64,000 bases of DNA, taken from positions 1,488,001 to 1,552,000 of the forward strand of contig NC_088322.1 of NCBI RefSeq assembly GCF_910592395.1, read 5' to 3'. Of this stretch, positions 1 through 64,000 are shown one piece after another. Position 1 is the first letter of the stretch, and every line of letters begins with the position of its first letter. The DNA comes from Lineus longissimus (Eukaryota > Nemertea > Pilidiophora > Heteronemertea > Lineidae). The position numbers and the translations under genes are program-made. The notes under the pieces are model-generated. The model did no database searches and had not been told where the DNA came from. It saw only the letters and a list, made by a program, of their open reading frames with translations.

Positions 1-540
1 TGCACATTTCATCGGTCAGATTTTAATCCTCTGGAGCGCCATTCATGCCATTCTGATCGACTCTTCTCTCTTTTTTTCTTGGTGTTGATAAACTTTGCAT
101 GTTATCTTCGACACCACCGTGGTTCCTTCCCTAACGGAACACATTACGAGGCTGCTTTCAAGCTAGTGTGATTGATGCCCAGATTGATGTACGTTACGGT
201 ATATGCCTCCTTCTATATAAGTCGATGACGAACTGAATTCTGGTCTACGAAAATTTTTAGGACAATCTCCTTGCAGCTCGAACCTAACCAACCATATGCG
301 ACTGCACATTGGAGTCTATTTTAAGCAATCACAAAAACTTACTTCGCGGCCCGTCTAGAGTATAAGTTTATTTCAAACCACAAGGTGCTTGTGAATTACG
401 ACGGATACAGCGCACCATATAACGGGGATTCCCAAAGACCTTGTCACCAGGAGTACTTCATGCGCACAACAATGCACACTACTAATATGAAAAACTCTCA
501 CCTGCGGTTCAGGTAGCCACCCTGTCGCCAAGTTAGATTT

Positions 541-583
541 TTCCGCGGATTTCCGCGGAATCTGCGTTTTATAACAGCCGAGC
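541..583. repeat. Terminal inverted repeat of a GC-palindrome MITE (element lies to the left)
   Basis: The stretch reads TCCGCGGATTTCCGCGG and continues into GCGTTTTATAACAGCC. This is the reverse complement of the left end of the MITE at 5914-6765, with small differences. The outer end (CAGCC) faces right, so the body of this copy should lie at positions below 541 and may run off the window. The 1-540 stretch holds no gene that I recognise. Confidence 0.6.
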
Positions 584-996
584 CTGAACGCCTAGACAGC
601 AGTCTTAAGTCTGCACACACTCGACAGTGTCAATGACACACACGCCATGCATCGATTGCATGAATGATGGTCTGTACTCTGTGGTACCGGGCGGTAGGCC
701 TACGAGTAAGCGTCTTTTTCTCACAGAATCAACGAAAAAAACTTGTTCGTCTTCTATAATACTTTTCCCTAAATCATCCAGACCGTAAAGCAATAATATT
801 TACCGATTACATGATGGCGAACAGCAATCCCAACGCTAGTATTTCGGAACAAACTACTCATGCTAGTATAACCGCGGCAAAAGCACGAAAAGCAGCGACA
901 AGACAGTGTCCAAACGCAAGGGAAATCGTCGTTAATTTGTAAAGTACGCCCTCTCGCGGAGAACGACTGACCCCGTCTTGGCCATTCCAATGTTAG
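584..996. other. Intergenic stretch, nothing recognised
   Basis: Only short shadow frames are open here. It may contain the missing 5' exon and the end of the DDE transposon that follows, but I found no matching terminal inverted repeat. Confidence 0.4.
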
Positions 997-3900
997 TGCC
1001 CTAACATCTGTGGAGTGGGAAAGAAGACAATCAAGGGTATTTTTAAAAGATTAGAAAATGGGGAATGGCCAACAAGCAGGGATAGGAGGGGAAGGCGACC
1101 TGCAGAAATTGACAGAAAGGCAGCATGGTATATCCATGAAATATGTCAAAAAATGTATGACAGACAAGTGAAGCCAACAAGCAAAAAAATTCGAGAAAAG
1201 TTGGACTGGTATCATGGCATCATCATTGGCCATCACTCTCTTGTTCGGCTGATGCACAAGTTGGGATACCAGTATAAAAGGCCCTCCAGCTCCAACAAGA
1301 GATTTTTCGAGATGACACCGGAACTGAAGCTGCTCCAGAAAGAATATATTGCGAAGATTGGTAGCCTACGTCATGATGGCCGGGACATTATCTATATAGA
1401 TGAAACATACTGTAGCGAAATTCCTCTGTTGATATTTACGTTGTGCACGTGCTTCACGCGCATGGCTCATTTATATATTTACGTGACCTGTGACCTCATC
1501 TTTTGGATCTTTGCCATGGTCATAGATTTGCGAAACTTCCGAACAGTGCCAATATTTGCATTTTTACGTACAGAAAACGTAAGTATTTTAATAGAAACTT
1601 ATAGGTTTGTGTCTTTTCACCGGTAAGAATATGTGTGTGTATGATTTTTGTCCCTTTGTACAAATTTCATTGTGTTTTTACGAGTTTAACATTTGACAGT
1701 TCGCACCGCTGTTTATGGAAATGAGGTAGAGTGTTCATTCTGTCTTTTGACTGAAATTCGGGTCAAAATTGTAGGGGTTTGAGTACTTCTTAGTTATTTT
1801 CACCCTTGGGGTTAAATTCTTATCATATTCAGATATTGTTTCTGGTCTGGTTTAATTTAATGAATACGGTTTCCCAATTTATATGAGGTTTGTTTCTGGT
1901 TCACGATCTTCAATGTTGACATTTCGTCGATGTAAATTCAGCGCATTGATCCTCGCGCTGTGTGAGAAGTTTAAAATAGTTCTTGGTGTAATCTGAATAT
2001 ATTTCATTAGGTTGACGAAGTGTTTAGATACTTATTGTAATGTCAGTTTGTGACCTGGGGTGAGAATTTCGAGGGTTTTTGATAGATGATACAAGTATTT
2101 TGGGCGTGAAAGAGCACGCTCTCTTTCTGTGTTACATTCAGTGTGTAAGTGTACATTTTTACGTGACGTCACCAAGGTAGTGCGGTTTTAGCGTCGGCGG
2201 GGTATTTAAACTGGTTGATGACGTCGCGCGGGGAGTCTGGAACAGAGGTCCGACTCGGTACGTTTCGGTGAGAGCGCGTTGTGCGGTGTTTGGGTTTATT
2301 TAAATCGGGAACAGAGTTTGAGGGGGTTTTGAGAAGATTCTTTGGATTTACCGAGTCGTTTTAGCAGAAATCGAATAGAATTGCCTTTGGTATTTGTACC
2401 ATTTTGTAAATGAATTTGTATATAATGAATGATGAATCTTGTCTAAATAATTGAGATGAAATATGAAATATTAATTACCAAGATATTTTAGTCCCTTGTT
2501 CTTATTCACGTGGTTTAGTTTAGTGTTTGTGTTCTTTTAACGAACCCCAACTCTCTCGCCTCTATATAGAAACTGGTGAGATTTTATTAATTCCCTTAAT
2601 ACGGGTGGTGGCAGCAAAAACTCTAAAAGGCCATCCAGTGACAGTCGCGACGCCCTCTACGGAATTAGCGAGAGTTACAATACTGCAATGAAGGTCATGT
2701 AAGTATACTGCAAGTCAAGGGAAACATGTCAGAATTTTGTCCTATTTTTCCAGCTCCATGTTAGCTCTCAACCACATTATTTTGTTTAGGAGTCCAGGTG
2801 TATTTGAAAATCCACATTTACTGAGACTGTCATTATCCTGATCTTACATTTTTTGTTTTATAGGTTTCTGACTTAGGGTGGTTCCAAAAGGACAGCTCAG
2901 TGAGAGTTCCCAATGGAAAAGGACAACGATGGATCCTACTCCATGCAGGATGTGGTCGCTATGGCTGGATCAAAGGATCAATGAAACTCTTTTCCAACAA
3001 GTCAAGCAAGGGAGATTATCACAACCAAATGAATGCCGAGACATTTTATGAGTGGTTTGAGAGGTTATGCCAGATCCTACTAGTTGAAGGAATATTTGCA
3101 GTCATCGCCATGGACAATGCAGGCTATCACAAAGTCTTACAGGTAGAGTAAGACATTTATAAGTCTTCACCGGATTGCCAACTTGATGCATGTCTTAAAA
3201 ACAGAAAGCAAACATGATAAGGTCAATTCAGAAACCTGTCCAAAATCTTTATGGAAGGAATATCTAATTCACCTTCCTAAAAAGCATCCTAGCATAAGGC
3301 TTACCGGGATTATGACAACTTCTGATGTCCACAGAACGCCTCCTTGTGGCAAAAATATTTATCGCAGTGGTAATTTCAATTTTTCTTAATTTCAAAATGC
3401 ATTTCTACAACCTCAGGAACCAGAAAAGCACAGAATCACTCACTGGTCAAAGATGTCTGCTGAAGATATACGTACCAAGTGGAGCCAAGGAGACATCCCG
3501 GGTACGAAAGAGAGAACAGTGTCTTTCAAATTTGATGGTACAACCTCAACACACACCATCATTGAGCCAGAGTGCCCTCCTACTAAAAAGCTCATCCTTC
3601 ACCACATTAGACAAAACCTAGATCCGAATCCTGGCTTGACAAAGATAGAGCACCTAGCACATCAGTATGGCCAAGATGTCATATTCCTTCCACCCTACCA
3701 TCCACAACTGAATCCCATCGAAATGGCCTGGGGTATTGTCAAGAACCATGTTGCTGCAAAAAATGAACTGCACACTACCTTTGGCATGGTAAAAGCCCTA
3801 ATTGAAAATGGTGTAAAAAATGTAAAACAAGAGGTTTGGGCCAGGATTGATGCCAAGGTTCAAAGGCGAGAGGCAAAGCTCAGAGAGGACCATCTAACTG

Positions 3901-4088
3901 AAGCCACACTGTTAGAGAAATTCCGCCAAACCAATGGAGAGGTAATAATTCAACTTGGAGAAGACTCTGACACAGACCTCTCTGACAATGAGGATGACGA
4001 CCAAGTTGATGGCCCCATCTATGATGGTCTGGATGGAGTGGATCATCATCTGCTGAATCTGGCAGATGATGACCCTTCCGAAGAATAA
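997..4088 (+). pseudogene. IS630/Tc1/mariner-like DDE transposase, three exons, exon 1 interrupted by an LTR-like insertion
   Basis: Cut-and-paste transposase of the DDE_3 (IS630-Tc1-mariner) type. Exon 1 begins after an acceptor-like TTAG at 996 with a helix-turn-helix end (GVGKKTIKGIF), and reaches the first catalytic Asp in IIYIDETY. It is broken at 1411-2683 by an insertion and resumes at 2684-2698 (CNEGH) before a GTAAGT donor. Exon 2 is 2864-3142 with the second Asp in VIAMDNAGYHK. Exon 3 is 3417-4088 with the third catalytic residue in LPPYHPQLNPIEMAWG and an acidic C-terminus. Phases agree (0/0) at both introns once the insertion is ignored. The true start codon and the terminal repeats were not found. 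Family assignment rests on the three DDE motifs and their usual neighbours; it is likely inactive here. Confidence 0.85.
1411..2679. mobile_element. Solo-LTR-like insertion with 4-bp target-site duplication
   Basis: The segment begins TGTAGCG and ends GTTACA, so it has TG...CA termini with short TGTA/TACA inverted ends. It is flanked by ATAC at 1407-1410 and ATAC at 2680-2683. Removing it together with one ATAC restores the transposase frame exactly. Inside are a GTATTTAAA TATA-like box near 2201, a CRE-like TGACGTCA near 2163 and no long frame. This fits a solo LTR of about 1.27 kb; a short non-autonomous element is the alternative. Retroelement superfamily unknown. Confidence 0.75.
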
Positions 4089-4715
4089 CCAAAGGTAAAT
4101 TTTATTTGATAAGAATTTGTTCAATTTGTGCTTTGAAATTAATTGTGATAATAATTTTATTTAGTCTTTCTCATAAGGATACCTCATTGTAATCACTGTA
4201 ATGAATGTTGTGAAACTTCAATTTGGCATGACAGGGAATACACAAGTATACCCATGTCTGTCTTTTTAATGGCACAGGGGACATTTTTTTCTTACATTCC
4301 TTAATTCTATCACTTTCAGATGTAATTCATTTCCCTGGCAAGTTGAAAGACACTTCGCCGGGATGGAGGGAGCCTGTCCGAAGCCAATGTCATTCAACCT
4401 TAAGGTAAGTGAACTCAATGGTTCCGATTTCAAATATTTTGTCCACTTCATCATTTTTCTTTCATCAAGACATAATGACCCGATTATCTCTCAATACAGG
4501 AGTTGACATCTTCACTCAATGACAAAGTAAGACAGGGATTTAGAGCGATACACAATTAAAACAAGTAAGTATTTTTTCTTCATTGTTGATGTTTTTGGCA
4601 GGCCTCAAGTGTTTTTCAATGGTCTAACCTCAGTTTTAAATAGGCTCCCTTGGGATACAAAAAGTTACCAATCACTTTCATCGCTTTCCAGGCATGGGTA
4701 TTCACTTTTGCTGTT
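4089..4715. other. Non-coding stretch after the transposase
   Basis: AT-rich sequence with no supported gene. It probably includes the 3' part of the DDE transposon, but I could not pair an inverted repeat with the 5' side. Confidence 0.4.
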
Positions 4716-5116
4716 AACAATATAATGTACTGTCCATGCTGCTTATTTTGTCATTCTGTGTTATATACCCAGGGGTATAATAAATAACAATAAATAAATA
4801 ACAAAAAACATAAACATAAAAAAAGCAAATATCAAATGCAAATGCCAGTGCCAGAATTTTCTTACTTTTGACTCGAGTGTTGCCAACTTCTTTCATATCA
4901 GATAAAGCTCTGTGTGCATCTTTTCTCCAAGACAAGGACAAGGACTTGGCAACACTCGAGTCAAAAGTAAGAAAATTCTGGCACTGGCATTTGCATTTGA
5001 TATTTGCTTTTTTTATGTTTATGTTTTTTGTTATTTATTTATTGTTATTTATTATACCCCTGGGTATATAACACAGAATGACAAGATAAGCAGCATGGAC
5101 AGTACATTATATTGTT
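4716..5116. repeat. Near-perfect palindrome: two 171-bp arms around a 59-bp loop
   Basis: The left arm (4716-4886) is the reverse complement of the right arm (4946-5116) with one mismatch noticed by eye (TTATTTTG versus CTTATCTTG read in the same sense). Short frames on both strands are therefore almost identical. The spacer is 4887-4945. It looks like a foldback/MITE-type element or a very recent inverted duplication, and its RNA would form a long hairpin. Confidence 0.9.
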
Positions 5117-5913
5117 CCAGGCATTCCAAAAAGGGACTCTAAGAAGCCTAGAGATAAACAGGCTGGTGGTAGGGTCTAGGGCCAAGTCTAACTGAAAATG
5201 ACACACAGACTGTGTGTGGTGCAGTCCAGTGTTATGTATTGTACATTGAAATAGTACATTCACATTCACATTGATTGACATTGTGCCTGCTTTGCACGCT
5301 TCAAACATGTCATATTTACCCCCCCCCCCCCCCCCCCCCCCCCGACCAACCTGGCTACCACTTCTTTCAGCTGGCAAGACATAGGGCAGTTCATGACACC
5401 ATATTCTATCAAACAGACAAATAAATACCTCCATTCTCACCATATTCTTTGCATTATTCATTCATTTTTCTCAACACGTTTCGAGCTGTGCCCTTGAAAA
5501 ATAACACATGCGCGAAGAGCATTTGGTTTGGGTTTTCCCCAGCACGGAAAACACGATAGATACATTTTTCACCGAACCCTTTCTGTAAAATATTCAGAAA
5601 TTGCTGAATTACTTATAATTGATCCATCTTTTCATTTAGCAATTTCATTTTTGCTGTTTATCTGTCATTTTATCAAATTAACACCCGTTTTATTGCAAAG
5701 GAGAATTCGGCAAAGTTCCAGCGAGCATGAAACGGTGGCGCTGCTGATCATCAGCGGGAGCGCGCCGTTACAAGTTGCCGAATCACCTCGCGCTTATTAG
5801 CTAATTGATAAGTGAATCCAAGTAAAATAGGGCTTAGAATAAAGATAAAATACTACTGATTCCATTGAAAGTGATAAAAATCAATTTTAATGTAGTTGAC
5901 GCTTTGAATATGG
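5117..5913. other. Non-coding stretch
   Basis: Apart from the poly(C) run nothing was recognised. A 90-codon open frame at 5528-5800 has no recognisable domain. Confidence 0.4.
5319..5343 (+). repeat. Poly(C) run of 25
   Basis: Uninterrupted C run between ATTTA and GACCAACC. The other long C/G run in the window is at about 42037-42057. Confidence 0.95.
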
Positions 5914-6765
5914 CGGCTGTTATAAAACGCGGATTCCGCGGAAATCCGCGGAAATCCGCGGAATCCGCGCGTACCTGGTTCCGCTGGCTACCGTCAGATG
6001 TAGTGGTAGTCGTTCACACGCTCTCTGCACGGTCACTGCACGCAGCACGAATTTAGAGAACTAAATCGTTCCGTAATAACTGTATTTCATTACATTATTT
6101 TGAGGGAAGGTAAGTACTATAAACAGACACTGTGGACTGAAATACAGACAGGACTGTTATTCTATTAATCACATATACATTGTACTACGGGTTTTTGATA
6201 CTTTTTTACCAAGGATGAATCGTCGCCTGAAGATGGCTAAAGATGGCTAAATTAGCCCCACTGCTGCTGCCTCTAGTCCCCACCGCATTTTTGTATATTC
6301 ATTAAATAAAATACCACCATGCGAATGGTTAATTGACAAGGACATTTAAATAAGCCTGGTTATCATTTCATGTCGGATTAAACGTAAACTGAATCACACA
6401 CACTGCGCTGGGCGATCTTCGGTCCGAGTAGCTAGACCTACCATCGAGAGTCTAAGAATGTTCCAGAAGGGCGCCAATGGCTAATATTCATAAAATACGA
6501 GGAAAAGTTTTTACTTTAAACTTCATGTATACCATACATTTACACTAGCCATCTCTGTAGAACAATGTAGTAAAAAGCATATTAGCACATGATATAATTA
6601 CAGTTGGCTGGCATTGATTATTGTATGTTGGAGCTCTCGGCCTAGCGATAGATCGAAACACAGTTATCATTACATCTGACTACCACTACATCTGACGGTG
6701 GCCAGCGGAACCAGGTACGCGCGGATTCCGCGGATTTCCGCGGAATCCGCTTTTTATTACAGCCA
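5914..6765. mobile_element. Mutator-type MITE with about 95-bp terminal inverted repeats and a 9-bp target duplication
   Basis: The left terminus GGCTGTTATAAAACGCGG (from 5915) and the right terminus ending TTATTACAGCC (6764) are inverted copies for about 95 bp (5915-6010 and about 6672-6764). Both contain several CCGCGGA palindromes and end internally in CAGATGTAGTGGTAGTC. The left arm has one extra copy of the GGAAATCCGC segment. The element is flanked by TGAATATGG at 5905-5913 and 6766-6774. A 9-bp duplication with long TIRs is typical of Mutator-like elements. No transposase frame, so it is non-autonomous. Confidence 0.85.
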
Positions 6766-6774
6766 TGAATATGG

Positions 6775-7241
6775 TGCGTTTTCTTGCGGTCGGTCAGATT
6801 TTGTGACGCAAGGTCCCAATCAAGCGCGCACATCTATAGTTATCCGACACTAGTTATCCGACGGCACGTTTATGCGACAGTAGTTATACATACGCGTTAT
6901 GTTCTTTGTAGGGGTCGCGAGTTAGATACGCGCGTTTTGCTCTGTACGCACGGGTTGCTCTACACACACACACGAGTCGCCAGTTATAAAGACGCGTTTT
7001 AGGACATCATTTAATGCGGAAATAACCGCCCATACGCTACGTCATTTTGTTAACGTGTTGGAATCACATCATGTTGCGTCGTGACGACACGACTGGCACA
7101 TTTTTGACGTCATTTCAACAGGGGTTTATCCCTCTGACTGGTAGCGGAGAATAAAGTATTGACTTAATATGATGTCATTTCTTGTGTTTTTAAAAGTCCA
7201 ACAGCGTGGCCTTGCTCCAATCTTGCAAGTGTCATATTCTG
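6775..7241. other. Intergenic stretch
   Basis: No gene recognised. It holds a short cluster of related TTATCCGAC / TTATACATACGCG / TTATAAAGACGCG phrases around 6838-6995. Confidence 0.4.
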
Positions 7242-9434
7242 TCAGTGTTTTAATCGGGGCGATCCCTGTGACACAGAAAGAATATCCAGATATTTTCAAA
7301 GGATGGGTCGTAGTGTTAAGTAAGTTTATGGTCTTAATCAGACACTCACCTTTTGAAAACGATTGAACAATCTTTGATATTCCCGGCGATAATACGTAAA
7401 AACCTCACGGCAGTCTGTGGTAATGGGATCTGTATGTGCATTGTATGCATAACAATTCCCTTCCACTAACAACATATCATTGTTTGCTGCATCAATGGAT
7501 GTATACTGGTTTGCCTGGAAAAGTAAATGGATTTATACAGTAATGATAAGGAGTTTACTGGGATTATTTGACCAAACAAGGTTTTGGTTGACACCAATTT
7601 TGCAATGCATTAGGAAAGCTGATGATCATTTGGATGAACAATTGGGTGATTTTCGCATTGATTCTTGACGGTTTTGATCAGAATTCAACTTCTGAATTTT
7701 GTATGCCCGAAGTTTGTTGAAAATTTTAAGAACAAGATTAGAGACCTTGATATGTTTTTACCCCCCATATTTGTCACATACCCCGCAGTGACGTGTAAAA
7801 TGCATAGCGTCATACTCATGGGAAGGCGATATTTTTCTGGATCACCCTACCGGATTACACAATGTGGCAATCCAGACTTTCCTGTGTTGCATGACTTCAC
7901 GTCGCCGAAGCACATCCCTGACCATGCTTTGGTGATGTCGCATCATGATTCCCGCAGCAAGCACATTTCCTCCCATCTATTTGAGTCGATGTTGAGCATT
8001 AAAATTTGTTTTTTTCTCGAAAATCTTGGTACATGATGTCGATAAACATAAAACGACCCAAGTGTGATTTCTGTGAGTGATGTGAAGAACACACTGGTTA
8101 TGGTCTTTAGCCGCTGAAAAACCCTCGACCTAAAAAGGTGTCGGGGTTTTCCTAACCAAAGACCATCACTCATGTGTTCTGCACTATCAAAAATCACACT
8201 TTTTGTCACTGGGGTTGTTTTACTATTGTTTCATTCCTAGAGCGATCACCAGCAGCAGCAGGACCTACCTCAAGTTTCTTTTGAATGGTAGAAAAATCCA
8301 TTGGCTCTGTTATGACATCAAGATAGCCAGGTGCCAAGTCGACATCAACTGAAATGGAAAATTACTACTTTAACTGGGGTGAACCTAGTTTTCAAATCCA
8401 GCAGTGGTGTGGGAGGATAGGTGGGGAGCAGAATTTCTAGACCTGAATGCGAAGGTGAAGAGATCGAGGGTGCAGTGACCATGGTACTTATAGTCAAGAT
8501 GAACGACCTGGCTTTTGTTTTTTAAGTACTGAAAGAATTATTGTGTAATACTGACCATAAGGCTAAGACAAAGTTTCAAGGTGTCGCCCATCTGACCAGG
8601 TGTGCATGTTGCTGCAATTTCTAAAATGAACAATTTTTTACCTGGATTGATAAACCACGATGATGCTCTCATCTGTCCCCTCTTCCTACTCTTCCCGGTC
8701 AAGTTGCAAACATTCTTCACAAGTCGAAGCATAGGGGCAATCCATTGTGTTGAAGTATCAGCATTCATTTTGTCTTGCATGTCTTGTGCTGAAGTGAAAG
8801 TCAAACGCACGAATTGTATTTCCTGATATTTGCTTCTTTATCAGTGAATTGAAAATATAAAAGTGTCACGATTTCTGTTTGTGAAATGCCCTAGTACATG
8901 CTTACGGTATGGATCTGCATAGCCTAACCTTTTTTGACTTGTCAAGATGCCTGACGCCAGCCATGCCAACTTTATTCTTTATACAGACAATAAAATAATT
9001 TTTCATGTTAACTAGAGCCTAGAACTAGGCGGTCTAACTCGGCATATACACCAGTCAAAAATATCAATCAATGTATATTTATCTGGGGTATAATCTAATT
9101 ATTTCCTAGTGGTTTCAGATTAGCCAACGTCGCACAACTTGACTTCGTTTAGCTCAGAGTTTTTTTAAAGTTCTTATTCATGTTCATTGCTGTAATTTCA
9201 GATTGGCCCTTCCTAAAAGATTATAATCAATTTATAATCAGGATTGGCTTAAAACTGCGAGATAGAATCATATAACGGTAGCCTAACATGCTGTACCTGC
9301 CTCGGACTGTGCATCCAATGCACTACATTCACTGCCCTCTGAAGGTCACACTTGAAACAATTAATTTTAGACATAAGAAATGATTGTACAGTTTTATGGA
9401 TCATTTGAGGGATCTGGACAGGGTAACTGCCCAT
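7242..9434 (-). CDS. Small bromodomain-containing protein, five-exon model
   Basis: Bromodomains bind acetyl-lysine in chromatin proteins. Model in transcript order: exon 1 9434-9297 (MGSYPVQIPQM...; it could instead start at the acceptor before 9413), exon 2 8822-8642, exon 3 8348-8269, exon 4 7514-7350, and a tiny terminal exon 7265-7242 ending in TGA. All junctions are GT-AG and phases match (0, 1, 0, 0). Bromodomain landmarks: hydrophobic helix WIAPMLRLVKNV, WF before the ZA loop, YLDVITEPMDFSTIQKKL, then DMLLVEGNCYAYN containing the conserved acetyl-lysine-binding Asn, and a C helix FTYYRREYQRLFNRF. The protein would be about 195 residues, short for the family, so 5' or 3' exons could be missing. 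I cannot say which bromodomain subfamily it is. Terminal exon and start are the weakest parts. Confidence 0.8.
8061..8200. mobile_element. Small hairpin MITE inside the bromodomain-gene intron
   Basis: The ends AGTGTGATTT and AAATCACACT are inverted. The inner part holds a second stem, CCCTCGACCT / AGGTGTCGGGG, separated by AAAA. A TGGTCTTTAG phrase appears in both arms. A related TGGTCTTTAGGTTAG occurs at about 12104-12120. Confidence 0.65.
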
Positions 9435-9589
9435 GGGATTTGTGAGAATGACTACATATGGTCAAACTGAGAAGAATGACAGATATGTCTGAAAACCCAA
9501 GGTCAAATCAAACAAAAATGGCGTCATGAGCATTGGAGCTGCCATTAGGCCTAGCCAGCCATGTATTGCACATGCGTTATGACCCCATG

Positions 9590-10320
9590 GGCCTAGAAAA
9601 TAGGGTGGTGTACCCCTGCGAAATTCGACTGGAAATTGTCAGCAAAAGCCGGGAATTTCCACCTAATTCCAAACTATTTTTCCTTGCCAGGAGGCTGGAA
9701 TTAGCTGGAAATTCCAGAAAATGTCAGGGCTGGAGTTTGGCGGTATTTTGGTAAATGGCAGTGCCAGAAAATGCCAGCTCTGGAAAAAGCTGCCATAACC
9801 TGGCATTAGCTGGAACCTAATTTCCAGAGCTGGAATTAGGTGGAAAAATCTTGACCCAGGCCTTCCAGCTGATTACCAATGTCAGGGCTATCATTTATTG
9901 GAAATAGCTGGCATTAGTTGACATTAGCTGGAAATACAAATTCAGCATGCAACGAGGAATGCGACTGTATCCTCAGGATTGTCATTTGCTGTCATTTATT
10001 GGAAACAGCTGGCATTAGTTAACATTAGCTGGAAATTACAAATTCAGCATGCAACGAGGAATGTCAGGGCTGTCATTTATTGGAAATAGCTGGCATTAGT
10101 TGACATTAGCTGGAAATTACAAATTCAGCATGCAACGAGGAATGTCAGGGCTGTCATTTATTGGAAATAGCTGGCATTAGTTGACATTAGCTGGAAATTA
10201 CAAATTCAGCATGCAACGAGGAATGCGACTGTATCCTCAGGATTGTCATTTGCTGGAAATTTATTGGAAATAGCTGACATTTGTTGACATTATCTGGAAA
10301 TTAAGAATTCAGTATGCGAC
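9590..10320. repeat. Degenerate repeats rich in CTGGAAATT / TGGCATTAGC, with an 81-bp tandem core
   Basis: The motif AGCTGGAAATT and its relatives occur many times. From about 9880 to 10300 an 81-bp unit ending GCATGCAACGAGGAATG is repeated about four times. Two copies carry an extra piece with GCGACTGTATCCTCAGG. No coding content. Confidence 0.8.
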
Positions 10321-11460
10321 CGGGTAAGTTCGCATCTAATCGATCCGCGCTGAAAACAAGCGCTTTTGTCGCTCAGCTGAGTGACCTTAATGATTATAAT
10401 TGTTGTGACATGCAAAAAGAATATTTCTTGTCTGACTTTTTTTAGTAAAATGGGTAATCGGTCGGTTTTGATTTCGCCAATTACAGGATACGCAGCAATC
10501 TTGTCACATACACCTGATATTTATTATCATTGCAGACAGGCAATTTTTTTCACTTGCAGTCATGATCGCAGTTTGATTTTGCTTGATCCATGGTTGTGCG
10601 ATTTCCAATTCTAACTGTCGGCGTCTGCAGTAAACCGCAAACAAGCAATTTTTGTAACACAGAAACATGATTAGAGTTTGCAGGTTGATTTTGCCTTCAA
10701 CACAGGTTTTCTGGATGACCAATTCTTGTTGTGTGTACCTGAAATTATCTATGCAACCATGTGGTCACTTGCAAACAATGATCACGAGATGCAGCAACAA
10801 CGAGATGTGTAGCACTATCAAGTTTTGAGCACATTGATGTGGCCGACCTAATCCTTTAGATTTCTGACACGATCTAGTAACACTGTTTTAATGTAAATCT
10901 ATCTCTATCATTCATCATGTGCATTGACCATGGCATGATATACCAGCACCAGAGGCTCCTCATATAAGACATACGATTATTGCTTCTTGCACTGCGCATG
11001 TTAAGACGTGATCATGTAAGAAATCAATAGAAGAAGGACAAAACATCAATTTTGAATAAAATAATTACAAAAACTAACCAAATGCAGGAATTACAAATCA
11101 CTAAAATCATTTTTAATCAGACATAAGAAGTTACAGGACATTTAAAGAAAACAAGAGTTCTAGAAGTTCGGGTCTGTACAGGCCTGTCCAGTTCTTTATT
11201 CCATGGTTCTGAAAAGAAAAAGGTTGAAAGAAACGTTCACACATCGTCGACAACTGATATTTGTCAGCACATGCTACATTTATATTGCCTGGTATATGTA
11301 AAGTAATCAAAATTAAATGACATTACCTTATTAGCCAGACGGGGACGTCAGGCTGTTTAGTGTTATGAGCAACGATTTAACGGGAGTCGATCGCTTTTCT
11401 ACTGTACTAACATTGAAATGAGTGTAATACACGTTTTATTCAAAACAAAGGGGATATTAC
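10321..11460. other. Intergenic stretch of 1.1 kb
   Basis: AT-rich, no exon with believable splice sites and no recognisable repeat. It separates the bromodomain and BEN genes, both on the minus strand. Confidence 0.4.
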
Positions 11461-11552
11461 TTACTTGTGCATCTTCTTTGCGATTTTCAGCCGGCTCCTC
11501 AACTTGTCATTGATCTCCTTGATCGAAAGATGGTATTTCTCAGACATAATTG
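11461..11552 (-). CDS. Terminal exon coding the end of the BEN domain
   Basis: Acceptor TTTCTTTCAG before 11552, phase 1 in, matching the previous exon. The last 29 codons give the amphipathic helices SIKEINDKLRSRLKIAKK typical of the BEN C-terminus, then TAA at 11463-11461. Confidence 0.8.
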
Positions 11553-11619
11553 CTGAAAGAAAAAAAAACATAATGTACTTGCCAGACAAAACAATTGATG
11601 AAGAAAAATGAAAGGCCAG

Positions 11620-11960
11620 GGCCATTGTGCTCACTTCCCTCAGAGTTTTTGATCTTAGCCACCTGGTGGCCAAACAAGGATTTGAACTGGACCAAAATTT
11701 AGTATGAAGTGTTTTATAACATCATCATTGAAGCATCGTAACCCTTTTGGATCATTGCCTCAAGGAGGGCCATACATTGAGACTACGAAAGTACCGCCAT
11801 TTGCTAATTCACACTATTTGACCTATGAGACCTTGAACAGTGGGTCAAACTAAAAACCAGTGTGATTTGTCATATTTGTATCATCATTACATGTACCCAT
11901 GATAAAAACAAGAGGATCATATGAAGTTGAATGCTCCAACTAGTTACAAAACATGCCTTG
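11620..11960. repeat. Degenerate copy of the GGCCAGGGCCATTGTGCTCAC interspersed repeat family
   Basis: It shares CCAGGGCCATTGTGCTCAC, CCTGGTGGCCAAA and a TTGACCT...GACCTTGAA...GGTCAAA...AAAACC phrase with the copies at 45650-46765 and 53050-53390. It lies in the last intron side of the BEN gene. Confidence 0.6.
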
Positions 11961-12364
11961 CCAACAGACAATGACAAGAAGAGAGGGCATACGCTGTGCC
12001 ATAAGATAAGCTCAGTACTCTCAGAGAACACTGTCTTTGTAACCACCAAAATAAAGGACCTTTTATAAAGGCGCTAAAAAACCCTAAAGATTGTCACACT
12101 CATAATGGTCTTTAGGTTAGTTTCACATTCATTGGCACCTATAGAACCTCTCCAGCCTTCCCCACAATTCCTAATCTGACCAGGCACACTGCCCAGTTCA
12201 CTAAGACCAGGCACAGCGCCTGGTTAGATTGCCGAAACTCACACTGCCTTTGAACCTAACTTTTTGTTGTGATTACACAGTCCTCAACGAGAATGGTCAG
12301 ATTAGATCACAGTGTGCACCACTCACAAAACAATGACAAAAGTGACAGATTAATTGAAGCTCAC

Positions 12365-12539
12365 CTTCAATGACAGATTTCTTTTCCTGAGGAAGACCGA
12401 CAGAATTTCCATTTTTTTTGGTGTCCACACCAACGAGGGAACGCCTCAAAAGTTCTCTCGGTGTGAATATCATTGAGAAGAGCATTCTCACAGCATGCGA
12501 TGGCTTCTTGAGGTTTTCAATGGCTGTAAGAAGCTCTGC
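12365..12539 (-). CDS. Exon coding the first half of the BEN domain
   Basis: Acceptor CCTTTTCAG before 12539, donor GAAG|GTGAGC at 12365, phase 0 in and 1 out. The translation AELLTAIENLKKPSHAVRML followed by FTPRELLRRSLVG fits the family pattern of a Leu-rich helix and then an F(T/S)xEEL-S-G core. Confidence 0.8.
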
Positions 12540-13634
12540 CTGAAAAGGTTTCTTGCATTAACATTGATATTCACCATGCCTACATATTTCAACAGGCAAG
12601 AATTTTTTATACTCAGTCCTTTCTCTCACTAAATATCGGCCTCAACCAACACATCTATGCTACTATAACTATCAACTTTTCTTTAAAATCACAAATAGTT
12701 GAAATAAATCTCTCAGTGTCATTTATCCAAGATAGAGTCAACAGATCACACAGAAACTTACTTCATTCTTGCCATTGAACGTTTGACAGCCGTTGACCGT
12801 TTTTTATATTCAACGTCGAGGTCGTTTCATCAGCATTCTGAAAAAAGCCAAGAGTTTCTCAAACTACGTCTAGAATTGCTATAATGTACATGTTTTTGTT
12901 TTTTGAAAACCCTTTTCCTACAACAAAATGGTTGGCAGCATAAACTGTCATGGAGGCTCAATTCTGCTGAAATTCACAAAATCAAAGTAGTTAGAATCAG
13001 TTATCGGGGGTGAAAGGAAGAGACTTTAGGCCTGATATTCACCGCCGATAAGTCGGCATGTGAAGGCGGAGCCAAAATCAACATCAGCCAAAGCTTACAG
13101 AACACTGAAGGCATTTCAATTACATGGGATATCGACGAAATGGGTAACTGCTAATCTGCCAGTTTTTTCTTGGATTTTAGGTAATTTTGGTTTTCGGGAG
13201 TAGACGCCTCCGATATTTGAAAGTGATAGCGTTTTAGTATCCCAATTAAGCCACCATAACATCTGAAAAAAGGCAATTTTCAACCAAAATATTTAACAAG
13301 TAAAATCTACTGTTTGAAACTTGACCAAAAACGTACTCTTGCTCTTTTTAACTCAGCTACCTCAGCCTTGAGAGTAGCTACACGCTTCAGGAGGTCTCGC
13401 ATAGCCTTTGAGTTGTCTTGTTCATGTGGTGATTTATATTGTGCAAATGTATCTTTGGTGTCTTCAAGTGTACTGTATGTTGAGTGCGAGTAGATGCTAG
13501 GTGTGTATGATTGAGTTGGTAATGGGACATGTATGTAGGAAGCTGGTGACTCATGTATGTTGTTGTGAATGTCAGCATTGTATGTGGAGTGTAAGGGTAA
13601 GATGTTTGAATCGTATGAGGCTGGTTGTGGTGTA

Positions 13635-15215
13635 TGGCATGATATATGTTGCAATATTCAATAAAAATATTTTTCATGCAATATTGATTTTTGTTCATTC
13701 ATCGTTTCATTTTTGATGCAATGTTACACTTTTTTATGCAATGTTAAAATTTCCATTCAATGTGTGTTTATATTTGATGCAATGTTACATTTCGTTATGC
13801 AATGTTTACTCGATAATTGTTCATTCAATGTTTCATATTTGATGCTATGTATCACTTTTTTCATTCAATATTCAAATTTTCATTTGATAATTGCCCGGAT
13901 AATTGTTCATTCATCGTTTTATTTTTGATGCAATGTTACACTTTTTTCATGCAATGTTCAAATTTTCATTCGATAATATGCATTCAAAGTTTCATATTTG
14001 ATGCAAAGTTTTCAATTTTCTTCATGCAATTACGATTAAATTTTCATGCAATATTTGGCAATTATTCATTCAATGTTGGCGCAACCTTTTACTTTCAATA
14101 ATCTGTGAAAATATTTATGCGAAAACTGCATTGTGGGTAATCTTAGAAACGAAGACGCTGATTGGCTAATCTCGTGTAGTGGAATAGGAGCGATATACTG
14201 TAATATATATGAGCTATATGTGTTTATTTATCAGTTAAACTAGTAATTAAGTCTTTAACTGATTGGATTCTGTTAGAAAATGCAGGTTTTGATGATGTTT
14301 ACCTTGGTCATGTTGGTTTTCTGCTAAAGAGCAACCATCTTGGATAATGCAATGTGGTATTTGCCTAGCGACCTTAGCAACTAATCAGAAGCCAGTTTAC
14401 AATATTATAATTAGATTGGTGATGTCATTACCCAAATATGGTATTTGTCAACAATCAAACATGTGGGTTTGTTGTGATTTGTGACTTGCGTCATTTCAAG
14501 GATTCAGAGTCCAGGTGTGAAGAGAACAAGTTGTGTTTTTATCTAAGAGCTGTGTTCTTTCAGTTATTTTCATAAGGATTACAATACCACTAGCACATTG
14601 TACACAACTTTTTCCAAAGTCGTTTGATACGAGCTTGGAGAGAGGCTGTCACGACAATCACAATTGTATGGTTTGGTCTCATTCATATACAGTCATTGAC
14701 AGCATGTACACAACAATGGAGCTTTTGGTACGTCTGTCTAATTCCCCGTCACGAAATTAGCCAATCAGCGTCCGCGTTTCTAATATTACCCACAATGCAG
14801 CTTTCGCATAAATATTTTTGCAAGTTTCCGCCAACATTGAATGAATAATTGCCAAATATTACATGATCATTTTATGAAATTTAGAAATCGTTATTGCATA
14901 AAAAAGTGAAACATTGAATCGAATACGAAACATTGAATGATCAATTATCAGGGCAACTATCGAATGAAAATTTGAGCATTATTGCATGAAAAAAGTGAAT
15001 TATTGCATCAAATATGAAATATTGAATGAACAATTATCGAGTAAACATTGCATAAAGAAATGTAACATTGCATCAAATATGAACACACATTGAATGGAAA
15101 TTTTAACATTGCATAAAAAAGTGTAACATTGCATCAAAAATGAAACGATGAATGAACAAAAATCAATATTGCATGAAAAATATTTTTATTGAATATTGCA
15201 ACATATATCATGCCA
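13635..15215. mobile_element. Transposon with about 0.5-kb terminal inverted repeats and TA target duplication
   Basis: The ends TGGCATGATATATGTTGC and GCAACATATATCATGCCA are exact inverse copies. Similarity continues inward for about 540 bp on the left (to about 14176) and 466 bp on the right (from about 14750), down to GATTGGCTAAT / ATTAGCCAATC. TA flanks both ends (13633-13634, 15216-15217). Both arms carry many degenerate ATGCAATGTT / ATTCAATGTTTCAT motifs. The 0.57-kb centre has no transposase frame, so it is non-autonomous. It sits inside a coding exon of the BEN gene. Confidence 0.85.
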
Positions 15216-16553
15216 TAGTGGTGCTATGTCTTGTGGCTGGTACAGCATTGAGTAGGTGGAATGCACTGGGTAGACAGACTGAGAGTGAGACAGTGGTCGG
15301 AACTGATTTTCAAAACTGTCATTGAATCTTGGGGTGGGAGAGTCTGGCATGTCAATGCTGAGTGTATCAGTGGTTCCATAATTAATAGGGCTAAGTGTGA
15401 ATTGTGAACTTTCAGTGTGCAGGTAAATTTTACCAGCGGGATACTCTCAAAATCAATCCATGCATATTTCACAGTTGTGTTCACTTCCATAGGACAAACC
15501 AGCAGTGCATTTTTCTCTACCTTATTACCAGTTGACACAACAATATTTCGTTGAAATACCCAACAACACAGTTTTTCAAATTTTATCAAATAAGATTTCC
15601 TTTCCTTGGCCAGGCAAGCTCAGCAAACTGGAAGGCCTGATAAGATGCTTGGCAATGTGGGGAATTGCTTCTCCAGGGTGAAGTCTGCATCAATTGAGTG
15701 CATAATGATAGGTACGTGAAAACAGAAAACTTATCAAATACAGAGGACACACTCATGGTGTTGTTGACAATACTTTTTCTTTTGTCCACTGAATCTTTCC
15801 CAAATTCTATAAAATGAAGGAGAATATTCAGCGCATCGCAATTACGGTATCGGTACAATACAAGATAGAAAGGTATAGTCAGGTTGCACTTTTGGCAAAT
15901 TACTTCAACCAAATCCACGATGTAGCAACATGTCCATGAAGGTCCGAACTTCAATAATTCTGTCACAGCGAGGGTTAATTCTGGTGTACATGTTTTACTC
16001 AGCTGACCAGACTTGTACATGCACATACATACCTGTCCCAACTGGGGCAGAGGACTTAGTCTTTTTGGTTGCCCTCTTCTTTTTACTAGACATGGTTTGT
16101 TCACCAGCTGAATCCATCACTGAATCTGTAAGAGACCATCAAAAATATACACTTCCATTCCACTAATCCTACAAGACATGCGATGTACCGATCCTCAAAA
16201 TCCAGACACGCTGGACGGTAATTAGCTCCACAAGACAATATCTCTGTAAAAAAGCTCCTGGTGGATACAACTGCCTTGAACAGAGGGGTTGTTGTTAGGG
16301 ATTGTTAGGAGATGAGTAGTACTATCGTAGTATATTCCACAAATGCTATTTCGTGCATGATAACAACTGAAGCCCTTAATGCTGAGAAAATATCTCCCAA
16401 TACTAAGGTACTTACATGTACATTTAGTTTTTCGCGGAGGTCGATAACTGAAATGTAGGATTGTTGACCTACCTTGGGTATCAAACTTCTTGGGCTTTCG
16501 CCTTTTTCTTTTCCCTCCTTCCAATGGCATTGCAGGGTTGTCACTATTTTTAT

Positions 16554-17167
16554 CTATATCAGAATACAACAGTCGATAGGTAACTGGTAAGAAAAAGTGT
16601 CTGTATACATCATTTGAAAGTGTTCGAATTACAGTTCACTTGCGAGACACCAGCAAAATAAATCAAATCGACCAAGCTTCAGTGCATAAATATTGCCACA
16701 TGAAATACACCAGGCTTTTAAATCAGCCAAAAGGGATAAACATCTTGGCGCCAAAAACATACGTCGGCCATTTTGGCGTAAAAGACATCATACCATGTAA
16801 ACTTTAAGAAGGGCGTCATGGAGTCACCGACTATGACTTCTTTACCTCAAGTGAGTGGTCATGCAATTAATAAAACCTTGTGATGACACATCATGTAAGT
16901 GGCAGCCTCCATGGACCAGTGCGGTGTTTGGCGGGACAGCATTATGCAACCTGATATCCACTCAAAAGTTTCTGTGTCATTTTAGATGCTCACTGTGGCT
17001 AAGGTAATGGAGAGCTGTGAGCATCTGACGTGTTCAGAGGGGCACTCTTTTTGGCCAGTTAGGCCTACTGACCCTGTGCCGTGCTTAAACCCAACATCTC
17101 AACCTAAACTATACGGTAAGCATTTACCTTTCACATCGGTCATGGGTCCGGCGGCTTGGACCTTCAA
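16554..17167. other. Intergenic stretch between BEN gene and satellite
   Basis: No exon supported. The + strand 100-codon frame from 16986 is partly made of the satellite that follows. Confidence 0.4.
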
Positions 17168-17760
17168 GAAGACAGGTTTCAAGTCGCAATCAAATTCAAA
17201 GACTTGTCAGACCCATTTTGATACGAAGACAACTTGTGATTGTTACAATCTCGAAGTCTCGTCAATTTTTCATACCCATTTTGATTAGAAGACAGGTTTC
17301 AAGTCGCAATCAAATTCAAAGACTTGTCAGACCCATTTTGATACGATGACAACTTGTGATTGTTACAATCTCGAAGTCTCGTCAATTTTTCATACCCATT
17401 TTGATTAGAAAACAGGTTTCAAGTCGCAATCAAATTCAAAGTCTTGTCACACCCACTTTAATATGAAGACAACTTGTGATTGTCACAATCTCGAAGTCTC
17501 GTCAATTTTTCATACCCATTTTGATTAGAAGACAGGTTTCAAGTCGCAATCAAATTCAAAGTCTTGTCACACCCACTTTAATATGAAGACAACTTGTGAT
17601 TGTCACAATCTCGAAGTCTCGTCAATTTTTCATACCCATTTTGATTAGAAGACAGGTTTCAAGTCGCAATCAAATTCAAAGTCTTGTCACACCCACTTTA
17701 ATATGAAGACAACTAGTGATTGTCACAATCAGTCTCAAAGACTTTTCACAACCATTTTGA
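17168..17760. repeat. 120-bp tandem satellite, about five copies
   Basis: The unit begins GAAGACAGGTTTCAAGTCGC and repeats at an exact 120-bp offset at 17168, 17288, 17408, 17528 and 17648, with the last copy shortened. Each unit is itself a diverged dimer of about 60 bp: both halves start GAAGACA and the halves end near CCATTTTGAT. Copies 3-5 share CACCCACTTTAATATG where copies 1-2 have GACCCATTTTGATACG, so a variant has spread along the array. Confidence 0.9.
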
Positions 17761-18545
17761 TAAGAGGATAACTTTCGATAGTCACAACCAGGAACGCAGG
17801 ACCATAATTACCTTAAAATCGGTGTAACATATAGACATCACAAAGTCATCAAGTGCATTGAAATCAAAAAAGGTCGAAGCCGCGCCATCCCCCACGCCAT
17901 CTGCTGTGACTTCACGAAACCATATGACACAGCGCACTGAAGAGAGTGACGTTTTGACCGCTGTGAGGAGTAACCAGTGTCTCTCCATACTTGCCGGAAT
18001 AAAATTGTACCGTTTGATAGTCACCTCAGTACGGTCCAGGTGGCTACGGTAGTCACCAGCGATTGCGTTCGGCTTCCCGTGTATTTTCTGTAATTACAAA
18101 AAATGAGAATATCTCGAGTTATAATGATAATTATAATAATTATAAGTCATAATAATGAAAGGGATAATCCAAACTTAGTGCGCTGCTAGTGCTTCTGGTG
18201 CCATTGCCAAGTCTGCATTATAGACGGCTCTCCATTATCATGATTATGGGTGTTTATGCATATTCATGAGTAGGCGTGGTTTATTCACCGGCTTGCTGAA
18301 CAAGGCAGAATTCTTGGCCTGTTCGGAAAACCGGGCTCTTCGAACTGGGTCGATTTTCGGTGCTGTTCGGAGAGCGGCTCTCCAAACAAGACAAAAATGA
18401 TGCTTGTTCGGAGAGCGGCTCGCCAAATAGACCCACCCATACAAGTATTAGTACACCATAACAAGACTTCAATATTTTTAAGTCATGTTAAGTCATGTTA
18501 ACCCTGTTTCCCCAACATGACCCCTTATAGTCCTATCGGTCCAAC
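17761..18545. other. Stretch with no confirmed gene
   Basis: An 80-codon minus frame (18024-17782) has no recognisable domain. Repeated TGTTCGGAGAGCGGCTC occurs at about 18365 and 18405. No collagenous Gly-X-Y codons, so the multiplexin fragment does not continue here. Confidence 0.4.
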
Positions 18546-19055
18546 CTTCCCCATGCTCCCTCCTGATCTGGGCATCCCGCTCCCCTCCAGCATCTCTCCA
18601 GAGCCGTCAGCGTTGATGAGACTGATTCCTGGTGGGCCAGGTGGTCCTGCAGGCCCTCGCAGGCCACGCGGGGCGCTGAGCCCTTTGATCGCATCTCCTT
18701 TCTCTCCCTAAATGATAAAATACAAGAATTTACGAAGAGCTGAAATGCCAGAATTCAGCTGGCTGTAATTTAACCAACCTCGAATACCAGGTGCAATCAA
18801 GCTTTATTGTTTTTTTGAGTGGGTGCGATGATAATGACATGTTGCAGAGAGTTAACTCGATCAACCTTTTTCAAAAGGCAGGCACATAAATCCACTTCAT
18901 GAAACATGAAACAACCCAACATTTTCAACAAAATTCCTCGAATTTGCCATCAATCGCCTTGAGAGACAGCCAAGCACTTTTACAAGTGTTCAAGAAGATC
19001 ACCAATCACCAAGAAAATCAAAAATCAAGTGCCTTGCTCAAGGACATTTACATAC

Positions 19056-19297
19056 CTTATCACCATCTATTCCAGGTAATCCAGGTGTACCGGGCAACCC
19101 AACTGACCCAGTCACACCGGGGTCACCCCTGTCGCCCTTCTGACCAAGATCACTGATTAAATCTGACCGTGGTCCTGGCGGTCCTGGTGGTCCTTGCACG
19201 CTCAGTCATGGTGGGCCCCGATCACCTTTCTCGCCAATGTCACTTTTAGGTCCCTGTGGTCCGACGGGGCCAGGAAGCCCTGCAGACATCTCACCAG
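19056..19297 (-). pseudogene. Collagenous exon with in-frame stop
   Basis: Acceptor TTGTTTCCAG, donor GATAAG|GTATGT, phase 1 in, 0 out. Gly-X-Y triplets run GLPGPVGPQGP, then GEKGDRGPP, then TGA, then resume in the same frame ([12 protein letters not shown] ... [15 protein letters not shown]). The stop differs by one base from GGA (Gly), which would extend the repeat. Confidence 0.8.
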
Positions 19298-19440
19298 CTG
19301 GAAACAAGACAATAAAGGAATGAAGATGGAAAATGAGGGAAGGTCTTTATTTTACACTCACTGCCCCCTACGAGCCTGTGGCTATGGAAACATCCTGCTG
19401 AAGACATCAGGCAATTTTTAATTTTGAGGATCAGGTTGGA

Positions 19441-22400
19441 CTTCTAGCCTATCCTGGTATGGTTGTCTAGCCTGTCCTGGTATTAGTGTCAAGCCTGTCC
19501 TGGTGTGGGTGTCTAGCCTGTCCTGGTGTGGGTGTCTAGTCTGTCCTGGTGTGGGTGTCTAGTCTGTCCTGGTGTGGGTGTCAAGCATGTCCTGGTGTGG
19601 GTGTCTAGCCTGTCCTGGTGTGGGTGTCTAGCCTGTCGTGGTATTGGTGTCTAGCCTCTCCTGGTGTGGGTGTCTAGACTGTCCTGGTGTGGTTGTCTAG
19701 CCTGTCCTGGTGTGGGTGTCTAGCCTGTCCAGGTGTGAGTGTCTAGCCTGTCCTGGTGTGGGTGTCTGGCCTGTCCTGGTGTGGGTGTCTAGCCTCTCCT
19801 GGTGTGGTGTCTAGCCTCTCCTGGTGTGGGTGTCTAGCCTGTCCTGGTGTAGGTGTCTAGCCTGTCCTGGTATTGGTTCTAGCCTCTCCTGGTGTGGGTG
19901 TCTAGCCTCTCCTGGTGTGGGTGTCTAGCCTGTCCTGGTGTGGGTGTCTAGCCTCTCTTGGTGTGGGTGTCTAGCCTGTCCTGGTGTGGGTGTCTAGCCT
20001 CTCCTGGTGATGGTGTCTAGCCTGTCCTGGTGTGAGTGTCTAGCCTCTCCTGGTGTGGGTGTCTAGCCTGTCCTGGTGTGGGTGTCTAGCATGTCCTGGG
20101 TGGGTGTCTAGCCTGTCCTAGGTGGGTGTCTAGCCTGTCCTGGTGTGGGTGTCTAGCCTGTCCTGGTGTGGGTGTCTAGCCTGTCCTGGTATTGGTGTCT
20201 AGCCTCTCCTGGTGTGGTTGTCTAGCCTCTCCTGGTGTGGTTGTCTAGCCTCTCCTGGTGTGGGTGTCTAGCCTCTCCTTGTGTGGGTGTCAAGCCTCTC
20301 CTGGTGTGGGTGTCTAGACTGTCCTGGTGTGGGTGTCTAGCATGTCCTGGTGTGGGTGTCTAGACTGTCCTGGTATGGTTGTCTAGCCTGTCCTGGTGTG
20401 GGTGTCTAGCCTGTCCAGGTGTGAGTGTCTAGCCTGTCCTGGTGTGGGTGTCTAGCCTGTCCTGGTATTGGTGTCCAGCCTCTCCTGGTGTGGGTGTCTA
20501 GCCTGTCCTGGTGTGGGTGTCTGGCCTGTCCTGGTGTGGGTGTCTGGCCTGTCCTGGTGTGGGTGTCTAGCCTCTCCTGGTGTGGTGTCTAGCCTCTCCT
20601 GGTGTGGGTGTCTAGCCTGTCCTGGTGTGGGTGTCTAGCCTGTCCTGGTATTGGTTCTAGCCTCTCCTGGTGTGGGTGTCTAGCCTCTCCTGGTGTGGGT
20701 GTCTAGCCTGTCCTGGTGTGGGTGTCTAGCCTCTCTTGATGTGGGTGTCTAGCCTGTCCTGGTGTGGGTGTCTAGCCTCTCCTGGTGATGGTGTCTAGCC
20801 TGTCTGGTGTGAGTGTCTAGCCTCTCCTGGTGTGGGTGTCTAGCCTGTCCTGGTGTGGGTGTCTAGCCTGTCCTGGTGTGGGTGACTAGCCTTTCCTGGT
20901 GCGAGTGTCTAACCTCTCCTGGTGTGGGTGTCTAGCCTCTCCTGGTATTGGTGTCTAGCCTCTCCTGGTGTAGTTGTCTAGCCTTTCCTGGTGTGGGTGT
21001 CTAGCCTGTCCTGGTGTGATTGTCTAGCCTCTCCTGGTGTGGGTGTCTAGCCTGTCCTGGTGTGGGTGTGTAGCCTGTCCTGGTGTGGGTGTCTAGCCTG
21101 TCCTGGTGTGGTTGTCTAGACTGTCCTGGTTCGGGTGTCTAGCCTGTCCTGGGATGGTTGTATAGCCTCTCCTGGTGTGGGTGTCTAGCCTGTCCTGGTA
21201 TTGGTGTCTAGCCTCTCCTGGTGTATGTGTCTAGACTGTTCTGGTGTGGGTGTCTAGCCTGTCCTGGTGTGGGTGTCTAGCCTGTCCTGGTATTGGTGTC
21301 TAGCCTCTCCTGGTGTATGTGTCTAGACTGTTCTGGTGTGGGTGTCTAGCCTGTCCTGATGTGGGTGTCTAGCCTCTCCTGGTGTGGGTGTCTAGCCTCT
21401 CCTGGTGTGGGTGTCTAGCCTGTCCTGGTGCGGCTGTCTAACCTCTCCTGGTGCGGGTGTCTAGCCTCTCCTGGTGCGGGTGTCTAGCCTCTCCTGGTGC
21501 GGGTGTCTAGCCTGTCCTGGTGTGGTTGTGTAGCCTGTCCTGGTGTGGGTGTCTAGCCTCTCCTGGTGTGGGTGTCTAGCCTGTCCTGGTGTGGTTTTCT
21601 AGCCTGTCCGGGTGTGGGTGTCCAGCCTGTCCTGGTATGGTTGTCTAACCTCTCCTGGCGTGGGTGTCTAGCCTCTCCTGGCGTGGGTGTCTAGCCTCTC
21701 CTGGCGTGGGTGTCTAGCCGCTCCTGGCGTGGGTGTCTAGCCTCTCCTGGCGTGGGTGTCTAGCCTCTCCTGGCGTGGGTGTCTAGCCTCTCCTGACGTG
21801 GGTGTCTAGACTGTCCTGGTGTGGGTGTCTAGACTGTCCTGGTGTGGGTGTCTAGACTGTCCTGGTGTGGGTGTCTAGCATGTCCTGGTGTGGGTGTCTA
21901 GTCTGTCCTAGGTGGGTGTCTAGCCTGTCCTGGTGTGGGTGTCTAGCCTGTCCTGGTGTGGGTGTCTAGCCTGTCCTGGTATTGGTGTCTAGCCTCTCCT
22001 GGTGTGGGTGTCTAGACTGTCCTGGTGTGGGTGTTTAGCATGTCCTGGTGTGGGTGTCTAGTCTGTCCTAGGTGGGTGTCTAGTCTGTCCTGGTGTGGGT
22101 GTCTAGCCTGTCCTGGTGTGGGTGTCTAGCCTGTCCTGGTGTGGGTGTCTAGCCTCTCCTGGTGTGGGTGTCTAGCCTCTCCTGGTGTGGGTGTCTAGCC
22201 TCTCCTGGTGTGGGTGTCTAGCCTCTCCTGGTGTGGGTGTCTAGCCTCTCCTGGTGTGGGTGTCTAGCCTCTCCTGGTGTGGGTGTCAAGCCTCTCCTGG
22301 TGTGGGTGTCTAGACAGTCCTGGTGTGGGTGTCTAGCATGTCCTGGTGTGGGTGTCTAGCCTGTCCTAGGTGTGGGTGTCTAGCCTGTCCTGGTGTGGGT

Positions 22401-23185
22401 GTCTAGCCTGTCCTGGTGTGGGTGTCTAGCCTCTCCTGGTGTGGTTGTCTAGCCTTTCCTGGTGTGGGTGTCTAGCCTGTCCTGGTATGATTGTCTAGCC
22501 TCTCCTGGTGTGGGTGTCTAGCCTGTCCTGGTATTGGTGTCTAGCCTCTCCTGGTGTGGTTGTCTAGCCTTTCCTGGTCAGGGTGTCTAGCCTGTCCTGG
22601 TATGATTGTCTAGCCTCTCCTGGTGTGGGTGTCTAGCCTGTCCTGGTGTGGGTGTCTAGCCTGTCCTGGTGTGGGTGTCTAGCCTGTCCTGGTGTGGGTG
22701 TCTAGCCTGTCCTGGTGTGGGTGTCTAGCCTGTCCTGGTGTGGGTGTCTTGCCTGTCCTGGTGTGGGTGTCTAGCCTGTCCTGGTATGGTTGTCTAGACT
22801 GTCCTGGTTCGGGTGTCTAGCCTGTCCTGGTATGGTTGTCTAGCCTCTCCTGTTGTGGGTGTCTAGCCTCTCCTGGTGTGGGTATCTAGCCTGTCCTGGT
22901 GCGGGTGTCTAGCCTGTCCTGGTGTGGGTGTCTAGTCTGTCCTGGTATGGTTGTCTAGCCTCTCCTGGTGTGGGTGTCTAGCCTGTCCTGGTGTGGGTGT
23001 ATAGCCTTACCTGGTGTGGGTGTCTAGCCTGTCCTGGTGTGGGTGTCTAGCCTGTCCTGGTATGGTTGTCTAGCCTCTCCTGGTGTTGGTGTCTAGCCTG
23101 TCCTGGTGTGGGTGTCTAGCCTGTCCTGGTGTGGTTGTCTAGACTGTCCTGGTGTGGTTGTCTAGACTGTCCTGGTGTGGGTGTT
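19441..23185. repeat. 23-bp minisatellite, about 160 copies (3.7 kb)
   Basis: Unit TCTAGCCTGTCCTGGTGTGG + GTG repeats with variants CCTCTCC for CCTGTCC, TATTGG or TATGGTT for TGTGGG, and a few 20-22-bp short units. Similar variant runs recur (for example around 19770-20100 and 20560-20850), showing internal block duplication. The array lies in the multiplexin intron between exons 23367-23262 and 19297-19056. 23 bp is not a multiple of three and no long frame survives. Confidence 0.95.
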
Positions 23186-23960
23186 AGCAGGAAGCCAGAT
23201 ATGATCCGATACTGATAATCAAGGGTGGAACACTCTGCTAACAGATCCGTTGGTGGCGTACTTGTTTGGGTGACGGGTATCACTGTCATTGTTGTCTTGT
23301 CTTCGCCATTGCCAGAACCGAACATATCTTCGTCGTCAGTGTCAATGAGGCCACCGCTTCCCTCGCCCTGAAAGATTTAAAGGGAACATTGCATGAAAAG
23401 ACAAGAGTTAGTTACCACTTGACCACAAAAGATGTCAGCACTGGCGACACTATATTTTTAACCGTACCACATTTTTCTCCTGATAGTTGCCTCTCTGTAA
23501 AATGATGCGTGCGCTGATCCCAATGTGCTATTTTCACAATATTTTGCATCAAATATTTCTGGACGCAAGGGCCCAACGCGCCGCGTAGCGGCAAAAAAGC
23601 GAAGCTGGCGAAACATTTATAACGGGTCACCGTCACTTATTATTGGACTTATAGCGCATTTACGGGGTTGCAACTATTTTGCTTTATAGTGTCACCAGGA
23701 AAGAAAAGCATGCGACCTAACGCCGATCTATTTGTATAAAGTGATAATCGGAAGGTATATAGTAGGAAATATCAATAAAATAATCATTCCATTTCGTCTT
23801 TTGAGGGCATTTTTGATTGTAAAAAATATATGTGTACGTCACCGTAGTCTCTGCAATGATAATTTTATCAGATCAGTCTCGCGCAAGTAGAAGTTGTTTA
23901 CCTGTTAGTTCTTCACTTATTAGTCTCAACGTCTGGCGCAAAGCCAGACGTTTTCCATTA

Positions 23961-24094
23961 CGATTTCACTACGATGTTTGACAAGAAGGAGCAGTGCGCG
24001 AGATATGCTAATGAGCAGACTTCCCTCGCTTGAGTTTCTGAAGAATGTTCCATATCGCGCTAAGCTCATCACTACTGATTATGACAGGCGTGCA
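23961..24094. repeat. Dispersed repeat, copy 1 (partner at 25431-25564)
   Basis: It starts ACGATTTCACTACGATGTTT and is almost identical to 25431-25564 for about 134 bp (1470-bp offset). Both copies have CAAGAAGGAGCAGTGCGCGAG and end at GACAGGCGTGCA. Probably a transposon fragment. Confidence 0.8.
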
Positions 24095-25430
24095 ACGGTA
24101 GGTATCTGCTCCCCAACTTCCACCCTAATACGGTACAATAAGTTACCATTTGATGGGAATGGGACAATGCCCTCACTGTGTATGGAGTCATAGGGATAAG
24201 AAGACATTATTCATTAGTGTTGGTACAAGTGATTTTGCCCAAAAAGCATGCGCATTCAAAAAACAAAATATGCAAGGTAATCACGTACATGACCATGACG
24301 ACGTGCAGAAAGTGCACTGGCCAGTGCATTCCCTATGGCTATGTACTAGCAAACATGGTAAACATGAACAACATCATTATTCATCGGCAGTTCATTTTAC
24401 TCCGAGCTTTTCCTGAAACATATAGCCATGATGATTAGGCCTACCATGTACCATGACCAATAACAGCACCAGATCATGTGGATGTCAACAAGTTCACATG
24501 AACCGTATAATCCCGCATGGCGCATGTGGGGCATGCGTCTAAACCAAAGCCCCAAAATCACTTGTTTTGGTCTATTTCAGTTTCACTTGTGTTTCCCCCG
24601 TCTCCCAGTCCATAATACATTTACAGTTTACAATCCCCGATCATGGCCCAACAAAAGGTCATCGGTTGACTAAAGGAACACAACTGTTCAATGTATTTAT
24701 AGTTGAATGCGATCAAACTACGTCTTTTCAATCGTGGATTGTAAATTTAACCCCATGGGCCTAGGGAAGGCCCTATAACAATACTTTCGACACAGTTATT
24801 ATCTCCGCTGCCTCCACCATGTTACACACAGTGCTCACTGCTGATTCTAAAATGCGCCACCTAGTCAAAACAGGACATATGTTCTTCTAGGAATAGATCT
24901 CTTTCCAATATTTCGTCATTCCACTATCGTCATCACCTCATCATACTTTCATTGACATTACAGGCACACATCCACAGAGCACTCTTCAAATCATCTACAC
25001 AGTGGTTATCCAACTAGGATTATAAAGGTAATTTCTTAGCCCCGCACAGTGGGTTTCAGTCTTGATAAAGGGGCACTATCCAAGATAAAGTTACAAGAAG
25101 TAGTCAATAGGGGTCTCTCACCTCTCACTGTATGTCCACACTATTCACGCTTGTACGAGGAATACATTCAATGCTGAATCTAACAACACCCAGTGCCCTT
25201 ACTCTGTATATTAGTCACTGGAAGATGGCCAATTTCACTCCTTCCTTCTACTTCACCTATAGTCTCATTGCAAACGCCTCAGTTCTATGATATCACATTC
25301 ACTTTCAGCTGTCATGCAACGCAACAACTGTGCTATCTGCCATCGCACATCAACGAAGAAGTGCAGCCGCCCACATTCCACCTCACGTCTCTCCGACCAG
25401 CTGCAATCCTCGAGGACGCCCCACTGTACC

Positions 25431-25564
25431 ACGATTTCACTACGATGTTTGACAAGAAGGAGCAGTGCGCGAGATAGGCTAATGAGCAGACTTCCCTCGC
25501 TTGAGTTTCGGAAGAATGTTCCATATCGCGCTAAGCTGACCACTGCTGACCATGACAGGCGTGC
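25431..25564. repeat. Dispersed repeat, copy 2 (partner at 23961-24094)
   Basis: Direct-orientation copy in the same multiplexin intron. The surrounding 24100-26960 region otherwise holds only short shadow frames and a repeated phrase near 25722 and 26070 (CCAAATACT-AGACCAAA-GCCTGTTGACTGT). Confidence 0.8.
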
Positions 25565-27785
25565 ATTGGACTGGTACAGGTTGGAATTGAACATTGAATA
25601 TGCTGGTGGTGACGCTTTCTGATGAGAAGTTGGTCGTGACTGATGCAGTATCCTTGGACTTGTCCACAGCATCGTTCAATCATTGCTCTCTGAGCTGCCT
25701 TGATTCTGTACTTACCCAAATACTAAGACCAAACGCCTGTTGACTGTCCTTTAAGAGAGACTGGCGCCATGCCTAGAGATATGACTGACCCCTATTGGCA
25801 AATTTGTATGACTTTATCTTGCCTACCTAGCTGCTGCCTATAGTCTCCCTTTAACTGCGGAACACTTCAAAGTCGATAAAATGCCATGTTCCACCTTTTA
25901 ATGTGTTCAGACCGCCATTTTCAAAATAATCAAGTCAGGACACTGCCTTCTAGTCTCATAATAAATTTTGCTTTCCTCAATAATAACATTTCTTCTTCTT
26001 CAATGCTTTCATCATTCCAAACTTCTCCTCCTCGGACTTTTACAGGGGTACAGTCATGGCAATCAAAACCCAAATACTGAGACCAAATGCCTGTTGACTG
26101 TGCTTCATGCCTTGTCTCTCTTAAAGCACAGTCAACAGACACCAACCCCCTCAGACTCAGAAACCACAAACGCCCAACCCTTCCTGCTACCTTAATACTT
26201 CTGGTTTCCAGATGTAATTAGCAATTTCTACAATGTGTATGCAAAGTCGTAATGAGGACTCCTTTATGGGTGTTTGTGGTTTTAACGTTGTTTTCCGTGA
26301 ACACTTTGGCATTTTAGCAATTTGTACTATAAGATATGTTACATCTACAACATCTAAAAGCAAACTGCCAAATACGGGACAGGCCACTCTTGCTCAAAGC
26401 TTAATGTCGATAACGCCATGCAGTGGGCTGGAAGTTCAACGTTCCGAAAACTCCATATTTCAACACTGAGAGGCGCTGTTCTTTAGCCTTCAACAATAGT
26501 GGCGTTACCCATGTAGCATTATCCTGACATGTAAAGCATACCATAACAAGAAACTATGCCTTTGACTGGAAAATCAAGAAAGAACTGAAAGAACTGAATC
26601 ACGCCATTTCGAGGCAAAATGATATGTGCAACCTGTTCCAAGGTTACTATAACTCATTATATTTTCCACAACTTGTTATTATTTGTGAGAAAAAGTAATC
26701 AAATTATGACTTTTATGTGAATTATTCAAGCACGCACTATCACCGATGTTAATAATGAATACAGCAAACTAAAAGCAATGAATGTTAAAGGGACTGTAAT
26801 CCTGTGCTGTGTATCTTCAACCAGTTTTCATAAGACTGAATCGTCAAGTGTCAATGTTGTGTAATGTGGGCTTTTTGAACCGCAATCTTGTCACCAGTGT
26901 GTTTTCATTTATGTGTGTGTAGTCAGTATTTCACAAAGAAATTAAGCACTCAATTACAAAAGACCGGTATTTCCATCTGACATGCGATAATTCAAGCTAC
27001 TGTCGACCGAAATACCAGTCCGATGATGTCATGACACAATGTACTACACAACGCGACATTATGTCACTGCCACAAACTATGCTGTTGAAAGCCGTCGTCA
27101 ACCAAATAACATCCAGGAACGCCCCACCACTATAAATTACAGACCCTTTCAAGCACTTTAATAAATTAACCCATAACCACAATCATGATCAAGAAACTGA
27201 ACGTCACCTGGTTCAGTCGCAAGCCCGAGGCGGAGTCGGTTGCCTCAAAACCTGAGCCGGAGACCTCAAAATCTGCTGCTCGCGCTGCCCTCTGGGGAAG
27301 GCCAAGGGAAAGAAATAAGATTAGTTGTGGGAACATATAGATGTAATGATTATTTTGCATCACCTAGAAAACGTTGCCAGCATTTGTCTTTTTTATGGTA
27401 GGAGATGGTAAGTAACCTGGTTCTCAAGAAAATAAAGATGATATAATGTGATGAGGTAACGTCACCAAATTCTGATATTGTTGTTTGTGTGAGATAACAG
27501 TTGTGCTTGGCGACTTTGATGAAGACATCACGTTTGCATCGCTGTTGGTTACTTTGGTAGACAAAAAGTTCAAACGCTGGCAGCACCGCCTGGGAAAACT
27601 TATCAAAATGCAGGTTCCTCAATAAAACTTGGAAACGTATGAAAACAGCTAAACCTTTTATCTGGATCAAGTGACTCTAAATCACAGACATACATACAGA
27701 GATGTACTGACATCTCTATTTCAGTTTTGTCTAAACTCGCTCTCAAATGTACCAGTAGTTCATCAGCACATCTTATCAAAATGTT

Positions 27786-28034
27786 ATAACAATATCAACA
27801 CAGCACACACTAAACATGTTAGCTCACCAATGTTAAATCAATATCAACACAGCACACACTAAACATGTTAGCTCACCAATGTTAAATCAATATCAACACA
27901 GCACACACTAAACATGTTAGCTCACCAATGTTAAATCAATATCAGCACAGCACACACTAAACATGTTAGCTCACCAATGTTAAATCAATATCAACACAGC
28001 ACACACTAAACATGTCAGCTCACCAATGTTAAAT
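27786..28034. repeat. 49-bp tandem repeat, about five copies
   Basis: Unit with ATCAACACAGCACACACT and AAACATGTTAGCTCACCAATG. Copies differ by single bases (ATCAGC, CATGTCAGC). Within the multiplexin intron between 29612 and 27291. Confidence 0.9.
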
Positions 28035-28492
28035 CAAACAGAAATATAACTCAGAGAGAGGGTTGTGTTGGTTACTTTTTGGTTGAAACAGTCTACAATC
28101 GCTAATCTATTTTTGGTCTGGTGTCTAATATAGGATATGTAGAGGTCTCAGCTATGATCCTAGTACTCTAGCCCTATCAGCTATTTCAATTCATGTGATA
28201 TAAGGGAAGTAGGAGAAAGGGGCATGATTAGACTGGTTTTGAGCCAACTTCTGAGTTTGAAATGAAAGTCGAAAGTTGTTCCAATACGGGACCGGACTTG
28301 CCGTTTTCGTCCAAGGAAAGCCAGGCTGTGCCAAAAATCAAGCTTTCGGGATCAATAAACAAATCAAGTGTTGCATGATGTCACACAGAATGTCAAAGAC
28401 ATTGTTATCTTGATTGTGATGTATCTGACATCAACCGTGAGATCACGAAACACTGGTCCCGAAAACACGATTTTTCAGCACTTCATTTTGCT

Positions 28493-28912
28493 CTCCTCTA
28501 GCCCGGGACACCAGTAGTAAGTCCTGTATATCGCATTAAAGCTACATCGCTACTCCTCTAGCCCGGGACATCAGCAGTAAGTCCTGTATATCGCATTAAA
28601 GCTACATCGCTACTCCTCTAGCCCAGGACACCAGTAGTAAGTCCTGTTTATCGCATTAAAGCTACATCGCTACTCCTCTAGCCCGGGACATCAGCAGTAA
28701 GTCCTGTATATCGCATTAAAGCTACATCGCTACTCCTCTAGCCCAGGACACCAGTAGTAAGTCCTGTATATCGCATTAAAGCTACATCGCTACTCCTCTA
28801 GCCCAGGACACCAGTAGTAAGTCCTGTATATCGCATTAAAGCTACATCGCTACTGCTCTAGCCCGGGACACCAGTAGTAAGTCCTGTATATTGCATTAAA
28901 GCTACATTGCTA
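28493..28912. repeat. 60-bp tandem repeat, seven copies
   Basis: Unit with CTCCTCTAGCCCGGGACACC and AGTAGTAAGTCCTGTATATC repeats at exactly 60-bp spacing. Variants CCGGGACATCAGCAG and CCCAGGACACCAGTAG alternate, giving a partial 120-bp higher order at the start of the array. Confidence 0.9.
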
Positions 28913-29611
28913 CATTAAAGAACTAGTGTCTCTGAAGCATTGTAAAACAGCCTGTTACTAGTGTAAATTGTCAAATTGCTGACTAAAACTGTTCAACCAT
29001 TCGGTGTATGATTTCGTCAAGTTTTCAAACTGTAGTCCAGTATTTATAGAGTCAAACACCGCATTAAAACTTACCAAATCTCTCCAAATCTCTCCAAATC
29101 TCTCCGTAAACGTTCATAATGTTGAAAATCCACCTGTATGTTTAATAGATGTATGGTCAGCAGTTAAAAACATAGTCATATCTAACCTCAGCTGCACCAC
29201 GAGACCTCTGCTTTTACTAGAGATGAAGGCACTTCAAATTCCTCATCAAATCTAGACATCAAGTTGACCCCACTACCTTAGCACAGCCAAAATTACCAAC
29301 ATCAAACTTGGATGGCCACTTTGGAAGATCATGATTCGGGTCAACTATTTTAGCTAAAATAAAACCAAAACTCGCAAGGTCTTTTCTGAAAAACCAGCAG
29401 GAGCGTCACCATATGGTGAAACCCTTTGATGCCGATTCTCAAGTTACTTTTACCCCCCTTCCATGATTACAGGCATAAAGGTGGAATTATTATTTAATTT
29501 TGAAGGGGTGAGAAAGGGGATACAAAAGGGCTTCAAAGATTGAGTTATATATACAAAGGGCATAAAGAAGTCCATCTTTCCACTGATCATAGCATTGGGA
29601 TCCAGACTTAC

Positions 29612-30120
29612 ATTATGCCTGTTGGGTCTGTGTCCATTTAGCCTCTCCTGCCTGACGTCACAATGCTTAGCTGCTGTGTCAGGGTCGGAATACAAGCTCA
29701 ACTCTTGCAGAGAACCCTGAAATTAGAGGATGTCTAAGTCAGAAAGGGAATTCATGCCAAGTCACTCGACCTGCAATGTTGAAAATAGGTAATCAAAACC
29801 TTAGGAATTGTGCTAATAAGATGTACCCATGATGTGAATTTCGTGCCAATCAAGAATAACACTAAACAATAACAACACTTTACTGAGAAGTGATGTATTA
29901 CCAAGAATTTTCCATTAAACTCTCCACCTCCCTGGCCGATATACAACGTTGATCCCGCGTCGAATGGTAGAGGTACTGGTGTCCTGACCGTGTTATATCT
30001 GTCATACTCCACACAATTGAAATACAAATCCGTCATATTTCCACGAACACTCAGTGCCAACCTCGTCCATTTATCGACCATATTTGGTACGGTGAATTTC
30101 ACAATAGGTTTAGCACTCAT
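29612..30120 (-). CDS. Two exons coding the C-terminal part of a TSPN/laminin-G domain
   Basis: Exon 30120-29902 follows CACCGTAG and ends TTCTTG|GTAATA. Exon 29716-29612 follows CTAATTTCAG and ends ATAAT|GTAAGT. Joined in phase 0 they give a beta-sandwich end with the invariant Trp (KWTRLALSV), an N-glycosylation site (NMT), NCVEYDRYN, then GQGGGEFNGK and a Cys-containing tail, as in collagen XV/XVIII. Confidence 0.85.
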
Positions 30121-30760
30121 CTACGGTGGCCCATAGAGGACATGCGTTTATTTTCAATATATTAGAATATTTTTCTTTTTACAATGCGATTTTTTTCTCT
30201 CGAATTACAACCGCCGTCGGATTTATTTCTCACCACCGAAAAAATAATTCCCACCGCCGGGTTAAAAACAATAATTCCCACCACCGCCAAGGAAAATAAT
30301 ATCCACCGCGGTGGAAATTAATATCCACCGCGGTGGAAATTGGCACGTTCTGTAAGCCGGAACGTCGGCAGGCCGTCGATGCCGGTGTCATAGCGTATCG
30401 TGTCATCTGACGGGTCGAGCACTCCTATTGGCTGGAGAAGATCGATGAAAGTGCCTGGAATGATAAACTGTACAGACAAAATGAGATTTTTTTCTAAGAC
30501 TTTCCAAATCTTTTATAGGTGACCCTAATATTCCTCCAAGTATTCCTCCTCCAAGGCTGATGAGCGTTTTTATGTACCACTACAGTTAGGTGCAAATCGG
30601 GTTTATTGGCCAAGTGATTCCGGCCTTGGCAAGAGGTTGAGTCCACGCAAGCTACTCATGTTCCTCATGTAGCCCCATTCACCGATGGCCACTCCGAGTT
30701 CCAAGTGAGAGTTTTCACATTGACGGGACGTACACTACAGCATATGGTTCAAACAGTTTA
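30121..30760. other. Non-coding stretch with CCACCGCGGTGG palindromes
   Basis: Two perfect CCACCGCGGTGG palindromes, 22 bp apart, sit at about 30303-30338 after a run of CACCACCG / CACCGCCG / AATAATTCCC phrases. No gene seen. Confidence 0.6.
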
Positions 30761-32019
30761 TTCCGATCGACATCTTATATACACGTGTTCCTCAGACCGG
30801 TCAGCATGGTACTGTCTACAAACAGTCACCGCCTCATAATATACTAACATGTTATATGATAATGAGAGTACACGAAAAGAGGGCGAACCCTTAGTAGGCC
30901 CTATTAACACCCGGAAAGCTATATAAACTATGTACATTTCGAGCCGATTACGCATTCCCTCCTCAAGAGAAAATGGCTCCTGACATTTACCCGATATACC
31001 AAGATTTTAAAAAGAGAAGATTATACATTCACACAGCAAACTCTCAATCACGCACAACTACAAGCCATACGAGAACAAGGTCCAATCGCTGACACAAGAC
31101 CCAACAGAGGAGGATCTACAAAAGATATCAGACTGCTGATTGCAACCAAACAACCCAAACCTATAAACGATTGATACTTCAATACAGAGCTGCTGAGGAA
31201 ATGAAACACATATAACGTCACAGAACTACGCATCCTGCGGAAATTGTCAATCCCTTCTTGAACAAACAACAAACGTCAAACGTCTATTTACACGAACATT
31301 TACGGACTATATTGGCACCTTGTGCAAGGACCAATTTGTATTCCATTACTATCGGAATTTCAACCAAAGTCCAGCGTAATATTATTGATACGATATAGAT
31401 TATGTATATACATGACATAAAATATAGAGTAAAGGAGAATCACAGCAGGACGTACTTCCTCTCTTTCTTCCTCCCGGCAGCTGTAACAAAAGACTTATCC
31501 TGAAAAGAACATACCTTGTTGATAGATACTTTCAACTTTCCAGGCCTAAATATTCCCTAAACAACTACAATCATGAATATAGCTCGACCCGTTATAGCCG
31601 ACTTCCTCGAAACATGGAGGTAGACGAGCTATATAACGGAATAAAATACTGGAATGCAAGCAGATTGTAACCCAAACTCTTTCTCAGAACTTGTTGACAC
31701 CATCACGACGCCACCATATACCTACACAACTGCTGCAACAAATAATGAGATAATAACAACTAGAGACATATCCATCGGCTCATCGTCAGACCGAACTAAT
31801 ATCCAGTAAATATATATAAAATGAGTCTATGACACATAAAATGAGATGACACATTATGCTGAGCATAACAACCATTTATTCGTTCATCAATGACAGTAAC
31901 TTGTCCATTACAATGGGATTGCTCGCAACTTGCGGTTTATCAATCAGAGTCATAAAATAATCAATTTTCGATCGCCATGGTTCTACAGGGGTTGGAGGTA
32001 CTGCTCCGGGTTGTTGGGA
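30761..32019. mobile_element. Probable 3' non-coding/LTR part of a Gypsy element
   Basis: AT-rich, non-coding sequence immediately downstream (minus strand) of the integrase-type frame at 33045-32020. A 3' LTR is expected here by position, but I could not fix its borders and there is no second LTR in the window to compare. Confidence 0.4.
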
Positions 32020-33140
32020 TTACAACACATAATCTCTCAAATAGGCTGGTTGCCGCCTCTCCCTCACCGGCCTTACAGGAATGGAGTCATCCGGAGGCAC
32101 AGAGTCATCAGAAGACGAAACAAAGGCACTTTCTTCTGAAGGCACCTCGGCTACCGGTACCACAGACGGCTCCAGATTAGTACCACTGGATGCAGTTGCG
32201 GACGACGTAGATGAGGATGGTAAGCTAGGTTCTGCAGTAGAAAAAGAAGACAAGGATGAAGGATGAGCAGAAGAGTTGTGTTCACTATTCCCATTGCCAA
32301 GTTCTACAGCTGGTGCAGGAACTGACATCGTACTTGCCGCCGTTGCTTCAACTTCAGACCCCAACACACTATCTCCTCCAGGCTCAGCCAAAGGCTGACC
32401 AGGGGAACTTACTCTGTCTGAATAAACAACTGGCGCAGAGGAATTTTCTTCCACCGGAGGTATTATCTCTAACACAACCAGGTCCGCGTCCTCTTCATCA
32501 ATCTCTGGTACATCAACTGAAGGCACGTTTCGCCTCCTTGGAAGGCGGGGCTTTGGAATTGGTTTTGGCTTACATGTAGGTGTTGGCCCATCTCTGATCT
32601 CACCCACCGGCAACAACAGGTTCCGGTGGAGCACACGTACAGCACCACCTCCGGTTGGCTGCACGGTAAATACGGGGACATCTAGATTTGGTTGACCTGG
32701 AACCGTATATATATCCGAGGACCACTTGTCAGCCAGCTTCTGACGGCCGCGCAAATGCACATTGCGGACCAGAACAACATCTCCAACTTCCAGCAAAGCC
32801 GCCTTTGCCTTCAAGTCATATTGACGCTTGTTTTTGTTCGAGGCTGAACCTTGATTTTTCAAGGCAGCCTCGAACGCATAGTCTAAGCGTTCTTTAAGCG
32901 ATTTAACAAATGAGCCATATGTTTCTTCAGTATTGGTCTCACCCAAACCGAATGCAACATCTACAGGTAGTCGTGGCTCACGACCAAACATAAAAAAAAT
33001 GTGGACTGAACCCCGTCGAATCATGTTTTGTACAATTGTACGCATGAGTCAACGACGACAAATATTGTGCCCATCGACCTTTCTTATCAAAGGAGAGCGT
33101 GCCTAACATAGATAGTAAAGTCCTCATAGAACCATAAAGT
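32020..33140 (-). pseudogene. Ty3/Gypsy retrotransposon Pol fragment: integrase C-terminal region
   Basis: Minus-strand fragment of a Gypsy-type integrase. The upstream frame (about 33140-32980) holds the HAYNCTKHDSTGFSPH motif. The main frame (33045-32020, 341 codons) continues with the MFGREPRLP motif, a chromobarrel-like GDVVLVRN stretch and a long Ser/Pro/Glu-rich tail ending in TAA-flanked DYVL. The two frames are offset at a T8 run (read on the minus strand near 32992-32999), so the copy is frameshifted. Reverse transcriptase, RNase H, protease and Gag are absent; the 5' side breaks near 33140. Confidence 0.85.
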
Positions 33141-34014
33141 GAGCTAGAAGAATACAATAGGGCCGGACACTTTTTCCAGGGGACATTTTCTACTTTTACA
33201 CCGGCTGTGAACATCATAGTATACATTTACATAGCCCTTATTTAGGCGTCCTTGTGCGCGCGTGGGTGGGTGGTCGGCTGGTGGAGGGGCAGTTAGGGGT
33301 GCGGCCTTTTAGGCTTTTGAAGGGAACATTTTAGGGCTGCCATCTTCACTGACTTCAGGTTATCATCGGGCCTGCCCTCTTCTCGTGGGGAGGATATAGC
33401 AGACGACGTACGCGAGGCATTATGGAGAATGGCCGCCCACGGGTGGCCGCCCCGCCAAAATCGCCGCCCGCCCACCAATCCTTGTCGAAGGGGACGCGTC
33501 GACGGCAGAGCGTCAAACCAACGGTTGGGTGATTATGCAGGGCAATCGTGCTACTGGCTGGCAGGTGGCCCTAGCCTTCCAAAACTGCAGAGTAAAACTT
33601 CTTCTCTGAGCTAGGCCCTAAAACCGGTGTAGAAGTTTAAAATGTCCTAGGATAGAATGTCCGGGGAAAAGGATTCTATGGTGCGCTTCAATCTCTGAAC
33701 TACATTGTCAGTCATGGCCTCTATTAGAACAATAGGGCCTATAGCAGAATACAATAGGACCGGGCACTTTTCCAGGAGGGCAATTTCTACTTCTACACCG
33801 GCAGTGTCGTCTTCTACTAATGAGGCTGCACTTAGGGCCTAAAGAGACAAAAGAAGAAGTCTTATCCACACGTGTAACATGTACTGTCGTATCCAATTAG
33901 CCCTCCAAAGATGAGACCGCATACGAGACTGCACGTAAGACAAAAACCTGGAAAAAAGTAAACAAATAGAGTTGGTTGAACGACGAGAATAAGTTATCGT
34001 ACTCTCTAAAAACA
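33141..34014. other. Non-coding stretch with a direct repeat pair
   Basis: AGAATACAATAGGGCCGG plus following sequence near 33150-33210 recurs diverged near 33749-33805 (AGAATACAATAGGACCGG), both leading into TACTT(T/C)TACACCGGC. This may be an old insertion that truncated the Gypsy copy. Confidence 0.5.
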
Positions 34015-34345
34015 AACGAGTGAATTCTCGCTCTTTAAGAGCGAATTCTCGCTCTTTGAAAGAGCTATATTAGTGATCGCTCTTCACAGAGCGAAATTCG
34101 CTCTTATGAAAGAGTGAAACTATTTGCTCTTTTAAACAGCTAAAACCGAGCGAAAACGCTCGTTGAAAGAGTGAAAGCATTCGCTCTTTTAGGAATGGTC
34201 CCGAGTGATAAAAGTTTCCATCCGCTCTTTGAAAGAGTGATCAAAGTTTCCATTCGCTCGTTAAAAGAGCGGTCTTGCACTTCAAACGATTGAAATTATT
34301 TGCTCGATAATTCGCTCGGGCCCTTCCTCAACGAGCGAATAATTT
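34015..34345. repeat. Cluster of short GCTCTTT...AAAGAGC hairpins
   Basis: At least seven short palindromes in about 270 bp: CGCTCTTTAAGAGCG, GCTCTTTGAAAGAGC, CGCTCTTCACAGAGCG, CGCTCTTATGAAAGAGTG, CGCTCGTTGAAAGAGTG, CGCTCTTTGAAAGAGTG and CGCTCGTTAAAAGAGCG. They are spaced by 10-40 bp of unlike sequence, so it is not a simple tandem array. Confidence 0.85.
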
Positions 34346-35682
34346 CACAGTGCACAGTGTAATGTACATTGTAGCCTGCGGCTGCCTGTTACGCTCCAAC
34401 TCTATAATAGTGCCAACTCTGATGGACATGATTCCAACTTTAATATGCCAACTCCAATGGAGATAGATAAGTACTCAGCCGCAAGATGTCTCTACCCGGT
34501 GAACGGTTTGTTCCAACTCTAATATGCCAACTATACGAGAGTTTGCAATCAGTCTGAATGATTTAAAAACGCCTAAGTAAGGCAGGATGATCGTTCGTCT
34601 TTTTTTCCGCAAGGACGCAAAGATCTCCCATGGTCCATTCAGCTGACTTCCTGAACATCCTGAAGATATTGGGCACAAAAAGAGCAACAATTGGATTGTA
34701 GCCATTGGTATTTTGGTGTTTAATGAATGCGGGTTGTAAAATGACCGCACAGGCATTTGACATGCCTCTGCGTCGGCTGTATGATTTTCATATTGATTTT
34801 TTTCAGTGTAGAAAAAGTACATGGTGTCCTCCAAAGATTGTTTGACCGCCCTGCATCAGGACTTATCCCTGCCTATTCATGTTTATTGACCTTTGCTCAT
34901 CATCTTTAGATATAGGTTATTGTGACAGATATTAGTAAGGATAAAACAATCGTAGATGAAGGATATCTCAGTTGACAATTGGCATTGAGATCCAAAGATC
35001 TTAGGTCCAACTACCCGTGACTAGTCAGATGATCGAGTCGTGGGGACACCCATTACCACTAATATTACCAAATGAGGCAGGTTTTGCATTTCTAAACCTT
35101 TTAGACAAAAAGAGGCCTAACTTTGGACAGAAATAAGTAATTAAGGTCTAATTGCACCTTAATTTGGCAAGCTAGCTTGTGGAAAAGGCACGACATCATT
35201 TTGTGTCTCAAGGAGTTGGCCAACAAATTAGACCCTTATTAGTCTTTTTCGAACAAAGCTATTGCCTAAAGTGTCCAGAAATGCAAAATTCGCCTCTTTT
35301 GGTGCTATGACTGACGTAAAATGAATCCGTACAAATACATTAAAAAGCAAGAAAACCTAGTATAAAAACATTAAGATCACTTACTATGTATTTTCTAATA
35401 GATACAGATAGTACAATTACTGACTACGATATATTTTCCTCAGAAAAATCTCTGGAATGACAGCCTTTGAACGAAATTAAAGGTTCTCATCAAAATTATC
35501 ATAAAGTGTATAATCATGGTTCATGTCATGTTTAATTATATGTTTAGTTGACTATTTACTAAACAAAACTAGACCTTTGTTCACGGTAAAGTAAAGTGAA
35601 GCTACACATGTTACGGTTGTTATTAACTATATCAGATAGGAGCACTTCCACTCATCAAATTCTCTAGCTGATGTTGAGTTCA
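34346..35682. other. Non-coding stretch of 1.3 kb
   Basis: A CCAACTCTAATATGCCAACT-type phrase recurs four or five times at 34400-34540. The minus frame 34834-34475 has no recognisable domain. The rest is AT-rich with nothing supported. Confidence 0.4.
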
Positions 35683-37250
35683 TTAGAAAAAAAAATCACC
35701 GTCTTCCGGAAAAGCTGTTGAAGGTCGAAATTTGGCAAGCCAAATGTTAAGAAGCTTGGCTTTGAAGCGTATTCGAGAATCCTCTGCTGTCATTTTCCCC
35801 TGGAATGCGTCAAAATCGTCCATCAGTTCTTCATTCAAAACGTAATGCCCATTGACCTTTTCTAGTGTGATTCCTCTCGTCTGTGCATCTCTGGCCCACA
35901 GCACGCTCGCACCCGTTATGCCAAAGAGCCAGTGATTTTCTGCGACAGCATCCCATTCCGTTAAATTTTCACCCCTTTCCGCTCTTACAGCCTGTCTTAT
36001 TTCATCATCATCCAAAGGCCATTCGGCATCCAGAGGTAAAGTATTTGATGGGTCATCGGGTCCTTCATGGGGTTTTCCCATCGACACTGTTTGGGACTGC
36101 AAGTCTACGGAACCACGCACATTATCTGAGGTATTCTCGGTACTCTCAAGAACACTTTCGTTTGTAAATGCATCATTTGGGTCCAAGTGTGCAGCACCGA
36201 TACTGGGACTGTCTGCCTGATGCTGGGCTTCTTCAAGGCTCGTGTAATGTAGTTCAAAGAGGTGTCCTAGTAGGAGTCTTGGGCACTGAGCGGTTTCAGC
36301 AGAAGGGTGGATGGTAACAGGACGATCAGATACGCTCGAAATTACCACAATTTGCATTTTCAACATCTCTGAAGCAGCGCGCAGAAATAAGTGGTCTCCC
36401 CATGTACCTTGGCGGCTCATTCGACTCAGGTACACCTCCCAACTGTTGTCACCACTCACAAACGAGAATAATTCGGTGCCATCTGACATCCTTGGGTTGC
36501 GTCGTAAAAACTCTACGATGTTTAGTCTTAGCGTTCTCGGGTTAAAATCGTTTATGCCGACACGTTCCAACTGGTCGACGAGAGCTGCGAACATGCAGTT
36601 CCCATCGCCTTCAATTTCTCGTCTAACCTGGAGACCATGGTTGGTGATGGTTGCGAAGAATCGCTCTTGCATGCTATTTCTTGACTGGTGTTCCAATCTT
36701 GAGCATTCAATTGCTTGGTTGAGTTCAATGAATTCCAACATTGCCTCCACAGATGAGAAAGACGCTGTATTCTTTAAATACTCCTCGAATTGATATTCCT
36801 CTGTTGTCTTTGCAGTTCTCGGTCGGCGTTTCGCTTCTTCTTCACGCGTCATAGACGTGATATCGCTCACCGAAAACCATCCTTCATTTTCGGCATCATC
36901 TAAGATGTATTTTACCCTGTGACAGTACTTTTGTTTCCGAGCCTTTGTAACGACCCCCTCGACTGCCTTTGGTGCCTTCACCTTCTTTCCACTTTTCCGC
37001 TGTTCTGTACCTTGAATCCGCACCAACACTTTATCCCCAACTGCGTATACACTTGGAGGTGATTTGCCAAGCTTTTTGTTAACCATCTTCTGTACGTATT
37101 TCTTCGAAGTCTTTCTGACCTCTTCTCTAATTTCGGCAGCTGCTTTGAAAGCTTGAACATCATCCAGGGTTGCACTGTTGCACTGCCCATCGAAGAAAAT
37201 ATCACACGAGGACGAGGAATATTCGAACCTACCACCTTCGTTTTTTTCGG
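35683..37250 (-). CDS. OTU-like cysteine protease fused to an integrase C-terminal (GPY/F-like) segment, transposon-borne
   Basis: A 467-codon frame (37086-35683) opens upstream to about 37250. Residues 1-75 resemble the C-terminal barrel of Gypsy-type integrases (YAVGDKVLVRIQG ... GVVTKARKQKYCHRVKYIL). Residues about 151-284 are an OTU deubiquitinase-like fold: nucleophile motif EGDGNCMFAAL (Asp161, Cys164), WGDHLFLRAASEML, and the catalytic His in LFELHYTSL (His280). An acidic tail follows, ending GDFFF. OTU domains are reported in Ginger-type DNA transposons, and integrase core motifs lie just upstream (38746-38186). The OTU frame is intact although the integrase is broken, so it could be a recent insertion or be kept for its own sake. 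It acts presumably on ubiquitin-like tags; the substrate is unknown. Confidence 0.8.
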
Positions 37251-38185
37251 AGCATTAAGTCGTGATTTCTCGCTCAGGTGTTCAACTATCTTGGAAGCTC
37301 AACACAGAAATTTCACCAGAACCTCTTTACTGATTTGTCACATGAAAAAGGAGCAAGCAAAAATAAACCCGCTGGACGAAGAATGACTGCATCCCGCATC
37401 TAGGAATTATCTATAAAGGATAATCACCCCCATTTATTTTTCCTCCTCCTCCTCATTTTCGGCTTCGTCCTCGGTTGTTGTTCCATCGTCTTTCTTATTC
37501 TTTTCTTTACTGCCAGGCAACCAAGGCGCCCGGGCGAAGTACGACTGAAAAGGACACTATTTATCTGAAAAAAGGTACACATGAAAAGTCGTCAGGCAAT
37601 TTTCCATTGCTTTGTGGAACATGTACCTGACTTTTGTCTTCCCCAAAATATTTTCTGTCCCTCTAATCACAGACGAAAACTTTCATGTCCTACTAGGAAT
37701 TCCTTGGGGTATTAATTCAGAGGGGGGGGGGGGGGATCAGGAGGGGGCAAAATTTGATGGCGATCTCCTGGATATCTCCAAGTACTGTAGTCTCCTCGGA
37801 TCATAAAAACCTTTAGATGTGCACTTACTCTTAAAAGCTTCGTGCGGGGAGTTGTTATCCAGTCTTGCGTAGGATGGCAATCCTTCAACCCAATAATGAG
37901 CCTTGACCGTTTGCACAAATTGTGAAATGTCAAACGCGAGTTTCTCGTTTCACGTTCTTTGCACCTTTTCAACCTGAAAACAAAGAACATGATTATTATT
38001 GTCCGTTAAGATTTATTCACAATCGCGAATTTCATATCTGCGGGACCTATAATTTCATGGAGGAGTTCATGGGTTGCAGAAACAACAGGCGATAAATGTA
38101 AAGTGACGATTTGGATATAAATTTATTCACTGACAGTCGGACCTACCAGTGGAACTACATATGTCTCCAAGACCCTGAGTTAAAT
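37251..38185. other. Non-coding interval inside the Ginger-like element
   Basis: No integrase codons were recognised. It contains an AGAGG(G)n run at about 37721-37734 and a G run at 38196-38204. It could be an intron or a later insertion. Confidence 0.4.
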
Positions 38186-38760
38186 TCATTTTCCCGGGGG
38201 GGGGGATCCTTGCTCAGATTCATTGAAACAAATTCTAATCTGTCCTACTGAACTTGCATTTTTTAAACATTTAAGCGCTTTGAAACTAACCTTTCCTTGG
38301 GTCTGGGGATGATACGGCCGACCCGTGATGATTTTTACGTTTAACCTCTCTGCTAGTCTGCTAACCATCTTCTTGAGTTCTCCGCCGTTATCGCAATGGA
38401 TTATTTTGGGTCAGCCGTGTTCCATCTTTTCTCCGCCGTTATCGCAATGGATTATTTTGGGTCAGCCGTGTTCCATCTTTTCAGCCACCCTAGGCGACCC
38501 TTTGTCGCAAAGTGGCCTCAGCCAAAGATATCTTGAGAAGATGTCGAGCACTGAGAGAACGTAACAGTACTTCATGTCGTCTATTTCTACGGGCATGTTT
38601 AAGAAGTTCACAAGGTCCATTTGGATCCGGGCCATCACTGATTTTGCCAGAACAGGCCGAAGCGGAGCTTTGTTGGAGAAGAGAGGTTTTCGGCTCTGAC
38701 TCTCTTTCATGTTTGCAAAATATCGACGCACAAGCTTTTCTTCCATCGCACAGTATTGCC
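38186..38760 (-). pseudogene. Ginger/Gypsy-type integrase core, broken
   Basis: Minus-strand frames contain the integrase core start (IQMDLVNF ... YCYVLSVLDIFSRYLWLRPL, first Asp), the second Asp in IHCDNGGE, and RPYHPQTQGKV just before where the catalytic Glu should be. After GKV the reading is foreign (SFKALKC), so the Glu is missing. A 51-bp tandem duplication (about 38378-38480) repeats the DNGGE segment, each copy with an in-frame TGA. The matching C-terminal piece resumes with the OTU frame at about 37250; the 0.9 kb between looks inserted or intronic. Confidence 0.8.
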
Positions 38761-38779
38761 TGGATATAACGGCGGATAG

Positions 38780-39150
38780 TTTCTTGGCAGCGAGTCCTTT
38801 ATATTTTCACTGACCCAAGCATGTCAATGTGGCCATTGAGGGTATCATCAGCAACTCATTTTCTGCCATCGTATGTCCCAGGGCGATCCCTGAGATCGGA
38901 TAACCAAGAGTTGTTGGTGACTCCCAGGTATCGCCTTGAGACATTTGGTGGCAGAAGCTTTACAGTTTATGCCAGCAAATTATGGAACTCGCTGGACACT
39001 AACACCCGCAACAGCTCCACCGTCAGGCAGTTCAAAAGAAGATTAAAAACCAAACTATTTGAACAGTGTTTTTGTTAAGCGCAGCTGAGCAATTTTTCTA
39101 ATTGGATTTTGCGCTATATAAATGCTATTTGTATGTATGTATATATACTT
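38780..39150 (+). mobile_element. 5'-truncated LINE, 3' end
   Basis: A + frame at 38821-39078 carries the C-terminal signature of non-LTR retrotransposon ORF2 proteins (RSLRSDN, FGGRSFTVYASKLWNSL, FKRRLKTKLF). It is followed by TAAGCGCAGC, GCGCTATATAAATGC and a TGTATGTATG microsatellite tail, as in L2/CR1-type elements. Everything upstream of this end is missing; it abuts the broken integrase. Confidence 0.8.
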
Positions 39151-42071
39151 ACTAGTACCAATTTATGGGGTTTTTATATGAGACCTTAATATCTGGCAAT
39201 TTTTTAAAACCCAGTTATGTGGCATATATATATATGAATATATACTAGTAACGTCCACAGTGTGTATATGCCTCGGAGTTATGCAAGTGTCAAATATACC
39301 ACGTTTTGGACACTAACTATTTCACTGGCTGCTGTTCGAGACAGTGAATTGTGTAAGCCTACCTCTAAATATATTTCATTGTTTCCAAAATAGGAAAACC
39401 TCACCTTCTCAAGGCGCTGTAATTGTTGGGTGTCACCTACCACTTTTATTGATTAATCTGTAAAAATATTGTATTTGTATTCTGCACCATTTTCTCCTGT
39501 TGTATGTCTTCTTGTCTTATCTGTCTGCACTGTGTTTTCAACCGATATGAATGTATCTATAGGTCCAATAAACTTAATTTGAATTATGAATTTTTGAATT
39601 TTTTGTTGAGAACAGGAACCTCATGAGGAAATGCTATCTGTGACAAAAGACAAGTATAAAGACGGCCTAACTCTCCCCTCGGGTTCTTTCTACATTGAGC
39701 CACTTTGAACTGTATTACACGCCAAGACCCGACTGAATTTCGTTTTCCGACGATAAAGAAGAATATCCATAGGCCTGTTCAGCGCTCTTCAAGATTTTTG
39801 CAGTTAAGGCGTACCGATAAAATATATATACCCCAGTATCAAAATTGCCTCCTCACTGAAAACTCTTGGATATATAATATAATGTACCATGTATGTTTGC
39901 ACCCAAGGTTATGGTTAGGGTTACTGTTGGATTGTGATGTGCTGCCATCTGACTGAGATAGTAAGACTAATTAAACGTAAAAATTGTTTGGCTATGTTAC
40001 TCTAAGGCTATATATCATACTGGTACCATATAAATCTATATATCAAGCCTGCATAAACGTATGCCTCAAAATGATATAGCATGCCACTATCAAAACACAT
40101 CAACATATAGGCCATAATTATATATGGACTACAGTTTCCATCCGAACAATTTGTCTGGATATGAACTTATTTCTAGTCTGTTTGACCATAATGTGCTGCC
40201 ATCTGGCTGAGGACAGAGGTAGCTGAACTCAGTAACAAGTTTGCCTGAATGTGGACGTCACCCCAAGGTCCTGCGAGAGAACTCAATGTTTTTCCTCTCA
40301 AAGGGCGCAACCAAACAACTCAATAATAGCCATAGTCAAAATAAAAACCCAATAAGTTGGCTCCCTAATCAACAAAACTTGGGAGGAATGATACAGAGGT
40401 TATCACTCCAGGAAGGACAAAGAGTCCTGGTTATCAATCAGGAAAGTAATTCATCAATAATTATCATTCTTCTCTTTCACAGGAATTAGGGTGGTAAAAC
40501 AGTGGGCATGTGTTAGAAGTTGTTGGCCATGACATGACAGTAAAACTTCAGTGCATTTCATAAACATTGCCTCTAACACAGGTATGTCCCAGCCAGGTTT
40601 TCAGTAGGACATATGCGTGGGAGTTCTCAGGCTTTGGGGTCGAATCCCAAACAAGTGCACATGGTCTGGAATGGATCCCCTGCACTATTTGTTTCCAACA
40701 CCGCTTTCTATCTTCCATTGAGGCTATATTTATCATTGTACAGGACTGGACAAACTCTGGACACAAGAAATCAATGAACAGCATTTATTATCAAATTAAA
40801 GCTTTTACATGTATATCACGTACATGTAGATTGCATATCTGACATATCTTAAGCAAACAGGATTAAATCATCCTAATATCAAGCCTTTGAGGTGGCACTG
40901 TCTGTATTTAAGATGGCACTTGGCCCAATATTCTCAGGACAATCGATGGTCTTACTCCACTGACCAGCAGGACACTGCTACTTTAATTGGAAGCTGCGCA
41001 ACAAAATGATTGGTAATAGACTGGACGAAACCAGAGCACACAGTCGAATATTGAATCTCCAATATGATAAAATGAACACAACCTTTTTGGAGCGAGCAAC
41101 AGATGACAGGGCTTTCATAACCTGCTATGGACGTGATTTGAAAATGTGCACATGAAATTCAGAAGTACTTGCCAAGTAAGCTCTCATTAACTTCCTCACG
41201 TTGTAATCCAACAAATCAGGATAAAATTGACCCTTGCTTATCACAAATGTAATGACAAAACATCATCCACAAAATAATTCAGCAACATACTCTGTGCTTA
41301 TTAAACAAGCCTATTATAAACCAAGAACTATTTGTGTGCCTTTTTATGTGTTTTGGGTTTCAATAATTGTGAATTACATGTAAAGTTCTATGCAAAAAGT
41401 AAGATCAAATGGAATGAAACTGAACCCTATCTCCAAAACACTATCCTAAATAGAAAAAAAATTGACAAAATGCTAAAGGTTATGCACATTTCTTGGTTTA
41501 CAGTATTGTTATAATTACTCAAAAATAATGGAAGCATTTGGCTTTTTGTTGATGACGTATTAGGAGACCGGAGTATGCGACTTGCATACCATGTTTGAGA
41601 CACACCACATCATTAATGACGTAACCACACACATTAGGCCACGAACACATCACTTCTAGTGGCAAAGACAGGTAAGTGATACCAATACCAAAATTACTTA
41701 GGTAAGAAACACAGCTTTGTGTCAGGATTTCAATGTTTTTAAGTTCAATGTAAACAAAACCCATTAGAAGATATTCACAGCAGCAGCACCAAGTATGAGG
41801 GGGTGGGGGTCTAAAACCTGTGAAAGAATATTTTAGCAACTTACAGACACCTGGCGAAATTTGTAAACATGTTCTGCAAAAGAAATTTTCATGGAATACA
41901 TTATTTCCCACCAGAGAAATATGCCCCACAACAAAGGTTTCATTTTAAGAATACTCCACAACTTGATAGTAGAACAAGACGTTGGAACTTCCTTGATTGA
42001 GCTGAATGTGGATGTAACACACTTTAGATATACCTGGGGGGGGGGGGGGGGGGGGGGCTCAGTTAGCAAAT
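39151..42071. other. Intergenic stretch of 2.9 kb
   Basis: AT-rich, TATATA runs near 39220 and 39820, with a G run of about 21 near 42037-42057. Short frames only. It includes the 3' flank of the recombinase-like gene; no clear polyadenylation signal was identified by eye. Confidence 0.5.
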
Positions 42072-44674
42072 CTAATCTTTGTTATTGTCTGCTCTCATAG
42101 CCTCGGTGGACTTTGGCAAAACGACTTTCTGTTTTCCCGTCACCAGGTTGTTCATCTTTGTTCTTATCTGAGCTGGAGTCCTTGTTCCTCCAAGTTTTTC
42201 AGCAACAGCTGCTATTTCAGACCCTGGGGGATTCTTCTTTGCTTTTATGTATTTATCCATGTACCTGAACAATATGCCATTTTCTTCTTCAGACCATCTT
42301 GCTCTCTTAGTTTTGAACATGCCGTCGTCAGTGGAAACCATCTTTCTCTTTTGAGTGCCATACTTCTGATCATCTGCAACCCCAGTAGCTGAGCAGCTTG
42401 GTTGTGGTTCTCCATCAAATGGACTGCTTCCATCGACATCATCACAAGTAAGTTCCCTGCTCTCTAACTGGTCACCTCTTTCCAGCTGATCATTTATGGA
42501 AACCGGGGGAGGAAGTTCTTCAATGTTAATGGCATCAAGTTTCTTTCCCTGGAACTTATTGATGACACCATTCTCCATGGCAATCAAAACACGTGCAACC
42601 TTTGCTCGTTCAAGCACTGAGCTTTGCAATCTGTACACGTCAGTGTGGATGTTGACATTATGGCCCATGTGGTCTGCTACCATCTTCAATTCATTGGCGG
42701 ACATGTCAATTATTTGTGCAGTGGTGGCCATGTATTTCCTTAATCCCCTGGTTCGGATACTCGCTGGATTTCTGAGCATAGGGCATTTGCTCGTTACCAC
42801 TCGGATTGCTTCACAGCCATCTATGGGTGAATTAATTTCTCTCGGTCTTGAAAACACATATGGGCTGATGATCTTCCTCTTTTTTATCAAATACTCAATC
42901 TGTTCTACCATGTCTGGAGAAAGTAAGATGAAGACTTTGCGGAGTGACCTGGTACTCTTCCCCCTCACCTCTATCAGTGCCATTCTTTTTGCCAGGACTC
43001 TTTCACTGACATCAAGAGATGCTAGTATTTCTTCATTATCCTTCTCGCTCTTTCTCCCTAGGAAGTCACTCACTTTCAACTCTTCTACCTCGCTCACTCT
43101 GCGCTTATTAAACAAGACAATTCTTGTCAACACTAGCTGACTTAGCCATTTCAGATCATCATTAGATTGGTTTGTCCTCTGCATGGCTTTGCATATAACT
43201 GTGGAGAGCCAGTCTTTCAGCCTGACCAAATCCGTTGTAGAAGGAATATTTTCGGACTTATTGATCTTGAGCAACTTCTGTTTTCTCACACTAACAGAAG
43301 CTACATGATTATTCCAATGAGCTTCATATTCTTCCTTGAAGCATCTGGCTTCTCGCTGCATTTCCTCCGAGTCTTCTCTCATGCCCAAGCTAATCTTAAG
43401 AAGATTAGCCTGTTTGATGTAATGGCCGAGCACAATCGCAAGCTGTGGGGAACCACTATCTGCTGCAAGCTGCTTAACAGTTTTCACAACTAATTTGAAA
43501 TGTCTAGCACTTAAAAAGTAGGTTAATGGTTTCCGAAGAGCCCCCAATCCTTCATTAAGGGCTTTCAGTAGTCTGCCGAGAGATCGCACCTTTTGGCGAA
43601 TGTTCATGAGATCTTTTCTCCTCTGGTCTTCGATTTCACCCACTTTACTCAGAACAGATGCAGCAAATTCCCTTATCAAGGGATCATCAAAGCATATCTT
43701 CCTAATCCCTGGGTTAGATTTGGTTTCTTTCATGGCATTGATGAGATCATCAATCATTTCACTTTCTTCGTCAGTTGAAGATGTGCGCAGAAATGGTTCA
43801 AGCATGATTCTTGCATTTCGGAGACAGTTTGTTTCAGGTTGTTCTCCACGTGGTCTGATGGGACAGTTTTTCATATGAAGCCATAGAGAATCCTTCAAAA
43901 AGAAGCCCACGCAGTATTCACATGGCAAAAAATCGTGTGCTTTTCTGTCACGTTTTTCACTTGGCCGCCTGGAAACAACAAATTCTCCCTCACCCAATTC
44001 AATGCACTTTGCATTGTGCTTGAAGTTCCCCCTATTCTGCAAAAGAAGGAGGGCATTTTTTCTTTCAACAGATTTGACAGGAGCCATGAGTGCTGATTTT
44101 ACATCCGATTCATTGCAATGAACTGCAAGATAGTGAACTGAAATCTTTGATTGGTATCGCCTCTCGCAATAAAGGCAATAGTCACTTTTACTATAATTTC
44201 TCTTTTCACTTTTGCTATCGCTGTGCTGCGGAACAGTTATGTGTGCAAACTGCATTTTCACCTTGGCCTTAAGTGCCTCCCCAACATGATCTTTCGCAGC
44301 TTCATTTAAATCCATGTCTACACTGTCTGCACTATTTTCCAAGTCACTGCATTGTCTCTTTATATCGCTTTTACCATCTCTGTACCGTGGAACACTTTTC
44401 TTTGCCTTATGTTTCTCCCCATGATGATCATCAGCTTCGTTGCAGTCCATGGCTTCATCATCTGCACTATTTTCAATGATCACAGTATCAGATTCAGAGT
44501 CACCATCCGAGTCCGTTAAATCATCGTTCGGTCCCTGCTTATAATCAGGATCCTTTACAGAATCATCGTCATCATCATGTTCATCGTAACCAACTGTTGA
44601 ACCATCACTCTCTGTGGCATGTCCAGAATCCATTGAGGTTTCAACATCAGGTTCATTATCTTTATTCCAATTAG
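42072..44674 (-). CDS. Terminal exon: zinc-finger, tyrosine-recombinase-like and SANT/Myb-like protein
   Basis: An 867-codon open exon, acceptor TGTATTGCAG at 44675, phase 1 in, TAG at 42074-42072. Numbered from the Met at 44633: residues 1-110 very acidic; C2H2-like motif Cys153, Cys156, His167, His172; CCHC-like motif Cys238, Cys241, His253, Cys257; charged helical region 330-480; tyrosine-recombinase-like core 495-670 with Arg511/512 (NKRRVSEVEEL), Arg632 (RGLRKYMATT), His655/His658 (ADHMGH) and Tyr667 (HTDVYRL); acidic hinge 700-770; SANT/Myb-like 779-832 starting RARWSEEENG. Recombinases of this fold cut and rejoin DNA through the Tyr; the Arg/His/Tyr set appears kept, but activity is unproven. 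If the upstream exons are not used, the Met at 44633 could start an intronless protein. Confidence 0.85.
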
Positions 44675-47600
44675 CTGCAATACAGTGAAGAAGACAGATT
44701 AAAAGACAAGTGCAGAAAAATTACCCAATGAGGTGGAGAGTGATTGCTCAGGATGGGCAAATGAAATAGTTCATTTAGCTGAAATGGGAACCATTATAAT
44801 GCCATATTTGCCAGCAAAACTAACCAGCACAAAAATCCACCATTCATTATCAATCTCTGCTCACTTTTAACTCTTTTGCAAGCACAATGCTCTAACCTTC
44901 TGCTTAACCGCACCCGGTACACTTTCCAGGCATCCTCGGATCCGGGCCTTCTCAGGGAAGTTTTAGGTCAACACATGCACATAACATGTAAATACATGGA
45001 AGTGGAGATCATAATTGTGGGGCCTTAGCAGTTTATATATGTCCCACACCTGAACTATGCCCCAAATGTAAGTCTCTCTGTCAGGGGCCAAGGTTCAGCA
45101 ACCATAAAACAGTATCTCTACCCTTGAAATTGAATGTAAAACTAGATTGCCAGATACTCATCGTCCCAGAACCAGGTCATACACTGACTGACCATGTATC
45201 TTTGTAATGACAGCAGGTAGTGTGTGGACTCATTTTGCTCGATGATTAACTCCCTCTAGTCTACAGACACAGGATGCCCCTGGCCGAGTTCACCAATTAA
45301 TCGAAGTACCTGTTGCTTTCACATGATCACATGGTCATGAAAGCGGTGAAAACTACAACCAAGTTTCCATTGTTGGTGATTCATGCGGAAATAAATCAGA
45401 TGCTATCTATTCTCCTTTGAAAAGGTTTACACCACTGGCTAGGATTTAGTACTAGGAATGTCTCTGGTTAGGGTGAGACAGATCACTCAATAGTGCAAAA
45501 GCATTCTGATGGCAAAAAAGACTGAAGGCCACGGTGAACCTGCCACGGCAACAGAGAGGATGAGCAAACCATTCAGCGAATGTAAGGTGAGTTATGTGCA
45601 CGAGGGAATTGAGGAAATCTTGCTGGTAGACAATATCAAGTGGAATGAAATGGCCAGGGCCATTGTGCTCACCTCATGTGGAGGAAAGATGGATAAAGAG
45701 CATGGTATTGTGTCATGTAGTGTTAGGTTTGATGTAGGTCCAAGCAGTTACAATTTCCCCAAAATGGCCAATTTACAGTACATTCGACCTCTGTGACCTT
45801 GAAAAGTAGGTCAAATCAAAGAAGACCCGGGTGACACATTGAATGGTTGTTAGAATTAGATGTACCTATGATATAAAATTGGTGCCAATCGGGCAAGTCA
45901 TTACTAGGAATAATAGCATTTTGAAGAATTTAGGATTTGGCCCCCTCCCTGGAGGCCAAACGGCAAATCAGATCGCACCAAACTTCAGTACCTGAGATCA
46001 CCTGACCAAGGGGTACATGTGTACTTAATTTGTGATCAATAGTCATTGCAGTTAAGAAACGTGCCATAGTTACGGCCTGACGGCGAATTTACGCCATTTG
46101 ACCTCTGTGACCTTGACAAGAAGGTCAAATTAAAAACCTGTGTGACATATACTGTATGGTGGTTAGATATACCCATGATATCAAATTGGTGGCAATCGGG
46201 CAAGAAGTTAAGGAATAATCACATTTTTAAGGTTTTTGGATTTTGCCCCCTGGTGGTCAAGTGGTGAATCATATTGGACCAAACTTCGGTCCCTGAGATC
46301 ACCTGACTAAGGGGTAAATGTGTACCAAATTTGGTATCAATAGTCATTGCAGTTTAGAAACGTGCCATCGTTACATCCTAACGGCCAATTTACACACCAT
46401 TTGACCTCTGTGACCTTGAAAAGGAGGTCAAATCAAAAACCCGGAGGATATATGATGCACCTTTGCTAGAAGTACCTACCATATTTTTTTCAAAATTTCC
46501 CGACTACTATTAAGGGAGATATTGCATATTTTCACTTTTAACGTTTGGCCCCCTGGTGGCGAAACCATGAAACGAATCGGACCGAAACTTGGTCTCCAAG
46601 GTGTCATTACATAAGGGTACATGTGTACCAAGTTTCAACTCAATAGCTCTAACAGTTACGAAACGTGCCCTGCTAACGGACGACGGACGACGACGACGAC
46701 GACGACGGACGACGGACGCCACGGTATGGGATAATCTCACCTCTGCTAAGAGGTGAGCTAATGAATGGATGGAATGGGGTAACCAACCCATTAAAACCAC
46801 TGTCCAGCTCTTGATCGTGGATGAATAGAAATGACAACCTCAACAATGCCCTAGACACGAATTGGAATACATCTTTGAGAGAGAACCCACAATTGTTATA
46901 ACAACAGATGTATCCATCAGGGGAGATGACACAGCATGGGGTGGAATAGTCTGGAAAGAAGGCAATACCGTTTTTCAGAAGGTTAAGTGCTACAAGACAC
47001 CCTAGTCTGGTTGTCACGTAACACGAAGTTATATGAAATGTCCAGGGGACATTGTGCTCACCTGGGAATGATTAAGTGGGAGACAGTATTCAAGGCCTAC
47101 ACCCCCTAAAATTCAAGGTAGAATGTAACCATGACAACACAAATTGGAATCAAGATTAATTGGCGATGATTTTTTGTATGTCAAGTCATGTTGTTATGAG
47201 ACATCCACACACCAAGTTTCAACTTCCTAGGCTCAAAGGTAAGCAAGCGTGCCACCATCATTGTTGACGGACGACGATGATGCCGACAGACTGCTGTGTA
47301 CATAGCCACTTCGAACAAAAATACCTGTAGACCTAATGGAATGTCCAATTAACTTCTAAGTAAACAAAGGGCTAGCCCAGGAGGCGAGATCAAAATTTTG
47401 TGGCCAATTGTCTTTTCTCTGATACATACTGGTAGGCCTATGGATATAATATATCATTTAAGTGCTGGCCGATGGCATGATGGAAAAATCTAGAAGGTTG
47501 GAGAAGAAAGCAGAGTAGAGATGTGCTTGCTTCATGTCTAATAGTCTTGCTGATGAGCGAGCACCCATCGCAAGTGCAAGAGTTGATGTAGGCACATGGC

Positions 47601-50600
47601 TAGGGCAATTAGGTTAAACCACATTTGGATTGAAAAGGTGATCACAGGCACAGATCTATGATAACCATTCTTCCCTTTGCAGATACTTCTTTTAGCAGGA
47701 CACCCTCTCTACTAGGGGCAGTAGTGATGGTCCCAAATTGAATAAATTCTATACAACTTGACCTCTGTAATCAGGACACCACCCTATTAAGGACAGCATT
47801 TCTCAGTTGCAGAGGTGTCCTTTTTCAAATAGAGAGGATCTGCTGTTTGCCACTCTGACTGCTCAATATAGCACTCAAAAACTAACTCACCATGTGTGTC
47901 TTCCAGCTCCTCATCAGGGCCATCAATGTCCAGATCATCTACAGAGATGCCAGCAGAGGCTTCCAATGGTTGCTTTTCAACTGAAAATATTATAAACTCT
48001 AAATAACAAAACAGTGAAATGGTCAAAGCATTTATGGTAATCTTTCAATGAATGAAACCTTCCTTGTGGGGCATTTCCAAATGTGGGGCATATATCGGTA
48101 ATGGGTGGTTAAAAACACAAGGGCCACAAAGGTCTGGAGCTCAACTGAAGCAGTTGAGACAATAGGTGTAATTATTGGAACTTCCCTTTGCAGACACCTT
48201 TCTTAGCAGGACAGTCAGTCCTGTGTACAACTAGGGGCAGTAGTGATGGTCCCAAATGGAATCATTTATATACAACTTGACTTCTGTAATCAGGACACCT
48301 CCCTATCAAGGACAGCATTTCTCAGTTGCAGAGGTGTCCTTTTTTAAATAGAGAGGATCTGCTGTTTGCCACTCTGACTGCTCAATATAGCACTCAAAAA
48401 CTAACTCACCATGTGTGTCTTCCAGCTCCTCATCAGGGCCATCAATGTCCAGATCATCTACAGAGATGCCAGCAGAGGCTTCCAATGGTTGCTTTTCAAC
48501 TGAAAATATTATAAACTCTAAATAACAAAACAGTGAAATGGTCAAAGCATTTATGGTAATCTTTCAATGAATGAAACCTTCCTTGTGGGGCATTTCCAAA
48601 TGTGGGGCATATATCGGTAATGGGTGGTTTAAAACACAAGGGCCACAAAGGTCTGGAGCTCAGCTGAAGCAGTTGAGACAATAGGTGTAATTATTGGAAC
48701 TTCCCTTTTCAGACACCTTTCTTAGCAGGACAGTCAGTCCTGTGTACAACTAGGGGCAGTAGTGATGGTCCCAAATTGAATCATTTCTATACAACTTGAC
48801 CTCTGTAATCAGGACATCTCCCTATTAAGGACAGCATTTCTCAGTTGCAGAGGTGTCCTTTTTTAAATAAAGAGGATCTGCTGTTTGCCACTCTGACTGC
48901 TTGATATAGCACTCAAAAACTAACTCACCATGTGTGTCTTCCAGCTCCTCATCAGGGCCATTAATGTCCAGATCATCTGCAGAGATGCCAGCAGAGGCTT
49001 CCAATGGTTGCTTTTCAACTGAAAATATTATAAACTCTAAATAACAAATCAATGAAATGGTCAAAGCATTTATGGTAATCTTTCAATGAATGAAACCTTC
49101 CTTGTGGGGCATTTCCAAAATGTGGGGCATATATCGGTAATGGGTGGTTTAAAACACAAGGGCCACAAAGGTCTGGAGCTCAGCTGAGGCAGTTGAGACA
49201 ATAGGTGTAATTATTGGAACTTCCCTTTGCAGACACCTTTCTTAGCAGGACAGTCAGTCCTGTGTACAACTAGGGGCAGTAGTGATGATCCAAAATGGAA
49301 TCATTTATATACAACTTGACTTCTGTAATCAGGACACCTCCCTATCAAGGACAGCATTTCTCAGTTGCAGAGGTGTCCTTTTTTAAATAGAGAGGATCTG
49401 CTGTTTGCCACTCTGACTGCTTAATATAGCACTCAAAAACTAACTCACCATGTGTGTCTTCCAGCTCCTCATCAGGGCCATCAATGTCCAGATCATCTAC
49501 AGAGATGCCAGCAGAGGCTTCCAATGGTTGCTTTTCAACTGAAAATATTATAAACTCTAAATAACAAAACAGTGAAATGGTCAAAGCATTTATGGTAATC
49601 TTTCAATGAATGAAACCTTCCTTGTTGGGCGTTTCCAAAATGTGGGGCATATATCGCCCATATTATCGGTAATGGGTGGTTAAAACACAAGGGTCACAAA
49701 GGTCTGGAGCTCAGCTGAAGCAGTTGAGACAATAGGTGTAATTATTGGAACTTCCCTTTTCAGACACCTTTCTTAGCAGGACAGTCAGTCCTGTGTACAA
49801 CTAGGGGCAGTAGTGATGGTCCCAAATTGAATCATTTCTATACAACTTGACCTCTGTAATCAGGACATCTCCCTATTAAGGACAGCATTTCTCAGTTGCA
49901 GAGGTGTCCTTTTTTAAATAGAGAGGATCTGCTGTTTGCCACTCTGACTGCTTAATATAGCACTCAAAAACTAACTCACCATGTGTGTCTTCCAGCTCCT
50001 CATCAGGGCCATTAATGTCCAGATCATCTGCAGAGATGCCAGCAGAGGCTTCCAATGGTTGCTTTTCAACTGAAAATATTATAAACTCTAAATAACAAAA
50101 CAGTGAAATGGTCAAAGCATTTATGGTAATTTTTCAATGAATGAAACCTTCCTTGTGGGGCATTTCCAAAATGTGGGGCATATATCGGTAATGGGTGGTT
50201 TAAAACACAAGGGCCACAAAGGTCTGGAGCTCAGCTGAAGAAGTTGAGACAATAGGTGTAATTATTGGAACTTCCCTTTTCAGACACCTTTCTTAGCAGG
50301 ACAGTCAGTCCTGTGTACAACTAGGGGCAGTAGTGATGGTCCCAAATTGAATCATTTCTATCCAACTTGACCTCTGTAATCAGGACATCTCCCTATTAAG
50401 GACAGCATTTCTCAGTTGCAGAGGTGTCCTTTTTTAAATAAAGAGGATCTGCTGTTTGCCACTCTGACTGCTTGATATAGCACTCAAAAACTAACTCACC
50501 ATGTGTGTCTTCCAGCTCCTCATCAGGGCCATTAATGTCCAGATCATCTGCAGAGATGCCAGCAGAGGCTTCCAATGGTTGCTTTTCAACTGAAAATATT

Positions 50601-53600
50601 ATAAACTCTAAATAACAAATCAATGAAATGGTCAAAGCATTTATGGTAATCTTTCAATGAATGAAACCTTCCTTGTGGGGCATTTCCAAAATGTGGGGCA
50701 TATATCGGTAATGGGTGGTTTAAAACACAAGGGCCACAAAGGTCTGGAGCTCAGCTGAGGCAGTTGAGACAATAGGTGTAATTATTGGAACTTCCCTTTG
50801 CAGACACCTTTCTTAGCAGGACAGTCAGTCCTGTGTACAACTAGGGGCAGTAGTGATGATCCCAAATGGAATCATTTATATACAACTTGACTTCTGTAAT
50901 CAGGACGCCTCCCTATCAAGGACAGCATTTCTCAGTTGCAGAGGTGTCCTTTTTTAAATAGAGAGGATCTGCTGTTTGCCACTCTGACTGCTTAATATAG
51001 CACTCAAAAACTAACTCACCATGTGTGTCTTCCAGCTCCTCATCAGGGCCATCAATGTCCAGATCATCTACAGAGATGCCAGCAGAGGCTTCCAATGGTT
51101 GCTTTTCAACTGAAAATATTATAAACTCTAAATAACAAAACAGTGAAATGGTCAAAGCATTTATGGTAATCTTTCAATGAATGAAACCTTCCTTGTTGGG
51201 CGTTTCCAAAATGTGGGGCATATATCGCCCATATTATCGGTAATGGGTGGTTAAAACACAAGGGTCACAAAGGTCTGGAGCTCAGCTGAAGCAGTTGAGA
51301 CAATAGGTGTAATTATTGGAACTTCCCTTTTCAGACACCTTTCTTAGCAGGACAGTCAGTCCTGTGTACAACTAGGGGCAGTAGTGATGGTCCCAAATTG
51401 AATCATTTCTATACAACTTGACCTCTGTAATCAGGACATCTCCCTATTAAGGACAGCATTTCTCAGTTGCAGAGGTGTCCTTTTTTAAATAGAGAGGATC
51501 TGCTGTTTGCCACTCTGACTGCTTAATATAGCACTCAAAAACTAACTCACCATGTGTGTCTTCCAGCTCCTCATCAGGGCCATCAATGTCCCGATCATCT
51601 ACAGAGATGCCAGCAGAGGCTTCCAATGGTTGCTTTTCAACTGAAAATATTATAAACTCTAAATAACAAATCAATGAAATGGTCAAAGCATTTATGGTAA
51701 TCTTTCAATGAATGAAACCTTCCTTGTGGGGCATTTCCAAAATGTGGGGCATATATCGGTAATGGGTGGTTAAAAACACAAGGGCCACAAAGGTCTGGAG
51801 CTTAGCTGAAGCAGTTGAGACAATAGGTGTAATTATTGGAACTTCCCTTTGCAGACACCTTTCTTAGCAGGACAGTCAGTCCTGTGTACAACTAGGGGCA
51901 GTAGTGATGGTCCCAAATTGAATCATTTCTATACAACTTGACCTCTGTAATCAGGACACCTCCCTAAGGACAGCATTTCTGAGTTGCAGAGGTGTCCTTT
52001 TTTAAATAAAGAGGATCTGGTGTTTGCCACTCTGACTGCTTGATATAGCACTCAAAAACTAACTCACCATGTGTGTCTTCCAGCTCCTCATCAGGGCCAT
52101 TAATGTCCAGATCATCTGCAGAGATGCCAGCAGAGGCTTCCAATGGTTGCTTTTCAACTGAAAATATTATAAACTCTAAATAACAAAACAGTGAAATGGT
52201 CAAAGCATTTATGGTAATTTTTCAATGAATGAAACCTTCCTTGTGGGGCATTTCCAAAATGTGGGGCATATATCGGTAATGGGTGGTTTAAAACACAAGG
52301 GCCACAAAGGTCTGGAGCTCAGCTGAAGCAGTTGAGACAATAGGTGTAATTATTGGAACTTCCCTTTGCAGACACCTTTCTTAGCAGGACAGTCAGTCCT
52401 GTGTACAACTAGGGGCAGTAGTGATGGTCCCAAATGGAATCATTTATATACAACTTGACTTCTGTAATCAGGACACCTCCCTATCAAGGACAGCATTTCT
52501 CAGTTGCAGAGGTGTCCTTTTTTAAATAGAGAGGATCTGCTGTTTGCCACTCTGACTGCTTAATATAGCACTCAAAAACTAACTCACCATGTGTGTCTTC
52601 CAGCTCCTCATCAGGGCCATTAATGTCAAGATCATCTGCAGAGATGCCAGCAGAGGCTTCCAATGGTTGTTTTTCAACTGAAAATATTATAAACTCTAAA
52701 TAACAAAACAGTGAAATGGTCAAAGCATTTATGGTAATCTTTCAATGAATGAAACCTTCCTTGTTGGGCGTTTCCAAAATGTGGGGCATATATCGCCGAT
52801 ATTATCGGTAATGGGTGGTTAAAACACTAGGGCCACAAAGGTCTGGAGCTCAGCTGAAGCAGTTGAGACAATAGGTATTCATACATCACCCCCTATCTTA
52901 CATAAATGAAATGGTCCTACACCAACAATGGCATGAAGAGGAGAGAATCACCAATGGACAATAACTGCTGTATTTGTACTGGTACCAAGTTTGAGGTGTG
53001 AAGCGACAGTCAGGTAGTGGTCACAAAACATACACTCTTTGTCCAACGAGGTTGCTGTTTCAGAAGACTTTGACCTCAGTGACCTTGAAAAGTAGGTCAA
53101 ATAAAAACCCAAAAGATATGTGATGTACCCTTGCTAGAAGTACCTACTACCGTACCATATATTTTTTCAAAATATTCGAACAAGTATCAAGGGAGATATC
53201 GCACATTTTCACTTTTGACATTTGATGGCTCCCAGGTGGCCAAACTATGAAGCATATAAGGCCGCAGTACGGTCTCCGAGTAGGGGTCATTCAGGGGCAC
53301 ATTTGTACCAAGTTTCAGTTCAGTGACTTTTGAAACGTGCCACCCATGTCTAACGATGGATCCTCTGTCATGGTATTAAAAGGCTCACATGAGAACACTT
53401 GCGCAAACCTGAGAATAGTGTTTCGCTGATTAAGTGTCAGACAGTGTTCGTTTTGTGCTTGCCATCTGTGATTTACTGGCTATCAAGTATAAATATGCTA
53501 TTGTAAAAGCATATCAATTGTGCCTGACAAAGTGTTACATGTGTTTAGCACTGGCAGCAACTGTCCCATCCATGACAAATCACAGTTCAAAATATTTTTA

Positions 53601-56600
53601 TCTTTATATACCTTCCTCCAGATTGTTACTGTCAGGTCTATTCTTTGATTTTTTAAACTTCACAAGAAGGATTTCGGCACTCTTCCTTGTTTCTTCATCG
53701 TGACTCTTTGTACACTGTAAAAGATAGGACAGGATTTCCCAGAAATTTTCTCGAACTTCTTAATTTTGCAGCCTTTGCGGAATGATGAATGGAGTCGAGT
53801 GGAGTATCCTCCAATCTAAATGAAGCGCGGGAGTCTACCAGTACCAGAACTGGTAATTTTATTACCGGTATTGTTTTTTTGACGTTCGGTCGGGTCATGT
53901 GGCTGATTTGTGCTAAACCTTTTATTCAACCTCTGCAATTGGAACAAATAACACTGGGCATGACCCCTTAGTATGGGCACATAAATCGATACTGAATCCA
54001 GATTCGTTTTACCTGGGTGCATTAGCGTAGCTTTTTCTCTCAAGCTTTATTGCACGAGAAGTGTGTTTAAGACAGTTCATTATGTTTACATCAGAATCAG
54101 ATCTGAATGCATTCCTTTCATCTGCCATCTAAATGGCCCTTTTATGACTCACCTCGTTAAATGTTAACAAGAGTTGAGGGACATCTTCGAGGCCAATTAA
54201 AAATTCTGGTGTTGCTTCTATTTGTTGGATTATCATACTTAAGGTCCTCCTGGTAAAGAGTTTTGCCTGCAAGTACAAAAAGGTTAGGTATGATTATAAA
54301 ACTAAACAGAATTAACAACTTTTGATAGGCTTTGTGGAGCGGAAATGTTGACTATAAATGCTATAATTGCCAATGCCTATGAGATTACTTTTTTTCGGAC
54401 TTAACTTTAAATTTTATGTCAGTGTTCAGGCTAGCTGATCATGACCATTAGTGGAGTTGTGGACATTCGGATGATTCATTCGGACTACATTCTCTGATCC
54501 AGAGGAATGATAATTTTGAGGGTTGAGGGTGGGGTGGAGGACGACTACGGTCGTCGGGAAGGATGGTATGAAGTGGCGCTGTGGTATCTCCACTGAAGCC
54601 GAGACTACCACAGTCTCTCTTCAGTGGAGATAACTAAGCATGTATTCATCTAGGGTTATACTGCTTTAGATCTATAGAAGCAACAATGAGTGAATAAAGG
54701 AACACGATCGCCTAGCTTACCCGCTATTTGCGATTCACGATTTAAGGGGAGCTTTGCGAACATTGTTGGGGAAAGAGGGTCTGTGCCCGCAAGGCGAGAA
54801 CCACATACTCTTCTGGCATTAACGAATCGAAACAAAACGATGCAATGCGATATTTGGCAGATTTGCCAGCAAAACGTAAATGGGCCAGTAGACAAAAAGT
54901 AGAAGTCATAAGTGACCCGATTTCGGCTCAGATGTTTCTGGGTAGTTTTAAATGCTCGCTGTGAGTGTGACTACGCATAATGCAAAGCAGTGTGGCTCTA
55001 ATCTACTGACTCTTTAAAACTAAAGACTATAAATAAATAAAGGTCAGACACTGACCTGTTCAACTCCTTCGGCTCCCTGTTGGCTAACGCAAATGGCATG
55101 GCTGATGTCATGATTGAGCTGGATTAGAAACAGCCTCCCTGAAAGTGAAGAGCCCACTAGAATAGAATATTCACACCAGGCAAACTGCATGAAGTACCCA
55201 ACCAGAACCGATACCTTTGCTAAAGCTAGCCGCAGACAGACGAATAGCGCTCAGCATTATTTGGCACAGCATATTGCAAGTTGCTTGCGTCGGGAAGCGC
55301 TGTCCAGAAGCACTGTGCATGCGGATGACTTGCAACTCGGGCTAAGCTGTTTTCAAAAACACCGATTTGTGGGCTTTTATGCACGACTCATCACATGTGG
55401 CGAGGGCGGCATAAACAAATCATGTAGCGCCGGAAGGCACAATCTGATTGGCACCAACATTATGTCACCGCTAGGGATTGTAAATAATGCCACAATAATG
55501 CCACAATGCGCAAGCAACCACAGACAGCTTGTGGCTGAGCCAACAAATGCTGTGCCAAATATTAAACTGATTTGATTTTAGAAATACGGCTGTGTCATGC
55601 TGTGCAAGCTGGAATAGCACGGAGCCATCAGATTCAGAGACAGGCATTTTTTTGTGTCTCAGCCAATTTGAATATGGCTGTGCTAAATTAAGTAATGCTG
55701 AGCACTACAGTATATGTGTCTACAGCTAGCTTTAGCAAGGTGGGGCACAGCATTGGACAAATTAAATGGTGAGCTTTTATCAGTTCGGCAAAAGTGATTA
55801 TAATACAACGTTGTGTTATTCAACAACTTTGCGTTGTCATAAAGTGCAACATTGTTTTTTATGACAACGATAACGTTGTCACTTACTGCAATCTTCAGCT
55901 TCCGGTACCATCGGAGCAAGGTTATCCTCATCGGAAAATTGCCTCCTGTTTCATAGAGGGCAGCACAATATTTAACATCGATCAACCCAAAGTAAATTTT
56001 GAGTTCTACCAAGGATTTTTCGAATTTTGGACGATATACTAGTATCAGTTTTATCACTTAAAATGTTCTTGAAATCTGTTTTGCCTGCAAGTACAAAAAG
56101 GTTAGGTATGATTATAAAACTAAACAGAATTAACAACTTTTGATAGGCTTTGTGGAGCGGAAATGTTGACTATAAATGCTATAATTGCCAATGCCTATGA
56201 GATTACTTTTTTTCGGACTTAACTTTAAATTTTATGTCAGTGTTCAGGCTAGCTGATCATGACCATTAGTGGAGTTGTGGACATTCGGATGATTCATTCG
56301 GACTACATTCTCTGATCCAGAGGAATGATAATTTTGAGGGTTGAGGGTGGGGTGGAGGACGACTACGGTCGTCGGGAAGGATGGTATGAAGTGGCGCTGT
56401 GGTATCTCCACTGAAGCCGAGACTACCACAGTCTCTCTTCAGTGGAGATAACTAAGCATGTATTCATCTAGGGTTATACTGCTTTAGATCTATAGAAGCA
56501 ACAATGAGTGAATAAAGGAACACGATCGCCTAGCTTACCCGCTATTTGCGATTCACGATTTAAGGGGAGCTTTGCGAACATTGTTGGGGAAAGAGGGTCT

Positions 56601-59600
56601 GTGCCCGCAAGGCGAGAACCACATACTCTTCTGGCATTAACGAATCGAAACAAAACGATGCAATGCGATATTTGGCAGATTTGCCAGCAAAACGTAAATG
56701 GGCCAGTAGACAAAAAGTAGAAGTCATAAGTGACCCGATTTCGGCTCAGATGTTTCTGGGTAGTTTTAAATGCTCGCTGTGAGTGTGACTACGCATAATG
56801 CAAAGCAGTGTGGCTCTAATCTACTGACTCTTTAAAACTAAAGACTATAAATAAATAAAGGTCAGACACTGACCTGTTCAACTCCTTCGGCTCCCTGTTG
56901 GCTAACGCAAATGGCATGGCTGATGTCATGATTGAGCTGGATTAGAAACAGCCTCCCTGAAAGTGAAGAGCCCACTAGAATAGAATATTCACACCAGGCA
57001 AACTGCATGAAGTACCCAACCAGAACCGATACCTTTGCTAAAGCTAGCCGCAGACAGACGAATAGCGCTCAGCATTATTTGGCACAGCATATTGCAAGTT
57101 GCTTGCGTCGGGAAGCGCTGTCCAGAAGCACTGTGCATGCGGATGACTTGCAACTCGGGCTAAGCTGTTTTCAAAAACACCGATTTGTGGGCTTTTATGC
57201 ACGACTCATCACATGTGGCGAGGGCGGCATAAACAAATCATGTAGCGCCGGAAGGCACAATCTGATTGGCACCAACATTATGTCACCGCTAGGGATTGTA
57301 AATAATGCCACAATAATGCCACAATGCGCAAGCAACCACAGACAGCTTGTGGCTGAGCCAACAAATGCTGTGCCAAATATTAAACTGATTTGATTTTAGA
57401 AATACGGCTGTGTCATGCTGTGCAAGCTGGAATAGCACGGAGCCATCAGATTCAGAGACAGGCATTTTTTTGTGTCTCAGCCAATTTGAATATGGCTGTG
57501 CTAAATTAAGTAATGCTGAGCACTACAGTATATGTGTCTACAGCTAGCTTTAGCAAGGTGGGGCACAGCATTGGACAAATTAAATGGTGAGCTTTTATCA
57601 GTTCGGCAAAAGTGATTATAATACAACGTTGTGTTATTCAACAACTTTGCGTTGTCATAAAGTGCAACATTGTTTTTTATGACAACGATAACGTTGTCAC
57701 TTACTGCAATCTTCAGCTTCCGGTACCATCGGAGCAAGGTTATCCTCATCGGAAAATTGCCTCCTGTTTCATAGAGGGCAGCACAATATTTAACATCGAT
57801 CAACCCAAAGTAAATTTTGAGTTCTACCAAGGATTTTTCGAATTTTGGACGATATACTAGTATCAGTTTTATCACTTAAAATGTTCTTGAAATCTGTTTT
57901 TGTCAACTAGTAGTTGTATTTATACAATGGTTGTTCAGTCAGCCGGCCACACGCCGTTTTTCTGTCATAAAGACGCGATTCTCTGACCACTGCGACAGTG
58001 GCGGCTCCTAGCGGGAGATCGTGCCATAAAAAAATCGTAATAAAAAATCGTAATAAAAACCTTGCACCACAACAAGTGTTTGATAAAAGTATGATACCAT
58101 TTTTACAGAGGTTGATATTGATACCATTTATAACGATAAATTGATATTTCAAACTTGGACAACCATATTTTTCATCTTCTATTCAGGTGAAGAAGCGCAA
58201 ATATTCAAAAAAATTTTATGTCAAATTTGGGGGGCCAACCCCGTCTTAAAACGCCGAATTGAAATTAATCACTGTCTTTCTTCACCTATATTTTGTTTTA
58301 TAGATAAGCTAAGGTCATTATAAATCTATCCCATGCGGCTTCATGGGTTGTTTGCAGGATTGATAGAGATAACAAGCAATTTCCAAACTGTGCCAAATCA
58401 CGCAAAATTGCCACCTAAAATTATGTTGAGTAGCAAAAAATGACGTCAGAGTGGTCAGAGAATTCACCTGAAAACAGCCCGTGGCCGGCTGACTGTGTTG
58501 TATAATACAACTATTATGACAACGTTCTATTATAAGCACTTTTGCCGAACTGTTAAAGCTGAATTGATTATCTGAATATTAATAATGCACTGTTGTCAGC
58601 ACTCGGATCATGCTCGTCACATCAGCTTCTCAAGAAGACCAGTTTCTAATGCTACACTTCTCTATGCCAAAATGCATTTTTGGGATGCATCAAAAATCCC
58701 AGCTAGAGCTCTATAGGGGGCAGTTGCCCTGAATATCCTGATTATTTTTCATTAGGGCCTTTATTTGGGGGTACCATGCCAAAACTATTACTTGTACTTA
58801 CAGGAATCAACATCGTCAATGGTTTTTCCTGGCTCCTGAAATTAAAATGAGTCCAATAAACTAGTGCTCACAAGTTCAAGCGTTTTAAGGATAAAATATC
58901 TTCAAGCTGGGAAGCTGGGTTAGTGTCAACCAAACTATCTACTGTGCACAATCCATTTGTCCGGGCCGTAAGTTCAGAAGTATTACGAGTATGAGTATTC
59001 CAGTTTAATAAACAAAAAAACCAAAAGAATCAATCTCCCAACTGAACACACATTCAATTTGACAATGTTGTCATCTACAGGTGCACAGGTGTCATCTTAC
59101 TTGTAAATTTACCAGATTCCCGGCCTAGGAACGACACAAGGGGAAGGGAGCCACCAAGCGTCTTAGGGGGGTAAACTAGACAAAATTGATTTACAGAAAA
59201 TGTGAAAATCTGCGGGAATATAACCACCCATACTAATCATCTTTGGATCCACAACATACCTTTCTCCACTCCAAATCCTTCTCTCCGTAATCATACGCAA
59301 CTTCATCCCCTTTCTGTATTTCTTTTGTGGAATACAGGCAGAGATGAGGCTGACCATTTGTTACCATCTTCTGCACTTTGGCATTCCTCTCCCTCCCTTT
59401 GGCATCATTCACTAGTCTCGCCAGGCACACTTCTGAAGTGGCATCAATGCTGAGAAAATCGACAGAAATCATTTGTAATCATGGTGGAAGATGATGATTT
59501 TTGGTACGGCAGATTGTACTTAACCCCATGAGCTTGCTTAACTTGCCAAACGGCAAGCACAAAATCGCCATAATTTTTTCCAAACTCACTGTTTGGCAAA

Positions 59601-60498
59601 CGCAAATTTTCTAGTCATCTATAGTCTGAAGTCACACATTTCCTTGTACATGTTCCATGTGTAAACAGCTCAGGCTGCACCTGTAGTGTTTATTGCACAG
59701 TTTACTGGATTCAAAATGACGGAAAGACCCATGTACGCTAGTCACTACTAGTGTCGATAGCTTGGCTAATCAGCGCTAGTGTCAGTGTGATTCCAACCTT
59801 TAAGCTATCCAAAAGGCAATCATGTCATATGTATTAAAGAACTGCCTTACCAGCATTCTTTTCCACGGTGGGAAAAAAAATATAGATAGTTGCCCAGTTG
59901 CCTTTTTTTGTACTGGAGCCCTCTACGGTCACCCTCATCACTTGTAATGAGTTCGCCAGAGTACCGCAGCAGAAATGTTCCTGATTTTATATCGTGTGTG
60001 GCAGTTATACCTCTACCTGAAAATGTACAATTTTGAAGGAATAGGCCGAATTGTAGTTAGACACTTTCTGATGCCTGTTGTATGGTTGTAAACATATCCC
60101 AAATTTCTTCATGGGGCATTAGGGTAAAGACTGACTTTAGACTTAAAACTTTCAGAAATATGTTTGGTTTGTGCACTTGGATTAAAGATGTTCTTTGTCC
60201 AGAATCACAACCTGTATGACCTGAAATGAATGATGCAAATGAATTTGAAAATGTGCTTCTTCCTATCCATGCACTTGATTGGGGACAACGTTTACATAAC
60301 GTAGTGTTGGCCGTCGTCATGTCACCATGCATTTTACATTACCGTGACACGACATCTTCGAAATGTTTTCCCCAATCAAGTGCATGGATCTATAATCCTA
60401 CCTTTTCTCGGACCAAAAAAATTCATTTGGAGACTACAACAATCCAGCATTTCCTTCTTTTCAAAATCAGCACCATTTTCACCTCGCCTTCCCCTCGT
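42072..60498 (-). CDS. Composite gene model: SET domain + acidic exon array + tyrosine-recombinase-like + SANT
   Basis: Exons in transcript order with phase out: 60498-60402 (1), 60016-59851 (2), 59449-59260 (0), 58835-58802 (1), 56956-56874 or its copy 55138-55056 (0), 54266-54153 (0), 53714-53612 (1), ten 90-nt exons between 52677 and 47891 (all 1/1), and terminal exon 44674-42072 entered in phase 1. Every junction has AG and GT and every phase agrees, which is unlikely by chance over this many exons. The protein would join a SET methyltransferase domain, short helical linkers, up to 300 residues of acidic repeat, zinc-finger-like motifs, a tyrosine-recombinase-like domain and a SANT/Myb domain (about 1,430 residues). 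A start codon and first exon were not found. I infer one gene; two adjacent genes or a mobile element with introns are alternatives. Both the SET subtype and the zinc-finger/recombinase block resemble, from memory, repeated uncharacterised proteins of fish and marine invertebrates. Confidence 0.7.
44675..47659. other. Large intron between exon array and terminal exon, filled with interspersed repeats
   Basis: Contains the GAC-rich repeat at 45650-46765 and a third partial copy at 47040-47300 (CATTGTGCTCACCTGG, GACGGACGACGATGATGCC). No exon was recognised. Confidence 0.6.
45650..46765. mobile_element. Non-autonomous interspersed element with internal repeats and a (GACGGAC)n end
   Basis: It begins GGCCAGGGCCATTGTGCTCACC and ends in CGGACGACGACGACGACG, GCCACGGTATGGGATAA and a hairpin CTCACCTCTGCTAAGAGGTGAG. 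Between are three diverged blocks of about 330 bp, each with TTGACCTCTGTGACCTTGA, CCTGAGATCACCTGAC and AAACGTGCCAT. Elements with such ends are familiar repeats of marine invertebrate genomes. No protein frame. Confidence 0.75.
47660..52880 (-). repeat. Tandem array of ten about 520-bp units, each with a spliceable 90-nt exon
   Basis: Units are spaced 519, 519, 520, 531, 520, 520, 531, 517 and 520 bp. Exons are 47891-47980, 48410-48499, 48929-49018, 49449-49538, 49980-50069, 50500-50589, 51020-51109, 51551-51640, 52068-52157 and 52588-52677. Each has acceptor ATATTTTCAG and donor CATG|GTGAGT, phase 1/1 and exactly 30 codons (VEKQPLEASAGIS, V/A, DDLDI, D/N, GPDEELEDTH). None has a stop. The whole unit, intron included, is almost identical between copies. 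The 531-bp spacers carry an extra ATCGCCCATATT-type piece. Splicing any number of units keeps the frame and only changes the length of the acidic repeat. Confidence 0.92.
53050..53390. mobile_element. Single-block copy of the same interspersed family
   Basis: Shares TTTGACCTCAGTGACCTTGA, CCAGGTGGCCAAAC, TACCAAGTTTCAGTTCA and GAAACGTGCCACCC with the copy at 45650-46765. It ends AAAGGCTCACATGAG. Lies between the exon array and exon 53714-53612. Confidence 0.7.
53612..53714 (-). CDS. 103-nt linker exon preceding the exon array
   Basis: Acceptor TATCTTTTACAG, donor GAGGAAG|GTATAT, phase 0 in and 1 out, coding a Lys/Glu-rich stretch (SHDEETRKSAEILLVKFKKS). Its phase-1 end fits every copy of the 90-nt exon array. 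Confidence 0.7.
54153..54266 (-). CDS. 114-nt linker exon
   Basis: Acceptor TTGTACTTGCAG, donor AACGAG|GTGAGT, phase 0/0. The other two frames are closed. Codes a helical stretch (TLSMIIQQIEATPEFLIGLE, then DVPQLLLTFNE). No domain recognised. Confidence 0.7.
55056..55138 (-). CDS. 83-nt exon, copy 1 of the 1818-bp duplication
   Basis: Acceptor CTTCACTTTCAG, donor GAACAG|GTCAGT, phase 1 in and 0 out, coding RLFLIQLNHDISHAICVSQQ and seven more residues. Because it enters in phase 1 and leaves in phase 0, joining it to its twin at 56956-56874 breaks the frame, so only one copy can be used per transcript. Confidence 0.7.
56874..56956 (-). CDS. 83-nt exon, copy 2 of the 1818-bp duplication
   Basis: Identical to 55056-55138, including the splice sites. 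It lies upstream in transcript order. Confidence 0.7.
57599..58552. mobile_element. Foldback/MITE-like element with CAGTTCGGCAAAAGTG ends
   Basis: The left end CAGTTCGGCAAAAGTGATTA (57599) and the right end, read in reverse, CAGTTCGGCAAAAGTGCTTA (58552) are inverted copies. A second inverted pair lies inside (CAGTCAGCCGGCCAC at 57936 and its inverse at 58481-58495; TTCTCTGACCACT also inverted). The border of the 1818-bp duplication (57897) falls inside, so the left end is also present once more at 55781. Confidence 0.7.
58802..58835 (-). CDS. 34-nt linker exon
   Basis: Acceptor TTTTAATTTCAG, donor TTCCT|GTAAGT, phase 0 in and 1 out, coding EPGKTIDDVDS. It bridges the SET exon (phase 0) to the duplicated exon (phase 1). 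Confidence 0.65.
59260..60498 (-). CDS. SET-domain exons (KMT5A/set8-like lysine methyltransferase)
   Basis: Three exons (60498-60402, 60016-59851, 59449-59260) code a nearly complete SET domain, which transfers methyl groups from S-adenosylmethionine to lysine. Motifs in order: GRGITATHDIKSGTFLLRYS (SAM-binding RGxxA and the YxGE strand), LGNYLYFFSHRGKE, CCIDAT, RLVNDAKGRERN (the NHS-type motif, here ND), PHLCLYSTKEI, and GDEVAYDYG with the catalytic-site Tyr. It ends LEWRK before a GTATGT donor. Short spacing without pre-SET cysteines fits the KMT5A/set8 group. The sequence before GRG (GADFEKKEMLDC) lies on the first exon. Function is inferred; histone H4K20 would be the family's classic substrate. 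Confidence 0.85.
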
Positions 60499-62282
60499 CT
60501 GTATTAAGAAAAGAAAGTTCAGAATAAGTATTTATTGATAATCGAAATATGGGAAACTGAATCATAGGGCAGGTTGAAATTAGAGGTGGACAGAAAACAG
60601 AGCATAGGTGAAGCTCCCGATGTGCGCCGCCCAACCGGGGTCAGGTGGCCCTCCCCAGACATGCCAGAAATATTTGAATTTGAGAAGGCTCTATATGCGA
60701 TTTCCAAGCATCTGAGAGTGAGACCCAATTTCTATGTTGTTTTATCTGGAAAAAAGCAAATACGGCAGCCTGCTGCGTTGTTAAAGTGAAAGCGGTGCGT
60801 GCTGGGACTGGGAGACCAAATACTTCATCGATGATACGCAGCGTATCGGGTAAATAGCCCGTAGATAATTTATGCGGAGTGATCGTTGCGCCACCAAACA
60901 ATTTCCTGCCGCGGTCAAATATAGAACTACAAGTACTGTAGCCGTGGTAGCACCACAGGCAAGATATAGGCAATGCCGCCACCCTGACCCCAGGGGCCGC
61001 CATCCCAAGGAGGGGGCTTTTTGGGGCCACCACCCCCAACATTTTTTTTTTTTTTTTTTACTCATTTTTGGTAATTGAGGTGGCCGCACAAAATTTAGTT
61101 CCAAACACAACCAATGAGGGATGTTGGCCTTGTCCTGAATCTTTTATTCTTACCATTTCGAGTACATGCCACAGCAATAACTTATTGTTGATGCAACAGT
61201 AATAGGATTGACATCCCAGTGTCAATGAGCCAATCAACAGCCAGAAGAAAGTCATCAGTATCAAAAAAACAAATGCAGTTTAATCCGTGGTATTCCAAAT
61301 CGGTGAAGTCATATTCTTTATCTGAGAAACGTTGGTAGCTTGCAATGTACTCTTCTGGTTCAAGAAATAAAATCAGCATGGTTCTAACTTCTACACTGGT
61401 CGTTCGGGCGTGGCCAGGCATAGCTGAACACTACATCATATGACCTTGTATGCTAAATCACATGCATGCTCCGCGCATTGTGTGACATCCATATGACCAT
61501 GCATCACTCGCGGGAGAATGAGAAGGTGTGGGCAAAGGGCTTGGATACGGGAGAGGCCTACATATAAAAGTGGGCCGTCCGAAATTATGGGGTTAGCCGA
61601 AAGTTTGACGTCTGTAAGCGGTATTCATAGATCTGTAGTGAGTTGACCCTACAATAACTGACTGAGCATTGAGACAGCAGCCGGCCTCGCCCTCGCCCGG
61701 CCTCGGCCATGTCGGCTCGTTTTTTTGACACATTATTGAAAAAGGTGCATTAGGCCTAGGCTAAGGCCCTACTTTTCGATTAAAAAACATTATGAACATA
61801 CCGCAGAGGATTTGATTGTTATCATCGTCAGGCCTATGGCACATATTAAACAGATGGCTATATAAACAATCAGGAGCATAACCAAAACTTACCTTCATGC
61901 TGCTTCGTACTTCCATATTAATTGGATGCATGCATCGTGTTCGAGTGGGAGAGTCGCGGGGATCGTCTCATTATCTTGCCAGGTAAAAGCTAAATGGAGG
62001 GGGCCGTCTCAAACAGTCAAGCGTGTTTTGATGCAAAAAACGAAGTGACTTCATCTGGTTATGGAGCTAGCTCATTGTAGCTCCACTGTAGGTCCATTGT
62101 CTATTATAGAGGGAATTCGCGATTTGGGAAGTCAGCTATATACTTCCATGGGCTATGGGCAATGGGTCTTTTTACTGGGTCTATAAACCTATACTTATAG
62201 GCTTAATAGTAGGCTATACAAAGTCTATAATTCGGGAAGGAAGAAGTGAAGTTGTTTTTGTTTATTGCTGACTGACTTCACC
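60499..62282. other. Presumed 5' region of the SET gene
   Basis: No first exon with a clear start was identified. A minus frame 61421-61182 (79 codons, MPGHARTTSVEVRTMLILFL...) ends in TAA and has no recognised domain. A minus frame with SLSDAWKSHIEPSQIQIFL follows an acceptor-like TTTTTTCCAG near 60755 but has no clear donor. A T run of about 18 lies near 61043-61060. Confidence 0.4.
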
Positions 62283-63650
62283 AACCAACATTGTGGAGGC
62301 ATGGGATGGTCATAACCACCATTGTCGGCGAGAAGGAGACGACATAGGGACTGCCAATATGGCTTGTTCGTATCAGACAAAGTCACAACCACCATTGGGT
62401 GATAGGAGGAGACGATACAGGGACGGTCAAGACCTGATCGTATCAGGTATAGTCACAACCAACATTGTGGAGGCATGGGATGGTCATAACCACCATTGTC
62501 GGTGAGAAGGAGACGACATAGGGACTGTCAATAGGACCTAGGCATATAGTCACAACCACCATTGTCAGTGAGGAGGAGACGACACAGGGACTGTAAATAT
62601 GACCTGATCGTATCAGGTATAGTCACAACCAACATTGTGGAGGCATGGGATGGTCATAACCACCATTGTCGGTGAGAAGGAGACGACACAGGGACTGTCA
62701 ACAGGACCTAGGCATAGTCACAACCAACATTGTCGGTGAGAAGGAGACGACGTAGGGACTGCCAATATGGCCTGATCGTATCAGACAAAGTCACAACCAC
62801 CATTGTGGGTGATCAGGAGGAGACAATACAGGGACGGTCAAGACCTGATCCGTATCAGGTATAGTCACAACCAACATTGTGGGTGAGGAGGAGACGACAC
62901 AGGGCCTGGTCACAACCAACTGTCAATAGGACCTAGGCATAGTCACAACCAACATTGTCGGTGAGAAAGAGACGACACAGGGACTGTCAACAGTACCTAG
63001 GCATAGTCACAACCAACATTGTTGGTGAGGAGAAGACGACACAGGGACTGTCAATATGACCTGATCGTATCAGGTATAGTCACAACCAACATTGTGGAAT
63101 CATGGGATGGTCATAACCACTAGTGTCGGTGAGAAGGAGACGACACAGGGACTGTCAATAGGACCTAGACATAGTCACAACCAACATTGTCGGTGAGAAG
63201 GAGACGACACAGGGACTGTCAATAGGACCTAGACATAGTCACAACCAACATTGTCGGCGAGAAGGAGACGACATAGGGACTGCCAATATGGCCTGATCGT
63301 ATCAGACAAAGTCACAACCACCATTTTGGGTGATCAGGAGGAGACAATACAGGGACGGTCAAGACCTGGTCGTATCAGGTATAGTCACAACCAACATTGT
63401 GGGTGAGGAGGAGACGACACAGGGACTGTCAATAGGACCTAGACATAGTCACAACCAACATTGTCGGCGAGAAGGAGACGACATAGGGACTGCCAATATG
63501 GCCTGATCGTATCAGACAAAGTCACAACCACCATTGTGGGTGATCAGGAGGAGACAATACAGGGACGGTCAAGACCTGATCGTATCAGGTATAGTCACAA
63601 CCAACATTGTGGGTGAGGAGGAGACGACACAGGGCCTAATCACAACCAAC
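62283..63650. repeat. Degenerate tandem satellite of about 60-75-bp units
   Basis: Around twenty units start AGTCACAACCA(A/C)CATTGT, continue GAGACGAC..CAGGGACTG or GACAATACAGGGACGG, and end either in ACCTAGGCAT or in CTGATCGTATCAGGTAT. The two endings alternate in blocks, giving a higher-order pattern: for example the segments around 62740-62930 and 63460-63640 match over about 180 bp. Confidence 0.9.
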
Positions 63651-64000
63651 ATCGTTGGATTTTAATACAAAGACGACTTCCTTGTCAGTGTACCACTCAA
63701 AACACTGACAACTGAAAATGAAGACAGGATCGATCGAGGGTTAAAGCCAATGGCCGCGTGCATGTGCCCGGACCCAAACTAACAAGACGGGTACTAGGGC
63801 CTAGCCTCTACATCTAGGCCAACACTAGCACCCACAGCAACACTAATACATAAATTGCTGCTTTGGGGCACTATGTTGCCATTTTCGGCCAATATTTGCA
63901 TGAAAAACAAAATTTGTCGGGATCGCTGGGCGAGGGGGGGGGGGCATAGTGCTGAGCCCTGTCCCCTCTCACTAGCTGTGCCCCTGAAACCGGTATCTCG
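63651..64000. other. Right edge, nothing recognised
   Basis: Non-coding sequence with a G run at 63936-63945 (GAGGGGGGGGGGCAT). Confidence 0.5.

Follow-up and report, generated by a model that had tools for sequence, protein, structure and literature searches.

A tandemly amplified acidic exon, probably a linker exon, in the gene of a large tyrosine-recombinase mobile element of Lineus longissimus

What kind of locus carries ten near-identical, splice-competent acidic exons in tandem, and would such exons be used? The question is raised by a 64,000-nucleotide stretch of the Lineus longissimus genome, the whole of which is referred to here as the window. The ten-unit array of the original prediction was confirmed on the minus strand (47670..52876), with units of 517–531 bp that each contain one 90-nt, phase-1/1 exon (47891..52677; individually 52588–52677, 52068–52157, 51551–51640, 51020–51109, 50500–50589, 49980–50069, 49449–49538, 48929–49018, 48410–48499 and 47891–47980; start-to-start spacings of 519, 519, 520, 531, 520, 520, 531, 517 and 520 bp). 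The splice flanks are invariant, TTTTCAG ahead of the exon and GTGAGTTAG behind it in 10/10 copies. Each exon encodes the peptide VEKQPLEASAGIS(V/A)DDLDI(D/N)GPDEELEDTH, with DDR instead of DDL in one copy, and its net charge of −9 (A/N form) or −10 (V/D form) bears out the predicted acidity. That no copy contains a stop is likewise true of all ten, but chance suffices to account for it: the copies are recent, so they are not ten independent observations, and among the 53 copies found genome-wide there are only 17 distinct substitutions, for which 0.5 stop-making changes are expected (P(no stop) = 0.60). In the surrounding element, a given frame stays open over 90 nt with a frequency of 0.24.

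The array had been put forward as a system at one locus; it is real, but the unit is present 53 times at eight genomic places. All 53 exon copies fall inside eight copies of a mobile element that lie at different sites with differing flanks, and the idea of an ordinary host gene encoding an acidic repeat was dropped because the unit is found at these eight dispersed places. The host of the window array is a mobile element carrying a SET–tyrosine recombinase gene. The element occupies 39140..64000 of the window on the minus strand, with its 5′ end at ~65588, outside the window, and its 3′ end at ~39140; homology to it ends at ~65588 and at 39136–39140 wherever the comparison reached these points, and the copies whose two ends could both be placed, five in all, are 22–33 kb long. 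By eye, the left end reads TAT|AAATACATTATC in seven of the eight copies (it was not found in C8a) and the right end GTAAG|TATATA in six of the eight (those covered at this end, all but C11 and C5). The only left-end bases common to all copies seen are TAT, with C6 reading GGATTAT; AT runs adjoin both ends, and neither terminal inverted repeats nor long direct repeats were seen there by eye. Introns are retained in all copies, which argues against an RNA intermediate, and recombinase relatives are scattered elsewhere in the genome (at least 64 matches). From the dispersed copies we infer that the element has transposed.

The gene predicted by in-phase joining of exons lies entirely on the minus strand. 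Exon 1 (61893..61916, phase 0/0) encodes MEVRSSMK, and its ATG and GT donor are present in 8/8 copies. The SET region begins in exon 2 (60402..60498, phase 0/1), which is longer by an in-frame 3 bp in the four group B copies, and continues through exons 3 (59851..60016, phase 1/2) and 4 (59260..59449, phase 2/0; Pfam SET at 1.5e-06 for the ORF alone). Exon 5 (58802..58835, phase 0/1; EPGKTIDDVDS) is followed by three exons encoding a helical domain, namely exon 6 (56874..56956, phase 1/0), exon 7 (54153..54266, phase 0/0) and exon 8 (53612..53714, phase 0/1); the junctions of exons 5 to 8 are also found in the protein P0019, and a second copy of exon 6 (55056..55138) lies within an 1818-bp tandem duplication. 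The last exon (42072..44674, stop at 42072) encodes the tyrosine recombinase and a C-terminal, sub-threshold Myb/SANT-like match. Exon 8 ends in phase 1 and the last exon starts in phase 1, and with array exons of phase 1/1 the claim that the frame is kept for any number of spliced units stands as far as the phases go. The predicted protein thus joins, in order, a KMT5A-type SET domain, a helical domain, n × 30 acidic residues and a tyrosine recombinase, with a length of 1287 to 1437 aa that grows by 30 acidic residues per unit. The gene is open in seven of the eight copies; the eighth is without the end of the last exon.

The joined SET exons match PF00856 over positions 1–105 of 105 at 2.2e-16, a complete SET domain, and the 14 best matches of this region in the PDB are all KMT5A/SETD8, aligned over 116 residues. 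Methyltransferase activity is uncertain because the Asn-His pair of KMT5A/SETD8 (LINHSK) is replaced by Asn-Asp in the element (LVNDAK). The TFIIS N-terminal domain (TND) is a four- to five-helix fold. The helical domain of the element may resemble the TND of LEDGF/p75 (6zv0), a match tied with catenin, armadillo and other helical-repeat fragments; it is perhaps TND-like, but this reading remains a lead because the domain was modelled with low confidence (only ~45–69). The recombinase was not matched by PF00589 in the window protein itself, and for P0002 the match lies below Pfam's cut-off; beyond the recombinase, the structure model has a confident helical block at ~811–860, and the Myb/SANT match (0.011) is sub-threshold. 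A Pfam scan of ten other ORFs of the element gave no match.

The array is probably a linker exon amplified in tandem within a gene belonging to a large DNA transposon, one that encodes a tyrosine recombinase and has recently been mobile. In a sister subfamily, one linker exon stands at the array's place in the gene, and the NCBI protein P0020 of that subfamily includes it. A single phase-1/1 exon of this kind may have been multiplied together with its introns, after which whole 520-bp units would be gained or lost by unequal recombination or by errors of replication. The symmetry of each array exon means that no such change disturbs the frame, and each unit would add or remove 30 acidic residues in the predicted recombinase. 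The eight copies in this one genome have 5, 5, 5, 6, 7, 7, 8 and 10 units, and near-identical element copies differ by whole units. The copy-number change behind the proposed length-variable spacer is borne out to that extent, in unit numbers from 5 to 10, the variation being between copies in one genome. If the array exons are spliced in, as we suppose, the linker would form a flexible acidic spacer between the chromatin-facing domains and the recombinase. The element itself would move by recombinase-mediated excision and integration.

Unlikely, though the strongest of the competing explanations, is that the array is silent: a minisatellite-like expansion within one intron of the transposon gene, with all or nearly all array exons skipped and the protein devoid of the acidic repeat. 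P0019 (NCBI LOC135488563) goes from exon 8 straight to the last exon with zero array exons, and as the sole annotated spanning protein found it leaves the suggested alternative splicing of the array unsupported so far. P0019 begins within intron 3 and stops 156 residues after entering the last exon, ahead of the recombinase fold, so that SET and recombinase are not joined in any annotated Lineus protein found; P0001 starts within the last exon. Near-identical exons are poorly handled by gene prediction and short reads, and the absence of the array exons from the gene model is therefore weak evidence. Constraint on the array exon is not measurably greater than on its introns: nucleotide diversity (π) is 0.022 in the exon and 0.027 and 0.043 in the introns upstream and downstream, and segregating sites number 16/90 in the exon and 78/410 in the flanking introns (P = 0.88). 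The upstream flanks of C10_1 and C6_1 and the downstream flank of C10_5, which border foreign inserts, were omitted; an initial contrast suggestive of strong selection on the exon was nearly gone once these three were left out. No synonymous excess was found in the exon (6/61 versus 11/206, P = 0.23), and the absence of stops by chance also suits a silent array. Against skipping, TTTCAG and GTGAGTT are kept in 53/53 exon copies, though such retention says little in young copies; all exon phases fit, and P0020 includes the exon at the corresponding site. A search for the 30-residue repeat found three proteins, all from Lineus longissimus and none with the repeat (candidates of ~280–890 aa), and a second protein search over the 7987 candidates sharing most words (~790–2514 aa) gave none at E ≤ 0.001; neither was exhaustive.

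Each window unit also contains the motif TGAAACCTTNNNTGTGGGGCAT, antisense to the gene (48053..52771, plus strand; seven exact, three with two mismatches), and the motif recurs at 41921..41942 (minus strand), 130 bp past the last-exon stop codon. Genome-wide (391 Mb) there are 55 exact occurrences of the motif, compared with 0 for a backward-read control pattern; by coordinates 54 of the 55 lie within the eight elements, in 40/53 array units, near the 5′ end of the element in 7/8 copies and after the recombinase stop in 7/8, and the 55th lies upstream of a further recombinase relative, at a distance of 10 kb. The core TGTGGGGCAT occurs 23 times in the window element (17 in the array), against 1 in ~57.5 kb outside. 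What was amplified could accordingly be a putative binding site for an element-encoded protein, with the exon a passenger, but we regard this as very unlikely: 13/53 units, including the three mismatched ones of the window, lack the exact motif, and two 8-kb stretches of the sister subfamily (L036 and L037) each contain a single core, and the longer pattern matches nowhere in them. A doubtful idea combines exon and motif, such that a transposon would tune its own recombinase, with gain or loss of a unit shifting the number of acidic linkers and of internal copies of the terminal motif in one step, so that protein length and cis-site dose would differ per insertion. A segmental duplication of a host gene, to which the host-like chromatin domains and many introns might point, is hardly credible given homology that breaks off at two shared positions where these are reached, differing flanks, an encoded tyrosine recombinase and the scatter of its relatives over the genome. 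The interpretable differences among the eight arrays in unit order and length also made an assembly artefact seem unlikely.

DIRS/Ngaro retrotransposons carry reverse transcriptase and RNase H, and the transposase of SETMAR is of the DDE type. The element shares a tyrosine recombinase with Cryptons and, by eye, likewise has no terminal inverted repeats, but differs in its 22–33 kb length, multi-exon gene, SET and helical domains before the recombinase, and expandable exon array; no DUF3504 match was among those listed for 17 members at E ≤ 0.05. For Cryptons, a circular intermediate has been proposed and 4–6 bp direct repeats reported in several groups, and in the portions of that source used here the main text does not contain "SET domain" or "tandem repeat" (Kojima and Jurka 2011, PMC3212892). 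The same portions report neither terminal repeats nor a C-terminal domain for animal Cryptons (PMC3212892), and where no C-terminal domain is described there for CryptonA/I, the model of our element has the helical block at ~811–860. SETMAR/Metnase, in the excerpts of its description drawn on here, is a host gene in which a SET domain is likewise fused to a transposon-type enzyme, an inactive DNA transposase (PMC8704517), whereas the SET domain of the element is of KMT5A type, lies within the element and is partnered with a tyrosine recombinase. In tandem exon duplications, a gene contains one exon in repeated head-to-tail copies (PMC9013439, in part), and here too an exon is duplicated with its introns and its frame preserved. 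Compared with the duplications treated in that part of the source, the exons of the element are almost identical and symmetric, they reach ten copies and sit in a transposon gene, their number varies between gene copies, and picking any one of them would give a nearly identical protein. Among the matches listed, no title or abstract described a SET–tyrosine recombinase element, subscription papers and Repbase being outside the scope of that search.

In its predicted gene, one large animal transposon brings together a SET domain of histone-methyltransferase type, a helical domain like those of chromatin readers and a tyrosine recombinase, and the count of exons inside that gene changes from one near-identical copy to another. 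Were the exons used, a single genome would hold a naturally occurring set of recombinases whose linkers run from 150 to 300 residues, and the role of an acidic linker in a eukaryotic recombinase could be tested directly. The element also bears on the way in which large tyrosine-recombinase elements of animals reach or alter chromatin.

Ten units, 517-531 bp long and arranged head to tail, make up the array in the window. Every unit holds a 90-nt minus-strand exon that begins and ends in phase 1 and has identical splice sites; the exon coordinates in the original prediction proved exact, and all ten units with their 90-nt phase-1/1 exon were re-found. That none of the ten exons contains a stop, as was also predicted, is true but amounts to nearly one observation because the copies are recent, with 17 distinct substitutions across the 53 genomic exon copies and a probability of no stop of 0.60 without any selection. 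The gene consists of eight exons upstream of the array and one long exon downstream. Read from the ATG at 61916, the upstream exons have phases 0/0, 0/1, 1/2, 2/0, 0/1, 1/0, 0/0, and 0/1, followed by 1/1 ten times and then the last exon, in phase 1 to the stop at 42072, for a predicted product of 1437 residues. In a protein search, the last ORF matched Lineus longissimus LOC135494501 at 99%.

A genome search with a unit-length query matched eight dispersed places, the window and seven further element copies (C5, C6, C8a, C8b, C9, C10, and C11). Fetched regions around the copies align to the window from ~39140 to ~65588, beyond its right edge, with element ends TAT/AAATACATTATC and GTAAG/TATATA. 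The left-end motif is present in seven of the eight copies, the exception being C8a, in which alignment to the element begins a few tens of bases in from this end; the right-end motif is present in six, the ends of C11 and C5 not having been reached. Flanks, where seen, differ, and inspection by eye revealed no inverted repeat between the two ends. Copies with both ends located measure 26.4 kb (window), 33.0 kb (C10), 22.1 kb (C9), 22.6 kb (C8b), and 29.0 kb (C6), and nested inserts, the array, and a tandem duplication of 1818 bp are among the reasons why lengths differ. Aligned non-exon DNA, counted without the array, a VNTR, a nested repeat, and part of the duplication, differs from the window copy by 0.38-0.42% in group A (window, C10, C8a, C6) and by 1.3-1.5% in group B (C11, C9, C8b, C5). 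The element is read as recently mobile.

The 1818-bp duplication (window ~54280-57916) doubles exon 6, and a single stretch in each group B copy matches both of its window copies. A 1.1-kb repeat is nested in the element (window 45644-46761). C10 and C6 have an additional copy of it, upstream of the exon in their first array unit; C11 has one close to window position 61740, and another lies next to C9, beyond the element. A tandem repeat of 64/210-bp units near the element 5' end (window 62282-63634) differs between copies. Just outside the element, on the minus strand, are an ORF matching an OTU-type cysteine protease (window 35686-37254; 5.2e-12) and another that weakly matches an integrase core (38465-38806; 0.019); window 34386-37179 recurs, inverted, where C11 homology to the element ends. 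Elsewhere in the window are a plus-strand ORF with a DDE_3 endonuclease domain match (3390-4085; 7.4e-07) and a strongly strand-skewed minisatellite in which a 23-bp unit is repeated ~163 times (19443-23188).

The number of array units differs among copies: ten in the window, eight in C5, seven in C8b and in C10 (where an insert of ~5.7 kb splits the array), six in C6, and five each in C8a, C9, and C11. With unit types defined by at most two differences over ~260 bp, the group A orders are ABCDEFDEDG (window), ABCDHDG (C10), ABCDEG (C6), and ABEDE (C8a). C10 and C6 are one unit apart, with main aligned blocks 99.6-99.95% identical; the window and C10 are three units apart, if H is E cut by the insert. 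Either unequal recombination or replication error would produce such changes in unit number. The exon chain is open in seven of the eight copies, with AG and GT at all junctions and predicted products of 1287, 1288, 1288, 1317, 1347, 1348, and 1437 residues; the 3' part of the C5 last exon was looked for in the fetched stretch and not recovered. In the group B copies, exon 2 has 3 extra bases, which keep the frame.

Between the groups, coding exons diverge by 0.67-0.76% compared with 1.3-1.5% outside, and gapped window positions in the other copies number 0 in exons versus 110-168 outside them. The recombinase exon, as far as present, is without stop or indel in all eight copies. Between groups, dN/dS for this exon is 0.20-0.39; within groups, where changes are few, values span 0.06 to 1.05, including 0.78 when the window is compared with the other group A copies; three pairs are without any synonymous change.

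The array exons are likely included in the transcript, judging from intact splice sites in 53 of 53 exon copies, phases that fit the flanking exons, and an exon included at the corresponding place in P0020, an NCBI-named protein of a sister subfamily. Against inclusion, P0019 (LOC135488563), an NCBI-named Lineus protein that we took as a gene prediction, shares the junctions of exons 4-5, 5-6, 6-7, and 7-8 and joins exon 8 directly to the last exon, skipping the array; its start codon is an ATG within intron 3, and the protein extends 156 residues into the last exon. A second protein, P0001, starts inside the last exon. Also against inclusion are a pi of 0.022 in the array exon versus 0.027 and 0.043 in the flanking introns, and segregating sites at 16/90 positions in the exon versus 78/410 in introns (P=0.88). 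No excess of synonymous change was found in the array exon (P=0.23).

In the intron of the unit, antisense to the gene, lies the motif TGAAACCTTNNNTGTGGGGCAT, which occurs 55 times genome-wide (backward control, 0). By coordinates, 54 of the 55 fall within the eight elements: the motif is present near the element 5' end in seven of eight, ~130 bp past the recombinase stop in seven of eight, and in 40 of the 53 array units. The only exact occurrence outside them, at C9:10728617 (+) in the Lineus genome (G000), is 10 kb upstream of a 46% recombinase relative on C9. Near the element 5' end is also an inverted pair, TGTGGGGCAT facing ATGCCCCACA. The array thus multiplies not only a linker exon but a terminus-like site as well; we hypothesize that this motif may serve as a site for a protein of the element.

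In the sister subfamily, five places (C12, C16, C1, C3, and C20) each give a single linker-exon match, that at C20 containing a TGA. Of these five, only C16 and C1 have a recombinase match (56-63%) among the matches listed; C1 contains an in-frame TAG and C16 a frame break early in its last exon, and these copies may therefore be decaying. At C16, where splice sites were read, the helical exon is followed by a single 129-nt phase-1/1 exon and then by the last exon; the window element has its array at this position. C1 gives the same linker-exon match. P0020 contains this sister linker exon, its sequence stopping short of the recombinase fold. The 129-nt and 90-nt exons are proposed to be one exon by descent, on the basis of place and phase, not sequence. 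All 53 genomic matches to the acidic repeat (E up to 10) are within the eight elements, and exon amplification therefore seems to belong to their subfamily. At C1:15986958-15995771 (G000), several upstream exons of the sister element occur twice, ~5.1 kb apart, and the linker exon once.

Among related recombinases, P0002 (Dreissena) has tandem DYVQDDVD-type peptide repeats before the recombinase, and P0015 (Patiria) has tandem 31-residue ETPESSTSTGFVREFGEPFKPNNANAVAQDR-type repeats after it; expansion of repeats may thus be a recurrent feature of the family. In P0017 (Carassius), a SET-recombinase fish protein, the catalytic-tyrosine column is absent in the alignment, and the protein may therefore be degenerate or host-adopted. 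The element is classed as Crypton-like, by its enzyme and ends, rather than as a Crypton. The structure is real and unusual, a new variant of tyrosine-recombinase DNA transposon, and its main surprise is the domain chain combined with an exon number that differs from copy to copy by whole units without loss of frame.
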